This document shows positions 1 to 64,000 of a DNA stretch of 64,000 nucleotides, piece by piece. This DNA is from Herbiconiux gentiana (GTDB taxonomy: Bacteria; Actinomycetota; Actinomycetes; Actinomycetales; Microbacteriaceae). Each line of letters begins with the position of its first letter. The first letter of the stretch is position 1. The translations under genes and the position numbers were made by a program. Under the pieces are notes generated by a model that was not told where the DNA came from, did no database searches, and saw only the letters and a list, made by a program, of their open reading frames with translations. The DNA lies in the NCBI RefSeq assembly GCF_024978135.1, contig NZ_JANTEZ010000003.1, forward strand, positions 372,001 to 436,000, written 5' to 3'.

Positions 1-709
1 TGATCGCGGCGTCGGCGAGCAGGATGCGCTCCAGCACCTCCTCGACCGAGACGCCGTGCGCCTCCGCCTGCTGCGCCAGCTGTCGTTCCACGAGCGGCGT
101 GCGCACGTAGCCCGGATTGACGCACACGCTCGTCACGCCGTGCGGCGCGCCCTCCAGCGCGGTCGCCTTCGAGAAGCCCTCCAGCCCGTGCTTCGCGGTG
201 ACGTAGGCGCTCTTGAAGGCCGAGGCCCGCACGCCGTGCACCGACGAGACGTTGATGATGCGGCCGAAGCCGCGGCGGTACATGCCGGGCAGGGCGGCGC
301 GCACGAGCAGGAACGGCGCCTCGAGCATGATCGAGAGGATGCGCCGGAACTCGACCGGGTCGAAGTCCTCGATCGGGCTGATGTGCTGCACGCCGGCGTT
401 GTTCACGAGGATGTCGACGTCACCGAGCGCCCCCGCGAGCCGCTCGTCGGTCAGCCGCGCGGTGTCGCCGAGATCGACGGCCCACGCCCGGGTGCCGACT
501 CCGGAGGGGCCGCTGCGCAGCTCCCCGGCGAGCGCCTCGGCGCGGGCTCCGTCGAGATCGGCGAGCACGAGCTCGGCGCCGCGGGAGGCGAGCTCCCGGG
601 CGACCGCGGCGCCGATGCCGCCGGCCGCGCCGGTGACCAGGGCCCGGCGGCCCGCGAGCGGGAGCCGCGCATCCGGAACCACCGCCCAGGGCACCTGCTG
701 CAGGGTCAT
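1..709 (-). CDS. 3-hydroxybutyrate dehydrogenase-like SDR (partial, 3' end outside window)
   Basis: Short-chain dehydrogenase expected to oxidise (R)-3-hydroxybutyrate to acetoacetate with NAD in the cytoplasm. The visible 236 residues show the SDR cofactor motif TGAAGGIGAA near residue 28, NNAG further on, and a Ser...Tyr-x3-Lys active site (NVSS then SAYVTAKHG). The SVHG and NPGYVRTPLV segments are typical of the 3-hydroxybutyrate dehydrogenase branch. The ATG at 709 overlaps the stop of the upstream transporter gene as ATGA, so the two are translationally coupled and probably act together in uptake and use of a ketone body or organic acid. The gene runs off the left edge of the window. Substrate assignment is by family resemblance only; another SDR substrate is possible. 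Confidence 0.85.
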   Translation of the reverse strand, partial: MTLQQVPWAVVPDARLPLAGRRALVTGAAGGIGAAVARELASRGAELVLADLDGARAEALAGELRSGPSGVGTRAWAVDLGDTARLTDERLAGALGDVDILVNNAGVQHISPIEDFDPVEFRRILSIMLEAPFLLVRAALPGMYRRGFGRIINVSSVHGVRASAFKSAYVTAKHGLEGFSKATALEGAPHGVTSVCVNPGYVRTPLVERQLAQQAEAHGVSVEEVLERILLADAAI

Positions 710-2112
710 GAGCGCACCGCGACCGGCTCGGCGGCCACGCGGGCCGCATCGGCGGCGTCGACCGAGCGGAGCGAGATGCCCCGGGTCTCGCGGAGGGTCA
801 GCACCGTCACGGCCGTGATCGCGCAGGCAGCCAGCACGTACAGGGCCACGGGGATCCAGGAGGAGTACTGCTGCAGCAGCGCCGAGGCGATGATCGGCGC
901 CAGCGACCCGGCCACCACCGACGTCACCTGGTAGCCGAGCGAGACGCCGGAGTAGCGCATGCGGGTGGGGAACATCTCGGCCATGATGGCCGGCTGCCCC
1001 GCGTACATCAGGGCGTGGAAGCAGAGGCCGACGGTGACCGCGCCGACGATCAGCACCGGGTTCAGCGTGTCGAAGAGCGGGAAGGCGAAGAACGCCCAGG
1101 TCGCGCCGAGCACGGCCCCCGCGAGGTAGACGGGCTTGCGGCCGATGCGATCGGCCAGCCGCCCGACCTGCGGGATGACCGCGAAGTGCACGGCGTGGGC
1201 GATGAGCAGCGCGAGCAGCAGCTGACTGGTGTTGTACTCGTGCACGGTGACGAGGTAGACGATCGAGAAGCTGACGATGATGTAGTACAGGATGTTCTCG
1301 GCGAACCGCAGGCCCATCGCGCTAAGTACGCCGCGCGGGTAGCGGCGCACGACCTCGAAGACACCGACGCGCGCGGCCTTCGTCGCCTCCTGCTCGGCGC
1401 GCGCCTCGACGAAGATGGGCGCCTCGCTGACGTGGGTGCGGATGTAGTAGCCGACGAGCACGATCAGCGCCGAGATCCAGAACGCCACGCGCCATCCCCA
1501 GCCGAGGAACTGCTCGGCGGGCAGTACCGCCGACATCGTCAGCAGCACCAGGGTGGCCAGCAGATTGCCCACCGGGACGGCGGCCTGCGGCCAGCTGGCC
1601 CAGAATGCGCGCGACCGGTCGGGGCTCTGCTCGGCGACCAGCAGCACCGCGCCGCCCCACTCGCCGCCGAGGGCGAAGCCCTGGATGAAGCGGAGGGCCA
1701 CGAGCAGCGCGGGCGCCCAGTAGCCGATGCTGTCGAAGCCGGGCAGGCAGCCGATCAGGAAGGTGGCGGCGCCGATCAGCACGATGGTGACCTGCAGGGT
1801 GTGCTTGCGGCCGAGCCGGTCGCCGATCTGGCCGAACACGATGCCACCGAGCGGACGGGCGACGAAGCCGACCGCGTAGGTGAGGAAGGCGGCGATGATG
1901 CCGTCGAGCCGGGTGCCGGCGTTCGGGAAGAACACCGTGCCGAAGACGAGGCTCGCGGCCGTGGCGTACAGGAAGAACTCGTACCACTCCACGACGGTGC
2001 CCACCATCGAGGCGGCGACCACCTTCTTCAGGCCGCGGGGGGCCGCGCCCGCGGGTCGCCCGTTCCCGGCTGCTGTGCCGGGTTCGACCCGGACTCGATC
2101 GTTGACGCTCAT
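706..2112 (-). CDS. MHS-family MFS transporter (organic acid/H+ symporter type)
   Basis: Major facilitator of 468 residues in the metabolite:H+ symporter group (shikimate, alpha-ketoglutarate and proline/betaine permease relatives). The N-terminus holds VVEWYEFFLYATAA, the group hallmark, followed by GGIVFGQIGDRLGRKHTL (loop 2-3 MFS motif) and FIQGFALGGEWGGAVLL. The second half has a matching RLADRIGRKPVY. About twelve hydrophobic segments are visible. The ATG at 2112 is chosen because GAGGAGA lies about 6 nt upstream; an open frame extends further up but overlaps the divergent promoter. It is the first gene of a two-gene operon with the 3-hydroxybutyrate dehydrogenase, so a 3-hydroxybutyrate-like or other short-chain acid substrate is a reasonable inference. 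Confidence 0.9.
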   Translation of the reverse strand: MSVNDRVRVEPGTAAGNGRPAGAAPRGLKKVVAASMVGTVVEWYEFFLYATAASLVFGTVFFPNAGTRLDGIIAAFLTYAVGFVARPLGGIVFGQIGDRLGRKHTLQVTIVLIGAATFLIGCLPGFDSIGYWAPALLVALRFIQGFALGGEWGGAVLLVAEQSPDRSRAFWASWPQAAVPVGNLLATLVLLTMSAVLPAEQFLGWGWRVAFWISALIVLVGYYIRTHVSEAPIFVEARAEQEATKAARVGVFEVVRRYPRGVLSAMGLRFAENILYYIIVSFSIVYLVTVHEYNTSQLLLALLIAHAVHFAVIPQVGRLADRIGRKPVYLAGAVLGATWAFFAFPLFDTLNPVLIVGAVTVGLCFHALMYAGQPAIMAEMFPTRMRYSGVSLGYQVTSVVAGSLAPIIASALLQQYSSWIPVALYVLAACAITAVTVLTLRETRGISLRSVDAADAARVAAEPVAVRS

Positions 2113-2212
2113 GCTGTCTCCTCGGTGTCGTCGTTGACAGCACCGAGTATTCGTGCACACTCCGGGGCGGGCAATGGGCAATGCGGCGCATCCGCTGTGC
2201 ATAATTGCAGAC
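2113..2212. promoter_or_regulatory. Divergent promoter/LysR operator region
   Basis: The 100 bp between the divergent transporter and lysR starts contains inverted half-sites GCAAT (2171-2175) and ATTGC (2204-2208), flanking an inner imperfect palindrome ATGCGGCGCAT (2181-2191). This arrangement fits a LysR-type regulator binding between its own gene and the operon it controls. Confidence 0.45.
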
Positions 2213-3136
2213 ATGTCGACGGAGACGGCCCCCGACCCGCAGGACCTGCTGGTGCTGCTCGCCGTCTCCCGCACCGGACGCTTCACGGGCGCGGGGTCGA
2301 CCCTGGGCCTCAACCACACCACGGTTGCCCGCCGCATCGCCGCCCTCGAGCGCGCCCTCGGCGGGCGGGTGCTCTCGCGCGCGGCCGGCGGTTGGGAGCC
2401 GACCGAGCTCGGCCTGCGGGCGCTCCGGGCCGCCGCCGGGGTGGAGGAGGCCCTCGCGCTGCTCGGACCCGACGACGCGGATGCGCGGATCACCGGCGTC
2501 GTGCGGATGTCGGCGACCGACGGGTTCAGCGCCTTCGTGGCAGCCCCGGCGGTCGCGCGGCTCCAGCGCGAGCATCCGCTGCTGCGCGTCGAGCTCGTCT
2601 CGGTCACCCGGCGGGCCCTGCAGCACCGCTCGGGGCTCGACGTCGAGGTGGTCGTGGGGCGGCCGGAGGTGCACCGGGCGGAAGCGATCCTGCTCGGACG
2701 GTACGTGCTCGGGATGTACGCGTCGCGGGAGTACCTCGCCGCGCACGGGGTGCCGGGGTCGATCGAGGAGCTGGGCGCGCATCCGCTCGTCTACTTCATC
2801 GACTCGATGCTGCAGGTCGACGATCTCGACGCGCCCCGCCGGCTGGTGCCCGGCATGCGCGACTCGCTCAGCTCGACGAACGTGTTCGTGCACGTGGAGG
2901 CCACCCGGGCGGGAGCGGGCATCGGCTTCCTGCCGTGCTTCATGGCCGACCGGCACGACGATCTGGTGCGGCTGCTGCCCGAAGAGGTGGGCGAGACGCT
3001 GTCGTACTGGATGGTCGTGCGGCCCGAGTCGCTCGCGCAGCCGGCCGTGGCGGCCGTCGTCGACGCGCTGCGATGGCAGGCCCAGGCGATGCAGCCGGCC
3101 CTGCAGGGGGAGCCGGGTTCCGCCGATCTCGCCTGA
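2213..3136 (+). CDS. LysR-family transcriptional regulator
   Basis: 307-residue LysR-type regulator. An N-terminal winged HTH (residues about 8-65, DLLVLLAVSRTGRFTGAGSTLG then HTTVARRIAALERALGGR) is followed by a periplasmic-binding-like effector domain (about 90-290). The ATG at 2213 is preferred over an upstream in-frame ATG at 2153 because family alignments begin a few residues before the HTH and the intergenic operator would otherwise be coding. It faces the MHS transporter/3-hydroxybutyrate dehydrogenase operon and is the likely regulator of it. The inducing ligand cannot be read from the sequence. Confidence 0.9.
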   Translation: MSTETAPDPQDLLVLLAVSRTGRFTGAGSTLGLNHTTVARRIAALERALGGRVLSRAAGGWEPTELGLRALRAAAGVEEALALLGPDDADARITGVVRMSATDGFSAFVAAPAVARLQREHPLLRVELVSVTRRALQHRSGLDVEVVVGRPEVHRAEAILLGRYVLGMYASREYLAAHGVPGSIEELGAHPLVYFIDSMLQVDDLDAPRRLVPGMRDSLSSTNVFVHVEATRAGAGIGFLPCFMADRHDDLVRLLPEEVGETLSYWMVVRPESLAQPAVAAVVDALRWQAQAMQPALQGEPGSADLA

Positions 3137-3147
3137 CCGGCCTGGCA

Positions 3148-3168
3148 GAACGAGTGTTCCGTTATGAT
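3148..3168 (+). promoter_or_regulatory. TetR autoregulatory operator and -10 box
   Basis: A perfect inverted repeat GAAC-GAGT-GTTC (3148-3159) lies directly upstream of a -10-like TATGAT (3163-3168), 6 nt before the tetR GTG. The layout implies a leaderless transcript with the operator on top of the promoter. Confidence 0.55.
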
Positions 3169-3174
3169 TGCGGC

Positions 3175-3825
3175 GTGTCCATTGCGCTCGACGTCACCTC
3201 CGCTCCGGTTCCGGCCGCGCGCGTGTCCGTGGCGCGGGAGCGGCTCGTGGCCGTCGCGTCGGAGCTGTTCTACCGCGAGGGCATCCACCGGGTGGGCATG
3301 GACCGCGTGCTCGCGGAGGCGAACGTCACCCGGGCGACGATGTACCGGCACTTCACCGGCAAGGAGGCGCTCGTCGCCGCGTACCTGCAGCGGGAGGACG
3401 CCGGGGTGCGCGCTCTGTTCGCCGCCGTCGCGGCCGCGGCGGGCGACGACCCGCGCCGGTTCGTCGGGCTGCTGATCGAGGCCGTCGCCGACGACGTCGC
3501 CGAGCGGCACGACCGCGGCTGCCCGTTCATCAACGCGGCGGCCGAGTTCCCGGATGCGGGGAGCCCGATCCGCGCGATCGTCACGGGTCATCGCGCCTGG
3601 TTCCGCGACACGGTGCGCGACGCGCTGGCGGCCGCACACGCCGGGGACGAGGGTGCCGGGGACGAGGGCGTGGAGGACGATAGCGTGGAGCGGTTCGACG
3701 CCGAGGAGGCCGCCGCCACGCTGGTGCTGCTCCGCGACGCGGCGCTCGTGGGCGCCTACCTCGACGGGTTCGAGCTGGTGCGCCCCGCGTTCGTCAGTCG
3801 CGCCCGCACCGCCGCCGGGCTCTGA
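3175..3825 (+). CDS. TetR/AcrR-family transcriptional regulator
   Basis: 216-residue TetR repressor. The HTH is clear at residues about 14-60 (VAVASELFYREGIHRVGMDRV then VTRATMYRHFTGKEALV). The ligand domain contains GCPFINAAAEFPD, seen in a common actinobacterial and proteobacterial TetR subgroup. The GTG at 3175 is chosen because a -10 box ends 6 nt before it and no other start lies between it and the upstream lysR stop. A perfect inverted repeat on the promoter suggests autoregulation. There is no adjacent co-directional target gene, so its regulon is unknown. Residues about 160-175 are a low-complexity Gly/Asp/Glu run. Confidence 0.9.
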   Translation: MSIALDVTSAPVPAARVSVARERLVAVASELFYREGIHRVGMDRVLAEANVTRATMYRHFTGKEALVAAYLQREDAGVRALFAAVAAAAGDDPRRFVGLLIEAVADDVAERHDRGCPFINAAAEFPDAGSPIRAIVTGHRAWFRDTVRDALAAAHAGDEGAGDEGVEDDSVERFDAEEAAATLVLLRDAALVGAYLDGFELVRPAFVSRARTAAGL

Positions 3826-3843
3826 CGCGCCGGATCTGATGAA

Positions 3844-3918
3844 CCGGGCTCCGGGCCACCGGGCTCCGGGCCACCGGGCTCCGGCCCACCCGGCCCCGGC
3901 CCACCCGGCTCCGGCTCA
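3844..3918. repeat. Five 15-bp GC-rich tandem repeats between convergent genes
   Basis: Five consecutive 15-bp units of the type CCGGGCTCCGGGCCA fill most of the gap between the convergent tetR and acetyltransferase genes. The first two units are identical and the last two are more diverged. They could act as a transcription-end region or be simple slippage product. Confidence 0.8.
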
Positions 3919-3933
3919 CCCGGCGCCCGTCCG

Positions 3934-5226
3934 TCAGAAGTGCGTGATCCCGTACACCGGCGCCACCGGGGCGAGCAGCGCGCGCAGCCGCTGCACCGCA
4001 CCGGCCGAGCGCTCCTCGAGCCGTCCGGCAGCCGCGAGCACCCGGGGGTCGACCCCGCCGAGGTAGAGCGAGCCCAGCGCCGCCGCGTCGACCGACACGT
4101 CGGCTGCCGCACCCGGGTCGCGCTGCACCGAGCCCACGCCGTCGGCGACCCGCAGCCGGAAGACGCCCGCCGCGAACCCCATCAGGTCGGTCACGTCGAT
4201 GACGAGCTCGCCGTCGGCGAGGTAGCCGCGGGCCGCGAAGGCGCGCTCGACGTCGAGCACCCGCAGCCAGAGGTAGTCCTCGACGAAGGTGGTGCGCACG
4301 AGGCGCGAGTCGGTGAGGGCGAAGGGCAGCGGGTCGTCCAGCGGCGCGAACTCCCATTCGACGCGCTCGATCAGGTCGACCGCGCCCAGGAACTCCCAGA
4401 GCCCGAGGTAGGCCTCGTCGTCGGCGGCCACGAGGTCGACGATGCCGAGCGTGTACGGCTCCTTTTCCCAGCCCTGGAACTTGTAGGCCACGTAGCCGTC
4501 GATGGCCCCCGACTCGTCGTAGTGCACCGCCGCGTGCACCGCGTCGTCGGGCTCGCCCTTGTCGTCGGAGAGTCCTGCGGCCCTGTCCCAGTACTTGGCG
4601 TGGCGGTCGATCGACCCCGGGTGCGCGGCGTGGAACCGTTCGAAGATCTCGGGGCCGATGGTGCGCAGGGCGGACGCCTCGATCAGCTCGCAGCGCCCCC
4701 GGGGCTCCCCGAGCATCCGGAACCAGCTGCCCGTGGTGACCGTGACGTGCCGCACCCAGCTGGCCTCGCCGAAGCCGAAGCGGCGGTAGATGGTGGCCTC
4801 GGAGGCGGTGAGGCCGGCGAGCGCGTAGCCGTCGTCGACGGCCTGCTGCAGGTCGGCGGTCATCATGGAGCGGAGGAGCCCCCGGCGCCGGTGCGTCGGC
4901 CGCACCGTGACGTTCGAGACCAGATGCACGTCGACCGGTTCGGCCGCCCCCGTGTTGAGGGTGCTGGGGAACCAGGCGAAGGTCGCGACGGGCACGTCGA
5001 CGCCGAGGGCGCTCGCCGGTGCGGTGCGGGCGTAGACCCCCGTGAGGCGGCGGCCGTCGTCGGCGAGGCGCTGCACCGACCGGGCGAGCACCGTGTCGCT
5101 CTTGCGCGGGTCGTGGAATCCGCGGGTCTCGGCCTGCAGCCACGCCACCGACGCCGGGTCGGGCGTGCCGTCCTCCGCCACGGCGGCGGGGAAGGTGCGG
5201 AAGTCGTACTCGTCATGCGAAGCCAT
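3934..5226 (-). CDS. Eis-like GNAT N-acetyltransferase
   Basis: 430-residue protein with the three-part layout of the Eis family: an N-terminal GNAT domain, a second GNAT-like domain, and a C-terminal sterol-carrier-like domain. The acetyl-CoA loop NVTVRPTHRRRGLLRSMM sits near residues 105-122. A YRRFGFG motif follows, and the chain ends with a free C-terminal Phe (YGITHF), which in Eis supplies the catalytic carboxylate. Eis proteins acetylate amines on aminoglycosides or protein lysines; the substrate here is unknown. The length (about 400-430) matches the family. The gene stands alone and ends against the tandem repeats shared with tetR. Confidence 0.85.
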   Translation of the reverse strand: MASHDEYDFRTFPAAVAEDGTPDPASVAWLQAETRGFHDPRKSDTVLARSVQRLADDGRRLTGVYARTAPASALGVDVPVATFAWFPSTLNTGAAEPVDVHLVSNVTVRPTHRRRGLLRSMMTADLQQAVDDGYALAGLTASEATIYRRFGFGEASWVRHVTVTTGSWFRMLGEPRGRCELIEASALRTIGPEIFERFHAAHPGSIDRHAKYWDRAAGLSDDKGEPDDAVHAAVHYDESGAIDGYVAYKFQGWEKEPYTLGIVDLVAADDEAYLGLWEFLGAVDLIERVEWEFAPLDDPLPFALTDSRLVRTTFVEDYLWLRVLDVERAFAARGYLADGELVIDVTDLMGFAAGVFRLRVADGVGSVQRDPGAAADVSVDAAALGSLYLGGVDPRVLAAAGRLEERSAGAVQRLRALLAPVAPVYGITHF

Positions 5227-5406
5227 GCCTCCAGGCTATTGGCTGCCGCCGACTCCCGCCGGGGCCGCGTCAGGCCACCCGGCGACCGGTGGCTTGCCCG
5301 GTGGCGGGCCCCGGTGCCCCGAGCTGTGGCCCGCCCGGTGGGTCACACGACGCCTCAGCCTGCGCCTCCCCCGGCGGCGGTGCCGCGACGGGGTTCAGGA
5401 TGCGCG

Positions 5407-7839
5407 TCAGAGCTCGCCGCGGGCCCGCCGGGCCTTGGCGACCCAGCCGGCCACCGAGCCGATCGGCACCCGCAGCGCGTGGGCCACACTGTCGATCGGC
5501 TTGCCGGCGTCGAGCACGGCCGCGACGGCGAGTTCCTCCACCGAGGAGAACTGGCCGAAGTCGGAGCCCGCGATGCTCGGGGGCGGGGTGAGCGTCTTCG
5601 TGGCGGCGCGGGCGGGCGCGGGGCGCGGAGCGGCCGGGGCGTGCTGGTTCGGCGGGGCTGCCCGGTGCGGCGGGGCCGCCGGGTGCTGCGGCGCGGCCGA
5701 CCTCGCCGCGGCGGCCGCCCCCGCGGTCGCGGCTGGACGGTGGGTGTAGCGCGATTCCGGCGCGACCGTCTCCCGTCCCGGACGGTAGGCCGTCCCGCCG
5801 GCGCGCGGCACGGTGCGCTGAGCCGACGGCGCGGCGGCGCTTCCCGACGGCGCGGCGGCGCTTGCCGACGGCGCACCGGCATCGGCCGCCGAGCCGAGCG
5901 GGGGTTCCGCCTCGCCGCCCGCCCGGTCCCGCTCGTAGCGCGTCTTCTCGGCCGCCGCGATCGCGATCGTCGACGCCTCCACCAGCTCGCGGATCGCCCG
6001 CTGCCGGCGCATCCGGTAGAACACGAAGCCGATGCCGACGATCGGGATGACGAGCAGCAGCCCCCAGAGCAGGGCGAGCGGGTGCGCCTCCACCCAGAGC
6101 AGCGCCTCCCACCGTCCCGTCCAGCCCGTGGTGTCGTTGCCCGACTCGGCGACGGTGCCCGTGCCGTCCTCCGGCAGCCGGATGGCCGAGGGCCCCTCCC
6201 CCGTCACGAGGTTGGCGCGCGCCGTGACCGCGGTCGAGGCGCCCTCGAGCACGATGCCGTCGCCCGGTTCGACGTGCACCGTGTTCTGCGCGACGGTGCC
6301 CTGAGCATCCGTGAGCCTGAGGCCCACCGTGCGCTGGTCGACGGTGTTGCCCTCGAGGTCGACCCCGCCGGTGCCCCGCACCCAGAGGCCGCCGGCGCGG
6401 TTGTCGCCGATCGTGCTGCCGTCGATGGCGAGGCCCCACGAGCCCTCCACCGAGAAGCCCGAGGAGTTGGCCGCATCGGCCTGCGGTCGCCCGTCGGCGC
6501 GGATGCCGTAGGCGCCGTTGCGGGTCACGGTGCTGCCGGTGAGGGTGACGTCGTCGACGCCGGGTCGCACGACGAGGCCGTCGCCGCCCGAGCCGGTGAG
6601 CGTGCTCGCGCTGATCACGGGGCTCGATGTGCCGTTCGCGAGCACGACCGCCTGGGCGCTCGAGGCGCGCACGAGGGTGTCGTCGATCGTCGGGGCCGCC
6701 GAGAAGGCGAGGTAGAGGCCGATGTGCTGCCCCGTGATCACGGAGTGCGTGACGGTGGCCGTCGACGCGGCCGCGAGCGTGCCGGTGACGGCGATGCCGC
6801 CCGTGCGGCCGCTCCAGTAGCCGAGGTCGGCGACGTTCGCGTGGTCGATCGACAGGGTGCCCTCGTGCACGCGCAGGTACGAGCGCCCGTCGGAGACGTC
6901 GAGGTCGGAGGCGCCAGCGTCCTCGTCCCACGAGGTGAGCGCGACGGGCGAATCGGTCGTGCCGGCCAGCGTCACGGTGCCGCCCCACGCGACGATCGAC
7001 ACGGCCCCGTGCGCACCGCTCAGCAGACGGATGCTCTGCCCCGGAGCCGTGAGGTCGAGCACCGCCCCGCGGGCCACGAACACCGACCGCGTCACGAGCA
7101 CCGTGGTGTCGTCGACCCTGGTCGCGGAGCCGCGGGCCACGAGCTGGTCGAGCGACACCCGCGTGCCTGCGGGAACGACGTCGACCGTGTCGGCGCGGGT
7201 AGCCGGGGCGCCGGTGCGGGCGATCAGGCTCCAGCGGGCGTCCTGCAGCCGCACGAGGCGGCTCTGGGCGACGTCGCCCGGCGACTCGCCGTGCTCCTCG
7301 GGGGTGGTGGAGGTTCCGCGGGTGACCTCGAGGGCGCGCTCGTAGGCGGCGAGCTCGGCGGCGTCGGGGGTGACCGCCGCGGGGTCGGCCGCGTCGCGGG
7401 CTTGCTGAAGAGCGGCCTTATACGCGTCGGGATCGGTGCGCGGGTCGATCAGGCCGGTGGAGGTGTCGGCCGCGGTGGTCGCGTCGGTCGTCGCGTCGCC
7501 GGCCGGGGCGGTCGCGTCGCCGGCCGGGTTGGTCGCGTTGGTCAGCGCCTCGCCGGGCGGGGTGGTCGAGTCGGTCGTCGCATCCGTCGTCGCGGAGGCG
7601 GCCGCCCCGGCCGACGGCCCGGCGGTCGCGGCCCCCGCCGCCCCGCCCAGCACGCCCTGCACGAACGCGGAGACCCGCGGCGGCACCCCGTTCGCCACCG
7701 CGACCGTCGCCCCCAGCCCGACCACGATCACCGCCACGACGAGCGCCCGCACCGCCCAGCGCGCCCCCGCGCTCATCGTCTGCCCACGCTCGGCCGCGCT
7801 CAGCAGCCCGGCCTTCCCCTCGTCGGGCCCGCCGCTCAC
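5407..7839 (-). CDS. Membrane-anchored right-handed beta-helix protein with cytoplasmic HTH-like C-terminus
   Basis: 810 residues. After a short cytosolic N-terminus comes a transmembrane segment (about 29-50), an Ala/Thr/Asp-rich linker, and a right-handed parallel beta-helix region (about 250-580, with repeated short G/T/D/S-rich coils such as NGAYGIRADG). A second membrane segment follows (about 592-612, LLLVIPIVGIGFVFY), then a proline/alanine-rich cytoplasmic tail ending in an HTH-like stretch (about 770-805, PIDSVAHALRVPIGSVAGWV). The GTG at 7839 overlaps the stop of the upstream glycosyltransferase (GTGA), indicating coupling; an ATG 21 codons downstream is an alternative. Beta-helix proteins beside GT2 synthases often bind, cut or epimerise the polymer, so a role in exopolysaccharide export or modification is inferred. 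Confidence 0.75.
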   Translation of the reverse strand: MSGGPDEGKAGLLSAAERGQTMSAGARWAVRALVVAVIVVGLGATVAVANGVPPRVSAFVQGVLGGAAGAATAGPSAGAAASATTDATTDSTTPPGEALTNATNPAGDATAPAGDATTDATTAADTSTGLIDPRTDPDAYKAALQQARDAADPAAVTPDAAELAAYERALEVTRGTSTTPEEHGESPGDVAQSRLVRLQDARWSLIARTGAPATRADTVDVVPAGTRVSLDQLVARGSATRVDDTTVLVTRSVFVARGAVLDLTAPGQSIRLLSGAHGAVSIVAWGGTVTLAGTTDSPVALTSWDEDAGASDLDVSDGRSYLRVHEGTLSIDHANVADLGYWSGRTGGIAVTGTLAAASTATVTHSVITGQHIGLYLAFSAAPTIDDTLVRASSAQAVVLANGTSSPVISASTLTGSGGDGLVVRPGVDDVTLTGSTVTRNGAYGIRADGRPQADAANSSGFSVEGSWGLAIDGSTIGDNRAGGLWVRGTGGVDLEGNTVDQRTVGLRLTDAQGTVAQNTVHVEPGDGIVLEGASTAVTARANLVTGEGPSAIRLPEDGTGTVAESGNDTTGWTGRWEALLWVEAHPLALLWGLLLVIPIVGIGFVFYRMRRQRAIRELVEASTIAIAAAEKTRYERDRAGGEAEPPLGSAADAGAPSASAAAPSGSAAAPSAQRTVPRAGGTAYRPGRETVAPESRYTHRPAATAGAAAAARSAAPQHPAAPPHRAAPPNQHAPAAPRPAPARAATKTLTPPPSIAGSDFGQFSSVEELAVAAVLDAGKPIDSVAHALRVPIGSVAGWVAKARRARGEL

Positions 7840-9116
7840 GCGCGCACCCCGGCCGCCTCGTCAGGCGCCGGCTCGTCGGCGGCCGGCGTCAGCGTCGCCT
7901 CCGACTGCCCCTCGCCTCCCACGCTGTCGGCCGAGCGCGTCAGCCACCCCTGCGTGTTCATCGTGCACAGCGCGAACAGCTTGATCGGCAGCGCCACCAG
8001 GGCGGTCACCACCGTGACGAGCGGCAGCAGCACGAGGTCCTGCGGCCTCCGCCAGAGATGCGAGATGCCGCGGATCCCGCGCCCCACGAGCATCCACAGC
8101 ACCGCCACACCGAACCCGAGCCACGGCACCGGCGACGACAGCGCGTGGAACACGTACGCCAGGGCGATGAACATGCTCACCGGCGTGAAGAGGATCTGCA
8201 TCACGGTGATCTGCGAGATGAACGGCACCCGGAAGATCCACCCCCGCCGGATCGCCGTGAGATAGCACCGGTAGGAGTTGCGGCTCCACCGCACCCGCTG
8301 CTTCACGAAGGCCCGGAAGGTGTCGGGGAACATCGACAACGCCCGCGCAGAGTCCTGGTGCGTCACCCGGTACCCCTCGGAGAGCACGAGCCAGGTCAGC
8401 CGCCCGTCGTCCCCCGCCACGCACTCCTTGCCGAGGAAGATCTCGTGCTCCAAGTCGGGCAGCTTCGGCAGGATGACCTCCCGCCGATACGCGCTCGTGC
8501 GCCCCGAGGCGCAGATGACGCCGCCGAACCGCCCCATCGCGGGGGCGTAGTCGAAGTACCGCTGGTCGATGATCCAATCGGCGACCCGTCGCCAGATGCT
8601 CGTGCCCGGCAGGTACACGTTCTGCCGCGTGCTCACCGCGCCGACCGCCGCGTCGACGAAGGGCATCTGGATGGCGTCGAGCATCCCGTCCTCCCACGCC
8701 GTGTCGGAGTCGACCAGGATGACGAGCTCGGTGTCGGCCGCCCGGATGCCCACACCGAGCGCCGAGCGCTTGCCCCGGTGCCGGAACATGATCACGTCGA
8801 CCTCGCGGTGCCCGAGCGCCTCGATCTGCGCCTCGGCCTCGGTGTCGGCCACGTCGAGCACGATCACGATGCGCGAGGGCCCCTGCCGCCGCCAGGTCTC
8901 GAGGCAGCGCACCAGCACCGCCGGATCCTCGCGATAGGAGGGCACGACCACCGTCGTCGTGGTGCGGTAGTCGTTCACCACCGGCTTCGTCGCCGCCGAG
9001 ATCACCTTCCGCACCAACCAGAAGCTCCACGAGACGATGCCGAACACGCCGAAGGGCAGCACCCAGAGCAGCGTGCGGCCGAGGTCGTCGAGGAACGACG
9101 ACACGTCGCTGGGCAT
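7836..9116 (-). CDS. Processive GT2 glycosyltransferase (hyaluronan/cellulose/alginate-synthase-like)
   Basis: Membrane family 2 glycosyltransferase of 426 residues. One N-terminal membrane segment precedes the catalytic domain, which has VVVPSYRED, the Asp of IVLDVAD, VDSDTAWEDG (DxD metal/UDP site), GDDGRLT (catalytic-base region) and KQRVRWSRN (the Q/R-x-x-R-W processivity motif). Three or four C-terminal membrane segments follow. This set defines processive polysaccharide synthases. The ATG at 9116 is chosen because AAGGGTGG precedes it by about 7 nt; a GTG 36 bp upstream lacks such a site. It is coupled to the beta-helix membrane protein, while a beta-helix lipoprotein diverges from its promoter, suggesting one exopolysaccharide locus. 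The sugar is unknown. Confidence 0.88.
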   Translation of the reverse strand: MPSDVSSFLDDLGRTLLWVLPFGVFGIVSWSFWLVRKVISAATKPVVNDYRTTTTVVVPSYREDPAVLVRCLETWRRQGPSRIVIVLDVADTEAEAQIEALGHREVDVIMFRHRGKRSALGVGIRAADTELVILVDSDTAWEDGMLDAIQMPFVDAAVGAVSTRQNVYLPGTSIWRRVADWIIDQRYFDYAPAMGRFGGVICASGRTSAYRREVILPKLPDLEHEIFLGKECVAGDDGRLTWLVLSEGYRVTHQDSARALSMFPDTFRAFVKQRVRWSRNSYRCYLTAIRRGWIFRVPFISQITVMQILFTPVSMFIALAYVFHALSSPVPWLGFGVAVLWMLVGRGIRGISHLWRRPQDLVLLPLVTVVTALVALPIKLFALCTMNTQGWLTRSADSVGGEGQSEATLTPAADEPAPDEAAGVRA

Positions 9117-9335
9117 CGGGCGGCCACCCTTCGGGCGGTTTCGGGTGAGCACCGCGGAGGGGTGGGCCGCGGCGGTGGCGCAGGGCGGGAGACCCTGGGC
9201 GGGGTCCCTCGGCCCTCAGCGTAGCGGCGACACGCCCCGGAGCCGGGGGTGACGGCACCCCCAGTTCAGGGTGCGGCCGAGCGCATTCCGTCTGCGGCAT
9301 GCACCGCTGCTCCCCCGGCTTCGTAGACTGATCGC
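9117..9335. promoter_or_regulatory. Divergent promoter region of the polysaccharide locus
   Basis: 219 bp between the divergent GT2 and lipoprotein genes. A -10-like TAGACT (9324-9329) ends 6 nt before the lipoprotein ATG, implying a leaderless transcript. No clear operator was seen on the GT2 side. Confidence 0.4.
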
Positions 9336-10358
9336 ATGAGGGCGCACCGCAGGTCGGCCGCTGCGGGGGCTCTCCTCGTGGCGCTCGCCGTGACGGTACT
9401 GAGCGGATGCACGGCCCCGCCGGCACCGCCCGCCACTCCCTCCGCCACCGCCGCCGGCGCGTGCCCCGACGGCGTCGCGGTCACGACGACCGCCGAGCTG
9501 TCCGCCGCGCTCGAGGCGTCCGAACCGGGCCAGACCATCGTCCTCGCCGCCGGACGCTACGACGCCCCGATCACCATCGACCGCTCCGGCACGGCCGACT
9601 CCCCCCTCACCCTCTGCGGCCCGGCCGATGCCGTGCTCGCAGGCGGGTCGACCGACACGGGTTACACGCTGCACCTCGACGGCGCATCGCACTGGCGCCT
9701 CACCGGATTCTCGGTCGAGGGCGGGCAGAAGGGCGTGATGCTCGACGGCTCCTCGTCGAACGTGTTGGCGGGCATCCGCGTCTCGAACACCGGTGACGAG
9801 GCCGTTCACCTCAGGGGCGGCTCGAGCGACAACCGGCTGGAGGGCCTGACCGTGCGCACCACCGGGCTGCGCGAGGCGCAGTTCGGCGAGGGGGTCTACA
9901 TCGGCACCGCCGAGAGCAACTGGTGCGAGGTGTCGAGCTGCGCGCCCGACGCGAGCGACCGCAACGTGGTCACCGGCTCGGACATCGCCGGAACCACCGC
10001 CGAGGCGATCGACGTCAAGGAGGGCACGACCGGCGGCGAGCTGAGCGCCAACACCCTCGACGGCTCCGCGAGCACCGCCGTCGACTCGCTGATCGACGTG
10101 AAGGGCTCGGGTTGGACCGTGTCGGGCAACACCGGCGGCGGCCCGCGCGACGGGGCACAGGTGCACGTCGTTCTCGACGGCTGGGGGGCGGCGAACCGGT
10201 TCTCGGCGAACCGCTTCGCCGTGGCGGCCGACGGCTACGGGGTGCTCGTCGAGGGCGCGGCCAGGAGCGCGGGCACCATCGTGCTCTGCGACAACGTGGC
10301 GACGGTCGACGGGGTCTCGAACCCGGCCTTCGTGAGCAACGTGGCCTGCACGGGCTGA
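9336..10358 (+). CDS. Secreted beta-helix lipoprotein, polysaccharide-lyase-6-like fold
   Basis: 340 residues with a lipoprotein signal: a basic N-terminus, a hydrophobic stretch and the lipobox VLSGC with Cys at residue 25. The mature part reads as a right-handed beta-helix (TIVLAAGRYDAPITIDRSG, LRGGSSDNRLEGLTVRTTG, then regularly spaced G-x-x-x-N coils), like chondroitinase-B/alginate-lyase (PL6-type) and disaggregatase-like proteins. Two Cys pairs may form disulfides. It would sit on the outer face of the membrane and act on or bind polysaccharide. It diverges from the GT2/beta-helix operon, which supports a shared role. I cannot point to catalytic residues, so enzyme activity is unproven. 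Confidence 0.75.
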   Translation: MRAHRRSAAAGALLVALAVTVLSGCTAPPAPPATPSATAAGACPDGVAVTTTAELSAALEASEPGQTIVLAAGRYDAPITIDRSGTADSPLTLCGPADAVLAGGSTDTGYTLHLDGASHWRLTGFSVEGGQKGVMLDGSSSNVLAGIRVSNTGDEAVHLRGGSSDNRLEGLTVRTTGLREAQFGEGVYIGTAESNWCEVSSCAPDASDRNVVTGSDIAGTTAEAIDVKEGTTGGELSANTLDGSASTAVDSLIDVKGSGWTVSGNTGGGPRDGAQVHVVLDGWGAANRFSANRFAVAADGYGVLVEGAARSAGTIVLCDNVATVDGVSNPAFVSNVACTG

Positions 10359-10390
10359 CCCTGCTCGGGCTGACCCTGCACGGGCTGACG
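10346..10390. repeat. Three 15-bp direct repeats spanning the lipoprotein stop codon
   Basis: Three copies of a 15-bp unit of the type CTGCACGGGCTGACC run through the end of the lipoprotein gene. The first copy contains its TGA at 10356-10358. A similar 15-bp array follows tetR at 3844. Confidence 0.75.
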
Positions 10391-10422
10391 GAGCCCGGAA
10401 CGACCCGTTAAACGGTGGTGGA

Positions 10423-10438
10423 GAGGGCCGAAGCCCTC
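10423..10438. terminator. GC hairpin between convergent genes
   Basis: GAGGGC-CGAA-GCCCTC forms a 6-bp stem with a stable tetraloop, between the convergent lipoprotein and small GNAT genes. There is no T-tract, so it is a candidate bidirectional terminator only. Confidence 0.45.
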
Positions 10439-10482
10439 CCCACGCATGAGCATAGCGCCCAGGCGGCCCGGGTGCCAAACGC

Positions 10483-10767
10483 TCAGCGAGTCAGCAGACC
10501 GGCACGCTCCGGATGCTCGTCGAACCATTTGCCGACGTACCAGCACATGGGCACCACCCGGTACTCGGTGGTGGTCTCGACGTCATCGACGGCGTACGAG
10601 ACGATCTCGCCGGCGTAGCCCTTGCCCCGCTGCTTCGGGTCGGTGAAGGTGTGGGTGAACGAGATCTGCTGCCCGCCGACGACGTAGTCGACCGCGCTGA
10701 CGAGGGCCCCGTCGACCCGGAGCGCATAGCGCTTGGCGTCGGTGTCGTGACTGAATTCGCGTGCCAT
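10483..10767 (-). CDS. Small GNAT-like N-acetyltransferase (Acetyltransf_CG/YidJ type)
   Basis: 94-residue single-domain acetyltransferase of the short GNAT-like group. It shows RYALRVDGALVSAVDY, the central ISFTHTFTDPKQRGKGYAGEIV (a shortened acetyl-CoA loop, R-G-K-G) and the ending RVVPMCWYVGKWFDEHPE, where the P-x-C-x-Y-v-x-x-W-x-x-x-H-P pattern is characteristic. The length is normal for the group (about 90-100). Its substrate is not known; members are often annotated as acyl-CoA-dependent acetyltransferases. It is transcribed alone, convergent with the lipoprotein gene and divergent from the oxidoreductase at 10874. Confidence 0.85.
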   Translation of the reverse strand: MAREFSHDTDAKRYALRVDGALVSAVDYVVGGQQISFTHTFTDPKQRGKGYAGEIVSYAVDDVETTTEYRVVPMCWYVGKWFDEHPERAGLLTR

Positions 10768-10873
10768 GGGCTCACCCTACGCCCGGCTCCTGGCCGCTCG
10801 CCGATATGTCGCTGGCGCGCGGGCCCGGGGGTGAATAGGGTGAGCCCTACCCCACAGGATCGAGGTGATCGCG

Positions 10874-11857
10874 GTGAAGAAGCCCAGCGAGACCAGGGTC
10901 GTCGAGTACGACCGCACCGGTGACGTCGACGTGCTCGAGACGCGCACGCGCCCCCTCTACCCGCCGCCGCCCGGTCATGTGACGGTCGAGGTGATCGCCA
11001 CGGGCATCAGCCACATCGACATCTTCATCCGCGACGGCCGCGAGGAGACCTGGGCCGACGAACCGTTCCCCCGGCACTCGGGCAGCGACTTCGCCGGCAT
11101 CGTGGTCGACTCGGCCGACGCCCGCTTCCCGCGGGGCACCGGCGTGGTCGGGCACGTGCGCTCGGGAGCCCACGCCACCTACCTCACCGTGCCGGTGACG
11201 GCGCTGGTGAAGAAGCCGTCGCGGCTCGGCTGGGAGACCGCCGGCGGGCTCTACCTGGCCGGTGTCACGGCGCTCGACACGCTCGACGACCTGCACGTCG
11301 GCGCCGGCGACACCGTCGTCATCTCGGCGGCCGCCGGCGGGGTCGGCAGCATCGAGGCGCAGCTCGCCAAGCACCGCGGCGCCAAGGTCATCGGCACCTG
11401 CGGCGCCCGCAACTTCGACTACCTCCGGCAGCTCGGCATCACCCCGGTGGAGTACGGTCCCGGCATCGCCGACCGCATCCGCGCGGCGGCGCCCGGCGGG
11501 GTCACCGCGTTCATCGACAACTTCGGGCAGGACGGCCACGAGCTGGCCCGCGAACTCGACGTGCCGGCCGAGCGCTACCGCTCGAGCGCCGACCGCCGCG
11601 AGGTGGAGCTGGCCCTCCTGCGCGACGAGCCCGACGCCGTGGAGCACGGCACCCGGCAGCTCGAGACGCTGGTGGGCCTCGCCGAGTCGCAGGCCTTCAC
11701 CCTGCTCATCTCGGGCTTCTACCCGCTCACCGACGTGGGCCGGGCCTACGCCGACCTGGAGCGCCTGCACTCGCGCGGAAAGGTCGTGCTCGGCACTCAG
11801 CCGGTCTCGACCGCCCGCCACCTCAAGGCGCGCGACGTCGCCGAGGCCCGTTCCTGA
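10874..11857 (+). CDS. Zinc-independent MDR oxidoreductase (quinone-oxidoreductase-like)
   Basis: 327-residue medium-chain dehydrogenase/reductase of the NADP-dependent quinone-oxidoreductase branch. An N-terminal GroES-like domain (HSGSDFAGIVVD, residues about 70-85) is followed by a Rossmann domain with AAAGGVGSIEAQLAKHRGAK near 155-175. The structural and catalytic zinc ligands are absent, as in this branch. The GTG at 10874 is preferred because a strong GAGGTGA lies 5 nt upstream; a GTG at 10865 falls within that site. No operon partner is visible. The physiological substrate is unknown. Confidence 0.85.
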   Translation: MKKPSETRVVEYDRTGDVDVLETRTRPLYPPPPGHVTVEVIATGISHIDIFIRDGREETWADEPFPRHSGSDFAGIVVDSADARFPRGTGVVGHVRSGAHATYLTVPVTALVKKPSRLGWETAGGLYLAGVTALDTLDDLHVGAGDTVVISAAAGGVGSIEAQLAKHRGAKVIGTCGARNFDYLRQLGITPVEYGPGIADRIRAAAPGGVTAFIDNFGQDGHELARELDVPAERYRSSADRREVELALLRDEPDAVEHGTRQLETLVGLAESQAFTLLISGFYPLTDVGRAYADLERLHSRGKVVLGTQPVSTARHLKARDVAEARS

Positions 11858-11895
11858 CCCGCTGTGACGCTCGCAGCTGAGCCCGCGCGCCCCGC

Positions 11896-12270
11896 TCAGA
11901 GGTCAGCCACCCAGGCGTCGCCGCCGTCATCACTCGAGGGGCCGCCGTCGTCACTCGCGGTGCTCTCGGTCGACGAGGCCTTGCCTCCGGGCGCCGAGAA
12001 GCGCAACCGCTGCGTCTGCTCGCGGAAATAGGCGGTCAGCTGCTCGTCCACGATCTCGTCCCAGGGGCTCGGCTCGGCGTCGGACACGAGCTGGCTCGCG
12101 GGACCGACGAGGAACGTCGAGCGCCCGATGCGGCCGTCGTCGAGCCGCGTCGGGATCTCGACGGTGGCGGAGGTGTCCGCCTTCGCCAGGGCCTCGGCGT
12201 ACTCCAATAGGGCCCGCGCGATCGCCGAGCCGGTCAGGATCGAATCGCCGGCGTAGAAGATTCTGTCCAT
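11896..12270 (-). CDS. Conserved hypothetical protein
   Basis: 124 residues, no family recognised. The N-terminal half (MDRIFYAGDSILTGSAIARALLE and the following helix/strand DTSATVEIPTRLDD) looks folded. The C-terminal 30 residues are Ser/Asp/Gly-rich and probably disordered. The ATG at 12270 is chosen over an upstream in-frame ATG because a GGG-rich site precedes it and the upstream extension is Arg/Pro-rich. It lies downstream of, and co-directional with, the oxidoreductase/cupin pair. The repeated hydrophobic pattern around GSAIARALLEYAEALAKAD suggests an amphipathic helix. Function unknown. Confidence 0.65.
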   Translation of the reverse strand: MDRIFYAGDSILTGSAIARALLEYAEALAKADTSATVEIPTRLDDGRIGRSTFLVGPASQLVSDAEPSPWDEIVDEQLTAYFREQTQRLRFSAPGGKASSTESTASDDGGPSSDDGGDAWVADL

Positions 12271-12342
12271 GCCCTGATCCCACCCTGATCGCCGCGGTCG
12301 GCCAACCGGCTTGACGGAGCACCTCGGCACGCCTACGGACGC

Positions 12343-13746
12343 TCAGGAATCGAAGCCGATGCCGAACGCTTCCATCGCCCGGATGAGGATCCCGTCCCGA
12401 CCACCGTCGGCGTCCGAACGGGCGATCGCGCCGCGCATCGTCTGTATCACGGGGTAGGCGACGGGCTCGGGCGGGATGGGGAACGGCTTCGTCGTCGAGA
12501 ACGCGAGCGACGTGCGCTTCGTGGGAACCCCGTCGAGCAGGTCGAGCATCACGGCGGCTCCGAACCGCGTCGCCGCCACCCCCAGCCCGGTGTAGCCCGA
12601 GCTGTACGCGACCGCTCCCCCGTGCGCCGTCCCCTGGAACGACACGAACGTCGTCGACATGTCGATCATGCCGCCCCAGGCATGGCTGAACCGCGTGCCA
12701 CGCAGGCTCGGATGCGCGGTGAAGAAGTGATCCGCCAGCCGCAGGAACGTCTCGGGCCGCTGATCGTACGCGGGCCGGATGCGCCGCCCCCGATGGTAGA
12801 CGGCGTCGTAGCCGCCCCACAGGATGCGGTCGTCGGCGGTCTTGCGGTAGTAGTGGAACTGGCGCGACAGGTCGGTCATGCCGTGCCGGCCTACCCAGCC
12901 GATCTCCTCGAGCTGCGCGGCACTGAGCGGCTCGGTCACGAGCACGTAGTCGTAGATCGGCACCGTGCGCAGCGTGTTGCGCTTGAGCAGCGACGGGAAC
13001 CCGTTCGTGGCCAGCGCCACCTGCCGGGCCGCGATGCGGCCGCCATCGGTGACGGCGATCTCCGAGCCGTGGCGCCGCTCGATCTTCGACACCCGGGTGC
13101 GCTCGTGCATCCTGACCCCGAGCGACAGGCAGGCCCGTCGCAGCCCCTCGGCGAGCTTGCCCGGGTGCACGAGCGCGACGTGGTCCCGCTCGAACTCGGC
13201 ACCGCGCACGACGGGCGACCGGGTGTACTTCCGCAGTGCGTCGCCCTCGAGAACGGATGCTCCGCCCCGCCGCAGCGCGTCGAGCTGATGCGGCTCGGTC
13301 GCGACCGAGAGCACGCCCTCCTCCTCCCACTCGGCGTCGATGCCGTAGCGCTCGAGCGTCGCACGCAGCTCGTCGAAGTTCTCCTCGCCGAGCGCCTCGA
13401 TGCTCGGAAGCTCTGCCGCGAAGTGACGGGCGCCGTTCTCGTCGCCGTGGGTGAGGGTCGCCTCGACGAAGCCGCCGTTGCGGCCCGACGCGGCCCACGC
13501 GATGCGATGCGCCTCCACGAGCATCACGTCCCGATCGGGATCGCGCTCCTTGGCCTGAAGGGCGGTCCACAGGCCGCAGTAGCCGCCGCCCATTACGAGG
13601 AGATCGGTGCTCGTGTCGCCGGAGAGCGGCAGCGCCGTCGGCCTCGGGCCGTCGAGCCAGAACGGCACCGCCGAGGCGCCGCGGAGCGACTCCTCGAGCT
13701 CGGCCTCGGGGAGGCGCAGCTCGTGACCGTAAGTGGCGCCGCTCAT
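12343..13746 (-). CDS. FAD-dependent amine oxidoreductase (DAO family, PuuB-like)
   Basis: 467-residue D-amino-acid-oxidase-fold flavoprotein. The dinucleotide motif is LLVMGGGYCGLWTALQAKE (residues about 49-67), followed by WAASGRNGGFVE, the flavin-contact motif of gamma-glutamylputrescine oxidase-like enzymes. Towards the C-terminus are HAWGGMIDMS and SSGYTGLGVAATRFG (FAD-binding region). The ATG at 13746 overlaps the stop of the upstream cupin gene (ATGA). Such enzymes oxidise secondary or primary amines; with the adjacent ureidoglycine-hydrolase-like cupin the pair suggests amine or polyamine-derivative breakdown. The exact substrate is unknown. Confidence 0.85.
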   Translation of the reverse strand: MSGATYGHELRLPEAELEESLRGASAVPFWLDGPRPTALPLSGDTSTDLLVMGGGYCGLWTALQAKERDPDRDVMLVEAHRIAWAASGRNGGFVEATLTHGDENGARHFAAELPSIEALGEENFDELRATLERYGIDAEWEEEGVLSVATEPHQLDALRRGGASVLEGDALRKYTRSPVVRGAEFERDHVALVHPGKLAEGLRRACLSLGVRMHERTRVSKIERRHGSEIAVTDGGRIAARQVALATNGFPSLLKRNTLRTVPIYDYVLVTEPLSAAQLEEIGWVGRHGMTDLSRQFHYYRKTADDRILWGGYDAVYHRGRRIRPAYDQRPETFLRLADHFFTAHPSLRGTRFSHAWGGMIDMSTTFVSFQGTAHGGAVAYSSGYTGLGVAATRFGAAVMLDLLDGVPTKRTSLAFSTTKPFPIPPEPVAYPVIQTMRGAIARSDADGGRDGILIRAMEAFGIGFDS

Positions 13747-14138
13747 CGGGCCGACCCCGCGCCCCCGTCGGCGCTTGCCTCCAGCGCCGACGCCGTCACG
13801 TAGACCTTGCGCAGGGTCTCGGTCACGGTCCACCGCGTCCGGCTCCCGGCGGCGAGCCGACCCACGACCCCCGGGACCAGCCGCAGCACCTCGGCCGATC
13901 CCTCGACCTCCACCTCGGCGCGGCCCGACAGCACCACGAACACCTCGTCGACCTCGGTGTCGCGCACGACGCCCTCGCTGAGCTCCCACACGCCCACCGC
14001 CAACGACGGCGTGCCCAGCAGCTCGGCGATCGCCGCGCGGGGCGAGCCCTGCTCGACGTCACCGGGGTCGAGCGGCAGCGCCTCCAGCTCGAGGGCGGAC
14101 GCGTCGATGGCGGAGGTGGGAGTGAGCAGGTCGGGCAC
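13743..14138 (-). CDS. Cupin_3 (DUF861/EutQ-like) protein
   Basis: 131-residue single cupin. The core shows VGVWELSEGVVRD then VDEVFVVLSGRAEVEVEG and a C-terminal strand RWTVTETLRKVYVT, matching the Cupin_3 family that often accompanies amine oxidoreductases and aminotransferases. The GTG at 14138 is chosen because AGGA precedes it by about 9 nt; an open frame extends 26 codons further but is Ala/Pro/Ser-rich. The stop overlaps the start of the oxidoreductase gene, so the two are coupled. The protein may bind the same small amine-derived ligand. Confidence 0.75.
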   Translation of the reverse strand: MPDLLTPTSAIDASALELEALPLDPGDVEQGSPRAAIAELLGTPSLAVGVWELSEGVVRDTEVDEVFVVLSGRAEVEVEGSAEVLRLVPGVVGRLAAGSRTRWTVTETLRKVYVTASALEASADGGAGSAR

Positions 14139-14239
14139 GTCGTGGGTTCCTAACGGGGTGGGGGAGCGGGCGGGCGATACGGACAGCCTGCCAGCCGCGG
14201 CCCCTTCCCCGGACACCGATCATCCGGCACCTGCCGGAG

Positions 14240-15571
14240 CTAGCACCGCCCGAGTTGTTCCACGTTGGCGTCCAGCGCGTTGAGGCCGCCGATGAGCGTC
14301 ACCTTCGACGGCGTCTTCAGCCCGAGACGGTCGAGGTCGGTGAGCACGGACTCAGGGACGCAATCGCCCTGCGAGAGATACAGCGGAGCCCCGCGCTTTC
14401 CCGCAGCCGCAGCGCCGGCCAGGGCATCCGGGAAGTTGCTGCCCGTCGCCAGGTAGACCTCGGGCGCTTGGCGGAAGGAATAGCTGTTCACCGCCACCGC
14501 GGTGTCGTACCGGGTCGAACCGGATAGACGAACCGCGTTGATCTTCTTCCTCGACGCGATCTGCTCCCATTCGCTGTCGAGTGCGTTGTATCCACCGACG
14601 ATACGAAGATCTGAAATTCGATCCGGACTCAGCAGGGCCGTGTCGAAATTCGTGGACCACCCGCCGGACCCACGATTCGACGTCGGTCCGACGAGCACCG
14701 GAGCTGCGATCCGGCCGGCAGCCGCCCCGGCAGCAAGAGCATCCGGGAAATTGCTCCCGACGGCGAGGTAGGCGGTGTCAGCACCGAAGAAGATGCGGTC
14801 ACAGAGCCGGAAGCCCTTTTCGGACGTCTCTGTCATGACGACGCTCGGATTGAATCGCGAACTCCACGCGCACCGAGCGACCGTCATCGACGTCGCGTAT
14901 CGGTCACTGCCCGAATAACGATCCAGATACGGAGCGAGCGACCGAAGCTGCTGCTCAACACGCATGGACACCGCGGCGGTGCCGCCCACGACGATGATCT
15001 GTGTCGGGTTCACGCGCTTGATCTCAGCTGTGACGGTGGCCGGAAGGTCGTCACGGTAGGTGAGCAGGAGCGGGCCACCGACCTTGACCGCCGCCGGGCC
15101 GGCACTCAGCGCGTCGGCGAAGCTCTCGCCGGTCGCTATGACGACCACGGGCGCAGTGCCGGGGAAGCTGCTCTTCGAGAGCTGGACGGCGGTCTCGAAA
15201 CGGTCGGTGCCGGACACTCGTCCAGCGCGTTCGGCATCGGACTCGGCGCCCTCGTCGACGTCGGTGACGTCTCGCTCGGGTCCTCCGGCGGGGGCGGGTT
15301 CGGCGGAACCGCCCGTGCCCGGCACGGGTGCGACCTCGTCCGGTTGCCCGTCGGCGGGTTTCGCGCCATCGACGGGAACGGGCGCCTGTGTCGCTCCCGT
15401 TCCGGCAGTCGCCGAGGGCGTCGGAGTGGGCGTCGTCGGAGGTGTCGGAGCCGCTTGGGCGACAGCCGGCACTCCCACCGAGAGCAGTCCGGTGAGGACG
15501 ATCACGCTCAGACCCCTGAACCACGGCGAACCCGATGTGGGGATACGAGTGGTGTCGCTGGAACCGGACAT
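14240..15571 (-). CDS. Secreted cell-wall-binding repeat 2 (CWB2) protein
   Basis: 443 residues. A signal peptide (hydrophobic LSVIVLTGLLSVGVPAVAQA, cleaved after AQA near residue 41) precedes a Pro/Thr/Ala/Glu-rich spacer and three tandem CWB2 domains. Each domain starts with an R-x-S-G-x-D/T-R-x-x-T motif (RVSGTDRFETAV, RYSGSDRYATSM, RLSGSTRYDTAV) and contains a G-x-x-F-P/A-D-A-L core (GESFADALS, GSNFPDALA twice). CWB2 repeats bind cell-wall polymers non-covalently. The ATG at 15571 has an ideal GGAGGA 3-4 nt upstream. No enzymatic domain is attached, so the role is structural or adhesive. Confidence 0.9.
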   Translation of the reverse strand: MSGSSDTTRIPTSGSPWFRGLSVIVLTGLLSVGVPAVAQAAPTPPTTPTPTPSATAGTGATQAPVPVDGAKPADGQPDEVAPVPGTGGSAEPAPAGGPERDVTDVDEGAESDAERAGRVSGTDRFETAVQLSKSSFPGTAPVVVIATGESFADALSAGPAAVKVGGPLLLTYRDDLPATVTAEIKRVNPTQIIVVGGTAAVSMRVEQQLRSLAPYLDRYSGSDRYATSMTVARCAWSSRFNPSVVMTETSEKGFRLCDRIFFGADTAYLAVGSNFPDALAAGAAAGRIAAPVLVGPTSNRGSGGWSTNFDTALLSPDRISDLRIVGGYNALDSEWEQIASRKKINAVRLSGSTRYDTAVAVNSYSFRQAPEVYLATGSNFPDALAGAAAAGKRGAPLYLSQGDCVPESVLTDLDRLGLKTPSKVTLIGGLNALDANVEQLGRC

Positions 15572-15951
15572 ATTTCCTCCGTACAGGTGGGACAGGCCAC
15601 GGCGTCGACTCCCGAAGCATTCGAGAGGTGCTGGTCCGCAGTGACGCGACAACGGTCGCACACATGGTGATCAGCGACATCCCCCAACAGGAGGGACACA
15701 TCGCACGGAACCCGGCCGCGGTGCCCTCGACGACCCTGAGAAGACGTTCACTTCCCTGATGAGCCCAGTGGACCAGGGCTCTTTCGCCGAACTGCTGCAA
15801 CGACGAGCTCGGCCTGAGCAGCCACCATTCGCGAGCCTCGTCGACATCATGAAGTCACGGGGACTCGTCCTGGGCGAGCAGCCGCTCGCGCCGGCCGAGA
15901 TCGAGCGAGCGAGCGACAATGCGGCCGAGCCGGGCGTCGACATTTGACCGG
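15572..15951. other. Gap of 380 bp at the start of the accessory region
   Basis: The only coding candidate is a 62-codon plus-strand frame at 15759-15947 (MSPVDQGSFAELLQRRARPE start, LVDIMKSRGLVLGEQPLAP inside). It has no ribosome site and no recognised family, and could be the tail of a lost gene. The gap marks the switch from conserved genes to the arsenic/transposon region. No repeat or RNA was seen. Confidence 0.3.
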
Positions 15952-17293
15952 CTAGGCCGAGGCGGGGGTGCGGCCGATCTGGATCAGCGACTGCTCCGGG
16001 AGTGCGCAGCAGCTCCCGCCGATCGCGGTCCCGGTCGAGTCGAACAGGCCCGCTCCCCCGCACACGCCGGTGTCGGGCAGTATCAGCTCGACCCGGGCCG
16101 CGGCCTCGTGGTCACCCGCGAGCTCCGCGACGACGGAACGAACCTGCTCGTAGCCCGTCATCGCCAGGAACGTCGGTGCGCGCCCGTAGGACTTCGCGCC
16201 GACCAGGTAGAAATTCGGCTCCGGTTGGGCGAGATCGGCGGCGCCGGTCGCGGCGACCGAGCCGCACGAGTGCAGGTTGGGGTCGACTTCGGCCGCGATC
16301 CGCACCGGAGCCTGCAGCGTCGCGTCCAGCTCCAGTCGCAGCTCCGAGAGGAACGACAGATCGGGCCGGAACCCGGTGAGCACCGCGACGTGATCAGCGG
16401 CGGGCAGGGTGCGGCCGTCTTCGCTGGTGAGCAGAACCCGGTCACCGTCACGGGCGATCTTCTCGATCCGGAACCCGGTCACCAGGTCGATCAGGCCGGC
16501 ATCGACGAACTCTCTCGCGGTGATGCCGAGCTGGCCGCGGGCGGGCAGCTCATCCGCTGCTCCCTCGCCGAAGGTGGTGCCGACCGTGCCGCGGCGCAGC
16601 ACCCAGGTGACTTTCGTCGACGGGTCGCGGCGCGCGATCCGGCCGAGCGCGATCACGGCCGTCACGGCCGAGTGCCCCGACCCGACGACGACGCTGTGCC
16701 TGCCCTCGTACTTCGTCCGGCTCCGGTAGTCCGGGATGCGGTACTCCAGCAGCTCCGCAGCCGCTCGCTCCCCGAGCACCGGCAGACCGTCGGCGCCAGC
16801 CGGGTTCGGCGCCAGCCGGGTTCGGCGCCGACCACGTGCCCGAGGCGTCGATCACCGCACGGGCATCGAGCCGGTACTCGGTGCCGTCGGCGGCTTCGAT
16901 GTGCACGGTGAAGGGCTGCTCCGCGCGTCCCGCGTCGACCAGGCGGTCACGGCCCCGCCGGGAGACACCGACGACGCGGGCGCCGTAGCGGACGCGGTCG
17001 CCCAGGGCTGCGGCGAGCGGGGCGAGGTAGCCGCTGATCCACTGTGCGCCCGTCGGATAGCCGGCCGTCGGCGCCTCCCAGCCGGTGGGCTCGAGCAACC
17101 GGGCCGGAGCCTTGTCGACCAGTTCGCTCCACTCCGAGAACAACCGCACATGCCCCCACTCGGACACCGCGGCCGCGGCGCTCCCGCCGGCCTCGAACAC
17201 CAGCACCGACTGGTCACGCTCGACCAGGTGCGCCGCAGCAGCCAGCCCTTGGGGGCCGGCACCGATCACGACGACAGGTAGCTCGTTCTGCAC
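15952..17293 (-). pseudogene. ArsO-like FAD/NAD(P) flavoprotein monooxygenase, frameshifted by a 16-bp duplication
   Basis: Two overlapping frames together encode one flavin-dependent monooxygenase of about 440 residues. The first frame, starting at GTG 17293 with AGGGAG 8 nt upstream, carries the FAD motif VVVIGAGPQGLAAAAHL and runs to GTWSAPNPAGA. The second carries the NADP motif VVVGSGHSAVTAVIALG and the C-terminus with GGAGLFDSTG and GSCCALPEQS. A 16-bp tandem duplication (16794-16825) shifts the frame; removing one copy restores a seamless GTWSAPNPAGADGLPVLGER junction. Flavoproteins of this type sit beside arsR in actinobacterial ars loci (ArsO). Here it diverges from arsR across shared operators. 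As sequenced, only truncated proteins would be made. Confidence 0.8.
16790..16829. repeat. 16-bp tandem duplication that breaks the ArsO-like gene
   Basis: The unit CGCCAGCCGGGTTCGG occurs twice in tandem (16794-16809 and 16810-16825), with partial copies on both sides giving 2.5 units. Sixteen is not a multiple of three, so the second copy causes the frameshift. Loss of one copy by slippage or recombination would restore the frame. Confidence 0.95.
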
Positions 17294-17310
17294 CGTCGAC
17301 TCCCTACACA

Positions 17311-17350
17311 TCGATGAACTTCAATGCATCGAGAGTGGTCGATGTATCGA
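17311..17350. promoter_or_regulatory. ArsR operator sites in the divergent ars promoter
   Basis: Two inverted repeats lie between the divergent flavoprotein and arsR genes: TCGATG (17311-17316) with CATCGA (17327-17332), and the near-perfect palindrome TCGATGTATCGA (17339-17350). The repeated TCGAT/ATCGA core fits a dimeric ArsR/SmtB repressor controlling both directions. Confidence 0.6.
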
Positions 17351-17382
17351 CAGATGTCAATACGACGTGCGAGAATCGAACC

Positions 17383-17730
17383 ATGACGATCGCCCTGCCC
17401 CCGCTGAGCACGGATGCGGCCGCATGCTGCACCCCCGTCACCGGTGGCGTGCTCACCGCCGAGGAAGCCGAGCGCATCGCCCGCACGTTCAAGGCGCTCG
17501 GTGACCCGACCCGGGTGCGCCTGTTGTCACTGATCGCAGCCAGCGAGGGCAGCGAAGCGTGCATCTGCGACCTCACTGAGCCCGTCGGCCTGTCGCAGCC
17601 GACCGTGTCGCACCACATGAAGCAGCTCGTCGACGCCGGCCTCGCCGTGCGCGAGCAGCGCGGCCGCTGGGCCTACTACCGGGTCGTCGACGACGCCCTC
17701 GACCGAGCGGCCCAAGCCCTCCACCCATGA
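17383..17730 (+). CDS. arsR: ArsR-family arsenic-responsive repressor
   Basis: 115-residue winged-helix repressor. The HTH reads FKALGDPTRVRLLSLI then GLSQPTVSHHMKQLVDAGL (residues about 36-85), with the wing REQRGRWAYYRV. Candidate As(III) ligands are Cys15-Cys16 in the N-terminal arm and Cys60/Cys62 in CICDL. The paired N-terminal Cys plus a third in the alpha-3 region resembles the arrangement described for Corynebacterium glutamicum ArsR rather than the E. coli CxC-only type. It overlaps arsN by 4 nt (ATGA). No arsenite pump or arsenate reductase gene is present in the window. Confidence 0.9.
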   Translation: MTIALPPLSTDAAACCTPVTGGVLTAEEAERIARTFKALGDPTRVRLLSLIAASEGSEACICDLTEPVGLSQPTVSHHMKQLVDAGLAVREQRGRWAYYRVVDDALDRAAQALHP

Positions 17731-18305
17731 CCGGCCCGGTCACCATCCGGCCGATGTCCGCCTCCCACTGGCCGGCCGTCGAGGCGATCTATCGCGCCGG
17801 CATCGCGACCGGCAATGCGACCTTCGAGGCCGAACCGCCGAGCTGGGAGCATTTCGACGTCGGCAAGCTCGACGTCGGCCGCCTCGTCGCCATCGACAGC
17901 ACCGGCGCCGTGGTCGGGTGGGTCGCCGCCTCCCCCGTGTCAGCCCGGGAGGTCTACCGAGGCGTGTTCGAGCACTCGGTGTACGTCGCGCGCGCGGCCG
18001 CCGGTCAGGGCGTCGGCCGGCAGCTCGTCGACGCCTTCATCGGCGCCGCGGAAGGGGCCGGCATCTGGACGATTCAATCCAGCATCTTCCCCGAGAACAC
18101 GGCCAGCCTCGCCCTCCACGATCGCGCCGGCTTCCGCCGGATCGGCATCCGTGAGCGCATCGCCTTGATGACCTACGGCCCCTGGGCCGGCCAGTGGCGG
18201 GACACCGTCCTGATCGAGCACAGGAGTGCTACCCACGAGTCTTACAGGCACGGCACGGAGTACATCGAAATACGATCGCGGAGCACCTCAAGCGCCGCGG
18301 GTTGA
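17727..18305 (+). CDS. arsN1: ArsN1-type GNAT acetyltransferase with abnormal C-terminus
   Basis: GNAT acetyltransferase of the PAT/ArsN1 group, which acetylates arsinothricin or phosphinothricin and so detoxifies it. The N-terminus VTIRPMSASHWPAVEAIYRAGIATGNATFE, the acetyl-CoA loop ARAAAGQGVGRQLVDAFI and the pattern IQSSIFPENTASLALHDRAGF are diagnostic. Coupled to arsR by ATGA. Family members usually end shortly after the VLIEHRS segment (about residue 168). Here about 20 further residues (after SATHES) look unrelated, and the codon use and base content change, which suggests the 3' end was replaced when foreign DNA joined at about 18230. Activity may survive, because the catalytic fold is complete. 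Confidence 0.82.
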   Translation: MTGPVTIRPMSASHWPAVEAIYRAGIATGNATFEAEPPSWEHFDVGKLDVGRLVAIDSTGAVVGWVAASPVSAREVYRGVFEHSVYVARAAAGQGVGRQLVDAFIGAAEGAGIWTIQSSIFPENTASLALHDRAGFRRIGIRERIALMTYGPWAGQWRDTVLIEHRSATHESYRHGTEYIEIRSRSTSSAAG

Positions 18306-18460
18306 GACTTGGGAAGCAACCACTGAGTACGACCGAGATAGCTAGAGCCGAAGCGCTCTAAGCGAAGGGTCTATCTTTCAATGCGATCGGCCGAGAAATG
18401 AAGCGAGATCCTAAGACGATCAAGAACTTCCTCGCGGCTCCGGATTTCACTACGTCCTAG
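18302..18460 (+). pseudogene. Transposase HTH remnant
   Basis: A plus-strand frame with one internal TAA (18359-18361) reads TTEIARAEAL, stop, AKGLSFNAIGREMKRDPKTI and ends at TAG 18458-18460. This is the N-terminal Arg-Ala-x-x-L-x-x-x-G-x-S-x-x-x-I-G-R-x-L/M helix-turn-helix seen in IS transposases and recombinases. The rest of the gene is missing. It abuts the odd arsN1 tail and the end of the large interrupted gene, so it marks an old rearrangement joint. Confidence 0.45.
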
Positions 18461-19543
18461 TAGTCAAACCCCTCATTTTCCCGAGCCGCTTCCTCGTCTT
18501 GGCGCTTTGCCTCTCCGAGGTAGTACTTCTCAATCTTTCGCAGCAAGCCCGCTGTTCGAGGCCACTCATCCGCGACTTTCGATGCAAGGTCTTTGTATTT
18601 CAGCGCAAGCACCCTTTCCTGAGCCCCACCCTCACCTATTGATCTCGAAGTGATGCCTCGAGCATTGGTGACACCTATTGTGAAATTGCGACCGATGACC
18701 TCAGAACTATCCGCTTCTAGAAAGTCCCTTACTGGACGAGTCGGCCATGTTCCATCTTCATCCGTCTTCGAGTGAGCAAGTACTTCGCCGATATGCGCCT
18801 CGCCGGGCGACAATCGGTCGGCCTCGGTGAGCAACACCCGAACCTCTGCTACCCATTTATTCAAGGCATCCAGGTTCACCTCCCCATCAGAGTCATTGGT
18901 ACCTGGGATCACAGCCCATTTTCGGAGCAGGTTCCAAGCGTTAGATACGACATTCTGAGGGGTTTTTGGCTCGTCGGATTCCAAAGGGTTCTTCCGTCGA
19001 TACACATACGAAATCATCATCACGAAGAACTCGGGCGAATCAGCGAGGAACTTCTGAGGTGTCTTTGTGTCGTTGCGCGACTCGAGCGCAGGAAGGAATG
19101 CCCACTCTAGGAGGGCATTCTCTTCGGTCGAATATTTACCCGAGTCCCTGACGATCGCAATGAGATGGGTCAGGTCGTACTGAGAGAGAACTCGGGCCTC
19201 TGGATCATCGGCGCCGATAAGTTCAGTGAGCAGTCTGTGTACGAGCTCTGGATCGACTTTGCCCTTCTCCCCGTGGGAATAGAGAGCGAGAAGGTCGAGC
19301 GCGACAGCTATTCGACCATGATCCGCAAGCCCTTTTGCAGCGTCGTTGACTAGCAGGAAGTCTCCACGCCCGTGGATAGCAAATTCAGCCCAGTAGCAGT
19401 CTTCAACCCCTTTTTCGAACTCTTTGAGTTCGATCCAGATCGTCTCTAGTTCATCCGAGAGCAACAGGATTCGGGCCGCAAGTTTTTCATCTCTTTGCGA
19501 AGATGCGAGCTGCAGCAACCGGTCGGTATTGGATGACAATAGA
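18457..19543 (-). pseudogene. C-terminal piece of a very large gene split by the transposon
   Basis: 360 codons on the minus strand. The frame has no proper start: it enters from the transposon junction with the TTG that is really an internal Leu codon. Joining it to the flank at 29908 with one copy of the 9-bp duplication gives an uninterrupted ...VLLSSNTDRLLQLASSQ reading. The piece is helix-rich and ends with a charged Glu/Lys/Arg tail (ENEGFDY). GC content is far below the neighbouring core genes, indicating transfer. With the pieces at 29908-31640 and 31641-32621 it forms one frame of about 1,263 codons. No enzymatic motif is seen here; helical repeats or a scaffold domain are likely. 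Confidence 0.75.
19535..19543. repeat. Left copy of the 9-bp target-site duplication
   Basis: GACAATAGA directly precedes the left transposon end and recurs exactly at the right end (29908-29916). Confidence 0.9.
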
Positions 19544-19650
19544 TGTGGAGTTGATCGCTGAGTGGCGGCATTCTGTGATCGCTCGGTGGCATTAGTTGCC
19601 GATAACGAGAATGCTTGCTGCGGCTTCGACGACGTCGTCGGTGATGGTTT
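19544..19650. repeat. Left terminal inverted repeat
   Basis: About 107 bp matching the reverse complement of the right end with scattered differences. It includes the last codons of the ATPase gene, whose stop lies 48 bp inside the end. Confidence 0.85.
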
Positions 19651-20401
19651 CGAGTTCGTTGATCTTGAGTACTCGGGCTATTTGTGGGAGAAGGCGTTCG
19701 AGGAGGCGGAAGTTGCCGCGGGTGATGCGTTCGATCGCGGCGATGGCTTGGGCGTCGGTGAAGTCGTCGGGGTCGAGGTTGCGGCCGATGCGTTTCCAGT
19801 GGCGGTCGAGGACGAAGAGGAGTTCGTCGCGGCCGAGGGTGCGGTAGTGGTGGGAGAAGCCGAGCCGGCTGTAGAGCTGGGGGTAGTGGCGGAATCGTTG
19901 GTCGATGCCGGGCATGCCGATGAGGATCATCGAGAGGTGTTCGCGGTCGTGGCGGTCGCGGAGCAGCTCGAGCCCGGTGGGCGTGAGTCGTTCGGCTTCG
20001 TCGATGATGAGTAGCTCGACGAGATGTGCCACCCCGCCGGCTCTAATCCGGGGGGCGGTCTCGGTTGAGCGAAGGTGTTCGTCGGCGCAGATGCCGACCT
20101 TCGCTTGCCAGTGGTCGATGTCGTTCATGAGGTCTTTGGGGCGGCAGAGAACTTCGGGTGTGTAAAAGACGGTGCGGGATCGGTTAGCGAGGGCGTAGTG
20201 CTTGGCGTCGTGGTCGCCGCGAGGTCCCCATTCGTTGATGTAGGGCTCGAGGGTGTCCCAGTTCGCGTAGCGGCGGGCGGAGTTGGTTTTGCCGACGCCG
20301 GCATCGCCATGGCAGATACCGATGGTTCTCTCCTTGCGGACGGCGTTAGCGAACTCGGTGAAGCGTCGGTGTTCCTTGGTCACGATGAATGTCTGGTTCA
20401 T
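19592..20401 (-). CDS. tniB: TniB/TnsC-like AAA transposition ATPase
   Basis: 269-residue AAA+ ATPase that selects targets and activates the transposase. Walker A is GDAGVGKTNS (near residue 33), Walker B is ELLIIDEAERL (near 135), and a sensor-like MILIGMPGIDQRF follows. The length equals the p271 protein of Tn552. The ATG at 20401 overlaps the transposase stop as TGATG, and a GTG one codon earlier is the alternative. It is the terminal gene of the tniR-tniA-tniB block. No TniQ partner is present, consistent with the Tn552 type. Confidence 0.88.
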   Translation of the reverse strand: MNQTFIVTKEHRRFTEFANAVRKERTIGICHGDAGVGKTNSARRYANWDTLEPYINEWGPRGDHDAKHYALANRSRTVFYTPEVLCRPKDLMNDIDHWQAKVGICADEHLRSTETAPRIRAGGVAHLVELLIIDEAERLTPTGLELLRDRHDREHLSMILIGMPGIDQRFRHYPQLYSRLGFSHHYRTLGRDELLFVLDRHWKRIGRNLDPDDFTDAQAIAAIERITRGNFRLLERLLPQIARVLKINELETITDDVVEAAASILVIGN

Positions 20402-21786
20402 CACTCGTCCTCTTCATAGGTTCGAAGTCGGCGACGGTGTGGAGCGGGCGCGACGTCGCGCGGCTCCTCGCGGGCGGCCGTGGTTGGGATGCGGTCGTTG
20501 ATCGTGTGCCGAAGTTGTTTGCGGCGGGCTCTACGGGCGGTTTCGATGTCGCGGAGACTCATCCGCAGATTCGGGTGGGCTTCGTCAACGGCGACACAGA
20601 CGAAGATGTTGCGGTCGTAGACGCGGATCTCGGAGATGTCGCGCGGGTCGTAGCGGATGGTGATGGTGTGCCCGACGAACGGGGCCAGTGTCGGTGCGAG
20701 ATAGCGCTGGCCCTGGAAGTGGATGCCGTCTCGTTGCACCACACGGCTTTTCGGGACGGTGAGTAGCAGCCCGTCGAGTTCCTCGAGACTGGTGGGCATT
20801 CGCGGAAGCCAACCTTCAGCGACCCAGGCATCTCGAGGCGAGAGGCCTAGCTCTCGGTGCGTTCGTTCGTTGTAGGTCGAGATGAAGGCGCTGACGGCTT
20901 GGTCGAGTGCGGGGAGATCAAGGGTGGGCTGAGGTTTTCTGCTGCCGGGTCCGATGCGTCCCGGCAGAGTGGCGAGGAGCTCGGTGTTGATCGTTCGGAA
21001 GAAGCGTTCGATCTTGCCCCGGCCCTGTGGTCGGCCGACTGTTGAGTGGATGATGCGGATTCGCAGCTCGATGGCGGTGCGTTCGAGGTGGTGGCTGGTG
21101 AAGTCGGATCCGTGGTCGACGTGGAGGATGTCAGGGATGCCGCACATCGCCCATGCTGGGTCGGTCTTTCGCCAGATCGCCTGGCGTAAAGCCAGGGCGG
21201 TATTGATCGCCGAGGGCGCGCCGGTGAACACGGTGTATCCGCAGATCCCTCTCGAGTAGTCATCCATGACAATCGTCAGCCAGGGCCGGTCTGGCTTTCC
21301 GCCGACACCGGTGACAAGGACGTCGAGTTCGGTATGGTCTGCCTGCCAGGTCTGATTCGGGCGTTCAGCCCGGCGACGAAACACGAGCTCGTGCTTGTCG
21401 CGATAGGAGGTCGGGCCCTCCAAAGCGAGGGTGACAAGCGCTGGATCCAGTGCTTGGACGATTTGCCGTACGGTGGCATAGCTCGGCGCCGAGCGGCCCG
21501 ACCGTTTTGCTTCGTCGACGGCGAGGCGGTGCAACGTAGCGAGGGCGGGGCGAGGCCTAGTCAGTGCGAGTCGTTCGATGAATGTGACGGTCTCGGCAGC
21601 AGTGCGGCGGGTGCCGGTGTCGGCTCGAGGGCGAGAGTCGAGTGCGGTGCCGCCGACGTTCCGGTAAAGCCGATGCCAGCGCTGCAGTGTTCGAAGGGCC
21701 ACTCCGGAATCTCGGGCGAGGACGGCGAGGGGTATCTGGTCTTCGACGTGAAGTCGAAGAATGCGCCATCGCTCGTCGCCGGTCAT
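20401..21786 (-). CDS. tniA: TniA/Mu-like DDE transposase
   Basis: 461-residue transposase. An N-terminal HTH (LARDSGVALRTLQRWHRLYR) is followed by a DDE core: TWQADHTELDV (first Asp), ILHVDHGSDFTS (second Asp) and GRPQGRGKIERFFRT (Glu). A C-terminal Mu/TnsB-like beta-barrel contains GIHFQGQRYLAPTL and RYDPRDISEIRVY. The ATG at 21786 lies 8 bp after the resolvase stop; upstream codons overlap the resolvase gene in another frame. It cuts and joins the transposon ends with the ATPase product. All three acidic residues are intact. Confidence 0.88.
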   Translation of the reverse strand: MTGDERWRILRLHVEDQIPLAVLARDSGVALRTLQRWHRLYRNVGGTALDSRPRADTGTRRTAAETVTFIERLALTRPRPALATLHRLAVDEAKRSGRSAPSYATVRQIVQALDPALVTLALEGPTSYRDKHELVFRRRAERPNQTWQADHTELDVLVTGVGGKPDRPWLTIVMDDYSRGICGYTVFTGAPSAINTALALRQAIWRKTDPAWAMCGIPDILHVDHGSDFTSHHLERTAIELRIRIIHSTVGRPQGRGKIERFFRTINTELLATLPGRIGPGSRKPQPTLDLPALDQAVSAFISTYNERTHRELGLSPRDAWVAEGWLPRMPTSLEELDGLLLTVPKSRVVQRDGIHFQGQRYLAPTLAPFVGHTITIRYDPRDISEIRVYDRNIFVCVAVDEAHPNLRMSLRDIETARRARRKQLRHTINDRIPTTAAREEPRDVAPAPHRRRLRTYEEDE

Positions 21787-21793
21787 TTCATCG

Positions 21794-22390
21794 CTACACG
21801 GTGGCGCTTTCGCGGCCGGCCACGGCGTGCTGGTGTCGGTACAGGGTGGCTCGACTCCAGCCGACAAGCCGGGCGGCGTCTTCTGCCGTGCGACCCTTTG
21901 CTCGAGCATCGGCGGCGATCGCGAGCTTGTCGGCAATGACTGCGGGATCCGATAGCGGGCGGCCGAAGCGGGTTCCGCTCTGCCTAGCGGCGGCAATCCC
22001 GGCGTTGACTCGCTCGACAATTAGTTCACGTTCGTACTCTGCGAGCGTGGCCAGCATGTTGAGCATCAGCCGGCCCGTCGACGTCGCCGGGTCGATGCCA
22101 TCAGATACTGAGCGCACGTGGATACCGCGCGCGCGAAGCAAGTTGACGGTATTCAGAACGTCGATCAGGGAGCGACCGAGGCGGTCAACCCGCCACACAA
22201 CGACCGTGTCACCGGGTTCCGCGTGTTCGAGGAGTTTTTTCATCCCTCGACGCTCGATCGCAGTTTTACTCCCGGAGGTGACGTCGGCGAAAACGTCTCG
22301 CTTTTGAACCCCGGCCGAGACAAGAGCATCGAGCTGCAGCTGCGCGTCCTGACTCGACGTACTCACCCGTGTGTACCCAAGAAGTCTCAT
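21794..22390 (-). CDS. tniR: Serine resolvase (TniR/BinR type)
   Basis: 198-residue small serine recombinase. The catalytic motif is LLGYTRVSTSSQDAQLQ, with the Ser nucleophile at residue 10. Next come VVVWRVDRLGRSLID, the hinge LMLNMLATLAEYERELIVER, and a C-terminal HTH (AEDAARLVGWSRATLYRHQH). The ATG at 22390 is chosen because family alignments start with MxLLGYTRVS; an upstream extension of 16 codons is unlikely. It resolves cointegrates left by replicative transposition, acting at the adjacent res site. Confidence 0.9.
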   Translation of the reverse strand: MRLLGYTRVSTSSQDAQLQLDALVSAGVQKRDVFADVTSGSKTAIERRGMKKLLEHAEPGDTVVVWRVDRLGRSLIDVLNTVNLLRARGIHVRSVSDGIDPATSTGRLMLNMLATLAEYERELIVERVNAGIAAARQSGTRFGRPLSDPAVIADKLAIAADARAKGRTAEDAARLVGWSRATLYRHQHAVAGRESATV

Positions 22391-22429
22391 ATGGCCATTC
22401 TGACTCAGAAACCCCCGCCGGTCACGGCC

Positions 22430-22550
22430 CTGAGACAATTTGCGGTAAGACGCCTTTCTAAGACAAATCCCACCGCGAAATGACGCGCCGTTCGAACTGT
22501 CGTTTGCGCGTCATTGCGGTGTCTCGAAAAGCTATTGGTTACTGCGACCC
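22430..22550. promoter_or_regulatory. Candidate res site of the transposon resolvase
   Basis: The region upstream of the resolvase start holds an inverted repeat with arms CCGCGAAATGACGCGC (22473-22488) and GCGCGTCATTGCGG (22506-22519), plus further imperfect half-sites. The position between the resolvase and the cargo fits a resolution site. The exact subsites are not proven. Confidence 0.55.
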
Positions 22551-22606
22551 AGGGAAAAGGAAGAGATATCCGTAATCAGTAGCTGAGGGGGCGCCCTCCG
22601 CAGTGT

Positions 22607-24691
22607 CTAGATGCTGAGGCTGGGGTGGAGTCGTTTCATGGACCAGAGCCGGCCGTGGTGGGCGGCGAGGGTGGTGATACTCAAGGCGATTGCCATGGTG
22701 AGCAGCATGGCGATGACTCCCATGGCGACCGGTGCGAGGGAGCCCCCGGCGATGAGTGCGCGCACTCCGGCGACTGCGTAGGTCAGTGGCATGTACGGGC
22801 TGATGGCTTGGAAGAACGGCGGTGAGGTGTTGATGGAGTAGGTGCCGCCTGCTGAGGCGAGTTGCATGACGAGGAAGACGAGCCCGATGAGACGGCCCGT
22901 GCCTCCGAAGTAGGCGACGAGGGCCTGGTGGATCGATGTGAAGGCGAGGGCGATGAGTGCGATGAATGCAGTGAACGCCACTGGGTTGGGTGTTTCCACG
23001 CCGACGAATAGAAGCAGAACGGCTGAGAGTAGCGCGGCCTGCAGGATTCCGAAGAGTACGCCCGGGTAGTAGCCGGCCAGGGCGATGCGCCATGAGGGGG
23101 CCCGGGAGGCGAAGGCTCGCGATGGTGCTGCCTTCAGGATCTGGTAGGTGATCATGCCGCCGATCCAGAGCGCGAGGGGGATGAAGTAGGGGGCGAGGCC
23201 TTCCCCGTATGCTGCGACCTTATTCTCCCTGACGGCGGTTGCGGTGACGGGCGAGGAGACGACATCGGTGCGGTTTGCTCGATCGGTGTCGCTGTAGGTG
23301 GGGATGCTCGCCACGCCGCTGTTGAGTCCTTCGGCAAGGGTCTTGGCGCCGTCGTTGAGTTCCGACGCCCCGGACCGGAGTTGCTGCGCCCCGGTCAGGG
23401 CGGTTCCAGTGCCGGTAGACAGCGTGCTGGCCCCGGTGGCGAGAGTGCTGGCCCCGGTAGCAAGGGTGTCGGCGCCGGTGGCGAGTTGGGCTGTCCCGTC
23501 CGCGAGGGCGGATGCGCCGGTGGCGACTTGTTGGGCGCCGTCATTGAGGGTGTTGATTTGGGTATCGATGGTCGCGGCGGACGACGCGATCTGGTCGGCT
23601 TTGCCGGTGATCGTTGAGCGGGCTGACTCGATGCGACTGGCGATGTCTGTTGCGGGGGTGAGGGTGGATTGGATGGTGGCCAGCGTCTGGGCGAGGGATG
23701 CGATGTCAGGGTCATCGGGGTAGCGGGCCTGCAGTGCTGTGATCTGATCGGTGAGCGCTGCGGCGGCGGCGTCGCGGGATTCGGTGACCTGCGCAGCGAG
23801 TGTGGTCGCGTCAATTGCGTTCAAGGATGTATCGATGCTGGTGCGAATGTCTGAGATCCGGGCAGTGACGTCGTCAGCGGACTGGGCGAGGGTGCTTGTG
23901 CCGTCGGCGACGCGACTCGCGCCTGACGCGAGTGAGGAGGCACCGCCGGCCGCTGTGGTTGTGCCGCTCGCGAGAGTCGACGCGCCATCGGCGAGGCGGG
24001 TGGCGCCGGCGGAGAGGTCGCTCGCGCCGGAGTTCAGGGTGGCGAGCCCATCGGTGAGACTGCCGGTTCCGGTGAGTAGCGTGGTGCTGCCCGTGGCGAG
24101 TTGTGTGGCACCGGTGGCGGCTTCGGAGACGCTGTCGTGGATGGTGTTGAAGCCGATGTAGACATTGTCCAGGTAGGTCGAGATGGTGGTTTTGGCGAGA
24201 TTCGCACGGATGTTCGCGAGGATCGTGGAGGCGATGTTTCCGGTGATGTAGTTGTGGGCGTCGTTGGTCGTGAGGGTGAGGTCGGTCGTGCGGGGGTCGC
24301 TGCCGCCCAGGGATGTCAGCGAGGCCGAGAACTCGGCGGGAATGTGGAGGACGGCGTCGTAGTGTCCATCGTCCAGGCCTTGCTGGGCGGTGGCGTCGGT
24401 GGCCGTGACCCAGGTGAAGCCGGCGTCGTCGCTTCCGGTGAGTTGGCCGGTCAGTTCGTCGCCGGCCGCGACCACGGTCGGGTCGGTTCCGTTGCTGCTG
24501 GGCGAGTCGGCGGGCTGGTCGTCGTTGACGATCGCTGCGGTGAGTTCGTCGAGATGGCCGGTAGGGTTCCAGTTCGCGACGAGGTACACCCCGCCGTAGA
24601 ACGTGGGGATGAGGATGATGATCAGCAGAGCCAGCCGGGTCAGGAGTGTTCGGCGGAAACGCGAGATCTCGAGCACGGGGAGAGAGAACAC
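22607..24691 (-). CDS. YhgE/Pip-type membrane protein (ABC-2-like export permease)
   Basis: 694 residues. One N-terminal membrane segment (LALLIIILIPTFYGGVYLVA) is followed by a long extracellular region whose middle (about 190-460) is made of heptad/undecad repeats of the type GA-x-x-L-A-x-G-A/T, predicted coiled coil or helical rods. Five or six C-terminal membrane segments contain PYFIPLALWIGGMITYQIL and the ABC-2-like SPYMPLTYAVAGVRALI. YhgE/Pip proteins are linked to ESX/type VII-like secretion and lipid or phage-receptor export. Start GTG at 24691 with AAGGA upstream. The downstream end of a TetR-ABC-YhgE operon, it likely pairs with the ABC ATPase 17 bp upstream. Confidence 0.85.
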   Translation of the reverse strand: MFSLPVLEISRFRRTLLTRLALLIIILIPTFYGGVYLVANWNPTGHLDELTAAIVNDDQPADSPSSNGTDPTVVAAGDELTGQLTGSDDAGFTWVTATDATAQQGLDDGHYDAVLHIPAEFSASLTSLGGSDPRTTDLTLTTNDAHNYITGNIASTILANIRANLAKTTISTYLDNVYIGFNTIHDSVSEAATGATQLATGSTTLLTGTGSLTDGLATLNSGASDLSAGATRLADGASTLASGTTTAAGGASSLASGASRVADGTSTLAQSADDVTARISDIRTSIDTSLNAIDATTLAAQVTESRDAAAAALTDQITALQARYPDDPDIASLAQTLATIQSTLTPATDIASRIESARSTITGKADQIASSAATIDTQINTLNDGAQQVATGASALADGTAQLATGADTLATGASTLATGASTLSTGTGTALTGAQQLRSGASELNDGAKTLAEGLNSGVASIPTYSDTDRANRTDVVSSPVTATAVRENKVAAYGEGLAPYFIPLALWIGGMITYQILKAAPSRAFASRAPSWRIALAGYYPGVLFGILQAALLSAVLLLFVGVETPNPVAFTAFIALIALAFTSIHQALVAYFGGTGRLIGLVFLVMQLASAGGTYSINTSPPFFQAISPYMPLTYAVAGVRALIAGGSLAPVAMGVIAMLLTMAIALSITTLAAHHGRLWSMKRLHPSLSI

Positions 24692-24708
24692 GGGGAGTCC
24701 TTTGGCGG

Positions 24709-25533
24709 CTAGTTGCGTGACGGTGATGTGAGCGCGATCCGGTGGATCTGTGTCGCAGTGAGTGGGCTACCGAGAGCGTCGAGCGCCTCGGCGAGTTCGG
24801 TGTCGTCCTGACAGGTGACGACGGTCGTGGGACTCGCCGGGCCGTTCAGAAACTGCAGTAGGCCCGTCCACGCGGCGACTCGGTCGGCCCGGTCGCGGAG
24901 TGCGTCGATGTCGTCGACGAGGAGGATGTCGGGGCTGCCGACCAGTGCCAGCACGGTCCCCAGGAGGAACTGTTCCAGTGGGGTGACTTCGCTGGGAAAG
25001 TTCCTGCCTTCCAGACGAGGTGCGCCGACCTTGAGGCCAGGGCTGTGTGCGAGAGACGACATGGTTGTGTTGACGAGCTCGACGATGTTGTGGACGGCTT
25101 GGCGGGACACCCAGGGCTTCCACCACGGCTGCTGGAAGATCAGTCGCTCGGCGATGTGCTGTTCGACACTGAGATTGGGATCCAAGTCGTTCACACCCCG
25201 CATCAGTCCGAGCGCGGCCCGAGCGCGAACCGTGCGTGCCCCGTGCGGGAGGTTGTTGCCCAGCACCTGCAATCGGCCTGCGCGGTAGTTCATCCGCCCG
25301 CCCAGAGTCAGCAGCAGCGCGGTCTTACCGCTGCCAGCGGCGCCGCGAACCACCACCAGGTCGCCCCGGAAGGCGCGGATCGATATCGGCGCCGGCAGCC
25401 CGCTCGACTGGCCCTCCACCGCCAGGCATACCGCGTCAATGACCGGCTCGCCCAGATCCTCCTCGTCGACATTTTCCAGGGGTTCGTTTGAGATTCGAGC
25501 GGCGGATTGATCGGCGGCGTCTGGGTGTGTCAC
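24709..25533 (-). CDS. ABC-type ATPase subunit partnering YhgE
   Basis: 274-residue ATP-binding protein. Walker A is GAAGSGKTALLLTLGG (near residue 65) and Walker B is ILLVDDIDALRD. The usual LSGGQ signature is replaced by a weaker EVTPLEQFLLGT, where the family often diverges in YhgE-linked ATPases. The GTG at 25533 overlaps the tetR stop (GTGA). It probably energises export with the YhgE-like permease. The lack of a clean signature motif means a regulatory rather than transport ATPase cannot be excluded. Confidence 0.75.
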   Translation of the reverse strand: MTHPDAADQSAARISNEPLENVDEEDLGEPVIDAVCLAVEGQSSGLPAPISIRAFRGDLVVVRGAAGSGKTALLLTLGGRMNYRAGRLQVLGNNLPHGARTVRARAALGLMRGVNDLDPNLSVEQHIAERLIFQQPWWKPWVSRQAVHNIVELVNTTMSSLAHSPGLKVGAPRLEGRNFPSEVTPLEQFLLGTVLALVGSPDILLVDDIDALRDRADRVAAWTGLLQFLNGPASPTTVVTCQDDTELAEALDALGSPLTATQIHRIALTSPSRN

Positions 25534-26186
25534 GGGTGTTCCTGGGTCGTTCGAAGATTCAAGCCGCTCATGTCCCGGGTGAGAGACAGGATGACCGCGG
25601 TGCAGACGAGCACCCGCAGTCGAAGCGGATCAGGGTCGGTGACGCTGTTGGCCAACGCCCCATTGTGGGCGGCAATGACTGCTCGGGTGAACTCGTCCGC
25701 GTCGACCGTGGGTTCCAGTCCGACCTGCGCCAAAGAGCGCACGAGCACCGGTTGTAAGGCGCCCCGGAAGGCTTGTTCCTGCTCGACGAACTGCTCCGCG
25801 AGAATGGCATCATGTCGTGCTTGTGAGGCGAAGTTAATCCGGATCCGCAGCCACTCCACGTCAAAGGGCATCACAGCCACAACGCCTTCGACCGCGTCCT
25901 TCAGCGTGCCCGGGATGTCTCTCGCGACGCGCTCGGTCGCGGTGCTGAGCCGGTCGAGCACCTCAGCCATGTGTTCGCCATAGAGGCCGAAGACGAGATC
26001 ATCGATGGAAGTGAAATTGGAGTAGAACGCTCCGCGCGTATACCCGGCACGAGTGGTGACGGAGTCCACCGTCACCGCCGCCGCGCCGCCGTCGAGCAAG
26101 ATGGCCTGAGTGGCCTCAAGTAGGCGCTTTCGAGTCTCAGAACGACGACGCGGCACTCGCGTCGGCACAACTTGGACAGTCGACAT
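25530..26186 (-). CDS. TetR-family regulator of the transposon export operon
   Basis: 218-residue TetR repressor: HTH LLEATQAILLDGGAAAVTVDSV then YTRGAFYSNFTSIDDLV (residues about 22-65). The ATG at 26186 overlaps the SGNH gene stop as TGATG. It is second in a four-gene operon (SGNH, tetR, ABC, yhgE), so it most likely controls the operon from the divergent promoter at 27029-27119. Its ligand is unknown. Confidence 0.88.
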   Translation of the reverse strand: MSTVQVVPTRVPRRRSETRKRLLEATQAILLDGGAAAVTVDSVTTRAGYTRGAFYSNFTSIDDLVFGLYGEHMAEVLDRLSTATERVARDIPGTLKDAVEGVVAVMPFDVEWLRIRINFASQARHDAILAEQFVEQEQAFRGALQPVLVRSLAQVGLEPTVDADEFTRAVIAAHNGALANSVTDPDPLRLRVLVCTAVILSLTRDMSGLNLRTTQEHP

Positions 26187-27025
26187 CACAGACTCCTTTC
26201 GTCTCGTTCACTGTACGAGCCACTTGACGGCAGATCGTCACGGGACCCGGGAGACACCCGCACCCACACCGGGTGGGAGGGCAGCCGGCCGTCACCCGAC
26301 GACCGGCCCGTGAGACGCCGCATCATCCAGGGAGCGACGAAAGAACGGAAGTAGGCAAGCTCCGTGGAAACCGAACGAGCCGTCGGCTGAACCACTCGAT
26401 CGGCGGCGGGACGGGGCCTGTTCATTAGCGCATGGAGGACGAGATCCGCTACCCATTGATGACCGTTCGCGTTCATGTGGAGGCGATCGGGAGCCCAGAA
26501 CCTTTCGTGTCGCAAGCGCGAATCGTGTGAGACATCCACGAATAGAAGTGCTCTTCGGCGCGCGAATTCCGCGAGTGCTGTGGCCCAGATGTCGCCGCGG
26601 TGATGAATGAGCCTTCCCATCGGCAGACGGGCGCTCGGATCTGCCGGACTCACGAGCACAAGCTCAGCACCTGAGGCCGCAATCAGATCAGCGGCGGCCT
26701 CCAGCTTCGCGATCATGATCTCGGGTCGAAATCGAGGGCGAAGTAGGTTGTTTCCTCCCGCGCAGAAAGTGATCAGCGTCGGTACCGGGTTCAATCCCAA
26801 CGCGGCCGGGAGTTGCTCCTCGACCACGTCCTCGAAGAGCCGTCCGCGGATCGCCAAGTTCGCGTATTGCATCTCACTCGTCAATGTCTCGGCAAGGCCC
26901 GTCGCCAGCCGCCCGGTCCAACCCGCGAACGATCGACCTGAGTCATCTCCGACCCCTTCGGAGAAGCTGTCACCGAGCGCAACAAACCTCATCGGCGACG
27001 GAAACGGCTCACTGCCACTATTCAT
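26186..27025 (-). CDS. SGNH/GDSL hydrolase
   Basis: 279-residue esterase/lipase-like hydrolase. Block I is FVALGDSFSEGVGD with the Ser nucleophile near residue 20, block II is NLAIRGR, block III is FCAGGNNLLRP, and block V is DRLHMNANGHQWVAD (Asp and His). No signal peptide is visible, so it should act in the cytoplasm. The ATG at 27025 has AAAGG 8 nt upstream. The C-terminal 60 residues are basic and Pro/Ser-rich. As first gene of the export operon it may cleave an acyl or ester compound linked to the exported or regulated substrate. Confidence 0.85.
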   Translation of the reverse strand: MNSGSEPFPSPMRFVALGDSFSEGVGDDSGRSFAGWTGRLATGLAETLTSEMQYANLAIRGRLFEDVVEEQLPAALGLNPVPTLITFCAGGNNLLRPRFRPEIMIAKLEAAADLIAASGAELVLVSPADPSARLPMGRLIHHRGDIWATALAEFARRRALLFVDVSHDSRLRHERFWAPDRLHMNANGHQWVADLVLHALMNRPRPAADRVVQPTARSVSTELAYFRSFVAPWMMRRLTGRSSGDGRLPSHPVWVRVSPGSRDDLPSSGSYSERDERSL

Positions 27026-27119
27026 CAACTAAACCTTTCAATACAGAAAGAATTGAGTACAGTATGAATCCATGGCATGACGTCGGTCAAGTCAGGAAGT
27101 CGAGTCGGAGGAGAATCGG
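27026..27119. promoter_or_regulatory. Divergent promoter between the two transposon cargo operons
   Basis: 94 bp, AT-richer than its surroundings, with CTTTC-N6-GAAAG and a GAGTACAGTATGAA stretch. A similar GTACAGTGAA occurs reversed near the tetR start region. These are candidate TetR operators. A strong GGAGGAG at 27107-27113 serves the dehydrogenase ATG. Confidence 0.4.
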
Positions 27120-28796
27120 ATGGACGCGGACGTCATCATCATCGGCGGAGGTCTCGCCGGCCTCGTCGCAAGCAACGAGATTGTGAAGGCCGGAAAACGA
27201 GTCCTGATCGTCGATCAGGAGAACGCGGCGAATCTCGGCGGGCAAGCGTTCTGGTCGTTCGGTGGAATCTTCATGGTCGACACCCCGATGCAGCGTCGAC
27301 TCGGGGTGCACGACTCGTTCGAGTTGGCGTGGCAGGACTGGCAAGGTTCCGCCGGCTGGGACCGACTCGAGGGCGACCACCCCGAAGACGAGTGGGCCCA
27401 GAAGTGGGGCCGCGCCTACGTCGAGTTCGCCGCCAGCGACAAACGCCCCTGGCTGCAGGAACAGGGCGTGAAGTTCACACCCGTCGTCGGATGGGCCGAA
27501 CGCGGAGCTCTGACCGCTCGAGGGCACGGAAACTCCGTCCCCCGGTTCCACGTCCCCTGGGGAACCGGGACCGGGATCTCCGAGCCCTTCGCCGACAAGG
27601 CGCGCGCAGCATCCGACGCAGGAAAGGTCACTTTCCGGTTCCGTCACCGCGTCGACGGTCTGATCTTCGACGGGGGCCGCGTCGTCGGTGTGCGAGGCTC
27701 TGTCCTCGCCCCGGATACAGCACGCCGCGGCGCCCCCTCTAACCGGGATGTCGTAGAGGAGTTCGAGTTCAGTGCGCAGGCCGTCGTGATCGCCAGCGGC
27801 GGGATCGGAGGCAACCACGAACAGGTCCGCAAATGGTGGCCAGAACGCTTGGGGAAGCCACCCCGCAAGATGATCACCGGGGTTCCGGAAAGCGTCGACG
27901 GCAGGATGCTGGACATCGCCACCGAGCAGGGCGTCCGGCTGGTGAACAGGGACCGGATGTGGCACTACACCGAAGGTCTGCAGAACTGGAACCCGATCTG
28001 GCCCAACCATGCGATTCGGATCCTCCCCGGCCCGTCCTCGATCTGGCTCGATGCGCGCGGCCGGCAGCTCCCGGCACCAGGCCTGCCCGGCTACGACACC
28101 CTCGGAACCCTGAAAATCCTCCGCACGACACCGGATATCGCCGAGTTCGACTACTCCTGGTTCATCCTCGACCAAACCATCATCAAGAAAGAGTTCGCTC
28201 TCTCCGGGTCCGAGCAGAACCCCGACATCACCAACCGAGACCTCGCACTGATGCTCCGCAGCAGACTCGGCCGTTCAGCACCCGGCCCCGTAGAGGCGTT
28301 CAAAGAACACGGAGCAGACTTCGTCGTCGCCGACACCCTGCCCGAGCTGGTGCAGGGAATGAACGCCTTGACCGACGACAACCTCCTGAACGCGGTCGAG
28401 ATCGAAAAGGTGGTCAGAGCCCGCGACAACGAGCTCGTCAACCAGTACTCCAAAGACGCCCAGACAATGGGCATCCGGAACAGCCGCCGATACCTCGGCG
28501 ACAAGCTCTTCCGCGCGGCGAAACCACACCAGATCCTTGACCCGCACCATGGACCGCTGATCGCTGTGCGACTCTGGATCGTCACCCGAAAGACCCTGGG
28601 TGGAATCCAGACCGACCTCGACGGGCGCGCATTGGGCTCGGATGGCAACCCCATCAGCGGTCTCTTCGCCGCCGGCGAAGCCGCCGGCTTCGGAGGCGGC
28701 GGCGCCCACGGCTACAACGCGCTCGAGGGCACATTCCTCGGCGGCTGCATCTTCACCGGCAGAACCGTCGGACGCTCCCTAGCGAGGTCCCTGTGA
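27120..28796 (+). CDS. FAD-binding dehydrogenase (fumarate reductase/3-ketosteroid dehydrogenase superfamily)
   Basis: 558-residue FAD_binding_2 flavoprotein. The N-terminal motif is DVIIIGGGLAGLVASNEIVKAG, followed by NLGGQAFWSFGG (flavin contact). A mid-chain VVIASGGIGGN and the C-terminal GLFAAGEAAGFGGGGAHGYN with EGTFLGGCIFTGR complete FAD binding. The group includes 3-ketosteroid-1-dehydrogenase-like and uncharacterised dehydrogenases. The ATG at 27120 has GGAGGAG 6 nt upstream. It is coupled to the MBL hydrolase by GTGA overlap. The substrate is unknown; with the hydrolases and exporter around it a lipid, steroid or aromatic compound is plausible but inferred. Confidence 0.85.
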   Translation: MDADVIIIGGGLAGLVASNEIVKAGKRVLIVDQENAANLGGQAFWSFGGIFMVDTPMQRRLGVHDSFELAWQDWQGSAGWDRLEGDHPEDEWAQKWGRAYVEFAASDKRPWLQEQGVKFTPVVGWAERGALTARGHGNSVPRFHVPWGTGTGISEPFADKARAASDAGKVTFRFRHRVDGLIFDGGRVVGVRGSVLAPDTARRGAPSNRDVVEEFEFSAQAVVIASGGIGGNHEQVRKWWPERLGKPPRKMITGVPESVDGRMLDIATEQGVRLVNRDRMWHYTEGLQNWNPIWPNHAIRILPGPSSIWLDARGRQLPAPGLPGYDTLGTLKILRTTPDIAEFDYSWFILDQTIIKKEFALSGSEQNPDITNRDLALMLRSRLGRSAPGPVEAFKEHGADFVVADTLPELVQGMNALTDDNLLNAVEIEKVVRARDNELVNQYSKDAQTMGIRNSRRYLGDKLFRAAKPHQILDPHHGPLIAVRLWIVTRKTLGGIQTDLDGRALGSDGNPISGLFAAGEAAGFGGGGAHGYNALEGTFLGGCIFTGRTVGRSLARSL

Positions 28797-29764
28797 CAGG
28801 CCACGATTCAGCCACCCAAGGGGTCGTCGCCGGACTCCGCAACATCATCCGCGAAACGATCCTCACCCCGGACTTCGCCCACTGGGACGCCCTCCGCGAA
28901 CACCCAGCAGCCGCAACGAAAGGAGAGGTCCGTGCGACTTTTCTCGGAGTCACGTCAGTGTTGTTCGACGACGGCGTCACCGCCATCCTCACCGACGGCT
29001 TCTTCTCAAGGCCCAGCATCCTGCGCTTGTTCGCGGGAACGGTGAAACCGAACAAGCGGCGCATCAAGGCCACCTTCCGACGAGCGAACATCACCCTGCT
29101 CGACGCCGTGTTCGTCAACCACTCCCACATCGACCACGCCCTCGACTCCTCAACCATCGCGTCCATGACCGGCGCATGGCTCATCGGATCCGACTCCACC
29201 CGCGAACTCTCACGCACCACCGGCTTCGCACAAGAAAGATTCATACAAGCCGAAAACGGTCAGCCGATCCGATTAGGGAGCTTCACACTCACCCCGATCC
29301 ATGCCATCCACAGCCCGAACGACCGCGTCCCCGGTACGATCGACACCCCACCCACCCGACCCCTGAAAAACGAGGACTTCCGCACCGGAGAGTGCTACTC
29401 CCTCTTCATCGAGCACGGCGGGAAGACCATCCTCATGCACGCCAGTGCCAACTTCCTCCCCGGCGCACTTGCAGGTCGACGCGCGGACACCGTCTACCTC
29501 GGCATCGGCACACTAGGCAAGCAGACCGATGAGTTCCGGGAACAGTATTGGCAAGAAGTCGTCCGCGCGGTCGGGGCCACACGTGTCGTCCCCGTGCACT
29601 GGGACAACTTCACCCGATCACTCAACCGGTCCCTCAGACCACTCCCCGAACCCATCGACAACGTCCCCCAATCACTTCGGTGGTTGGAACGACGCGCCCG
29701 GCTCGACGGCATCGCGTTCGCTATGCCCCGCGTCGGCGAACACGTCGACCCGTTCACCGCCTGA
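28793..29764 (+). CDS. MBL-fold metal-dependent hydrolase
   Basis: 323-residue metallo-beta-lactamase-fold protein. The metal motif is VNHSHIDHALDS (H-x-H-x-D-H), with later ligands in IHAIHSPND, an Asp-containing core around TILMHASANF and a C-terminal VVPVHWDNF. The GTG at 28793 overlaps the dehydrogenase stop (GTGA). The group is close to the UlaG/L-ascorbate-6-phosphate lactonase-like hydrolases, which open lactones or cleave phosphoesters. It ends 36 bp before the right inverted repeat of the transposon. Reaction and substrate are not determined. Confidence 0.82.
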   Translation: MTGHDSATQGVVAGLRNIIRETILTPDFAHWDALREHPAAATKGEVRATFLGVTSVLFDDGVTAILTDGFFSRPSILRLFAGTVKPNKRRIKATFRRANITLLDAVFVNHSHIDHALDSSTIASMTGAWLIGSDSTRELSRTTGFAQERFIQAENGQPIRLGSFTLTPIHAIHSPNDRVPGTIDTPPTRPLKNEDFRTGECYSLFIEHGGKTILMHASANFLPGALAGRRADTVYLGIGTLGKQTDEFREQYWQEVVRAVGATRVVPVHWDNFTRSLNRSLRPLPEPIDNVPQSLRWLERRARLDGIAFAMPRVGEHVDPFTA

Positions 29765-29800
29765 AGGCGGCCAGCACGCCCACGAATAGCTTCTCCAAGC

Positions 29801-29907
29801 AAACCGTCACCGACGACGTCATCTAAGCCGCAGCCAGCATCCTCGTCATCGGCAATTAACGCCACGGAGCGATCACGGAACACCGCCACTTAGCGATCAA
29901 CTCCACA
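29801..29907. repeat. Right terminal inverted repeat containing a vestigial tniB 3' end
   Basis: Read on the plus strand it encodes TVTDDVI, TAA, AAASILVIGN and a stop, a diverged copy of the ATPase gene's last codons. The stop is again 48 bp from the tip. This shows the right end arose from a left end of a related element. Confidence 0.85.
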
Positions 29908-29916
29908 GACAATAGA
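29908..29916. repeat. Right copy of the 9-bp target-site duplication
   Basis: GACAATAGA directly follows the right transposon end, matching 19535-19543. Confidence 0.9.
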
Positions 29917-31640
29917 ACGCCAACGAACGCTGAGGAGAAGCTCACGACCTTCGCTGATTCATCGACCATTAACGCTGCAAAGTGCTCCAGCTCATCATCT
30001 AACAGTCCCGAACTTGCAGCGGAGTAGCCAACGGTATGTGGTGCGTCGGCAAGTCCAGCAAGTTCTGTTAGCCCAGACTTACCCTCCACCTCAATGACCT
30101 GAGTGATGGCGTCCAGTCGCAGTCGTGCGAGTTCGGTTTGATATGCCTCATGGTCGTCCGTGTACTTCACGTTGCCGAGCTCCGGCATCGCCGAGAAAAG
30201 CCACGCCACCTTAGGCACTGGACTCGACGGAACGAAGTGATTGCGGAGCTCTTCAAGCCCGTCAAGGTCCCGAGCGGGCAATGACCAATCGGCGTCAGCA
30301 AATTCTCTGTGGCGCCGAATCAGCTCCCCTAGGCGATTCCACACTATGTCTCGCATCTCTTCAGTCACCGCTTCATCTCGAATCCCCCTTAGAGAGTCGA
30401 GAATTTTGTCACGGTGCTCAGCCGGCATGTCATCAAGCTTCTCGATGAGATCGGCATATCTGACAGGAAGCTGTTCTGCTGCCTGAATACTGAGATTCAC
30501 GACTTCAGTCACAAACTCGAACAGGTCCTGCATAGTCACCTTGCGGGCTTCTGCATTGGATTTCCAATCGCGGAATTCCGGTCCTCCAGAGTCGATCGCC
30601 CAAGCGTGACTGTCAGGCGTAAGCGCTAGCAGGATTTTCCAGTCGAGATCGGATCCTTTGCCAGCAATTGCTCGTAGAACTGTTATCCGGGATTTGAGGG
30701 TAGCTCCAGTCTGGGGATGCCAGGAACTCAGCACACCGGCAAGGCTAGCGAGCGGTCGGTTCGCAGTTTTTCCTCCTGGATCTAGCGTTGCTAGTCGCTT
30801 CATCTGCCGCATAACAGCACCGAAATGCTCTGGCGACCAGGCAATCCGTTCCAACGCCCAAAGCACATACGTGTGCGGGCTGGTTTGCGAGAAAATTCCA
30901 GTGTCATCGTCTGTGAATAGTTTGTCCGTGAGGACGCCTTCGCTCCCAATCGCCACAGATAGCGCATCGATGAAGACATCCGGGGCAGCTTCAGCAAGAA
31001 TGGAGAGTACATCGAAAAGAGACTCCCAAAGCTTTCCAGTTGGGTCCTCATTCGCTCTTTGCAACAAAGCTCGAACGATGAGTTCGGACCAACCCGACAG
31101 TGAGACCGTTGAACTTGTTTCATCGTCGCGTTCAGACGCTCCAAATACCGCGAGCGTGCGAGCTAACCCCTTCCGAAGATCAGATGAATGAGCGCGAGCT
31201 TTGCCATCCAGGTTTGCTCTCCACCGGTCTTGACGCGGGAGGTCAAGTCGCGGGTCAACCGCCCCCAATACTTGTTGCATGACGAGCTCAAGTCCCTGCA
31301 AATCTGATTGAGTGACATCTTTCGCTAGCGACCCAAAGGTAGCTGCCGTGTCAATGAGCCTCCAGGCTGAACCGACATGGGCAAAGACAGGGGCGATGCC
31401 CGTTGAAAGGCCAATCAAGTCGTCTGCGGCTTCAGCAGGCGTCTTTCCGACTAGCGTTTTGAAAGCGTCCGCATCCCCTCCGACGCCCGAATCCCACGCT
31501 CCAAGCATCCACACTCGACGCAGAAGCGGCGACGCGAGCTGAGCTTCTTGTTCGGTCACTACTGCAGACGAGGGCTCCCCATTGAGCCTGTACTTGAACT
31601 GTTCGACGCTCTTGTTGAGTGCGCGAGCGAGTCGCTGACG
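29908..31640 (-). pseudogene. Central piece of the large interrupted gene
   Basis: About 577 codons in the same frame as the N-terminal piece, separated from it by one TAG (31641-31643). Reading through the stop gives RQRLARALNKSVEQFKYRL then EPSSAVVTEQEAQLASPLLRR, a helix of the A-R-x-L/S-x-x-S-x-x-x-x-x-R-R-L kind found after the wing of this protein type. Most of the piece is alpha-helical and repeat-like. It ends at the transposon, where foreign codons (VELIAKW) replace the native reading. A GTG at 31559 is the only later start, so a separate shorter protein from there is possible. Function unknown; a large defence or STAND-like scaffold is a guess. Confidence 0.7.
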
Positions 31641-32621
31641 CTAATCATGCTCAACTCCTGCGGCCTCCAAGAGCTTGGCCGAGTCGACTATAGGAACGCT
31701 CGGAAGGCTCATCCACGAACTGCCACTGTCAGAACTTCGAAGGATGACGTGGTGATTTGTAGTGAGGTCGGCCTGACGGACGAGTGATTCGTCGAATGGA
31801 ACGAGGATCAGCAGACCCTCGGTTCTATCGAGAAACATCAAGGCACCAGGTTCAAACACAACTAGTGACTTTTCGATCAAAGACTGGCGGAGCTCTGGTT
31901 CTGCTGACCAGATTGCGGCGAATACAAAGGCCAGCACATCGTCGGTGCTGGGGGCCTGAACCCAAGTGTGTCCTCGTTCATGCTGCTGTATTCGCTTGGT
32001 CAAGCGCGCCGCAGCTTCTTGCCGGCCGAGAAGGAGCAGTTCAGTGGTGAGTAGACCTTTCGTGGGGGCAGCAAACTTTTCCCACCATCGAGAAAGCGTC
32101 ATCACTGCGTTTGACGGAATTCCGACGAGCTCGGAAAACCAAATATGTGTGTTTGGAGCCGCTTCGAGTGAAGTGAGTATCGCTGACGAGGTGACGACTA
32201 CGACATCTTTCCACTTGCCTTCTGCGCGCTTTTTGCTTGCCCATGCGGCCGCACCCGGCCAGCGCTGAGGGGTTACGAAGACGAAGGTAGTGACCGATAT
32301 GTCTGCGCCCAGAGGGTCCTTCGTCCGCTTCTTGTAATCCTTGTTGGCCTTTCCGCCTGGGTCCCCGCTCGTGCCGAATTCCCAAATACTGTCACCTTCC
32401 GGCACCAGCAGGCTCTTCCGTGGCGAAGCGACCTGGCCGTCGTAGCCCGGGAGGTCGACATCTTCGTCACCCGGCATATCGAGATGAGTAACGAGCGGGA
32501 CCTCTTCGAGAACTAGGCGCCGTATAAGGTTCGGCAGCTGACTACGCGACGCGACGCGACCACCCCAAGCCTCGATGTCTTGCAGTGTCGCAAGATGTGG
32601 AAGCCGGTAGTTCACAGCCAT
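31641..32621 (-). pseudogene. N-terminal piece of the large gene: nuclease-like domain and truncated core
   Basis: 326 codons from ATG 32621 (GAGGG 5 nt upstream) to TAG. The first 110 residues resemble a PD-(D/E)xK-type nuclease: DVDLPGYDGQV, then SIWEFGTSGDPGGKANKDYKKR, with acidic and Lys residues spaced as in Mrr-like folds. Then come FVFVTPQRWPGAAAWASKKR and a second module (LLTTELLLLGRQEAAARLT, STDDVLAFVFAAIW, LLILVPFDESLVRQADLTTNHH) like part of an NTPase lacking a clear Walker A. Still intact as a protein, it could be expressed alone. Large proteins with a nuclease-like head and helical tail are common in phage-defence loci; that role is inferred. Confidence 0.6.
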
Positions 32622-32761
32622 GCCCTCGATGTCTCCTGAGCGGCTGTAGTCGTCCAGACGCCTTGATGGGAGTTCAAATGGTCAGTCATAAATTGAGTTT
32701 CCGTCTAATACTGTTCGGATTATGAACTACTACGAACTAATTTGCAATTGATGCGGCTCAC
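32622..32761. other. AT-rich intergenic segment upstream of the large gene
   Basis: 140 bp of much lower GC than the core genes, with GAACTACTACGAACTA direct repeats. It probably carries the promoter of the large gene. No RNA or coding feature is seen. Confidence 0.3.
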
Positions 32762-33250
32762 TTAGATAGCGGACGCCGGGCCGTTCGACCGCTGGACCAG
32801 CATCAGCAAAGCCCGACTCAACTTCTCCATCTCGATCTCTGGCTTAACAATCGCGTAGATGCCGACATATTGCGGTTTTCGACCTACACCTTCTACGAAC
32901 TCCGGTTTGCAGGCCAGGAAGAGAATGTCTCGTCGGAGCAAAAGTCGGATCGCTGCAAAATTCGCTTTGCTCACCTGGTCGGCGTAGAGCTTGTACCGAG
33001 TGAAGATCACTTTGTAGTGCTTCCCTACTCTCTGGGCGAGCGACGGGTCAGAAGCATGCGCGGCCTTAATTCGAGCCAACACTAATTCGTCGTCGAGGTT
33101 GAGACTCGGATCGTACAGACGATGTACCTCCCACTGCGCAGCCGGCGGAAGCAAAGCGAAGAACTGCGGAATTACGAACCAGCAGATTCTCAAAAGATCG
33201 CTGCGGCCGAGATGGTTGAGATCATTTACTCGTGACATAGGGCGGCTCAT
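32762..33250 (-). CDS. Hypothetical protein upstream of the large gene
   Basis: About 162 residues, unrecognised. It contains DLLRICWFVIPQFFALLPP, LARIKAAHASDPSLAQRVGK and VIFTRYKLYADQV, mostly amphipathic helices, with no membrane segment long enough to be sure of. Several in-frame starts exist (33277, 33262, 33250, 33238) and none has a good ribosome site, so the start is uncertain. It shares strand and low GC with the large split gene 140 bp downstream and may belong to the same transferred unit. Confidence 0.5.
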   Translation of the reverse strand: MSRPMSRVNDLNHLGRSDLLRICWFVIPQFFALLPPAAQWEVHRLYDPSLNLDDELVLARIKAAHASDPSLAQRVGKHYKVIFTRYKLYADQVSKANFAAIRLLLRRDILFLACKPEFVEGVGRKPQYVGIYAIVKPEIEMEKLSRALLMLVQRSNGPASAI

Positions 33251-33277
33251 TGTGAGCGTCATCAAGCCGGTGTGCAA

Positions 33278-33507
33278 GCACGATCGTCATGGGTTCGTTG
33301 CGCTTCATACAACATCACCGGTACATCCACCTCGAGAAGCATTCGAGTCAAAATGACGTACCGGTGCGTAAACCCAAACGGGACTCTATCCCTTTGACAG
33401 GGGTGGATCGCAAAACCCAGGTGTAACAAAATAGACCGATCGGAGTACCGGTCGGTCTATTTCCCCCCTGGCTATCGGGGTCAGGGAAATGAGTAAAATT
33501 CATCGTA
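33278..33507. other. Non-coding stretch left of the island boundary
   Basis: 230 bp without a credible gene, ending at the 22-bp tRNA repeat. Its main feature is the long hairpin at 33429-33462. Before the island entered, this stretch lay just 3' of tRNA-Arg. Confidence 0.5.
33429..33462. terminator. 15-bp stem hairpin left of the island (terminator or TetR-type operator)
   Basis: AAATAGACCGATCGG, loop AGTA, CCGGTCGGTCTATTT pair at 14 of 15 positions. Followed by TTTCCCCCC it could end tRNA-Arg transcription in the uninterrupted chromosome. The half-site GGTCTATT also matches the operator-like site before the tetR at 45232, so a repressor site is the alternative. Confidence 0.5.
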
Positions 33508-33529
33508 GTGCCCCTGGAGGGACTCGAAC
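33508..33529. repeat. Left attachment repeat (tRNA 3'-end copy)
   Basis: 22 bp starting GTGCCCCTGGAGGGACTC, identical to 45083-45104 inside the tRNA gene. The sequence after it no longer matches a tRNA, so this is an attachment duplicate and not a second tRNA. Confidence 0.9.
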
Positions 33530-33634
33530 TCGTTAGACGGCTCCGCGACTTCCCCGCGACCGCGCAACTTCCGCGAATTTCCGCGGTTCTTGGATCACGT
33601 CGATGCCCCTGAATCAGAAGGTTCTGAGACCAAT

Positions 33635-33653
33635 TGTGGGCAAAATGTGGGCA
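33635..33653. repeat. Integrase arm-type repeat, left end
   Basis: Two direct copies of TGTGGGCA separated by AA/A (TGTGGGCAAAATGTGGGCA) about 105 bp inside the left core. Nearly the same sequence occurs at the right end. Confidence 0.6.
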
Positions 33654-33685
33654 CGGATTGACTGTGCTATCGCTGCCGGACTGTG

Positions 33686-33757
33686 ATGTATCAGGACATC
33701 TCTGACGTTTCTGCATCAGGACATCTCTGACGGTTGATGTATCAGGACATGCCCGAC
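33686..33757. repeat. Three IS481-type end repeats
   Basis: Three related units built on ATCAGGACAT lie at 33686-33707, 33713-33732 and 33737-33757. CAGGACATC arrays of this kind occur at ends of IS481-family elements. The adjacent minus strand reads PGTKHVSNGRPRGPRKTL and a stop, like the end of such a transposase. Probably a decayed insertion sequence end; nothing else of it is recognisable up to 33970. Confidence 0.45.
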
Positions 33758-33970
33758 AGTCAGAGGGTTTTGCGTGGGCCGCGGGGTCGGCCGTTGCTGA
33801 CGTGCTTGGTGCCCGGGCTCGGGCCAGGAATGCTCGACGATCAGGGTGCCGCGCAGGTCGGGCCGGTCCCCGCCCGTCCCTCGTGTTTTCGCGCGAAGGA
33901 GTGCTACCTGACTACGTTCGTTCGCCGCCGCTCCCGGATCGCGTTGCGATTCCGGCGAGATTGTGTCGGT

Positions 33971-33989
33971 AACATGTGGCCAACATGTT
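33971..33989. promoter_or_regulatory. Inverted repeat before the NdpA/RelA-SpoT operon
   Basis: AACATGT-GGCCA-ACATGTT, perfect 7-bp arms with a 5-bp spacer, lies 17 bp upstream of the first ATG and just before a GGGGGGA ribosome site. A candidate operator. Confidence 0.5.
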
Positions 33990-34005
33990 TGGGGGGAACT
34001 GAACA

Positions 34006-35022
34006 ATGCCGATAGTGCCGATGCTGACACTCGCAGAGACGATGATTCACGAAGTCCCGCGCGGCAAGCGGAAAGATGACGGAGAGGATGTGGTCCTTTC
34101 CGTCAGTCCAACCGATCTCAACGCCGCAACTGATCGATTCATCCGTGAGGAGATGCTGCAGCCCTCCTTCGCGTCGGGGCGAGAGATCGTGCATTTGGAT
34201 CCGGCGACTGACCCAATCCCCGGCCTCCTGCGTGGAGTGCTGGAGAATCCGGATCTGCTAATTACGAACTCCGCGGCCATGGCAAGACACCTTCATGCGA
34301 TGCAGCCTGGAGGTGCATCCGCGGGAATCTTCTTGTGTTCTCGGGCAGTCTCGGACGGGATTGACCGCGTGGTGCTGATGAAGGCAGAGCATAGCGAGGG
34401 CATGCGCTTGCAGCAGGTGCGCGATGCGAATGGTGACGTGGCGTTCGTGGCTGAGCACCTGGACGAGCTCATACTTGGCCAGAAGGCACAGGTCTACAAG
34501 ATTGCTCTCGTGTGGTTGGATCACGCGGACCAGCTAGTCGGCCTCATGGTGGACCGCCAGAATGGGGTTGGCTATGCCGAGTACTTCCTTCAGTACCTTG
34601 GCTTCAACCTGGTGCACCAAGCCGAGAAGCTGGTCCTAGAGTTCACCAAAGGGATGACAACCCATATCAACACCTCCGACTACTCGCCAGAGAAGAAGGG
34701 CCGCTACCTCAGCGCCCTGGCCGCCGTCCTTCAGAGTCCCAATCCACGGCTCAACCCGAACGCCTTCATCCGGGAATTCATCGACCCAGAGGACCGCCAC
34801 ACGGCGGCTGCAGCTCTGCCGATACAGGTCGCGAACTTGGAGTTTCGGAAGGACACCACACTCGTCCACCATCTCATTGGCGGCCTAAAGCTCTCGACCG
34901 ACAACGGGGTGACAATCTCGGCTTCGGCCTCGGCCATCGAATCCGGCGTACTTGAAGTGAAGGACGAAGAGATCGTCGTTCACGCACCAGCTTCGGGCTA
35001 CAAGCTCGGGAAGGCGCCGTGA
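34006..35022 (+). CDS. NdpA-like nucleoid-associated protein
   Basis: 338-residue member of the 37-kDa nucleoid-associated (NdpA/YejK) family. Recognisable parts are the N-terminal IHEVPRGKRKDDGEDVVLSVS, a central AGIFLCSRAVSDGIDRVVLMKAEHSEGMRL (the strand/helix pattern of the family) and LVWLDHADQLVGLMVDRQNG, then YFLQYLGFNL and a C-terminal domain. NdpA proteins bind nucleoid DNA; in accessory loci they often appear as sensors or partners of defence genes. The ATG at 34006 has GGGGGGA about 8 nt upstream. The stop overlaps the next start (GTGA), so it is co-translated with the RelA/SpoT-domain gene. Confidence 0.8.
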   Translation: MPIVPMLTLAETMIHEVPRGKRKDDGEDVVLSVSPTDLNAATDRFIREEMLQPSFASGREIVHLDPATDPIPGLLRGVLENPDLLITNSAAMARHLHAMQPGGASAGIFLCSRAVSDGIDRVVLMKAEHSEGMRLQQVRDANGDVAFVAEHLDELILGQKAQVYKIALVWLDHADQLVGLMVDRQNGVGYAEYFLQYLGFNLVHQAEKLVLEFTKGMTTHINTSDYSPEKKGRYLSALAAVLQSPNPRLNPNAFIREFIDPEDRHTAAAALPIQVANLEFRKDTTLVHHLIGGLKLSTDNGVTISASASAIESGVLEVKDEEIVVHAPASGYKLGKAP

Positions 35023-36008
35023 CAACCGTGTCGGGGGCGAGCCTCTCGACCGCAGACATCTACACGGCTTCCAAGCCGGCGTTGGACGCAGCGCTTGTCG
35101 CGTACGAAACCGCAGTGAAGGCCATTGTCAAGCCGGTAGCCGGTGAGCACTACGTGAGTGGTCGGGTCAAGGCTAAGCGCAGCCTCATTCGCAAGCTTGC
35201 TAAGGATGGCAACGGAAGTCTGCGGAGCTGGGAGCAGATCACCGACAAGGTCGGCGTGCGAGTCATCTGCTCCACGAAACGCGACCGAAAGGCCGCAGCC
35301 GCAGCCCTAGAGCAGTACGGTTGGGCAGAGTGTAGGCGCGAGGATAAAAGAGCGAAGAAACAAGGACTGGCCTATACCGGGGTCCATGTAACTGTCCACG
35401 ACGGCACGCAGCTGGACTCGGAGCGCCTTCCCATACTTTGCGAGGTTCAGGTGCGAACCCGTGCCCAGGACGCGTGGTCAGTTGTCTCTCATAAGCTCAC
35501 GTATAAGGGCCTGATCGATCTCCCTAACAAGTTGCAGCGCGTTGTTTGGCGATTGACGGTCCTGACCGAGATCTTCGACGATGACATTCAACGGATGTTC
35601 AAGAAGAGGGAGTCCTTGCCTGCATACGAGGTGGCGCGAGCAATCGAGTACTTGGATGACAAGTACGAGACACTTCTTGGTGAGCCTGGCGGTGTCCCCG
35701 ATGACCTTGACATCATGAACATCCTTTGGAATGCCTATACAGCGGAAGAGCGCGCGCGGTTCAGCGAAATAATCGCTTCGTTCATAGATGAGTCGCCAGA
35801 CTTGTCGAAGCAAATCGCAAACCACCAGCCCGGCAAGCTGGGCTACGTAGATTCACGCGACTGGCTATTCACGCAGCCAGAAGTACTGGCGGTGCTGGAG
35901 CGCGGCACACGCAACGAGCACATGCTTGTCCATGCGGTATCAAACACAGACTTGGCCGATGTCGTCACGAAGACATGTGCGGCCTATGGGGTAGTCCTCC
36001 CTGGTTGA
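35019..36008 (+). CDS. RelA/SpoT-domain nucleotidyltransferase (small alarmone synthetase/toxSAS-like)
   Basis: 329 residues. The RelA/SpoT synthetase fold occupies about residues 25-200: VSGRVKAKRSLIRKL (nucleotide-binding loop), ITDKVGVRVIC (D-x-x-G-x-R), LAYTGVHVTVHDG (Y-x-x-x-H), and CEVQVRTRAQDAWSVVSHKLTYKG (the E-x-Q-x-R-T and H-x-L-x-Y-K motifs). All usual catalytic positions appear present. The C-terminal 130 residues are helical and specific. No hydrolase or ACT domain exists, so it is a standalone synthetase: it could make (p)ppGpp, (p)ppApp, or modify tRNA like some toxSAS. Coupling to an NdpA-like gene suggests a sensor-effector pair or toxin-antitoxin-like unit. Confidence 0.82.
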   Translation: MTTVSGASLSTADIYTASKPALDAALVAYETAVKAIVKPVAGEHYVSGRVKAKRSLIRKLAKDGNGSLRSWEQITDKVGVRVICSTKRDRKAAAAALEQYGWAECRREDKRAKKQGLAYTGVHVTVHDGTQLDSERLPILCEVQVRTRAQDAWSVVSHKLTYKGLIDLPNKLQRVVWRLTVLTEIFDDDIQRMFKKRESLPAYEVARAIEYLDDKYETLLGEPGGVPDDLDIMNILWNAYTAEERARFSEIIASFIDESPDLSKQIANHQPGKLGYVDSRDWLFTQPEVLAVLERGTRNEHMLVHAVSNTDLADVVTKTCAAYGVVLPG

Positions 36009-36039
36009 TTCTGGCGAGCCATCTAGCGAGTAGCGGATC

Positions 36040-36377
36040 CGCGGCTAAGCGCCAGGTAACGTTTGCGTGGCAAGGTCAAGGCCACTCAACGACCCTGCAG
36101 AGTATTCGCTGAGCTTAGTAGCTCGTTTGCATTGATCGCAGAAACTCACCGGGGGTGAGCCGTATCGACTCCACCCTGGAGCGGATCGGCAGACTTCGGC
36201 AAGCCAGCGCCATCCCCCATCGCGAGCCCGACTACGAAGTGACACTGAAGGGTTCTGTCCGCGTTCGCGTCGGTGGAGCCGCCCGAGGGTAGCCCCACCG
36301 ACGCCGGCGATTCTCCAGGCGTCACGCTCTGCGCTGGTGTGTGTGCTCGAACAAGTCGGGCGAGCCTGGGCGCCCTG
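36040..36377 (-). ncRNA. Candidate DRT3 template RNA downstream of drt3b
   Basis: 369 bp lie between the convergent RelA/SpoT gene and drt3b without a credible ORF. On the drt3 sense strand the RNA would contain CACACACAC (36345-36337) inside a closing stem CCAGGC/GCCTGG (36369-36364 with 36320-36315). A perfect 10-bp stem follows (36304-36295 with 36276-36267), then CTCACC/GGTGAG (36159-36154 with 36150-36145) and CTCCA/TGGAG near 36175. DRT3 systems are reported to need an ncRNA, and I recall an ACACAC template being copied into poly(GT). The exact 5' and 3' ends are unknown; 36040 is a guess. Confidence 0.6.
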
Positions 36378-38423
36378 TCAATATACCTCTAGCATTCGCT
36401 TCCGCTCGAGCGCCGCGTATAAGTCGAACGTCTCCCAGTCAACGTTCCATCGCCGGCTTCTCGCGACCATACGATCCACTGATGCCTCGGTCGTCACAGC
36501 GTAACGTGCGCTAATTGTCTTCCTGATAGATCGCGCGACAAACGGGCAGGTGAGCACGTTTAGATTCAGTAGCGCTAGTTCCCCATCGATCAACGGCCGC
36601 TCCTGCATCCGGATAATCCAAGCTTCGCAAGCAGCACGGAGTGAGGGGTAGGCGGTCGATCGCTTCATGTGCAGGAGAAGACTGACCAGGAGAAGCACGT
36701 TCATAGAAGATGGCTCGCGGAGCATTCCGTCGGACCTTGAGAACCCGCAGAGATCCGCCAACTCGTCTTCGCGAATCGCGTAACTCGCACCTAAATCCGA
36801 GACGCAATCGAGGAGTGTAGCGGTCACTGCGTCTGGGGCCATAGCTCCTCTGGACCGCCTCAGTTGCTGCATGAGCTCGTCGCGAACTCGCATCTCCACA
36901 CGCTCGCGCTCGTGAGCCGGGATTCCATCCGAGCGTGCGAACCGCAGAAGCGAACTACACACTCGAGCGACCTTCACTGCGGGACTCATACGCGGAGAGC
37001 CCGAGTAGACAAAGAAGACGAAGTCCAACAACGCGAGGAGGGCTGTGGTGAGCGTATTGTCGTGCCGTGCCCGTTGTTGGACGGTGAGTTCAACACCCTC
37101 AAGATCTTGTTTAGACCTGCGTAGGATCTTCTCGAATGCACGCTCGACGCGGGCCAGAGCATAATTCGCTAGCTCAAAGTGACTGACGCCAGTGTCCAAC
37201 AAGATTGCCTTGTACCCCACGATGAGTTCACCTGCATCGACATAGGGGCTGCTTACGACGCCGTCGTTGACTTCTCGATCGCGTCGCTTGGTCGCTTGCC
37301 GCAGAAGTTCGCGCACCCGCTTCTTTGCGATCGTCAGCGGCGAAAGCCAGGGAGTGAACTCGCCTTCTTCCTTCGCTGCATTCAAATGAAGCTTGTACTT
37401 GCGCAAGCTCCTCGCCAGCGCGTCAACGACGAAATGACGCCTGCTTTCATCTGCCAGGAATATGAAGTAGTCGTCCACGTAGCGAAGGACCTCGTAGTCT
37501 TCCCCGAACTTCATTCCGACACGATCGAGTTGATCTGCAAGTTCGAGATCCACTGCCTGAAGAATGACCTCTGCAAAGAGTCGTGACACTTCGGAACCGA
37601 TTGTGATGCCGCTTGTCTCGCTATGGTTGAGGCGCTGCATGAGCTTATCGAACGCGCCCCCAAATGTCCGATCGAGTTGCTTTCCCATCAAGTTAGCCTT
37701 CACGACATCGTGCCCGTGCGCCGCCCACGCGATCGAGTGGGTGTAGATACTGTCGAAACATTTCGCCACATCGACCTTGACTAGATACCCGAACCGGCGC
37801 TCACATGATCGGTATTCAGAAGAGTCATAGAACTTGTAGACGTTCGAATAGCGCTGGTACGTGAAGTAGGAGCGAAGCCACTCATATTCGTGGTCATCGT
37901 GTTCAATACTGTCGTGTGTTCGCCGCTGAAGTGCGAACAAAGAGTCACGCACAACGACGTAGGGCGCGACTCGGGCGGGCCGCCTCAAAGTGAAGCGGCT
38001 CTTCGACGTGTGGTAGAGGATGAGGTCCTCGAACCTCGCGTAGAAATCGACCACTTCCAGCTGCGCCATTGGGTGAGGTACTGTCAGGGTTCGGTAGTCG
38101 TTCTTTCGGTGACGGACGGTGTACTGAAAGGGAAAGGTTGCGATCGCTCCACCTTTCCGTGAAAGCGCTAGAGCCACAGAGCCTCCCGACGCGCTCCCCG
38201 CGGGGAACGAAGCCCGCCGTCCGAGTATCACTCCAAGAATCACCTCTGACGTATCGTCAAGTTGCTTCGCGTGAACTGTGTCCGCTCCGAGGCGCACGTC
38301 GGCGGCGCGGAGAAAGTCATAAAAGCCCCGATTGCTAAATGACGGCGGTAGTTCGTAGGGCAGAACATCGCTCAAGACCACTCGTGCGGGGTGCTTGCGC
38401 AGAGACCGTCGATGCTTAGGCAA
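36378..38423 (-). CDS. drt3b: Antiviral reverse transcriptase Drt3b (UG8 type)
   Basis: 681-residue reverse transcriptase of the unknown-group-8 class. RT motifs are RFGYLVKVDVAKCFDSIYTHS (motif A region), GITIGSEVSRLFAEVILQAVD (motif B) and VLRYVDDYFIFLAD (Y-x-D-D), followed by the thumb KLHLNAAKEEGEFTPW. A long helical C-terminal region (about 350-681) is typical of this family. The start is TTG 38423, overlapping the drt3a stop by 8 nt with an AAGGGG-rich site upstream; no ATG is near. With drt3a it forms the two-RT DRT type 3 anti-phage system, acting by DNA synthesis during infection. The structured region after its stop is the likely RNA partner. Confidence 0.88.
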   Translation of the reverse strand: MPKHRRSLRKHPARVVLSDVLPYELPPSFSNRGFYDFLRAADVRLGADTVHAKQLDDTSEVILGVILGRRASFPAGSASGGSVALALSRKGGAIATFPFQYTVRHRKNDYRTLTVPHPMAQLEVVDFYARFEDLILYHTSKSRFTLRRPARVAPYVVVRDSLFALQRRTHDSIEHDDHEYEWLRSYFTYQRYSNVYKFYDSSEYRSCERRFGYLVKVDVAKCFDSIYTHSIAWAAHGHDVVKANLMGKQLDRTFGGAFDKLMQRLNHSETSGITIGSEVSRLFAEVILQAVDLELADQLDRVGMKFGEDYEVLRYVDDYFIFLADESRRHFVVDALARSLRKYKLHLNAAKEEGEFTPWLSPLTIAKKRVRELLRQATKRRDREVNDGVVSSPYVDAGELIVGYKAILLDTGVSHFELANYALARVERAFEKILRRSKQDLEGVELTVQQRARHDNTLTTALLALLDFVFFVYSGSPRMSPAVKVARVCSSLLRFARSDGIPAHERERVEMRVRDELMQQLRRSRGAMAPDAVTATLLDCVSDLGASYAIREDELADLCGFSRSDGMLREPSSMNVLLLVSLLLHMKRSTAYPSLRAACEAWIIRMQERPLIDGELALLNLNVLTCPFVARSIRKTISARYAVTTEASVDRMVARSRRWNVDWETFDLYAALERKRMLEVY

Positions 38424-39759
38424 GCCACGCCCCTTTCAGTCGTTTCATGCGAGGCATGGACCAACGATGGACAGTTCGCCGCCTGAACCCTTTCTCGAAC
38501 GACAGCGCCTCGATTTTCTTGTCAAGTCCTGGAGGTAATGCGGACTGCGAGGCTCGCTGGCGAAGGTAGCTATCCAACCCAGCCAGAGACTGCACATCAG
38601 TTAGGTGTGGGTTAGAGAAATAGATCCCGACCAGCGCATTGCGCTTGTTGTACGAAAGGCGAGTGTTCGCCGTCAAAAAGCGGAGTCGGTCGAGAAGCAA
38701 GCTCCGCCTGCCGTGGTTGGCTGAGTCTGCGCGATCCCATGCAGAAAAAGTCCTGTCGATACGGTCGCGAATCGTTTTATAGCGAGCATCCGTCAACCTC
38801 ACCAACAGGCCAGCACCGCCTCGATACTCGATCTCATATCCCAGGAACTCGATCTTCTGGGTTGAGTTCTTTTCGAGCTCTGGAGACAGAGTTTTACCTG
38901 AGTTGAGCGAAAGGTCGATTCTCTGAAGCTCCGCTTCGATTTCCGCAACTACCGAACTCGGTGCGACCGCGCTCACAGCTTCCTCGCCACGCACGAGTAC
39001 GATGTCATCGACATAGCGCGCGAAGTACAGTGTCCCCTGGGAGTCGCGCAAGGCGCGATCGGTCTGAGCGATATACAGCTCGGCTAGTTTGGCGCTAAGT
39101 CCCACCCCTGCGGGCAGACCTTTCGGCTTCCCAGTGAGCACTTCCATTTCGGTGAGCAACCCGTCGATTAGGCGTCGGCACGATGGACTAAGCCCTGTTA
39201 TGTCCAGGTGGGATCGAAGCCGACGGTGATCAATGCTCTCGTAGAATTCCTTCACGTCCACTCGGACGACGATTTTGGGAACGTCATTGTCGATCGTACG
39301 TATGAGCCCCGCGACGATCGATTGGCGCCCTCGCGGGCGGGTTGGCAAGTATGAAGTGACGATGCTCTGAAGGTGCTTATCAGCGAAAAACGCCTCCGGC
39401 GTCTTAGCGATCGAGTATGTCTGACGTTTGCTCCCGACAACGTGCCCTGGCGCCAAACCCCAGGCAAACGCGTCAGACTCGACGCTTCCGACGAGCGCTT
39501 CGCTGGTGGCAGCCAGAGACGCATCGAGCAATTCCTCGGCGTCCTGGCGGGCCGCACGAGCAACCGCATCTGGAGCCGACTCCGGAGGACCAATGTATGC
39601 AACCGACCCATTTCTCGCCGAACGAGCGAGATGAAGAGCGTCGCGGGCCAGTTCGTAGGCGCGACGCACCTCGGGATAGAGCTGAAGCCGATCACGCCCT
39701 CGCCGCGCTTCCAAGTCCCAAATCTTGCGCAAGTTCTTTGGTGAAAAACTTTGATCCAT
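38416..39759 (-). CDS. drt3a: Antiviral reverse transcriptase Drt3a (UG3 type)
   Basis: 447-residue reverse transcriptase. KIVVRVDVKEFYESIDHRRL (motif A), KPKGLPAGVGLSAKLAELYI (motif B) and LYFARYVDDIVLVRG (Y-x-D-D) are intact, with LSLNSGKTLSP and IEFLGYEIEYRGG as the thumb-side motifs. The N-terminal 140 residues are helical and lack a nuclease or maturase domain. The ATG at 39759 is preferred over 39783 because GGAGGG lies about 6 nt upstream. It overlaps drt3b by 8 nt, indicating stoichiometric expression. The UG3+UG8 pairing defines DRT type 3. Confidence 0.88.
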   Translation of the reverse strand: MDQSFSPKNLRKIWDLEARRGRDRLQLYPEVRRAYELARDALHLARSARNGSVAYIGPPESAPDAVARAARQDAEELLDASLAATSEALVGSVESDAFAWGLAPGHVVGSKRQTYSIAKTPEAFFADKHLQSIVTSYLPTRPRGRQSIVAGLIRTIDNDVPKIVVRVDVKEFYESIDHRRLRSHLDITGLSPSCRRLIDGLLTEMEVLTGKPKGLPAGVGLSAKLAELYIAQTDRALRDSQGTLYFARYVDDIVLVRGEEAVSAVAPSSVVAEIEAELQRIDLSLNSGKTLSPELEKNSTQKIEFLGYEIEYRGGAGLLVRLTDARYKTIRDRIDRTFSAWDRADSANHGRRSLLLDRLRFLTANTRLSYNKRNALVGIYFSNPHLTDVQSLAGLDSYLRQRASQSALPPGLDKKIEALSFEKGFRRRTVHRWSMPRMKRLKGAWLA

Positions 39760-40220
39760 CCCCGGCCCTCCCTCCGCGAGCATATCGACTGACGCCGCCT
39801 CAGGCGTGGCGTCAAACTTTGACTGGGTCTCTCACCGACTCGTCTCTGAGACGATCATCGCCTCAGCTGGGCGCCCGAGATAGCGAGTCAGTCACCCGCT
39901 CTATGCACTTCGCAAGTTCGCAGATGCGAATAAGTCGTCAGAACACCAGCAACTGAAATCTCCTGTCGACGACGGGATGATTTCCAGTGACCGTCGCAAC
40001 GGCCTCAGATTCGAGCGCTGCCGACAGCTTGTCAAACCTGTCCTCATCTCGCCTCGTCAGTTGCCTCTTGTAGATCCCCCCTACGTCTCGAGACAACCCA
40101 AGGCTCGCTCCGCCGCCTCTTCTCCGTCCTCGTTCTCCGGTTAGATCCTTCGCCCTGCTCCTAGTGTTCTCCTCGTTGCTTCTACAGTTCTTCTTGTTCC
40201 TCTTCTCAACTTCTTGTTGC
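39760..40220. other. Non-coding leader of drt3a with a strongly purine-biased strand
   Basis: About 460 bp without a gene. From about 40100 to 40230 the plus strand is pyrimidine-rich (the drt3a sense strand is purine-rich), with 20-bp-spaced imperfect direct repeats TTCTTGTTCCTCTTCTC (40191) and TTCTTGTTGCTCTTCTC (40211). The strand bias points to a transcribed leader RNA or a protein-binding tract. No promoter could be assigned with confidence. Confidence 0.5.
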
Positions 40221-40486
40221 TCTTCTCGTCTGCGCCACTGCCACCCCTTTACTTCTCAACCTCCGTCAGACAGCAACGATGTTTGGGGGAGGTTGGGAAG
40301 CGCGCCCTACGCGGGGGTGGCAGTGGCGCAGGCGAGAAGAGGGACAAACTATTCCACTACCTATTCCCGCTCGAGGAATAGGTAGTGGAATACCCCACGT
40401 GCATGGAGCCGAACGCGCAAACTCGATCCGATGTCGCGCACGCAAACTACGTTTGAGGCTCTGCAGGGGGCGAGAAACATGCCCCC
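40221..40486 (+). ncRNA. Cluster of very long hairpins, possible structured RNA
   Basis: The arms 40221-40247 and 40314-40340 pair at all 27 positions if one G-U is allowed. Inside them 40252-40264 and 40288-40300 pair at 13 positions, again with one G-U. Both wobble pairs are G-U only in a plus-strand RNA. A perfect 17-bp stem with a 7-nt loop follows (40351-40367 with 40375-40391), then CAAAC/GTTTG (40443-40455) and GGGGGC/GCCCCC (40466-40486). No ORF spans it. It could be an ncRNA, a recombination or transfer site, or a MITE-like insert. Confidence 0.5.
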
Positions 40487-40606
40487 TACGGGCGCCACTC
40501 CGATGTCTCCCGTCCATTACAGAATTGATCGAACGGATGAGCATCGAACCACGACGGCAAGAGAGCTTGGCGACATGGATAGCGGAGAAGGTTGAGGTGG
40601 TCAGAG

Positions 40607-41755
40607 ATGGCAGGCAGCGTGACCCCGTACAGCACCTCGCAAGGCAAGCGATACCGCGTGCGGTACCGAAAGCCGGATCACACCCAGACGGACAAGCGGG
40701 GATTCAAGACCAAACGCGAGGCCGAGCTGTTCCTCGCCTCGGTGACCGTGTCTAAGGCGGCCGGTGACTACATTGATCCGGCTCTGGCTCGCGTCTCGGT
40801 CGGCGACCTCGCTCCTCTGTGGCTGCGCTCGAAGTTGGTGCTCAAGCCCTCATCGTCAAAACCGCTGGAGGGCGCATGGGGCGTGCACGTTGCAGAGAGA
40901 TGGGGCGACCGCGAAATCTCGACCATCGTTCCCTCAGAGGTGCAGGTATGGGTGAGCGAACTGGCGGGTCGCCGATCGCCCTCTGTGGTGATCCGGGCGC
41001 ACGGTGTGCTCGCGGGCATCCTCGACATGGCCGTCACCGACCGTCGCCTTCCTCGGAACCCGGCGCGCGGGGTGAAGCTGCCCCGCAAGACCGGGAAGCT
41101 GAATCGCGTCTACCTCAGCCACGACCAGGTGCACACTCTCGCCGGCCTGTCCGCGCATCCGACGCTCGTGCTCTGCCTCGCCTACACGGGCATCCGGTGG
41201 GGAGAGGCTACCGCGCTGCGCGTGCGGCACATCAACTTCCTCCGGCGCCGACTGAACGTCGAAGAGAACGCTGTGAAGGTTGGCGCCATCATCCACCTCG
41301 GCACGACCAAGGGGCATGAGCGCCGATCCGTGCCGTACCCCGAGCTGCTCAGCGCGGGCCTCGCCGAACAGTGCGCCGACAAGGGCCCCACGCAGCTCGT
41401 GTTCGGCGGCGGCACCTTCCACATGAAGTCACCGGACTCCGTCGACGGATGGTTCGTGAACACCGTCCGCCGAGCGCAGCAGGCCAACCCCGACTTCCCT
41501 TTCCTCACCCCGCACGACCTTCGGCACACGGCCGCGTCACTCGCGATCAGCAGCGGCGCAAACGTGAAAGCGGTGCAGCGGATGCTCGGTCATGCCTCGG
41601 CCGCAATGACCCTCGACACCTACGGCGACCTCTTCGACGACGACCTCGAGATGGTGGCCGCCAAGATGCAGGAGGCAGCACGTGAGGCGAGTATCGGCAA
41701 GAGCTGGGCGATCAATCTGGCGCAACAAATGTCATCGGGGTCAAAGTGCTCTTGA
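40607..41755 (+). CDS. int: Tyrosine integrase of the tRNA-Arg island
   Basis: 382-residue phage-type tyrosine recombinase. An N-terminal arm-binding domain (SQGKRYRVRYRKPDHTQTDK, then FKTKREAELFLASV) and a SAM-like core-binding domain precede the catalytic domain with Arg in YTGIRWGEATALR, a Lys-containing TTKGHERRSVPYP, HDLRHTAASLAI (H-x-x-R), MLGHASAAMTLDTYGDLF (His/Trp-like position and the Tyr nucleophile). All catalytic residues are present. The ATG at 40607 has GAGGTGG 6 nt upstream. It should integrate and, with an excisionase, excise the island at tRNA-Arg. No excisionase gene was recognised. Confidence 0.92.
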   Translation: MAGSVTPYSTSQGKRYRVRYRKPDHTQTDKRGFKTKREAELFLASVTVSKAAGDYIDPALARVSVGDLAPLWLRSKLVLKPSSSKPLEGAWGVHVAERWGDREISTIVPSEVQVWVSELAGRRSPSVVIRAHGVLAGILDMAVTDRRLPRNPARGVKLPRKTGKLNRVYLSHDQVHTLAGLSAHPTLVLCLAYTGIRWGEATALRVRHINFLRRRLNVEENAVKVGAIIHLGTTKGHERRSVPYPELLSAGLAEQCADKGPTQLVFGGGTFHMKSPDSVDGWFVNTVRRAQQANPDFPFLTPHDLRHTAASLAISSGANVKAVQRMLGHASAAMTLDTYGDLFDDDLEMVAAKMQEAAREASIGKSWAINLAQQMSSGSKCS

Positions 41756-42357
41756 TTGTTGCCGCGAGATGCCGGTTCGCGTTCTCAGCAGATGCTTAAG
41801 GCGCAGGCGGCTCGGGATCGTACGATCCAAATTCACCTTCAGCGACGACGCATCTTGGCGCCAGGCACATAGGGGCGGGCGCGACGTGAGGCAGCTACCT
41901 TGGTTACGCACTCGTCCCGGGCAAGGACGATAGGAAAGATAGAACTAGGAGCGATGCATGGAGCTGGCAATTCGGCGAGTACTGCTTCGGCTGGCCACCG
42001 ACATGACATCACTTCGCGGCGCGGGCGTCTCGGCAAACGCACGAAGTAACGGCCCGGTCGCGCCGAACTCCTTCGTCGGGCTCATCCGTCTTAGCGCGGC
42101 GTAACGGCAGCTTTTGCCGAAGGTGCTGTCACCAGGCTATGATGACGGGAGAGAAATCGAAGCCTTAGATGTCCGTGGGACCTCCAAGGCCGCAGAGTTG
42201 GTTGCACGAAGCACGCTCCCCATGATGTCAACAAGCTGGGGAGTATGGCCTAGACCGTTGGGTGCCCGCAAGGGATGGCGACCTGCAAGAGTTGGCGTTT
42301 TTCGCGTAGTTCGGCAACAGTGTCGAACGCAATTATATGCGCGAGGAGCATCTAGAT
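41756..42357. other. 600-bp gap after the integrase
   Basis: No credible gene was found. A 14-bp perfect palindrome GGATCGTACGATCC lies at 41815-41828. An 83-codon frame at 42114-42365 lacks a ribosome site and overlaps the next gene start. Immediately before the OST-HTH ATG there is GAGGAG (42342-42347). Confidence 0.4.
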
Positions 42358-43320
42358 ATGTTTGACAACTTGGAAAAGAACGCCGATAGCGGTTCGTCCA
42401 CGACGAGCGCTCGTCCCACTTGGACCGGCAGTTCTGACAAGGTTGGGACCGATGCTTCCGCGGCACCGATTTCGGGCCCTGCTGAGGGGATAACCTCTCC
42501 CCAGCAGGGCCATTCTCGTCCCTCAGACGATCTCCTCTTGCAGGCGGTCCGCACGCTCCTCGCGCGGAACTCACGACCATTCGCCGCCGGCGTATACGGG
42601 CTCATGCGGCAGATCGAGCCGACCTTCACCTTCGATAGCGTCGGCTTCTCGTCGTTTCGCGCGTACCTAAGCGATGCGGCGGATCGGGGCGTAGTGACCT
42701 TCAGCCCCGCGCCGCGGGGAAGCGACGTCGTAATCGCGGAGACGTCAGGCTCCGGAACGGACAAAAGACCCGCCCTCGTGACCGCGACCACGCTACGCAA
42801 AGATTTGTGGGATGCGTTCGTCGACTGGAGTAACGAGTCCAACTACGTGTTCCGGCCGATGACGAACGAAGTCGCCGCGCTCAAGCCCGGCGAGAGCGCT
42901 GGCGACGGAGCTGTCCATATTCCATCCGCTAGCCGTGATGATCAGCTCGTATGGATGCGGGAGCTTGCTGCCTCGGAAACAAACGCGGCTGTGAAGGACG
43001 AACTCGAGGCCGCCCTACGCGAAGATCAACCTACGCGGGCCTTCGCCAAAGTACTTCGCGAGCGAACGTCCGTCGGCCGTGCATGGAAGCGCCACCTGCG
43101 CCGAATGATCCTGAACCGAGCGTCGCAGTGGGCCGAGGAGAATGGTTTGCCGCAAAGCGTTCTCCAGCCCGCCACAATCCACGAGCCGCCGTCCCGGAAC
43201 CAGACCGCTACCAACGAGGATTCGGCCGCGCGTGACCGCGTCCTCGCCATCCTCGCCGACTTGCCACTAAGCGAGCTCCTGAAGCTGAGGATCCCGCTTG
43301 AGTACGCGCTCCGAAGGTGA
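42358..43320 (+). CDS. OST-HTH/LOTUS-domain protein
   Basis: 320 residues. After a Ser/Thr/Gly-rich N-terminal linker, residues about 55-130 match the OST-HTH (LOTUS) winged-helix RNA-binding domain: LLLQAVRTLLARNSRPFAAG, MRQIEPTFTFDSVGFSSFRA, and the strand VVTFSPAPRGSDVVI. The rest (about 135-320) is helical, with no recognised catalytic motif. LOTUS domains bind RNA, in bacteria usually fused to NYN nucleases. The ATG at 42358 is selected by GAGGAG about 10 nt upstream. The stop overlaps the start of the next gene (GTGA), so the two products are made together. Confidence 0.7.
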   Translation: MFDNLEKNADSGSSTTSARPTWTGSSDKVGTDASAAPISGPAEGITSPQQGHSRPSDDLLLQAVRTLLARNSRPFAAGVYGLMRQIEPTFTFDSVGFSSFRAYLSDAADRGVVTFSPAPRGSDVVIAETSGSGTDKRPALVTATTLRKDLWDAFVDWSNESNYVFRPMTNEVAALKPGESAGDGAVHIPSASRDDQLVWMRELAASETNAAVKDELEAALREDQPTRAFAKVLRERTSVGRAWKRHLRRMILNRASQWAEENGLPQSVLQPATIHEPPSRNQTATNEDSAARDRVLAILADLPLSELLKLRIPLEYALRR

Positions 43321-44582
43321 CCAGCGGAGCCGACCACCATCTGCGTCGGCTCGTCGAGAAAGCAGCCTCCCTCGATGAGGCCGTCAGTCGCCTCGGGAAG
43401 CGAAACTCCCACGAGCTTGGTCTGGGTATTACGAAGAAGCGGGAGTACTCGACCCCGACCGGGAAGGTAAAGCTGCCCACCTACGGCCCGGCCTTGAGCG
43501 CTCTCAGTGAAGCCGTCTGCCAGCCGGTCCAGGCCTTCGACGAGAAGAACTCTCAAGGGTGCTGGGGGATTCTCCTAGGTGCGCCGGGGGCAGTCATACA
43601 GATGCCTCAGCTGACGTCGGATGAGCTCGCGCGACAAGGCCTTGATGTCGGTGCCACTGACATCAGCAAGCTCCGGCAACTCGCGCTGATCGCGGTGATC
43701 CGGCCATCGAGGGAGTGGGACGACTCCCAGGCGCTCACCCAGGAGCGACTCGGGGGTATCGGACTGCTGACTCTCGCACCCGACGACCACGGTCCCGGAG
43801 CACGCATGGCGTGGCTGCGCACTCGCTGGGCGAACACGACCCGCGAGTTCGTGTCCTTCCTGGAGCCCATCTATGCAAGAGCGGGCTACCTCGATAGGCC
43901 AGTCAAACCGCGTGTCGCCGTGGTCATCGACCAAAACTTCGCCGGAGGTGATCCCCGCACGACCATCAACTCGTTGCGTGCGACAGCGGCCGTCTGCGGA
44001 CTGAGAGTAGAAGGGTTCGTGCGTGACGCTTCCACGCATCAGAACGTCCTAAACTCCCTTACGAAGGAGCCTCATGGGCATCTGATTACCCTTGGTTCAG
44101 GGGCCGGCATGGACGCAGTCCAAGCAACTTTCCGCAAGACGCCCGCTGGCGCCGTCGCGGGCCGCATCAGCGACGTGTCCGAGAATTCTCCGCTGGAATC
44201 GCTACGGGAACGCTTCACCAAGATCGCGGGAGTCTCGGCCGCGCTCCAACCCGTGCTCGAGCCGCCACACGGTTTCCTCACCATGCCAATAACTCCTGTC
44301 GACTGCCTGCACGATGGTGCGTTCGTTTATGTGAGATCAAGCGAAACCGATCTGTGGTGGACGAAGGATCTCGACCGACACGGAGGCGCCGTCTTCAAGA
44401 CATACACAAAGATCAATAACAGACTGGAATTCCAAGCAGATCGAGACGCACAGGGAGACATTGTCACGAAGAAGCGGAAGGGAGACACCCGACGGGTGAT
44501 CCCTCTCCATACGCTTAACCCGTGCAACCGGCTAGCGACGAACACGGAGTCGCATGTGCGGGTGCCGCATCCCGACGCTTAG
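43317..44582 (+). CDS. Unrecognised partner of the OST-HTH protein
   Basis: 421 residues, no family recognised. The central PRVAVVIDQNFAGGDPRTTI followed by LRVEGFVRDASTHQNVLNSL and LITLGSGAGMDAVQATF has the strand-Asp/helix/strand-Asp rhythm of a divergent NYN/PIN-like nuclease, which would fit an OST-HTH partner; this is speculative. The C-terminus SETDLWWTKDLDRHGGAVFK and KINNRLEFQADRDAQGDIV looks like a second domain with conserved-looking Asp and Trp. Start GTG 43317 by coupling. The stop TAG is followed in the same frame by more protein-like codons. A new two-gene defence or RNA-binding module is possible. Confidence 0.6.
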   Translation: MTSGADHHLRRLVEKAASLDEAVSRLGKRNSHELGLGITKKREYSTPTGKVKLPTYGPALSALSEAVCQPVQAFDEKNSQGCWGILLGAPGAVIQMPQLTSDELARQGLDVGATDISKLRQLALIAVIRPSREWDDSQALTQERLGGIGLLTLAPDDHGPGARMAWLRTRWANTTREFVSFLEPIYARAGYLDRPVKPRVAVVIDQNFAGGDPRTTINSLRATAAVCGLRVEGFVRDASTHQNVLNSLTKEPHGHLITLGSGAGMDAVQATFRKTPAGAVAGRISDVSENSPLESLRERFTKIAGVSAALQPVLEPPHGFLTMPITPVDCLHDGAFVYVRSSETDLWWTKDLDRHGGAVFKTYTKINNRLEFQADRDAQGDIVTKKRKGDTRRVIPLHTLNPCNRLATNTESHVRVPHPDA

Positions 44583-44960
44583 TTACCGCCGTCCCCTCGG
44601 ACCACGAAAGCCCGGCTTGAATCGCTGATCGATGTCCTGCGGTTCGCTCCGCCTGAACCTCGTCAAGTTGCCGAGCTCCTAGCGGTCAGCTTAGGAGCCA
44701 ATGTGCGAGTCGTGTATCGGGCGCCCGGACAAGCACCAGCGGAGTTGAAGCTCGACATCTACGCCGATTTTTTCAGCGAGGATCTGGATGCTTCCCAGCG
44801 CGACTGGACGACGCAAAGCCGCTATGGCTCCGCCGTTGGTTCTGCAGGCCCGCACGCCCGACCCGATCAAACGCGGAGAGCAGATTGCATTGTCCTTTCG
44901 CGATGCGCCAGTGCACAAATCGCTCGAATTCGCCCTGCGAGGCGCCTACTCCGCGTCGTG
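44583..44960 (+). pseudogene. Coding-like remnant in frame after the TAG, with a later frameshift
   Basis: Directly after the TAG, the same frame reads PPSPRTTKARLESLIDVLRF and EPRQVAELLAVSLGANVRV up to about 44820 without a start codon. Near 44820 the sense continues in the +1 frame as MAPPLVLQARTPDPIKRGEQ and LSFRDAPVHKSLEFALRG, ending at TGA near 44960. It may be the broken end of the preceding gene or of a third operon member. Confidence 0.35.
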
Positions 44961-44990
44961 AGGCGCCTAATTCCTTACCGCCACGCAGAA

Positions 44991-45011
44991 TGTGGGCAAA
45001 GTGTGGGCAAA
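44991..45011. repeat. Integrase arm-type repeat, right end
   Basis: TGTGGGCAAAGTGTGGGCA plus AA lies about 72 bp inside the right core and differs by one base from the left-end copy. Paired arm sites are typical of tyrosine-integrase attachment regions. Confidence 0.6.
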
Positions 45012-45082
45012 CGCGTTTTCTACGCAAGAGCGAATGGCCCCAGATCCGCGGAATCACGGGAGTCTAAGCACCCAACAGACGG

Positions 45083-45104
45083 GTGCCCCTGGAGGGACTC
45101 GAAC
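45083..45104. repeat. Right attachment repeat inside tRNA-Arg
   Basis: 22 bp covering the acceptor stem 3' strand and most of the T-arm of the tRNA gene, identical to 33508-33529. Integration keeps the tRNA intact on this side. Confidence 0.9.
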
Positions 45105-45155
45105 CCCCAACCCTTTCCTTAGGACGGAACTGCTCTTCCATTGAGCTACAGAGGC
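45084..45155 (-). tRNA. tRNA-Arg (CCT anticodon), island attachment site
   Basis: 72 nt without encoded CCA. The acceptor stem GCCTCTG/CAGGGGC pairs with one T-G; the D-arm is GCTC/GAGC; the anticodon loop GTCCTAA sits between TTCC and GGAA; the T-arm GGGGG-TTCGAGT-CCCTC has one wobble; the discriminator is A. Anticodon CCT reads AGG. The 3' half is duplicated at 33508-33529 as the left end of the island. Confidence 0.9.
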
Positions 45156-45196
45156 TGACCCGCTCAGTTTAGCCGCCTCGCGAGGCGCACCGCCGC

Positions 45197-45213
45197 TAGA
45201 CGACCGGTCTATT
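45197..45213. promoter_or_regulatory. TetR-type operator upstream of tetR
   Basis: TAGAC-GACCG-GTCTA(TT) is a perfect 5-bp inverted repeat with 5-bp spacing, 18 bp before the tetR ATG. It resembles NemR/AcuR-type operators and shares the GGTCTATT half with the hairpin at 33429-33462. Confidence 0.5.
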
Positions 45214-45231
45214 CAGGAGTAGAGTGAAGAC

Positions 45232-45822
45232 ATGACTCTGACCGCCAAAGCCGAGCAGACCCGCGGCTCCATCCTCGCCACCGGCGAAGAGCTGATGCTC
45301 GCGAAGGGCTTCACCGGCGTCGGCCTGCAGGAGATCCTCACCACCTGCGGCGTCCCGAAGGGCTCGTTCTACCACTACTTTTCGTCGAAGGAGGGCTTCG
45401 GCGTCGCCGTGCTCGACCGCTATGTCGAGAACTACCTCGCCGCCGTGGGCGCACTGCTAGCCCGAGCGGGAACGGGCCGTGAGCGCATCCGGATGCTCGG
45501 CGACGCCTGGGCCGCCCGGGTCGGCAGCGCGTCCGCCGGCCGATGCCTCGTCGTGCAGCTGTCGGCCGAGGTCTCGGGCTTCTCCGAGCGGATGCGCGTC
45601 GCGCTCGCCGACGGCGTCGACGCCCTGCTGGAGCTGCTCGCCGACGTCGTCACCGAGGGCCAGGCCGACGGGTCGATCGCCACCGAGGCGCCGCCCCGGG
45701 AGCTCGCCGAGGCGATCTACCAGCTCTGGCTCGGAGCCGCCCTGCTCGACCGCCTCGCCCGCGACGGCTCGCCCTTCGTCGCCGCCCTCGCCGGCACCGA
45801 CCGGCTGCTCGACCACCCCTGA
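45232..45822 (+). CDS. TetR-family regulator (AcuR/NemR-like)
   Basis: 196-residue TetR repressor. HTH: ILATGEELMLAKGFTGVGLQ then GVPKGSFYHYFSSKEGFGVAV (residues about 14-60), a sequence typical of AcuR/NemR relatives that control reductases of reactive electrophiles. Cys residues are present in the ligand domain (SAGRCLVVQL). An operator-like repeat precedes it. The MDR reductase 100 bp downstream on the same strand is the obvious target. Confidence 0.9.
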   Translation: MTLTAKAEQTRGSILATGEELMLAKGFTGVGLQEILTTCGVPKGSFYHYFSSKEGFGVAVLDRYVENYLAAVGALLARAGTGRERIRMLGDAWAARVGSASAGRCLVVQLSAEVSGFSERMRVALADGVDALLELLADVVTEGQADGSIATEAPPRELAEAIYQLWLGAALLDRLARDGSPFVAALAGTDRLLDHP

Positions 45823-45924
45823 CCCACCGACCGCCGGCCGCACTTTCACCCACCGGTGCCGGCCGCCGACCCGACCAACCACCCCGACCCACATCCTCAG
45901 AGAACACGACCCCCAGGAGACCCC

Positions 45925-46902
45925 ATGCGCACCCTCACCCACGCCACCTTCGGCGACGCCGCCGACGTCCTCGACGTCACCGAGCTCCCCACCCCCGAGC
46001 CCGCGGCCGGAGAGGTGCGCGTCCGCACCGTGCTCTCCCCCATCCACAACCACGACCTCTGGACCATCCGCGGCACCTACGGCTTCAAGCCCGAGCTGCC
46101 CGCGCAGTCCGGCACCGAGGCCGTGGGCGTCGTCGACGCGCTCGGCGAGGGCGTCGAGGGCCTCACGGTCGGCCAGCGCGTCGCGACCGGCGGCACCTTC
46201 GGCGTGTGGAGCGAGTACTTCGTCGCCAAGGCGGCCGGCCTCATCCCCGTGCCCGACTCGATCAGCGACGAGACCGCCGCCCAGCTCGTGTCGATGCCGT
46301 TCAGCGCGCTCAGCCTGCTCGACTTCCTCGACGTGAAGGAGGGCGACTGGATCGTGCAGAACACCGCCAACGGCGCGGTCGGCAAGCTGCTGACCCAGTT
46401 CGCCGCTGCCCGGGGCGTGAAGGTGCTGGGCCTCGTTCGCCGCGACGCCGGAGTGGACGAGCTCGCGCAGGTGGGCATCCGGAACATCGTGTCGACCGAG
46501 CACGACGGCTGGCGCGACCGGGTGGCCGAGCTGCTCGACGGTGCCGAGCCGGTCGCGGCGGTCGACTCGGTCGGGGGCGCCGCTGCGGGCGAGCTGCTGT
46601 CGCTGCTCGCCGAGAACGGCACGCTCGTCTCGTTCGGCGCGATGGCGTCGGGGCAGCTCGAGATCGCCTCGGGCGACCTCATCTTCAAGCAGGCCACCGT
46701 CAAGGGCTTCTGGGGCAGCCGCGTCAGCCGCGACATGGAGCCGGCCAAGCGCGGCGCCCTGTTCGGCGAGCTGATCCAGCGCGTCACGAGCGGCGAGGTC
46801 GAGCTGCCCGTCGAGGCCGTCTACCCCATCGAGCAGGGCCGCGAGGCCGCCGCCGCGAGCGCCGTGCCCGGTCGCCGCGGCAAGATCCTGCTCAGCTTCT
46901 AG
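45925..46902 (+). CDS. Zinc-independent MDR reductase (quinone/enoyl reductase-like)
   Basis: 325-residue MDR protein. The GroES-like half contains AQSGTEAVGVVDALGEGVEG and IHNHDLWTIRGTYG. The NADPH domain has NTANGAVGKLLTQFAAARGV near residues 145-165, in the A-x-x-G-x-x-G region. Ends ...RRGKILLSF, as in the QOR/MECR branch. Zinc ligands are missing. The ATG at 45925 has AGGAG 6 nt upstream. Probably co-regulated with the upstream AcuR/NemR-like gene and used for reducing quinones or alpha,beta-unsaturated carbonyls. Confidence 0.88.
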   Translation: MRTLTHATFGDAADVLDVTELPTPEPAAGEVRVRTVLSPIHNHDLWTIRGTYGFKPELPAQSGTEAVGVVDALGEGVEGLTVGQRVATGGTFGVWSEYFVAKAAGLIPVPDSISDETAAQLVSMPFSALSLLDFLDVKEGDWIVQNTANGAVGKLLTQFAAARGVKVLGLVRRDAGVDELAQVGIRNIVSTEHDGWRDRVAELLDGAEPVAAVDSVGGAAAGELLSLLAENGTLVSFGAMASGQLEIASGDLIFKQATVKGFWGSRVSRDMEPAKRGALFGELIQRVTSGEVELPVEAVYPIEQGREAAAASAVPGRRGKILLSF

Positions 46903-46912
46903 CAGCGAGCGG

Positions 46913-47039
46913 ATGCGCGTCCGCCGCCTGAGCGACCCGAACGCTCAGGCGGCCACCGCCGCACGCCCCACCTCCGCCCGGCCGGGCCCCGCACATGCGC
47001 GTCCGCCGCCTGAGCGACCCGAACGTTCAGGCGGCCACC
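46913..47039. terminator. Duplicated hairpin terminators between convergent genes
   Basis: A block of about 45 bp occurs twice (46913-46957 and 46995-47039). Each copy forms CCGCCTGAGCG, loop ACCCGAA, and its complement (46924-46952 perfect; 47006-47034 with one G-T pair). The copies sit between the convergent MDR and HNH genes and likely end transcription from both sides. Confidence 0.7.
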
Positions 47040-47041
47040 GC

Positions 47042-47539
47042 TCAGGCCGCCACCGCCAGGAACGGATCCCACGCCGGCTCCACCCGCTCCGCGCCCTTCA
47101 CCGTCCACCCGGCCTGATGCGGCATGCGCGGCGCGAACCGCAGCGACCACCCCATCTCGGCGGGCGTGCGGTCGCCCTTCACGTTGTTGCACCGCAGGCA
47201 GCAGGCCACGAGGTTCTCCCAGGTGTCCTTCCCGCCCCGCGACCGCGGCTGCACATGGTCGATGGTGCTCGCCGACCCTCCGCAGTACCCGCAGCGCTGC
47301 GCGTCGCGCCGCAGCACGCCCCGGCGCGAGACGGGCATCATCCGATTCGTGGGAACCCGCACGTAGCGGGTGAGCAGGATCACGGCCGGGCGGTCGAAGT
47401 CGGTGGCGATGCCGTGCACCGGATGCTCGGCATCCCGTGCCAGCACCCGGGCCTTGTCGTTCAGCACGAGCACGAGGGCCCGCTTGAACGACACGACGCC
47501 GAGCGGCTCATATCCTGCGTTGAGTACCAGTGTTCGCAT
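47042..47539 (-). CDS. HNH endonuclease family protein
   Basis: 165 residues. The HNH core has CGYCGGSASTIDHVQPRSRG (C-x2-C then D-H), WENLVACCLRCNNVKGDRTP (Asn plus second C-x2-C and Lys), coordinating Zn and a catalytic metal. The N-terminal half (MRTLVLNAGYEPLGVVSFKR) is characteristic of a widespread actinobacterial HNH protein that is single-copy in the chromosome. The ATG at 47539 has GGGAGA 4 nt upstream. A housekeeping DNA-repair or recombination role is suspected; it does not look like a restriction enzyme or a homing element. Confidence 0.88.
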   Translation of the reverse strand: MRTLVLNAGYEPLGVVSFKRALVLVLNDKARVLARDAEHPVHGIATDFDRPAVILLTRYVRVPTNRMMPVSRRGVLRRDAQRCGYCGGSASTIDHVQPRSRGGKDTWENLVACCLRCNNVKGDRTPAEMGWSLRFAPRMPHQAGWTVKGAERVEPAWDPFLAVAA

Positions 47540-47625
47540 GCTCTCCCTTTCGAAGAGACCTGGACGGCTTCCAGGTGTTCGACGTGCATCCGGTCGTCAA
47601 GCGGACGGGGAGACGGGCGGGCATG

Positions 47626-47654
47626 AAAAAAGGCGCCGTCATGATGACAGCGCC
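47626..47654 (-). terminator. Rho-independent terminator (minus strand)
   Basis: On the minus strand GGCGC-T-GTCAT-C-ATGAC-G-GCGCC is followed by TTTTTT. It lies 87 bp upstream of the HNH start, so it ends either the NlpC transcript or an attenuated leader. Confidence 0.75.
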
Positions 47655-47804
47655 CTACCTGCAGAACCGGGTATCTGGCTCTGACTCAGCCCACTCGTGT
47701 GCCGACGCACGCGCAGCACGAGGCGATCCGTGGTGGGGATGCTCCTGCCCTGCGTCATCAGGCTCTCCGGGTTCTCGAGACGATCAGAGCGCCAGGATAC
47801 GACA

Positions 47805-47840
47805 GAATCGGCGCGCCACCTACAGGTAGCGCGCCGATTC
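47805..47840. terminator. 12-bp perfect hairpin after the NlpC gene
   Basis: GAATCGGCGCGC (47805-47816) pairs with GCGCGCCGATTC (47829-47840), and the loop has a further ACCT/AGGT pairing. Positioned 60 bp after the NlpC stop on the minus strand. Confidence 0.55.
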
Positions 47841-47901
47841 AGGTGCTGGTAACGAAGTGTTTACACTCCTCGAGCGGATGCCCGGCAGCTCGTCGAGGGG
47901 A

Positions 47902-48900
47902 TCAGACGATCCGCACGAAGTAGTAGCTGCCCCAGAGCGGCCGGTGCTCGACGTAGCGGCCCCAGTCGGGCGAGTCGATCGATCCGCCGGCGCCGTCGTA
48001 GATGCCCACGTGGCCGATCGGCCAGATGATCAGGTCGCCGGCCTGGGCGTCGGCGGGCGAGATGGGGATGCCCATCGCGGCCTGGTTGCTGACGAGGCGC
48101 GGCAGGTAGATGCCGAACTGGCCGAAGACGTACTGGGTGAGCCCGTCGCAGCCGAAGCTCGTGTCGGGGCTCGCACCGCTGCCGTAGGGCACCTTGCCGA
48201 CGAACTGCTCGGCGTACTCGACGACGGCGGCACCGCTGTAGGCACCTGACGGCGGGTTGACCGTGAAGGCCCCGTCGCTCGAGGCGCCCTTCGCGGCGGC
48301 GGCGGTCGCAGCCGAGGCGGCGGCAGCCTCGCGAGCGGCGGCGGCCTGGGTGGCGGCGACCGCGGCGGCGGCGCGCTCACGGCTGGCCTGCAGCTCCTCG
48401 GGGGTGGGAGCGGTGTAGTTGTCGCGGCTCACGGCCAGGGCGGCCGAGGCGTCGGGGACGACCAGGGTCTGGTTGCCCGCGAGCTCGCCGTCGGTCGCGA
48501 CACCCGACTCGAAGTTGCCGCCGCCGCCGAAGGCGTAGGCGGGCAGGGCCATGGTGGCCACGAGGGCGGCCGCGAAGGTCATGACGACCGCGCGCCCGGC
48601 GCTCTTCTTCGAGGGCTTCGTGAACCGCGGCGTGCGGATGCTCGGCCGCTGCGTCGCGACGGGAGCCGGCTTCTTCACCTCGAGCGCGGTCGCGGTGGCC
48701 TTCGCCTCGGCGCTCGGCGTTGGCACGGCGAGCACCATGTCTTTCGACGGAGCAGCCGGGGCCACGTTCGCCGCGACCGAGTTCGCCGCAACCGAGTTCT
48801 GGGACTCGAGTTCACGCAGGCGACGCCGGGTCATCGGCTGTTCGGGTCGGTCGTTGTCGGGGTTCTGCTCGTTGTCGAGCGAATCACCAAGTGGGGCCAA
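47902..48900 (-). CDS. Secreted NlpC/P60 (C40) peptidoglycan endopeptidase
   Basis: 332 residues. A long basic N-terminal region precedes a membrane/signal segment (RAVVMTFAAALVATMALPAYA, about 105-125), then an Ala-rich coiled linker (about 170-215) and the C-terminal NlpC/P60 domain with catalytic Cys in FGCDGLTQYVFGQFG and His in IGHVGIYDGAGG. It cleaves the gamma-D-Glu to diamino-acid bond in wall peptides. The start is TTG 48900 with a perfect GGAGGAAA about 5 nt upstream; longer frames lack a site. The long cytosolic N-terminus before the signal segment is unusual for a secreted enzyme but recurs in actinobacterial homologues. Confidence 0.85.
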   Translation of the reverse strand: MAPLGDSLDNEQNPDNDRPEQPMTRRRLRELESQNSVAANSVAANVAPAAPSKDMVLAVPTPSAEAKATATALEVKKPAPVATQRPSIRTPRFTKPSKKSAGRAVVMTFAAALVATMALPAYAFGGGGNFESGVATDGELAGNQTLVVPDASAALAVSRDNYTAPTPEELQASRERAAAAVAATQAAAAREAAAASAATAAAAKGASSDGAFTVNPPSGAYSGAAVVEYAEQFVGKVPYGSGASPDTSFGCDGLTQYVFGQFGIYLPRLVSNQAAMGIPISPADAQAGDLIIWPIGHVGIYDGAGGSIDSPDWGRYVEHRPLWGSYYFVRIV

Positions 48901-49103
48901 GATTGTTTCCTCCGGCACCTCTCGCAGCAAGGGCAGCTGCTCCCGTCCACACCGAGTCCGTGTGCAGTCAGCGGCCAAGAGACGGGAATCGAGGTGTCTT
49001 GGCCCGTGTCCGCCGCCATTCGGGGGCCGGTGGACTCGTTAGAGAATACGGGAGGGGCCGGGCTTTGTCACCTTGAAACGGGGTGTTTTTAACATTTCGG
49101 TAA

Positions 49104-51032
<1,929 letters not shown>

Positions 51033-51117
51033 CCCGCCGTCCCGGCGGCGCCCAAGCGTGCCGCCGGTCCCGCCGCGTGGCCCTATCCATCACCGGCGCG
51101 TGGTCGCCGGCGGGTGG

Positions 51118-51972
51118 TCACCAGCGACCGGGGCCCTCCGCGTGGGGGTCGTCCTCGTCGTCGTCGTCCGAGTCGTCCTCGTCGTCGCCGTCCGAATCGT
51201 CGCCGTCCGAATCGTCTCCGGAGTCGTCGTCGGACGCCGTGTCCTCGGCGGCGGTGAGCTCGTCGTCGTCCATCACGTGGTCATCGATGTCGATGCCGTC
51301 GTCGAGGTCGAGCACGTCATCCGCGTCGTCCAGGTCCTCATCGTCCGATTCGTCGTCATCGTCCGAGTCGTCGTCGTCATCGTCGTCCGAGTCGTCATCG
51401 TCGTCGGACTCGTCGTCGTCGTCCGATTCGTCGTCATCATCGTCGCGCTCGTCGTCGGGCTCGTCGTCGGGCTCGTCGTCGTCGGACTGCGCCGCAGCGA
51501 GCTCCTGCGCGAGCTGGTACTCCGCGAGGCGCTCCGACCAGGGCAGCCAGTCGGGAGCCACGAGCGCACCGTCGCCGGGCAGCAGCTCCACCTCGAGCAC
51601 CGATGGCGCGGAGTCCTCGTCGACGCGGCCGAGCGTGACCGTCCAGTGCCACCCGGGGTAGCCGGGCAGGCGCGTCGCGAAGTAGAGGCTCAGCACGTGA
51701 TCCTCTTCGGCGCGGTGGCCGATGACCTCACCGACGGTCGCGCCGGGCGTGATCTCCCGCAGCGCGCTCCGCGCGAGCTCGACGGCCTTCAGCAGCATCT
51801 CGTCGACGACGAGCTCGGGCGCCTCGGCGACGGACTCCGGCGAGACCTCGGCAGGAGCATCCGCTTCGACCTCGACCGCGGTCTCCGACGAGACCTCCGG
51901 CTTTACCGCGGCCTCGGACAGCTCACCAGAGGCATCGCCGTCGCCCGGGGCGGCGGCACGGGCATCCGTCAT
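51118..51972 (-). CDS. DUF3027 protein with a very long acidic tail
   Basis: 284 residues. The conserved DUF3027 core lies at about residues 55-165 (LARSALREITPGATVGEVIG, YFATRLPGYPGWHWTVTLGR, LLPGDGALVAPDWLPWSERL). About 110 C-terminal residues consist almost only of Asp, Glu and Ser, a long D/S-rich run that must be disordered and strongly negative. Actinobacterial homologues are coupled to a cold-shock gene, as here: the ATG at 51972 overlaps the stop of the upstream gene (TGATG). Function unknown; the acidic tail suggests a cation- or nucleic-acid-mimic role. Confidence 0.85.
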   Translation of the reverse strand: MTDARAAAPGDGDASGELSEAAVKPEVSSETAVEVEADAPAEVSPESVAEAPELVVDEMLLKAVELARSALREITPGATVGEVIGHRAEEDHVLSLYFATRLPGYPGWHWTVTLGRVDEDSAPSVLEVELLPGDGALVAPDWLPWSERLAEYQLAQELAAAQSDDDEPDDEPDDERDDDDDESDDDDESDDDDDSDDDDDDDSDDDDESDDEDLDDADDVLDLDDGIDIDDHVMDDDELTAAEDTASDDDSGDDSDGDDSDGDDEDDSDDDDEDDPHAEGPGRW

Positions 51973-52352
51973 CACGCGTCCAGCTCGTCGGCGACCTTGC
52001 GCAGCAGCGCCGCGATCTTGCGGCTGTGGGCGTTGTCGGGGTACCGGCCGCGCTTCAGGTTGCCGCCGATCGAGTCGAGCACCTTCACGAGGTCTTCGAT
52101 GATGACCGCCATGTCGTCGGCGGGCTTGCGCGACATCTTCACGAGGCTCGGGGGCGCCTCGAGCACCCGCACCGAGAGCGCCTGGGCGCCGCGCTTGCCG
52201 TCGGCGATGCCGAACTCCAGCTTCGTGCCCGCCTTGACGGCGACCCCCGCAGGCAGAGCGGACGCGTGCAGGAACACCTCTTGGCCGTCATCGGAGCTGA
52301 TGAAGCCGAAGCCCTTCTCGTCGTCGTAGAACTTGACCTTGCCGGTGGGCAT
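51972..52352 (-). CDS. Cold-shock domain protein with C-terminal extension
   Basis: 126 residues. The cold-shock fold takes the first 65 (TGKVKFYDDEKGFGFISSDD with the RNP1-like KGFGFI, then EVFLHASAL as RNP2). The remaining 60 residues (ADDMAVIIEDLVKVLDSIGG, RYPDNAHSRKIAALLRKVAD) form helices not found in plain Csp. RNA chaperone. Coupled to the DUF3027 gene, so the two proteins probably act in one complex or pathway. Confidence 0.9.
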   Translation of the reverse strand: MPTGKVKFYDDEKGFGFISSDDGQEVFLHASALPAGVAVKAGTKLEFGIADGKRGAQALSVRVLEAPPSLVKMSRKPADDMAVIIEDLVKVLDSIGGNLKRGRYPDNAHSRKIAALLRKVADELDA

Positions 52353-52430
52353 CGTGCATCTCCTCGTGTAATCGGCCCGAATACCACTCGTGGCCGACTA
52401 CAAGACTACCCGTGCCGGTATCCTCGGACT

Positions 52431-52694
52431 GTGAGCGATGTCGAGAACACCCCGCCGAGCCGAGTGCAGCGGTCGCTGACCTTCATGATCGCCGCCGTGA
52501 TCGGTCTGTCGGTGCTCGCCTTCGTCGCGCTGCTGATCGGCCTGGCCACGCAGACGCTGAACTACGACCTGCAGATCTGGCAGGTCGTGTTCTTCGTGCC
52601 CTACTTCGGTCTGCCCATCGGCTTCGTGCTCATCTTCGTGCTGCTCGTCATCAGCATCCGCCGTCGCCGGCAGGATGCCCGCGGGAGCAAGTGA
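52431..52694 (+). CDS. Small two-helix membrane protein
   Basis: 87 residues. Two membrane segments (LTFMIAAVIGLSVLAFVALL and IWQVVFFVPYFGLPIGFVLI) end in a basic tail RRRRQDARGSK. No known family is certain. Start GTG 52431. Its stop overlaps the GTG of the next gene (GTGA), so it is the first gene of an operon with the helicase-associated protein. Confidence 0.8.
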   Translation: MSDVENTPPSRVQRSLTFMIAAVIGLSVLAFVALLIGLATQTLNYDLQIWQVVFFVPYFGLPIGFVLIFVLLVISIRRRRQDARGSK

Positions 52695-54586
52695 GCGATC
52701 CGCTCCCCCTCGCCCGTCGGCTAACCCGCCTCGACGACGACGCGCTCACCCGGCTGCTGCTCACCCGGCAGCCGCCCTCCCGTGAGCTCCACGACTTCTT
52801 CGACCTGGCCGACGCCCTCCTCGAGCCCGCGTCGATCCGGGTCGCCCTGCGCACTCTCCCCCGCGCCGAGCTGGAGCGCCTGGCCGCCGGCAGCGCTCCC
52901 GACGACCTCGAGCGTGCCGTCGCCCTGGCCCTCGTCCTAGCGGAGGGCGACGACGGCCCGAGCGTTCCCGCCGCGGTCGCCGAGACGGCCGGGGCGGTGC
53001 TGGGCGAGCATCCGCTGCCCGCCGCACAGCGGGTTCAGGATGCTCGGCCCGCGCCCGAGGCCGACGCCCTAGCCAGGGTGCCCGCCCCCGTGCCCGAACC
53101 GGTCGCCGCGGCCGCCCGCGAGCGCGCCTTCACCGCGATCACCGCCGTCGCCGAACTCGTGCAGCAGCTGCGGGTCGCGCCCGCCCGGGTGCGAGCGAAG
53201 GGCGGGGTCTCGGTCGCCGAGGAGAAGCGCCTCGCGCCGCTGCTCTCGCTCCAGCCCGAGGCGGTGGGCCCGCTCTCCGAGCTGGCGGTGAGCGCCGGGC
53301 TCGCGGCCGTCGACGGCGAGGAGCTGCTCTCGACCGAGTCCGCCGACGCCTGGAGCGCGCTCAGCCCCGGTGAGCGCTGGCTCGCCCTCGCCCGGCGCTG
53401 GCTCGACGGCCTGCCCGCGCCGCTGCCCGAACACCTCCGCACGGCACGCAGCACCAGTGCCGCCGACCTCCTTGCGGCCTACCCCGCCGCCGACGAGCCG
53501 ATGCACTCCGCGCTGCTCGACGCCGCCGAGCGCGGCGAGCTCCTGGGCGTCTGGGCGTCGGGCCGCCTCACCCTCTTCGGCCGAGCTCTCTTCGACCGAG
53601 CCCTCGTCGACGGGCCGACCCCGTCGGCATCCGACGGGCCGACGCCCTCGGCAGCCGACGCCACCGCCGACGGCGCCCTCCTCGACGCCGACACCCCCCT
53701 CGACGCCGAGCTGCCCCCCGAGGTCGACCGCGTCTACCTCCAGCACGACCTCTCGGTCATCGCCCCCGGCCCCCTGTCCCCCGCGCTCGACGCCCGCCTC
53801 CGCCTCGCGGCCGACCTCGAGAACCGCGGAGTCGCCTCGTCGTACCGCATCTCGCAGCCGAGCATCGATCGCGCTCTGTCCTCGGGCGAGACCGAGCAGA
53901 CGCTCCGCGACTTCCTCGGCGCGCTCTCCCTGACGGGCCTCCCGCAGGCCGTCGACTACCTGCTCACCGAGGGCGCCCGCCGGCACGGCCTGGTGCGCGT
54001 CGTCACCCGCGCGCCGAGCGAGCTGCACCGCGGCACCGGCGGCGACGAGGCGCCCCGCACCCTCGTGCGCAGCACCGACTCGGCCCTGCTGACCGCGCTG
54101 GCCGCCGACCAGGCCCTCTCGGCGCTCGGCCTCCGCCGCGACGGCGAGGGCGCGCTGGCCACCCGGGCGACCCCCGCATCCGCCTACTGGCTGCTGCTGG
54201 ATGCCCGCTACCCCGTCGTCGCCGAGGACGCCGACGGCGGCGTGCGCCTGATGCGCCGCGCCCGCGTGCTCCCGGCCCGCTCCGCGCCGGGCACCGGCAC
54301 CCCACCCGCGGCGAGCGTCGCCGTCACCGACCTGATGCTGCGCCTGCGCGACGCCGCCCGCCGCACCCCCGACGACGGCGACGCCTGGACGGCCCGCCAG
54401 CTCGACCGCGCCGTGCGCGCCCGCAGCCGCGTCACGATCGGCGTGCGGATGCCCGACGGCACCACGACGCGCCTCGACGTCACCCCGCTGAGCCTCGCGA
54501 ACGGACGACTCCGCGTGGCCGACGAGCGGGCCGGCGTCGAACGCACGGTGCCCGTGGCGAACATCGTCGAGCTCACGGCGCTCTGA
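52691..54586 (+). CDS. Helicase-associated (XPB/Ssl2 N-terminal-like) protein
   Basis: 631 residues of the actinobacterial helicase-C-terminal-domain/XPB-N-terminal-domain family. It is rich in Leu/Ala/Asp with LTRLDDDALTRLLLTRQPPS, a central helical region, EVDRVYLQHDLSVIAPGPLS (strand of the Ssl2 N-terminal module), and a C-terminal domain NGRLRVADERAGVERTVPVA. No helicase motifs are present. It lies 48 bp before the XPB helicase gene on the same strand, where it likely serves as a partner or DNA-binding subunit. Start GTG 52691 is fixed by overlap with the upstream stop. Confidence 0.82.
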   Translation: MSDPLPLARRLTRLDDDALTRLLLTRQPPSRELHDFFDLADALLEPASIRVALRTLPRAELERLAAGSAPDDLERAVALALVLAEGDDGPSVPAAVAETAGAVLGEHPLPAAQRVQDARPAPEADALARVPAPVPEPVAAAARERAFTAITAVAELVQQLRVAPARVRAKGGVSVAEEKRLAPLLSLQPEAVGPLSELAVSAGLAAVDGEELLSTESADAWSALSPGERWLALARRWLDGLPAPLPEHLRTARSTSAADLLAAYPAADEPMHSALLDAAERGELLGVWASGRLTLFGRALFDRALVDGPTPSASDGPTPSAADATADGALLDADTPLDAELPPEVDRVYLQHDLSVIAPGPLSPALDARLRLAADLENRGVASSYRISQPSIDRALSSGETEQTLRDFLGALSLTGLPQAVDYLLTEGARRHGLVRVVTRAPSELHRGTGGDEAPRTLVRSTDSALLTALAADQALSALGLRRDGEGALATRATPASAYWLLLDARYPVVAEDADGGVRLMRRARVLPARSAPGTGTPPAASVAVTDLMLRLRDAARRTPDDGDAWTARQLDRAVRARSRVTIGVRMPDGTTTRLDVTPLSLANGRLRVADERAGVERTVPVANIVELTAL

Positions 54587-54634
54587 CAGCCCCGGGCGAC
54601 CGCCTCACGCCACGCCGACGTAGACTTGTCGACT

Positions 54635-56275
54635 ATGCCCGACGGCCCTCTCATCGTCCAAAGCGACCGCACCGTGCTGCTCGAGGTCGCGCATCCGCAG
54701 GCCGAGGCCGCCCGCCACGAGCTCGCGGTCTTCGCCGAGCTCGAGCGCGCGCCCGAGCACATCCACACCTACCGCATCACCCGGCTCGGCCTCTGGAACG
54801 CCCGGGCTGCCGGCCACAGCGCCGACGAGATCCTCGCCACCCTCGAGGGCAACTCGAAGTTCGCCGTGCCGCAGTCGGTGACGATGGAGATCGTCGAGAC
54901 GATCGGCCGCTACGGCAAGCTCGTGATCGAGCGTCGGGCCGACGGCGTCCTCACCCTGCGCTCGACCGACCCGGCGGTGCTCACCGAGATCACCCGGGGC
55001 AAGAAGGTCGCGCCCCTGCTCACCGAGAAGAACGACGACGGCTCGTGGAGCATCGAGGCCTGGGCGCGCGGCCAGCTCAAGCAGGAGCTGATCAAGCTCG
55101 GCTGGCCCGCCGACGACCTGGCCGGCTTCACCCCGGGCACCCCGCACGAGATCGACCTCGACGAGACCAGCTGGCACCTGCGCGACTACCAGCAGCAGGC
55201 GGTGTCCAACTTCGCCGAGCACGGCTCGGGCGTCGTGGTGCTGCCCTGCGGCGCGGGCAAGACCCTCGTCGGTGCCGGGGCGATGGCCGCCGTGAAGACG
55301 AACACGCTCATCCTGGTGACGAACACGGTGTCGGCCAGGCAGTGGCGCGCCGAACTTCTGAAGCGCACGAGCCTCACCGAGGAGGAGATCGGCGAGTACT
55401 CGGGTCAGCTCAAGGAGATCAAGCCGGTCACGATCGCGACCTACCAGATCCTCACGGCGAAGCGCTCGGGCAAGTACGCCCACCTCGAGCTGCTCGACGC
55501 GCTCGACTGGGGCCTCGTGGTCTACGACGAGGTGCACCTGCTGCCCGCCCCGGTGTTCAAGCTCACCGCCGACCTGCAGGCCCGCCGCCGCCTCGGCCTC
55601 ACCGCCACCCTCGTGCGGGAGGACGGGCGCGAGAGCGACGTCTTCAGCCTGATCGGCCCCAAGCGCTTCGACGCGCCGTGGAAGGAGATCGAGGCCCAGG
55701 GCTACATCTCCCCCGCCGAGTGCTTCGAGGTACGGGTCGACCTGCCCTTCGACGAGCGGATGATCTACGCCGCCGCCTCGGACGACGAGCGCTATCGGCT
55801 CGCCGCCACCGCGCCCGCCAAGCTCGACGCTACGAAGCGGCTGATCGAGCAGCACCGCGGAGAGCGCATCCTCGTGATCGGGCAGTACCTCGACCAGCTC
55901 GAGCAGCTCTCGTCGGCCCTCGGCGCCCCGTCGATCACCGGGGCGACGCCGGTGCCCGAGCGGGAGCGGCTGTTCCAGGCGTTCCGCGAGGGCGAGGAGA
56001 AGATCCTCGTGGTGTCGAAGGTCGCGAACTTCTCGATCGACCTGCCGGAGGCCAGCGTCGCGATCCAGGTGTCGGGGTCGTTCGGCTCGCGCCAGGAGGA
56101 GGCCCAGCGCCTCGGCCGGCTGCTGCGGCCGAAGGAGTCGGGGCTCACGGCGAGCTTCTACACGCTCGTCGCCCGCGACACGGTGGATCAGGAGTTCGCG
56201 CAGAACCGGCAGAGGTTCCTCGCCGAGCAGGGCTACGCCTACACGATCCTCGACGCGGAGGCGGCTGCCGCCTAG
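54635..56275 (+). CDS. XPB-type DNA repair helicase
   Basis: 546-residue SF2 helicase of the XPB family. N-terminal damage-recognition-like domain (about 1-175), Walker A VVLPCGAGKTLVGAGAMA, DEVH box LVVYDEVHLLPAPV, LGLTATLVREDGRE (motif III and the R-E-D motif specific to XPB), and motifs V/VI VVSKVANFSIDLPEA and RQEEAQRLGRLLRP. It unwinds DNA 3' to 5' in repair. The ATG at 54635 is 9 nt after a TAGACT -10 box (54621-54626), so translation is probably leaderless. Confidence 0.93.
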   Translation: MPDGPLIVQSDRTVLLEVAHPQAEAARHELAVFAELERAPEHIHTYRITRLGLWNARAAGHSADEILATLEGNSKFAVPQSVTMEIVETIGRYGKLVIERRADGVLTLRSTDPAVLTEITRGKKVAPLLTEKNDDGSWSIEAWARGQLKQELIKLGWPADDLAGFTPGTPHEIDLDETSWHLRDYQQQAVSNFAEHGSGVVVLPCGAGKTLVGAGAMAAVKTNTLILVTNTVSARQWRAELLKRTSLTEEEIGEYSGQLKEIKPVTIATYQILTAKRSGKYAHLELLDALDWGLVVYDEVHLLPAPVFKLTADLQARRRLGLTATLVREDGRESDVFSLIGPKRFDAPWKEIEAQGYISPAECFEVRVDLPFDERMIYAAASDDERYRLAATAPAKLDATKRLIEQHRGERILVIGQYLDQLEQLSSALGAPSITGATPVPERERLFQAFREGEEKILVVSKVANFSIDLPEASVAIQVSGSFGSRQEEAQRLGRLLRPKESGLTASFYTLVARDTVDQEFAQNRQRFLAEQGYAYTILDAEAAAA

Positions 56276-56367
56276 TCCGGGGGCCTGTGTCGCCTCTCTC
56301 TGTGCCTCGTCGGGGGCGTGCCGCCAGCTCCCAGGTTGCGCCCAGCGAACCCGCAGATACTAGGGGC

Positions 56368-57057
56368 ATGACCGGTCCTCGCATCCTGATCGTCGACGAC
56401 GAACCCAACATCCGCGACCTGCTCACCACGAGCCTCCGCTTCGCCGGCTTCGCCGTGCGTGCGGTCTCGAACGGCGCGCAGACGATCTCGGCGGTGCTCG
56501 AGGAGGAGCCCGACCTGATCATCCTCGACGTCATGCTGCCCGACATGAACGGCTTCGGCGTCACCAAGCGACTCCGGGCCGCCGGCTACACGGCGCCCAT
56601 CCTCTTCCTCACGGCGAAAGATGACACGGAAGACAAGATCACCGGTCTCACGGTCGGCGGCGACGACTACGTCACCAAGCCGTTCTCGCTCGACGAGATC
56701 GTGGCGCGCATCAAGGCCATTCTCCGCCGCACCATGCAGGCCGACGAAGACGCGATCATCCGCGCCGGCGAGCTCACCATGGACCAGGACACGCACGAGG
56801 TCTTCGTCGGCGACACCGCCATCGAGCTCTCCCCCACCGAGTTCAAGCTGCTGCGCTACCTGATGCTGAACCCGAACCGAGTGCTGTCGAAGGCGCAGAT
56901 CCTCGACCACGTCTGGGAGTACGACTTCAACGGCGACGCCGGCATCGTGGAGAGCTACATCTCCTACCTCCGCCGCAAGCTCGACGCCCACACCGAGGAG
57001 TCGCTCATCCAGACCAAGCGCGGCTTCGGGTACATGCTGAAGGTGAGCAAGGCGTAG
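56368..57057 (+). CDS. OmpR/PhoB-family response regulator
   Basis: 229 residues. Receiver domain with phospho-accepting Asp in LIILDVMLPDMNGFGVT (about residue 55), Thr in LFLTAKDDTEDK and Lys in DDYVTKPFSL. A C-terminal winged-helix OmpR DNA-binding domain (LSPTEFKLLRYLMLNPNRVL, VESYISYLRRKLDAH). It is 14 bp upstream of its histidine kinase. Resembles the TcrX/TrcR-type actinobacterial regulators; the controlled genes are unknown. Confidence 0.93.
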   Translation: MTGPRILIVDDEPNIRDLLTTSLRFAGFAVRAVSNGAQTISAVLEEEPDLIILDVMLPDMNGFGVTKRLRAAGYTAPILFLTAKDDTEDKITGLTVGGDDYVTKPFSLDEIVARIKAILRRTMQADEDAIIRAGELTMDQDTHEVFVGDTAIELSPTEFKLLRYLMLNPNRVLSKAQILDHVWEYDFNGDAGIVESYISYLRRKLDAHTEESLIQTKRGFGYMLKVSKA

Positions 57058-57071
57058 CCTGACCCTCAGAC

Positions 57072-59207
57072 ATGCACGCCATCCTGAGGCAGTGGAACTC
57101 CATCTCCCTGCGCACCAAGATCACCGGTGTGACGGTCCTGATGCTGACCTTCGGGCTGGTGGTCTCGGGCGTCGGCACCATGGTGGTGCTGCGCACCTAT
57201 CTGCTGCAGCAGGTCGACTCGCAGCTCGACCAGGCGAGCGCCGATCCGTCCCCGTTCCTCGGGCCGAACGCGTCGAGCGCCTCGTTCAACATCCAGGACA
57301 TCACCTCGGCGCCTGACGACTACTTCGTCGGCCTGCTCGACTCCTCGGGCAACCTGATCGTGAGCAATTGGGCCGACCGCGACTCCGGCACCATGCCGGC
57401 CGCCCTCGTCGACCTCGACACGGCGAACCAGCTGGGCGGCAAGGTCTTCACGGTCGACTCGGTCGACCACACGGCCGAGTGGCACGCCGTCACGACGATG
57501 GTCGAGCTGTTCGGCGGCGACGGCTACGGCACGGTCGTGATCGCGAAGTCGCTGGTCGAGACCGAGAAGACGACGGCGACCTACCTCTCGATCTTCCTCG
57601 CCTTCGGCATCGGCGTGGTCATCCTGGGTGCCATGCTCACCCGACTGCTCGTGACGTCGACGTTCGGGCCGCTGCGCGAGGTCGAGCGCACGGCCGCGGC
57701 GATCGCCGACGGGGGCGACTTCAGCCGCCGCATGTCGGATGCGATGCCCGAGACCGAGGTCGGTCGCCTCAACCGCTCCCTGAACACGATGCTCTCGCGC
57801 ATCGACAGCGCCTTCGCCGACCGCGCGCGCACCATCGATCAGATGCGCCGCTTCGTCGGCGACGCCTCGCACGAGCTGCGCACGCCGCTCGTCTCGGTGC
57901 GCGGCTACGCCGAGCTGTACCGCATGGGCGCGCTGCAGACCCCCGACGACGTCGCCCAGGCCATGGACCGCATCGAGAAGGAGGCGATCCGCATGGGCAC
58001 CCTCGTGGAGGACCTGCTCGAGCTGGCCCGCCTCGACGAGACCCGCCCGCTGCAGCTCGAACCCGTCGACCTGCTGCCGCTCTCGATCGATGCGGCGTCG
58101 GATGCTCGTGCCGCGAGCCCGGGCCGCGTGGTCACGGTGCGCACGCCCTCCGGCCCCCCGGCGGTGCCGTTCAGCCCGGTGCTCGAGGTGTCGGCGGGCG
58201 AGGAGGACGTGGACGGATTCGCCGACGTCGTCGATCCTGCCGACGAGGCGGTTACGAGCACGGATGCGGGGGCCAAGCCGTCCCTTTACGTGTCGGCCGA
58301 GCCGCGCGACCCGTCGACGGGCTCGTTCTACACGACCGGGCCGGTCGAGCCACTGACCCCGCGCGTAGACGCGCCTGCGGTCGCGGAGGTCGACGCCGCG
58401 CACGTCCCGGAGCCGGCGGATGCGGTCGACGATCCCACCCCCGACCCCGAGGTGCCTGCCGGGCCGCCGGTCGCTTCCGCGCCGGCCGCCGGCAAACCGG
58501 GGCGGGCGTGGGGGCTTCCCCGTGGGGGATCCGCGTTCGCGTCGGGGCAGTCCGCCGCTCGGTCGGCCGCTGCCGCGCCGGACGGGACGTCGGGCGCTCC
58601 GGGCACCGCGACCGGGCCGCTCGGCACGCCGGCGCGCAAGGGCGCCTCGGCGTCGGTGCGGTCGTCGGCGAACGCGGCCATGGCGCGGCTGCGGCGTCGG
58701 CCGAAGTCGGTGGGCGGAGCATCCGGAGACCCGACCCTCGACGGTGGCGACGAGTTCGCGACGGGAGAGATCGAGCTGGCGCCGGCGGTGCCGCCGATCG
58801 TGCTGGCCGAGGAGAACAAGATCCGGCAGGTGCTGACGAACCTGATCGGCAACGCGCTGCGCTTCACCGACGCCGACAGCCCGATCGAGCTCGTCGTGCA
58901 GGTCGACGAGGCAGCCGGGGTCGCGATGGTCGACATCGTGGACCACGGCGACGGCATTCCGCCGCAGATCCGCGAGAAGATCTTCCAGCGCTTCTGGCGC
59001 GCCGACTCCTCGCGCACCCGCGAGACGGGCGGCTCGGGCCTCGGCCTCGCGATCGTCTCGTCGATCATCGCGGCGCACCACGGCACCGTGCAGGCCCTGG
59101 AGACCCCGGGCGGCGGCGCCACCTTCCGCGTCACCCTCCCCCTCATGGACGCGCCCACCCCGCCCGCCCCCACCCCCACCGCGAGCACCCCCACCCCCAC
59201 CCGCTGA
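57072..59207 (+). CDS. Sensor histidine kinase with large insertion in the catalytic domain
   Basis: 711 residues. TM1 about 17-40, an extracellular sensor (about 41-170), TM2 (SIFLAFGIGVVILGAMLTRL, about 172-195), HAMP, then the dimerisation helix with the phospho-His in FVGDASHELRTPLVSVRGYA (about residue 267). The ATPase core follows: the N-box ENKIRQVLTNLIGNALRF (about 580), G1 VDHGDGIPPQ, F-box and G2 GGSGLGLAIVSSI. Between the DHp and the N-box sits an extra roughly 220 residues (about 355-575) that are Ala/Pro/Ser/Gly/Asp-rich and look disordered. The C-terminus is a short Pro/Thr tail. Related kinases are about 480 residues. Confidence 0.9.
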   Translation: MHAILRQWNSISLRTKITGVTVLMLTFGLVVSGVGTMVVLRTYLLQQVDSQLDQASADPSPFLGPNASSASFNIQDITSAPDDYFVGLLDSSGNLIVSNWADRDSGTMPAALVDLDTANQLGGKVFTVDSVDHTAEWHAVTTMVELFGGDGYGTVVIAKSLVETEKTTATYLSIFLAFGIGVVILGAMLTRLLVTSTFGPLREVERTAAAIADGGDFSRRMSDAMPETEVGRLNRSLNTMLSRIDSAFADRARTIDQMRRFVGDASHELRTPLVSVRGYAELYRMGALQTPDDVAQAMDRIEKEAIRMGTLVEDLLELARLDETRPLQLEPVDLLPLSIDAASDARAASPGRVVTVRTPSGPPAVPFSPVLEVSAGEEDVDGFADVVDPADEAVTSTDAGAKPSLYVSAEPRDPSTGSFYTTGPVEPLTPRVDAPAVAEVDAAHVPEPADAVDDPTPDPEVPAGPPVASAPAAGKPGRAWGLPRGGSAFASGQSAARSAAAAPDGTSGAPGTATGPLGTPARKGASASVRSSANAAMARLRRRPKSVGGASGDPTLDGGDEFATGEIELAPAVPPIVLAEENKIRQVLTNLIGNALRFTDADSPIELVVQVDEAAGVAMVDIVDHGDGIPPQIREKIFQRFWRADSSRTRETGGSGLGLAIVSSIIAAHHGTVQALETPGGGATFRVTLPLMDAPTPPAPTPTASTPTPTR

Positions 59208-59333
59208 CGCGCGGCGCCCCGCGCCGCTGACGGGCCACTTACGCGCCGCCCGCAGCCGACGCGGCTTCGCGCACGCAGCGTCGTCAGCGCAGCTCGCCCC
59301 GGGGCGACGCCGCGGGCGGCCGGGGACGCAGAA

Positions 59334-59357
59334 GGGCGGCTCCCGAAGGAGCCGCCC
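59334..59357. terminator. 10-bp hairpin after groEL and the kinase gene
   Basis: GGGCGGCTCC, loop CGAA, GGAGCCGCCC, a perfect stem between the convergent kinase and groEL genes. Three TGCGGTGG units follow at 59359-59382. Confidence 0.7.
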
Positions 59358-59394
59358 TGTGCGGTGGTGCGGTGGTGCGGTGGTGCTGTCGGAC

Positions 59395-61050
<1,656 letters not shown>

Positions 61051-61057
61051 TCAGCGG

Positions 61058-61084
61058 TTAGCACTCGAACTTCATGAGTGCTAA
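61058..61084. promoter_or_regulatory. Perfect CIRCE operator (HrcA)
   Basis: TTAGCACTC-N9-GAGTGCTAA, matching the CIRCE consensus exactly, 43 bp upstream of the groEL ATG. Confidence 0.95.
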
Positions 61085-61091
61085 ACCAATA

Positions 61092-61118
61092 TTGGCACTC
61101 GGGGTGCGCGAGTGCAAG
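61092..61118. promoter_or_regulatory. Second, degenerate CIRCE-like element
   Basis: TTGGCACTC-N9-GAGTGCAAG, the same 9-9-9 layout with three consensus mismatches, 7 bp after the perfect CIRCE. Tandem HrcA sites would give tighter control of groEL. Confidence 0.7.
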
Positions 61119-61192
61119 TGAATCCGTGACGACGCCGAGCACGACGAAACGCCCCGGCCCGATGGGCGGGGCGTCTCGCGACGTCGAGGCTG

Positions 61193-61396
61193 TCAGGCCA
61201 GGCGGACGGACTCCGCCTGAGGGCCCTTCGAGCCGGTACCGACCTCGAAGACGACCTGCTGGCCCTCCTCGAGCACCTTGTAGCCGCTCATGTCGATCGC
61301 GGAGTAGTGGACGAAGACGTCCTGCCCGCCCCCGTCGACGGTGATGAAGCCGTAGCCTTTTTCAGCGTTGAACCACTTCACGGTCCCGTTCGCCAT
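61193..61396 (-). CDS. cspA: Cold-shock protein (CspA-type)
   Basis: 67-residue single-domain RNA chaperone: [20 protein letters not shown] (RNP1 KGYGFI) and [20 protein letters not shown] (RNP2 VFVHYSA). Start ATG 61396 with GGGAG about 5 nt upstream. A long untranslated leader (61397-61560 and beyond) may carry cold-induction control. Monocistronic. Confidence 0.95.
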
Positions 61397-61590
61397 CGTT
61401 ACTCCCAAGTGCTGTGTTTCTGTGCAGAAGTGACACTGTTGCCACGCCCATTTCCAGATACTAATCACTGGGTTCCGGGCCCTGAGAGCCGATGCGGGTG
61501 AATTCGACACATCGTGACAGCAACTCAACACGGCTGAAACCTGCGTGAAACACACCGGCTCAGGATGCCCGGCGAACCGCCCCCGGAGCG

Positions 61591-62199
61591 CTACCCGGCG
61601 GGCGCTTCCTCGGCGGGCGCCTCCTCCACCGGCGCCTCGGGGTCGGTGAGACCCGGGCCGGCGTAGTCGGTGCCGAGCACGACGGTGAGGTCGGCACCCG
61701 GGAAGGAGGTGTTCAGCTCGATCGGCACCCCGCCGAGCAGCTGCGCGAGACCGAGCGCGGCCGCCTCGTTCGCCGCGTCGGCGTAGTAGACGGTGGTGGT
61801 GGCGAAGTCGGTGGTGCTGGCGTTCGCGCGCGAGCCGACGTTCCAGCCTCCGGCCACCGCCGCGTCGCCGACGCGGGTGGCGAGCCCTGCGATCTCGGTG
61901 CCGTTCAGGATCGTGACCGACTTCGTGCCATCGGTGACGGGGGCGACGGTGGGGGTCGGCGTCGGGTCTGTCGTGGCGGCGGCCGACGATCCGGCGCCAC
62001 CCAGGGCATCCGTGAACTGGTTGTTGTTGTCGATGATCGCGAGGTAGCCGATGCCGGCCCCCACGAGCAGCACCGTCGCGAGGGCCGCCCAGGCGAGCAC
62101 CCGCCAGCCCCGCCCGCGCGGCGCGGGGCCGCGGTGCGCGCCCACGCGCCCGGTCGGGGCGGGCAGGCGGTCGAAGCTGTCCTCGGGGAAACGTGGCAT
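61591..62199 (-). CDS. LytR_C-domain secreted protein
   Basis: 202 residues. A cytoplasmic Pro/Arg-rich N-terminus, a membrane segment ([22 protein letters not shown], about 32-53), a Thr/Pro linker and a LytR_C (LytR/CpsA C-terminal) domain with [20 protein letters not shown] and [20 protein letters not shown]. An acidic tail [15 protein letters not shown] closes the chain. Extracellular, wall-related; lacks the LCP catalytic domain. It follows the DUF3263 gene by 14 bp and is co-directional with it. Confidence 0.85.
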
Positions 62200-62213
62200 G
62201 GGGCGGCTATGTC

Positions 62214-62465
62214 CTAGTCGTCGCGCGACAGCAGCCGGGCCGAACGCGCAGCGAGACGCGCCTCCCGAACCCGCTGAAGCCTCTTGATGAGCATCGGGTC
62301 GTGCGCGAGAGCGGCCGGGGAGTCGATCAGCGCACCGAGAAGTTGATAGTAGCGGGCGGAGGAGAGGCCGAAGGTCTTGCGGATGGCCTGCTCCTTGGCA
62401 CCGGCGTGGCGCCACCAGCTGCGTTCGAAGACGAGGATGCGGATGTCGCGCTCGCTGAGCTCCAT
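62214..62465 (-). CDS. DUF3263 protein
   Basis: 83 residues, a short HTH-like family widespread in actinobacteria, usually upstream of a LytR_C gene as here. The pattern RDIRILVFERSWWRHAGAKE then RKTFGLSSARYYQLLGALID fits a sigma-like or DNA-binding helix-turn-helix. Role unknown. Confidence 0.88.
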   Translation of the reverse strand: MELSERDIRILVFERSWWRHAGAKEQAIRKTFGLSSARYYQLLGALIDSPAALAHDPMLIKRLQRVREARLAARSARLLSRDD

Positions 62466-62602
62466 GCCCTGCCTTCCTGTCCCGATCCGGACATCCTATT
62501 GGCGGGTACCTCAACGCCCGCCGATAGCCGCGCGGCACGCAGCTATTCCTGCGATGATCGTTCGCGGCCCCCGATCACCCGATCCCGTCACACAGGAGCA
62601 TC

Positions 62603-63004
62603 ATGAGCTACCAGGTTTCCAAGTCCGACGACGAGTGGCGCGAGGAGCTCTCGGCCGACGAGTTCGCCGTGCTGCGGCAGGCCGCCACCGAGCGCCCCTG
62701 GACGGGCGAGCTGCTCGACGAGCACCGCGAGGGCGTCTACCGCTGCAAGGCCTGCTCGGCCGAGCTGTTCCGCAGCGAGACCAAATTCGACTCGCACTGC
62801 GGCTGGCCGAGCTTCTACGACCCGGCCGGCTCCGACGCGGTCGAGCTGATCGAGGACCGCTCGCTCGGCATGGTGCGCACCGAGGTGCGCTGCGCGCGCT
62901 GCGGCTCGCACCTCGGCCACCTCTTCGACGACGCCCCGCAGACGCCGACCGGCGACCGCTACTGCATGAACTCCGTCTCGCTCACCTTCGACGAGGCCGA
63001 GTAG
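62603..63004 (+). CDS. msrB: Peptide methionine-(R)-S-oxide reductase MsrB
   Basis: 133 residues, MsrB fold. Zn-binding C-x2-C pairs (YRCKACSAELF and VRCARCGSHLGHLF), SHCGWPSFYDP, and the catalytic Cys in GDRYCMNSVSLTF. Reduces methionine-R-sulfoxide with thioredoxin. ATG 62603 after GGAGCATC. Confidence 0.96.
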   Translation: MSYQVSKSDDEWREELSADEFAVLRQAATERPWTGELLDEHREGVYRCKACSAELFRSETKFDSHCGWPSFYDPAGSDAVELIEDRSLGMVRTEVRCARCGSHLGHLFDDAPQTPTGDRYCMNSVSLTFDEAE

Positions 63005-63006
63005 CC

Positions 63007-63558
63007 GTGCCCGGCGTCAGAGAGGCGATGCTCGCCCGGCGCTCGTCGTCGAAGGTGACGGATGCGGCACCCAGCCCCGCGCAGGTGGCGGCGGCCGTCG
63101 AGGCGGCCGGCCAGCTCGCCGACCACAGCGGGCTGCGCCCGTGGCGGGTGATCGAACTGCGCGCCGACGGCATCACCCGTCTCGGCCGCGGTCTCGCCGA
63201 CGCCGACGGCGCCAAGGAGAAGGACGTCGCGAAGTTCGTGGCCAAGGCCCACCGCGCGCCGCTCGTGCTGGCGATCGTCGTGTCGTACGCCCCGAAGCAC
63301 AAGGTGCCGAAGTGGGAGCAGGAGGCGGTCGCCGCCGGCGTGGCGCACAACCTCTCGCTCGTGCTCGATGACGAGGGCTGGGGCGTGTTCTGGCGCACCG
63401 GCGAGCACACCCGGTCCAAGGCCGTCAAGAAGGCCCACAAGCTGGGCAAGAACGAGGAGCTGCTCGGCTGGCTCTATGTGGGTGGCGTGCCGCCGCGTGG
63501 GCGGAAGCCCCGGGGCAGGGGGCGCATCCGCGTCTCGGAGCATCTCTCGACGCTCTGA
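63007..63558 (+). CDS. Nitroreductase-fold protein
   Basis: 183 residues of the nitroreductase/NAD(P)H-FMN superfamily. The N-terminus MLARRSSSKVTDAAPSPAQV resembles the R-R-S/R-x-R/K FMN loop. The middle ADHSGLRPWRVIELRADG and WEQEAVAAGVAHNLSLVLDDEGWGVFWRTGEH match the W-x-x-E/Q and G-x-x-x-x-N-L-x-L-x-A-x-x-x-G-x-G pattern. C-terminus basic. Start GTG 63007, 3 bp after the msrB stop; ATG 63028 is the alternative. Likely co-transcribed with msrB. Confidence 0.8.
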   Translation: MPGVREAMLARRSSSKVTDAAPSPAQVAAAVEAAGQLADHSGLRPWRVIELRADGITRLGRGLADADGAKEKDVAKFVAKAHRAPLVLAIVVSYAPKHKVPKWEQEAVAAGVAHNLSLVLDDEGWGVFWRTGEHTRSKAVKKAHKLGKNEELLGWLYVGGVPPRGRKPRGRGRIRVSEHLSTL

Positions 63559-63579
63559 CGGCCGTAGGCTGGTAGCACT

Positions 63580-64000
63580 GTGACCGATCTGGATCGTGCT
63601 CCGGTCAACGACGACTCCCTTCATCTTGCAGGTGGCTCCGCCGCTCAAGACCTCCCCGCCGGGCCGGCGCTCATCGACGTGCCCGCGGCGCGGCGGTGGC
63701 TCGCCATCCTCGCCCTCGCGCTCGGCGGCTTCGGCATCGGCGTCACCGAGTTCGTGACGATGGGGCTGCTGCCGAACATCGCGGCCGACCTGCTGCCCGG
63801 GCAGTACGCCGTCGACGCGGCGGGCGCCAACGCCAACGCCGGCCTGCTCGTCTCGGCCTACGCGCTGGGGGTCGTGGTCGGAGCCCCCACCATCGCCGCG
63901 GCCGCCGCACGCTGGCCGCGGAAGCGCCTGCTGCTCGTGCTCGTGACCGTCTTCGTCGTGGGCAACCTGCTGTCGGCGATCCTGCCCTCGTTCGGGCTGG
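63580..64000 (+). CDS. MFS transporter (partial, continues beyond the window)
   Basis: N-terminal 140 residues of a DHA1-type major facilitator: after a 35-residue hydrophilic N-terminus come WLAILALALGGFGIGVTEFV (TM1, with the G-x-F-x-x-G-x-x-E-F motif of drug/arabinose effluxers), ANAGLLVSAYALGVVVGAPT (TM2) and RWPRKRLLLVLVTVFVVGNL (loop motif and TM3). Start GTG 63580, 21 bp after the nitroreductase stop. The rest lies outside the window. Confidence 0.88.
   Translation, partial: MTDLDRAPVNDDSLHLAGGSAAQDLPAGPALIDVPAARRWLAILALALGGFGIGVTEFVTMGLLPNIAADLLPGQYAVDAAGANANAGLLVSAYALGVVVGAPTIAAAAARWPRKRLLLVLVTVFVVGNLLSAILPSFGL

Follow-up and report, generated by a model that had tools for sequence, protein, structure and literature searches.

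The window, by which we mean the whole 64,000-nucleotide stretch of Herbiconiux gentiana DNA that was analysed, carries on its minus strand two reverse transcriptase (RT) genes, drt3a and drt3b, followed by a candidate template RNA. An island of 11.6 kb at a tRNA-Arg gene carries this DRT3 module as cargo. The genes and the island features are as follows.

38416-39759, minus strand: drt3a, UG3 class RT of 447 aa; an extra in-frame ATG lies at 39783
36378-38423, minus strand: drt3b, UG8 class RT of 681 aa with a TTG start; E24, R281, YVDD and Y681
40592-41755, plus strand: tyrosine integrase of the island (Pfam Phage_integrase, 2.7e-17)
33508-33529, no strand assigned: left 22-bp direct repeat, attL-like
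45083-45104, no strand assigned: right 22-bp direct repeat, attR-like, at the 3' end of tRNA-Arg(CCT)
45082-45155, minus strand: tRNA-Arg(CCT)

The product of drt3a scored 271.7 bits against NCBIfam NF041747 and that of drt3b 551.1 bits against NF041748, two equivalog models with curated cut-offs of 200 and 350 bits, and the best PADLOC matches were Drt3a (1.5e-86) and Drt3b (6.6e-172), respectively. The genes overlap by 8 nt, both encode YVDD, and the Drt3a start, MDQSFS, is common to relatives. Residues E22, R241 and Y666 of EcoDRT3b, reported in the available text of PMC13174585 to serve nucleotide selection and DNA priming, align with E24, R281 and the C-terminal Y681 of the window Drt3b. 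The glutamate gate is replaced by D in six Drt3b rows (L004, L105, L106, L107, L109 and L111), all of which have an AC-repeat tract. As judged from sequence, gene identity, open frames and key residues are kept in the window module. An earlier note on this DNA had claimed a complete DRT3 module with two overlapping, YVDD-bearing RT genes assigned to Drt3a (UG3) and Drt3b (UG8); the profile check that it had proposed confirms the assignment, with PADLOC and NCBIfam matches above cut-offs, and both RTs, the tract and the gene order are present. A PDB fold search (library to April 2026) placed DRT6, DRT4, UG15, AbiP2 and AbiK on top, DRT3b being absent from the listing.

The CA tract and the candidate RNA

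The following elements were recognised downstream of drt3b.

36263-36377, minus strand: candidate DRT3 template RNA of 115 nt, its ends inferred (drt3b stop to the end of homology with the relative L010)
36370-36373, minus strand: strand a, GCGC, the 5' side of stem 1
36364-36369, minus strand: strand b, CCAGGC, the 5' side of stem 2, which crosses stem 1
36345-36365, minus strand: hairpin P2 on the 5' side of the template, with GCTCG (36365-36361) opposite CGAGC (36349-36345)
36337-36345, minus strand: CACACACAC tract; template ACACACAC at 36344-36337
36331-36334, minus strand: strand a', GCGC, the 3' side of stem 1
36315-36320, minus strand: strand b', GCCTGG, the 3' side of stem 2
36267-36304, minus strand: terminal hairpin with a perfect 10-bp lower stem (-31.9 kcal/mol)

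The drt3b stop codon and the CA tract are separated by 32 bases, the tract starting at position 33. A sense CACACA/ACACAC tract occurs within 250 nt past the drt3b stop in 111 of the 112 DRT3 rows, against 2/108 in a control further downstream, and therefore it is not there by chance; a control on the opposite strand gave 6/112. Two of these rows, L062 and L076, hold a shorter CACACA, and both counted as lacking the tract under a first rule. When templates other than AC repeats were sought in the 112 rows, the only tract-less row was L110, a partial gene. For 14 of the 112 rows the similarity match ended short of the stop codon and the frame was read on to the next stop; in the broken row L112 this extended stop position may be wrong.

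The nearest relative, L010, is homologous at the DNA level as far as 36263, the genes and the RNA forming one shared block. The RNA so delimited (36377-36263) folds better than 200/200 dinucleotide shuffles (z -3.8). The arms of its terminal hairpin (36304-36287 / 36284-36267) are 18 nt each and 83% complementary, and the perfect stem GCGTCGGTGG/CCACCGACGC sits inside them. The earlier note had given the tract its exact coordinates, just past drt3b, and had described this 10-bp hairpin; both stand. The mechanism that it gave, an ACACAC ncRNA 3' of drt3b copied to poly-GT, agrees with the available text of Wang et al (2026; PMC13174585). Loss of tract and stems from related loci had been named beforehand as what would speak against it; the tract is found in all rows but one, and the stems recur. 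The RNA extent to 36040 was too long, given where the homology with L010 ends, and the two further stems drawn past the hairpin lie beyond that point, where no comparison supports either. The CCAGGC/GCCTGG stem placed around the tract does exist (36369-36364 / 36320-36315), but it is only half of a crossing pair.

It could be argued that the CA tract merely happens to lie in the 3' UTR and that the hairpins are no more than a transcription terminator, for which the strong terminal hairpin would speak. We give this next to no credence, and on the sequence comparison it is already contradicted: the tract recurs past drt3b and hardly ever in the downstream and opposite-strand controls, the stems around it covary, and no terminator-like site was found on the RNA strand, with no T run past the terminal hairpin. 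With Rfam at E up to 1 (34000-42000), nothing matched at the candidate RNA; at gathering scores, eight DRT3 loci gave two tRNAs only and no DRT3 match, and a plasmid DNA search with the RNA region gave no match. Three weak miRNA matches were seen in Rfam at E up to 1 at 40213-40397, in an inverted-repeat region.

Crossing helices in the compact RNAs

The GCGC past the stop pairs with the GCGC past the template, and the adjoining CCAGGC pairs with GCCTGG, which is the layout of an H-type pseudoknot. The window RNA has the features of the compact type, namely crossing a/a' and b/b', a loop of 9-10 nt and P2 on the 5' side of the template. The crossing-stem criteria were reached by 405 of 20000 mononucleotide shuffles; the window alone is thus weak evidence, and the case for the pseudoknot rests on the relatives. 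These came from a genome scan in which 80 of 462 relatives were kept and from viral contigs, for which a scan with the window Drt3b alone gave no relative and a scan with a profile found relatives; of the 36 viral loci, 13 (L113-L125) matched only over a short part of the RT domain and were dropped before the counts. The 112 rows reduce to 111 with the tract, 86 compact and 61 after removal of near copies; 53 of the 61 pass the a/a' pairing rule (49 of them non-actinobacterial) and 8 fail it. Alignment A5 holds 38 of the 61 compact RNAs, hand-picked for even spacing, with paired columns set by eye. Since the MAFFT alignments A3, A4 and A7 of actinobacterial RNAs misaligned a or gapped b, no pairs were counted on them and the actinobacterial strands were compared row by row.

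Permutation tests of a/a', P2 and b/b' found strong covariation in the relatives. Across their helices 92.7% of cells are paired, versus 77.4% in shuffles, with 162 double-change cells versus 50; for the pseudoknot stem alone, 95.2% of cells are paired, with 55 double-change cells versus 16.3. Among the 11 actinobacterial rows, 7 have an adjacent b/b' that is 5 bp or longer; as exceptions, L136 is without a/a', L078 has a b/b' of 4 bp only, and L137 and L138 do not fit. The window RNA was missed, even at an E-value threshold of 10, by a covariance model (R1) of non-actinobacterial compact RNAs, and the spacing from a' to b' is about 11 nt in the window RNA versus 41-49 nt in R1 members. In the Drt3b tree, built from 83 of the 107 usable rows and with L010 standing for the window Drt3b, which was dropped as a near copy of it, all compact-RNA rows form one clade with support 100, which reaches across several phyla and leaves both solved systems outside. 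In the lineages of the latter only nested stems were seen (L101 and L102; L094, L097, L099 and L108). A compact knotted fold, unlike that of both solved systems, appears to characterise this branch of the family. We found no DRT3 pseudoknot in the literature: the word is absent from the available text of PMC13174585 and from PMC13314766, and the two papers of the library searched that contain all three terms sought have titles on DRT2 and DRT10.

That each helix forms is shown, at the sequence level, by covariation in the relatives, which is silent on simultaneity; we infer that the two stems coexist in one molecule and delimit the template. It is conceivable that a/a' and b/b' are real but alternative, the RNA switching between them, for example on protein binding, and never being knotted. 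Apart from the covariation, which shows each helix and not both together, this would suit the direct contact of a with b: no bases lie between them in the window, so that the knot would be sterically tight. Furthermore, b shares bases 36365-36364 with the outer two pairs of P2, which would keep 3 pairs if b is paired, and the nested RNAfold optimum uses b/b' and not a/a', in a program that cannot draw knots. Against such a switch, no two of the strands a, b, a' and b' share bases, and the loop with the template measures 9-10 nt in 38/38 compact RNAs compared, a constancy that suggests that a/a' and P2 enclose the template together. We therefore regard the switch as unlikely. The module could also be decaying or silent cargo, with intact genes and an RNA not made or not used here. 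Drt3b is rare at E <= 1e-60 (1/394 genomes of a class sample, its own only, and 6/299 of a family sample, its own included), and no sigma-70-type promoter-like site was seen in 36000-40600, in a scan poorly suited to actinobacteria. On the other hand, both frames are open, the catalytic and gate residues are kept and so are the RNA helices, which makes silence quite improbable.

Proposed mechanism and known systems

We hold with good confidence that the island carries a complete DRT3 anti-phage module that works by the poly(dT-dG)/poly(dC-dA) mechanism with a pseudoknotted compact template RNA. The two polymerase activities, the dsDNA product and the defence role are carried over from what has been published for DRT3 systems elsewhere. 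Drt3a would bind the RNA encoded directly past drt3b and copy its loop ACACACAC into poly(dT-dG), and Drt3b, without a nucleic-acid template, would start poly(dC-dA) on the tyrosine at its C-terminus, E24 and R281 selecting the bases. The two strands would anneal into dsDNA, whose build-up would arrest the infected cell. In the compact RNA, a/a' and b/b' would cross as an H-type pseudoknot, and the template, flanked 5' by P2 and 3' by a', should have both copying ends set. DRT3 is the reported instance in which one polymerase takes its own side chains for a template and works beside a partner that copies RNA, and the candidate RNA of about 115 nt, whose fold is backed by covariation, would offer a smaller template unit for study.

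The window module resembles EcoDRT3 (Wang et al, 2026; PMC13174585, available text) in its drt3a-drt3b-RNA order, YVDD, E and R gates, C-terminal tyrosine and AC repeat past drt3b. EcoDRT3 is represented here by L101, which is 100% identical to the aligned fragment of PDB 26cz (281 aa), an entry whose residue numbering is that of EcoDRT3. In L101, however, the tract lies 129 nt past the stop (33 in the window) and the helices are seen nested; the EcoDRT3-type architecture, with a template more than 100 nt past the stop and a nested closing stem, is thus not that of the window RNA. The system of PDB 9z6y/9z6z likewise has Drt3a and Drt3b chains and an RNA with CACACAC, but in L097, 99.7% identical to its aligned Drt3b fragment (288 aa), the tract is at +124, and outer and inner stems are nested there and in relatives. 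Both Drt3b proteins belong to clades different from that of the window Drt3b.

The EcoDRT3 model has RecBCD restraining the dsDNA product, a guard that is not a defining DRT3 feature. In the H. gentiana genome there was no match for RecC, the RecB and RecD matches were all below cut-off, and an AdnAB-like pair was found, two neighbouring proteins that both carry a UvrD-helicase and a PDDEXK_1 domain; the E. coli guard therefore cannot apply here unchanged. We tentatively put forward, at somewhat less than even chances, that throughout the compact clade the template lies in an H-type pseudoknot setting both ends and that in AdnAB hosts AdnAB, not RecBCD, polices the dsDNA. DRT3 would then guard a different nuclease in such hosts, and a RecBCD-less host makes its restraint and triggering outside E. 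coli directly testable.

DRT10 (Tang et al, 2025; PMC12632851, available text) also has an ncRNA with a short template 3' of a boundary stem-loop and copies tandem repeats; it differs in its UG17 RT group, SLATT partner, 9-nt variable repeat and single RT. According to the same text, telomerase RNA sets a short repeat template beside a boundary element, a stem-loop or pseudoknot, a likeness to the window RNA of layout only, for which homology is not claimed. If the knot is right, a bacterial repeat-adding RT would have a template-in-pseudoknot core, a minimal one reminiscent of telomerase RNA, which would bear on comparisons with the latter. Outside the compact clade, crossing stems are seen in L008 and possible ones, weaker or overlapping, in L103 and L095, and the crossing form may therefore extend beyond that clade.

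The reverse transcriptases and their CA repeat

The module is a true DRT3 system. The two overlapping reverse transcriptase genes (overlap of 8 bases), which the earlier note had taken for drt3a and drt3b, encode proteins that match RVT_1 in Pfam, are recognised by PADLOC and score over the cut-offs of the respective NCBIfam equivalogs.

Features of the DRT3 locus
39759-38416, minus strand: drt3a, 447 aa; PADLOC Drt3a 1.5e-86; NCBIfam equivalog 271.7 (cut-off 200)
38423-36378, minus strand: drt3b, 681 aa, TTG start; PADLOC Drt3b 6.6e-172; NCBIfam equivalog 551.1 (cut-off 350)
36373-36370 / 36334-36331, minus strand: stem a/a' (GCGC/GCGC), pairing in the window
36369-36364 / 36320-36315, minus strand: stem b/b' (CCAGGC/GCCTGG), pairing in the window
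36345-36337, minus strand: CA tract CACACACAC, 3' of drt3b

For EcoDRT3b, PMC13174585 attributes the choice of base to E22 and R241 and the priming of DNA to Y666. The window Drt3b can be aligned with the DRT3 structure PDB 26cz and, with a residue offset of 108 inferred from the lengths, EcoDRT3b E22, D182 and R241 correspond to E24, D218 and R281 of the window protein, the C-terminal tyrosine of which is Y681. Of 113 aligned rows (two being PDB fragments), 104 have E at the E-gate position, 6 have D and 3 a gap, while the R-gate position carries R in 112 and I in one broken row; in a 38-row Drt3b alignment, R281, D317, D318 and Y681 never vary and E24 almost never does. The AlphaFold model of this protein is good overall (mean pLDDT 83.7), its closest PDB folds being DRT6, DRT4, UG15, AbiP2 and AbiK, and is uninformative on the priming tyrosine because pLDDT is below 50 at 679-681. 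The nearest relative, among the 80 of 462 kept from the genome scan, is a protein of Microbacterium paraoxydans. A Drt3b at E <= 1e-60 is carried by one of the 394 genomes in the class sample and by six of the 299 in the family sample, each count including the host's own genome.

The CA tract that had been noted 3' of drt3b stands, and its equivalents were sought in 112 DRT3 rows, comprising 103 of the 116 loci from the genome and viral scans, 8 plasmid loci and the window. In 111 of these, the 250 nt that follow the drt3b stop contain a sense CACACA or ACACAC tract, the sole exception (L110) being a partial gene, whereas the same test on the opposite strand gives 6 of 112, and the controls at +400 to +650 and in a 250-nt piece within drt3b give 2 of 108 and 23 of 112, respectively. 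These counts indicate that the CA repeat is a conserved part of the DRT3 system; in EcoDRT3, an AC repeat is the template of poly(dT-dG), according to Wang et al. (PMC13174585). The shortest tract, CACACA, occurs in the RNAs of Schmidhempelia (L062) and Gilliamella (L076), which have a long insertion upstream of it and retain a/a' as TGCGCT/AGCGCA. On an E. coli plasmid (L003, 2501-4544), the drt3b region is annotated as two hypothetical proteins, with a tblastn match in two pieces, and the RNA 3' of it appears intact.

A compact, probably pseudoknotted RNA

The tract starts no more than 92 nt from the drt3b stop in 86 of the 111 rows and further off in 25, which distinguishes compact from far-tract RNAs. 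A quick Drt3b tree without bootstrap, built from 83 of 107 usable rows (with the window represented by L010, 84% identical, and long branches flagged for L007, L111 and L008), places all 63 compact rows in one clade of 65 with a support of 100; the other two members, L061 and L082, have tracts at +131 and +141. Five actinobacterial rows form their own clade (support 100) nested within the compact clade, which includes Pseudomonadota, Bacteroidota, Actinomycetota, Acidobacteriota, Verrucomicrobiota, Nitrospirota and Campylobacterota. In contrast, the systems of known structure are represented by far-tract loci outside this clade, namely L101 (tract at +129), with a Drt3b that matches the 26cz fragment at 100% identity along 281 aa, and L097 (+124), with 99.7% identity along 288 aa to the fragment from 9z6y.

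The window RNA belongs to a compact, probably pseudoknotted form. The strand order is a, b, template, a', b', and the two stems therefore cross; the CCAGGC/GCCTGG pairing of the earlier note is present, but it does not simply enclose the tract. Among 61 non-redundant compact RNAs, a/a' has a mean score of 13.9 against 11.85 for the best of 5000 permutations, and P2, the hairpin 5' of the template, reaches 11.66 in compact RNAs against a permutation best of 10.43. In non-actinobacterial RNAs, b/b' is at threshold in 42 of 49, compared with at most 26 when partners are permuted (n=5000) and with 15 of 245 tries in other windows of the same RNAs, and for 41 of the 49 a free search over 75 nt locates b' 41-49 nt beyond a'. 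The alignment A5, of 38 compact RNAs picked for even spacing and with paired columns set by eye, has 92.7% of its cells paired against 77.4% shuffled and 162 cells changed on both sides against 50 (sd 8.4), in a test whose shuffles can be beaten by kinship among sequences, as the tool itself warns; with partners slid by 1-3 columns, pairing is 33-46%. The pseudoknot stem alone is 95.2% paired, with 55 double changes against 16.3 (sd 5.4), neither value being matched in any of 500 shuffles, and a/a' alone is 87.7% paired, with 33 against 12.2 (sd 2.8). How many pairs show any double change is uninformative for both stems (210 of 500 shuffles are equally high for the pseudoknot stem). The covariation is taken as convincing because many different complementary versions of the stems exist among the RNAs. 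Of the 38 RNAs, 26 have a template loop (from P2 to a') of 9 nt and 12 have one of 10 nt. No description of a compact, probably pseudoknotted DRT3 RNA form was found in the literature surveyed, which leaves aside the principal structural study, by Deng et al. (2026).

In the far-tract RNA of Enterobacter hormaechei (L008, 4431-4660), the stems TGCCCCTGC/GCAGGGGCA and TAGGGTGGG/CCTACCCTG also cross, and by such pairing the knot may extend beyond the compact clade. Within that clade, the far-tract RNA of Flavobacterium (L061, 7157-7370) has GTTTTGC/GCAAAAC and CCAGTCA/TGACTGG in crossing order.

A covariance model built from A5 with the pseudoknot left out (R1) gave 23 matches in 38 sources, with reporting to E 10, and recovers RNAs outside A5; those that reach E 1e-5 or better include L020, L026, L033, L059 and L071. 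Up to E 10, it has no match in the far-tract loci L006, L008, L094, L097, L101, L102, L105 and L106, nor does it find the window DRT3 RNA, and the corresponding L010 site scores 13.1 bits (E 0.33). The miss in the window is expected, since actinobacterial spacing differs, and still counts as a negative result. Within the window, the model has a single match, at 12809-12896 on the plus strand (17 bits, E 0.03), well away from the DRT3 locus and probably due to chance.

The actinobacterial set consists of 11 rows (the window, L010-L013, L078 and L134-L138). In seven of them (the window, L010, L011, L012, L013, L134 and L135), a b/b' stem of at least 5 bp comes directly after a; these stems come in five sequence versions, b' lies 9-11 nt beyond a', and a/a' of L012 contains a G-U pair. 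The b/b' of L078 is 4 bp long, L136 has b/b' and P2 and, by the rule applied, no a/a', and neither L137 nor L138 fits in its RNA region. The Drt3b of L138, which is from a relative within the family, is divergent (1.9e-111), and downstream of it there is only CACACA and no compact RNA that can be recognised. The motif had already been defined when L134-L138 were found, which makes L134 and L135 independent confirmations, L136 a partial one, and L137 and L138 failures.

Proposed template copying and restraint in the host

We propose a scheme modelled on DRT10, in which, according to PMC12632851, a boundary stem-loop lies 5' of the template and a repeat permits realignment. Because copying runs towards the RNA 5' end, P2 would be a natural stop in the window RNA, while a', on the other side of the template, would limit the position at which the product re-anneals; the 8-nt AC repeat could then allow the product to slip back in two-base steps, generating poly(dT-dG). 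A 6:6:6 DRT3 complex is described in a review (PMC13314766).

In the plasmid collection, the flanking serC gene is best matched in Nonomuraea, Arthrobacter and Tsukamurella (65-67% over 57-58% of the query), which, like the nearest Drt3b, points to an actinobacterial host. The host genome, 99.84% complete, has no match to RecC and none over cut-off to RecB or RecD. Two adjacent host proteins, 1304 and 1303 aa long, both combine a UvrD-type helicase with a PD-(D/E)XK domain, a layout that we take to be that of AdnAB. In E. coli, by contrast, DRT3 is reportedly held in check by RecBCD (PMC13174585); in the present host, this restraint would fall to another factor, most simply the AdnAB-like pair.

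The island and its surroundings

Features of the island
33508-33529: left copy of a 22-bp direct repeat
34006-35022, plus strand: gene of an NA37-like protein (Pfam 20.6 bits, weak, below cut-off)
35019-36008, plus strand: gene of a RelA/SpoT-domain protein (7.1e-17; PADLOC PDC-S33 6.4e-09)
45083-45104: right copy of the repeat, equal to the 3' end of tRNA-Arg

The direct repeats bound 11.6 kb holding a tyrosine integrase. In the congeneric genome G684 (L149, 528-16946), the same repeats lie 16.4 kb apart, also with a tyrosine integrase; between them, matches to the window are limited to the DNA beside both repeats and to 40220-41725 (the integrase region, 90.7%), so that this island carries other cargo. 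The two elements belong to a family of tRNA-Arg islands with exchangeable cargo. Another genome, G680, has one repeat copy in the 19.3 kb compared. Beyond the left repeat, on its left side, 29856-32621 is matched only by short stretches, in 2 of 15 other genomes of the genus sample, and the variable region is therefore larger than 11.6 kb. Since the homology of L010 to the window is confined to 36263-39789 (77%), the drt3 genes and their RNA travel as one unit.

The overlapping NA37-like and RelA/SpoT-domain genes are a possible second defence operon. Two further overlapping genes between the integrase and tRNA-Arg (42337-43320 and 43317-44582, plus strand) gave no Pfam, PADLOC or NCBIfam match. 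Between drt3a and the integrase, at 40214-40392, lie nested long inverted repeats of 34 nt (91%) and 18 nt (100%); these most likely belong to the element rather than to DRT3, because the part from 40220 is shared with G684.
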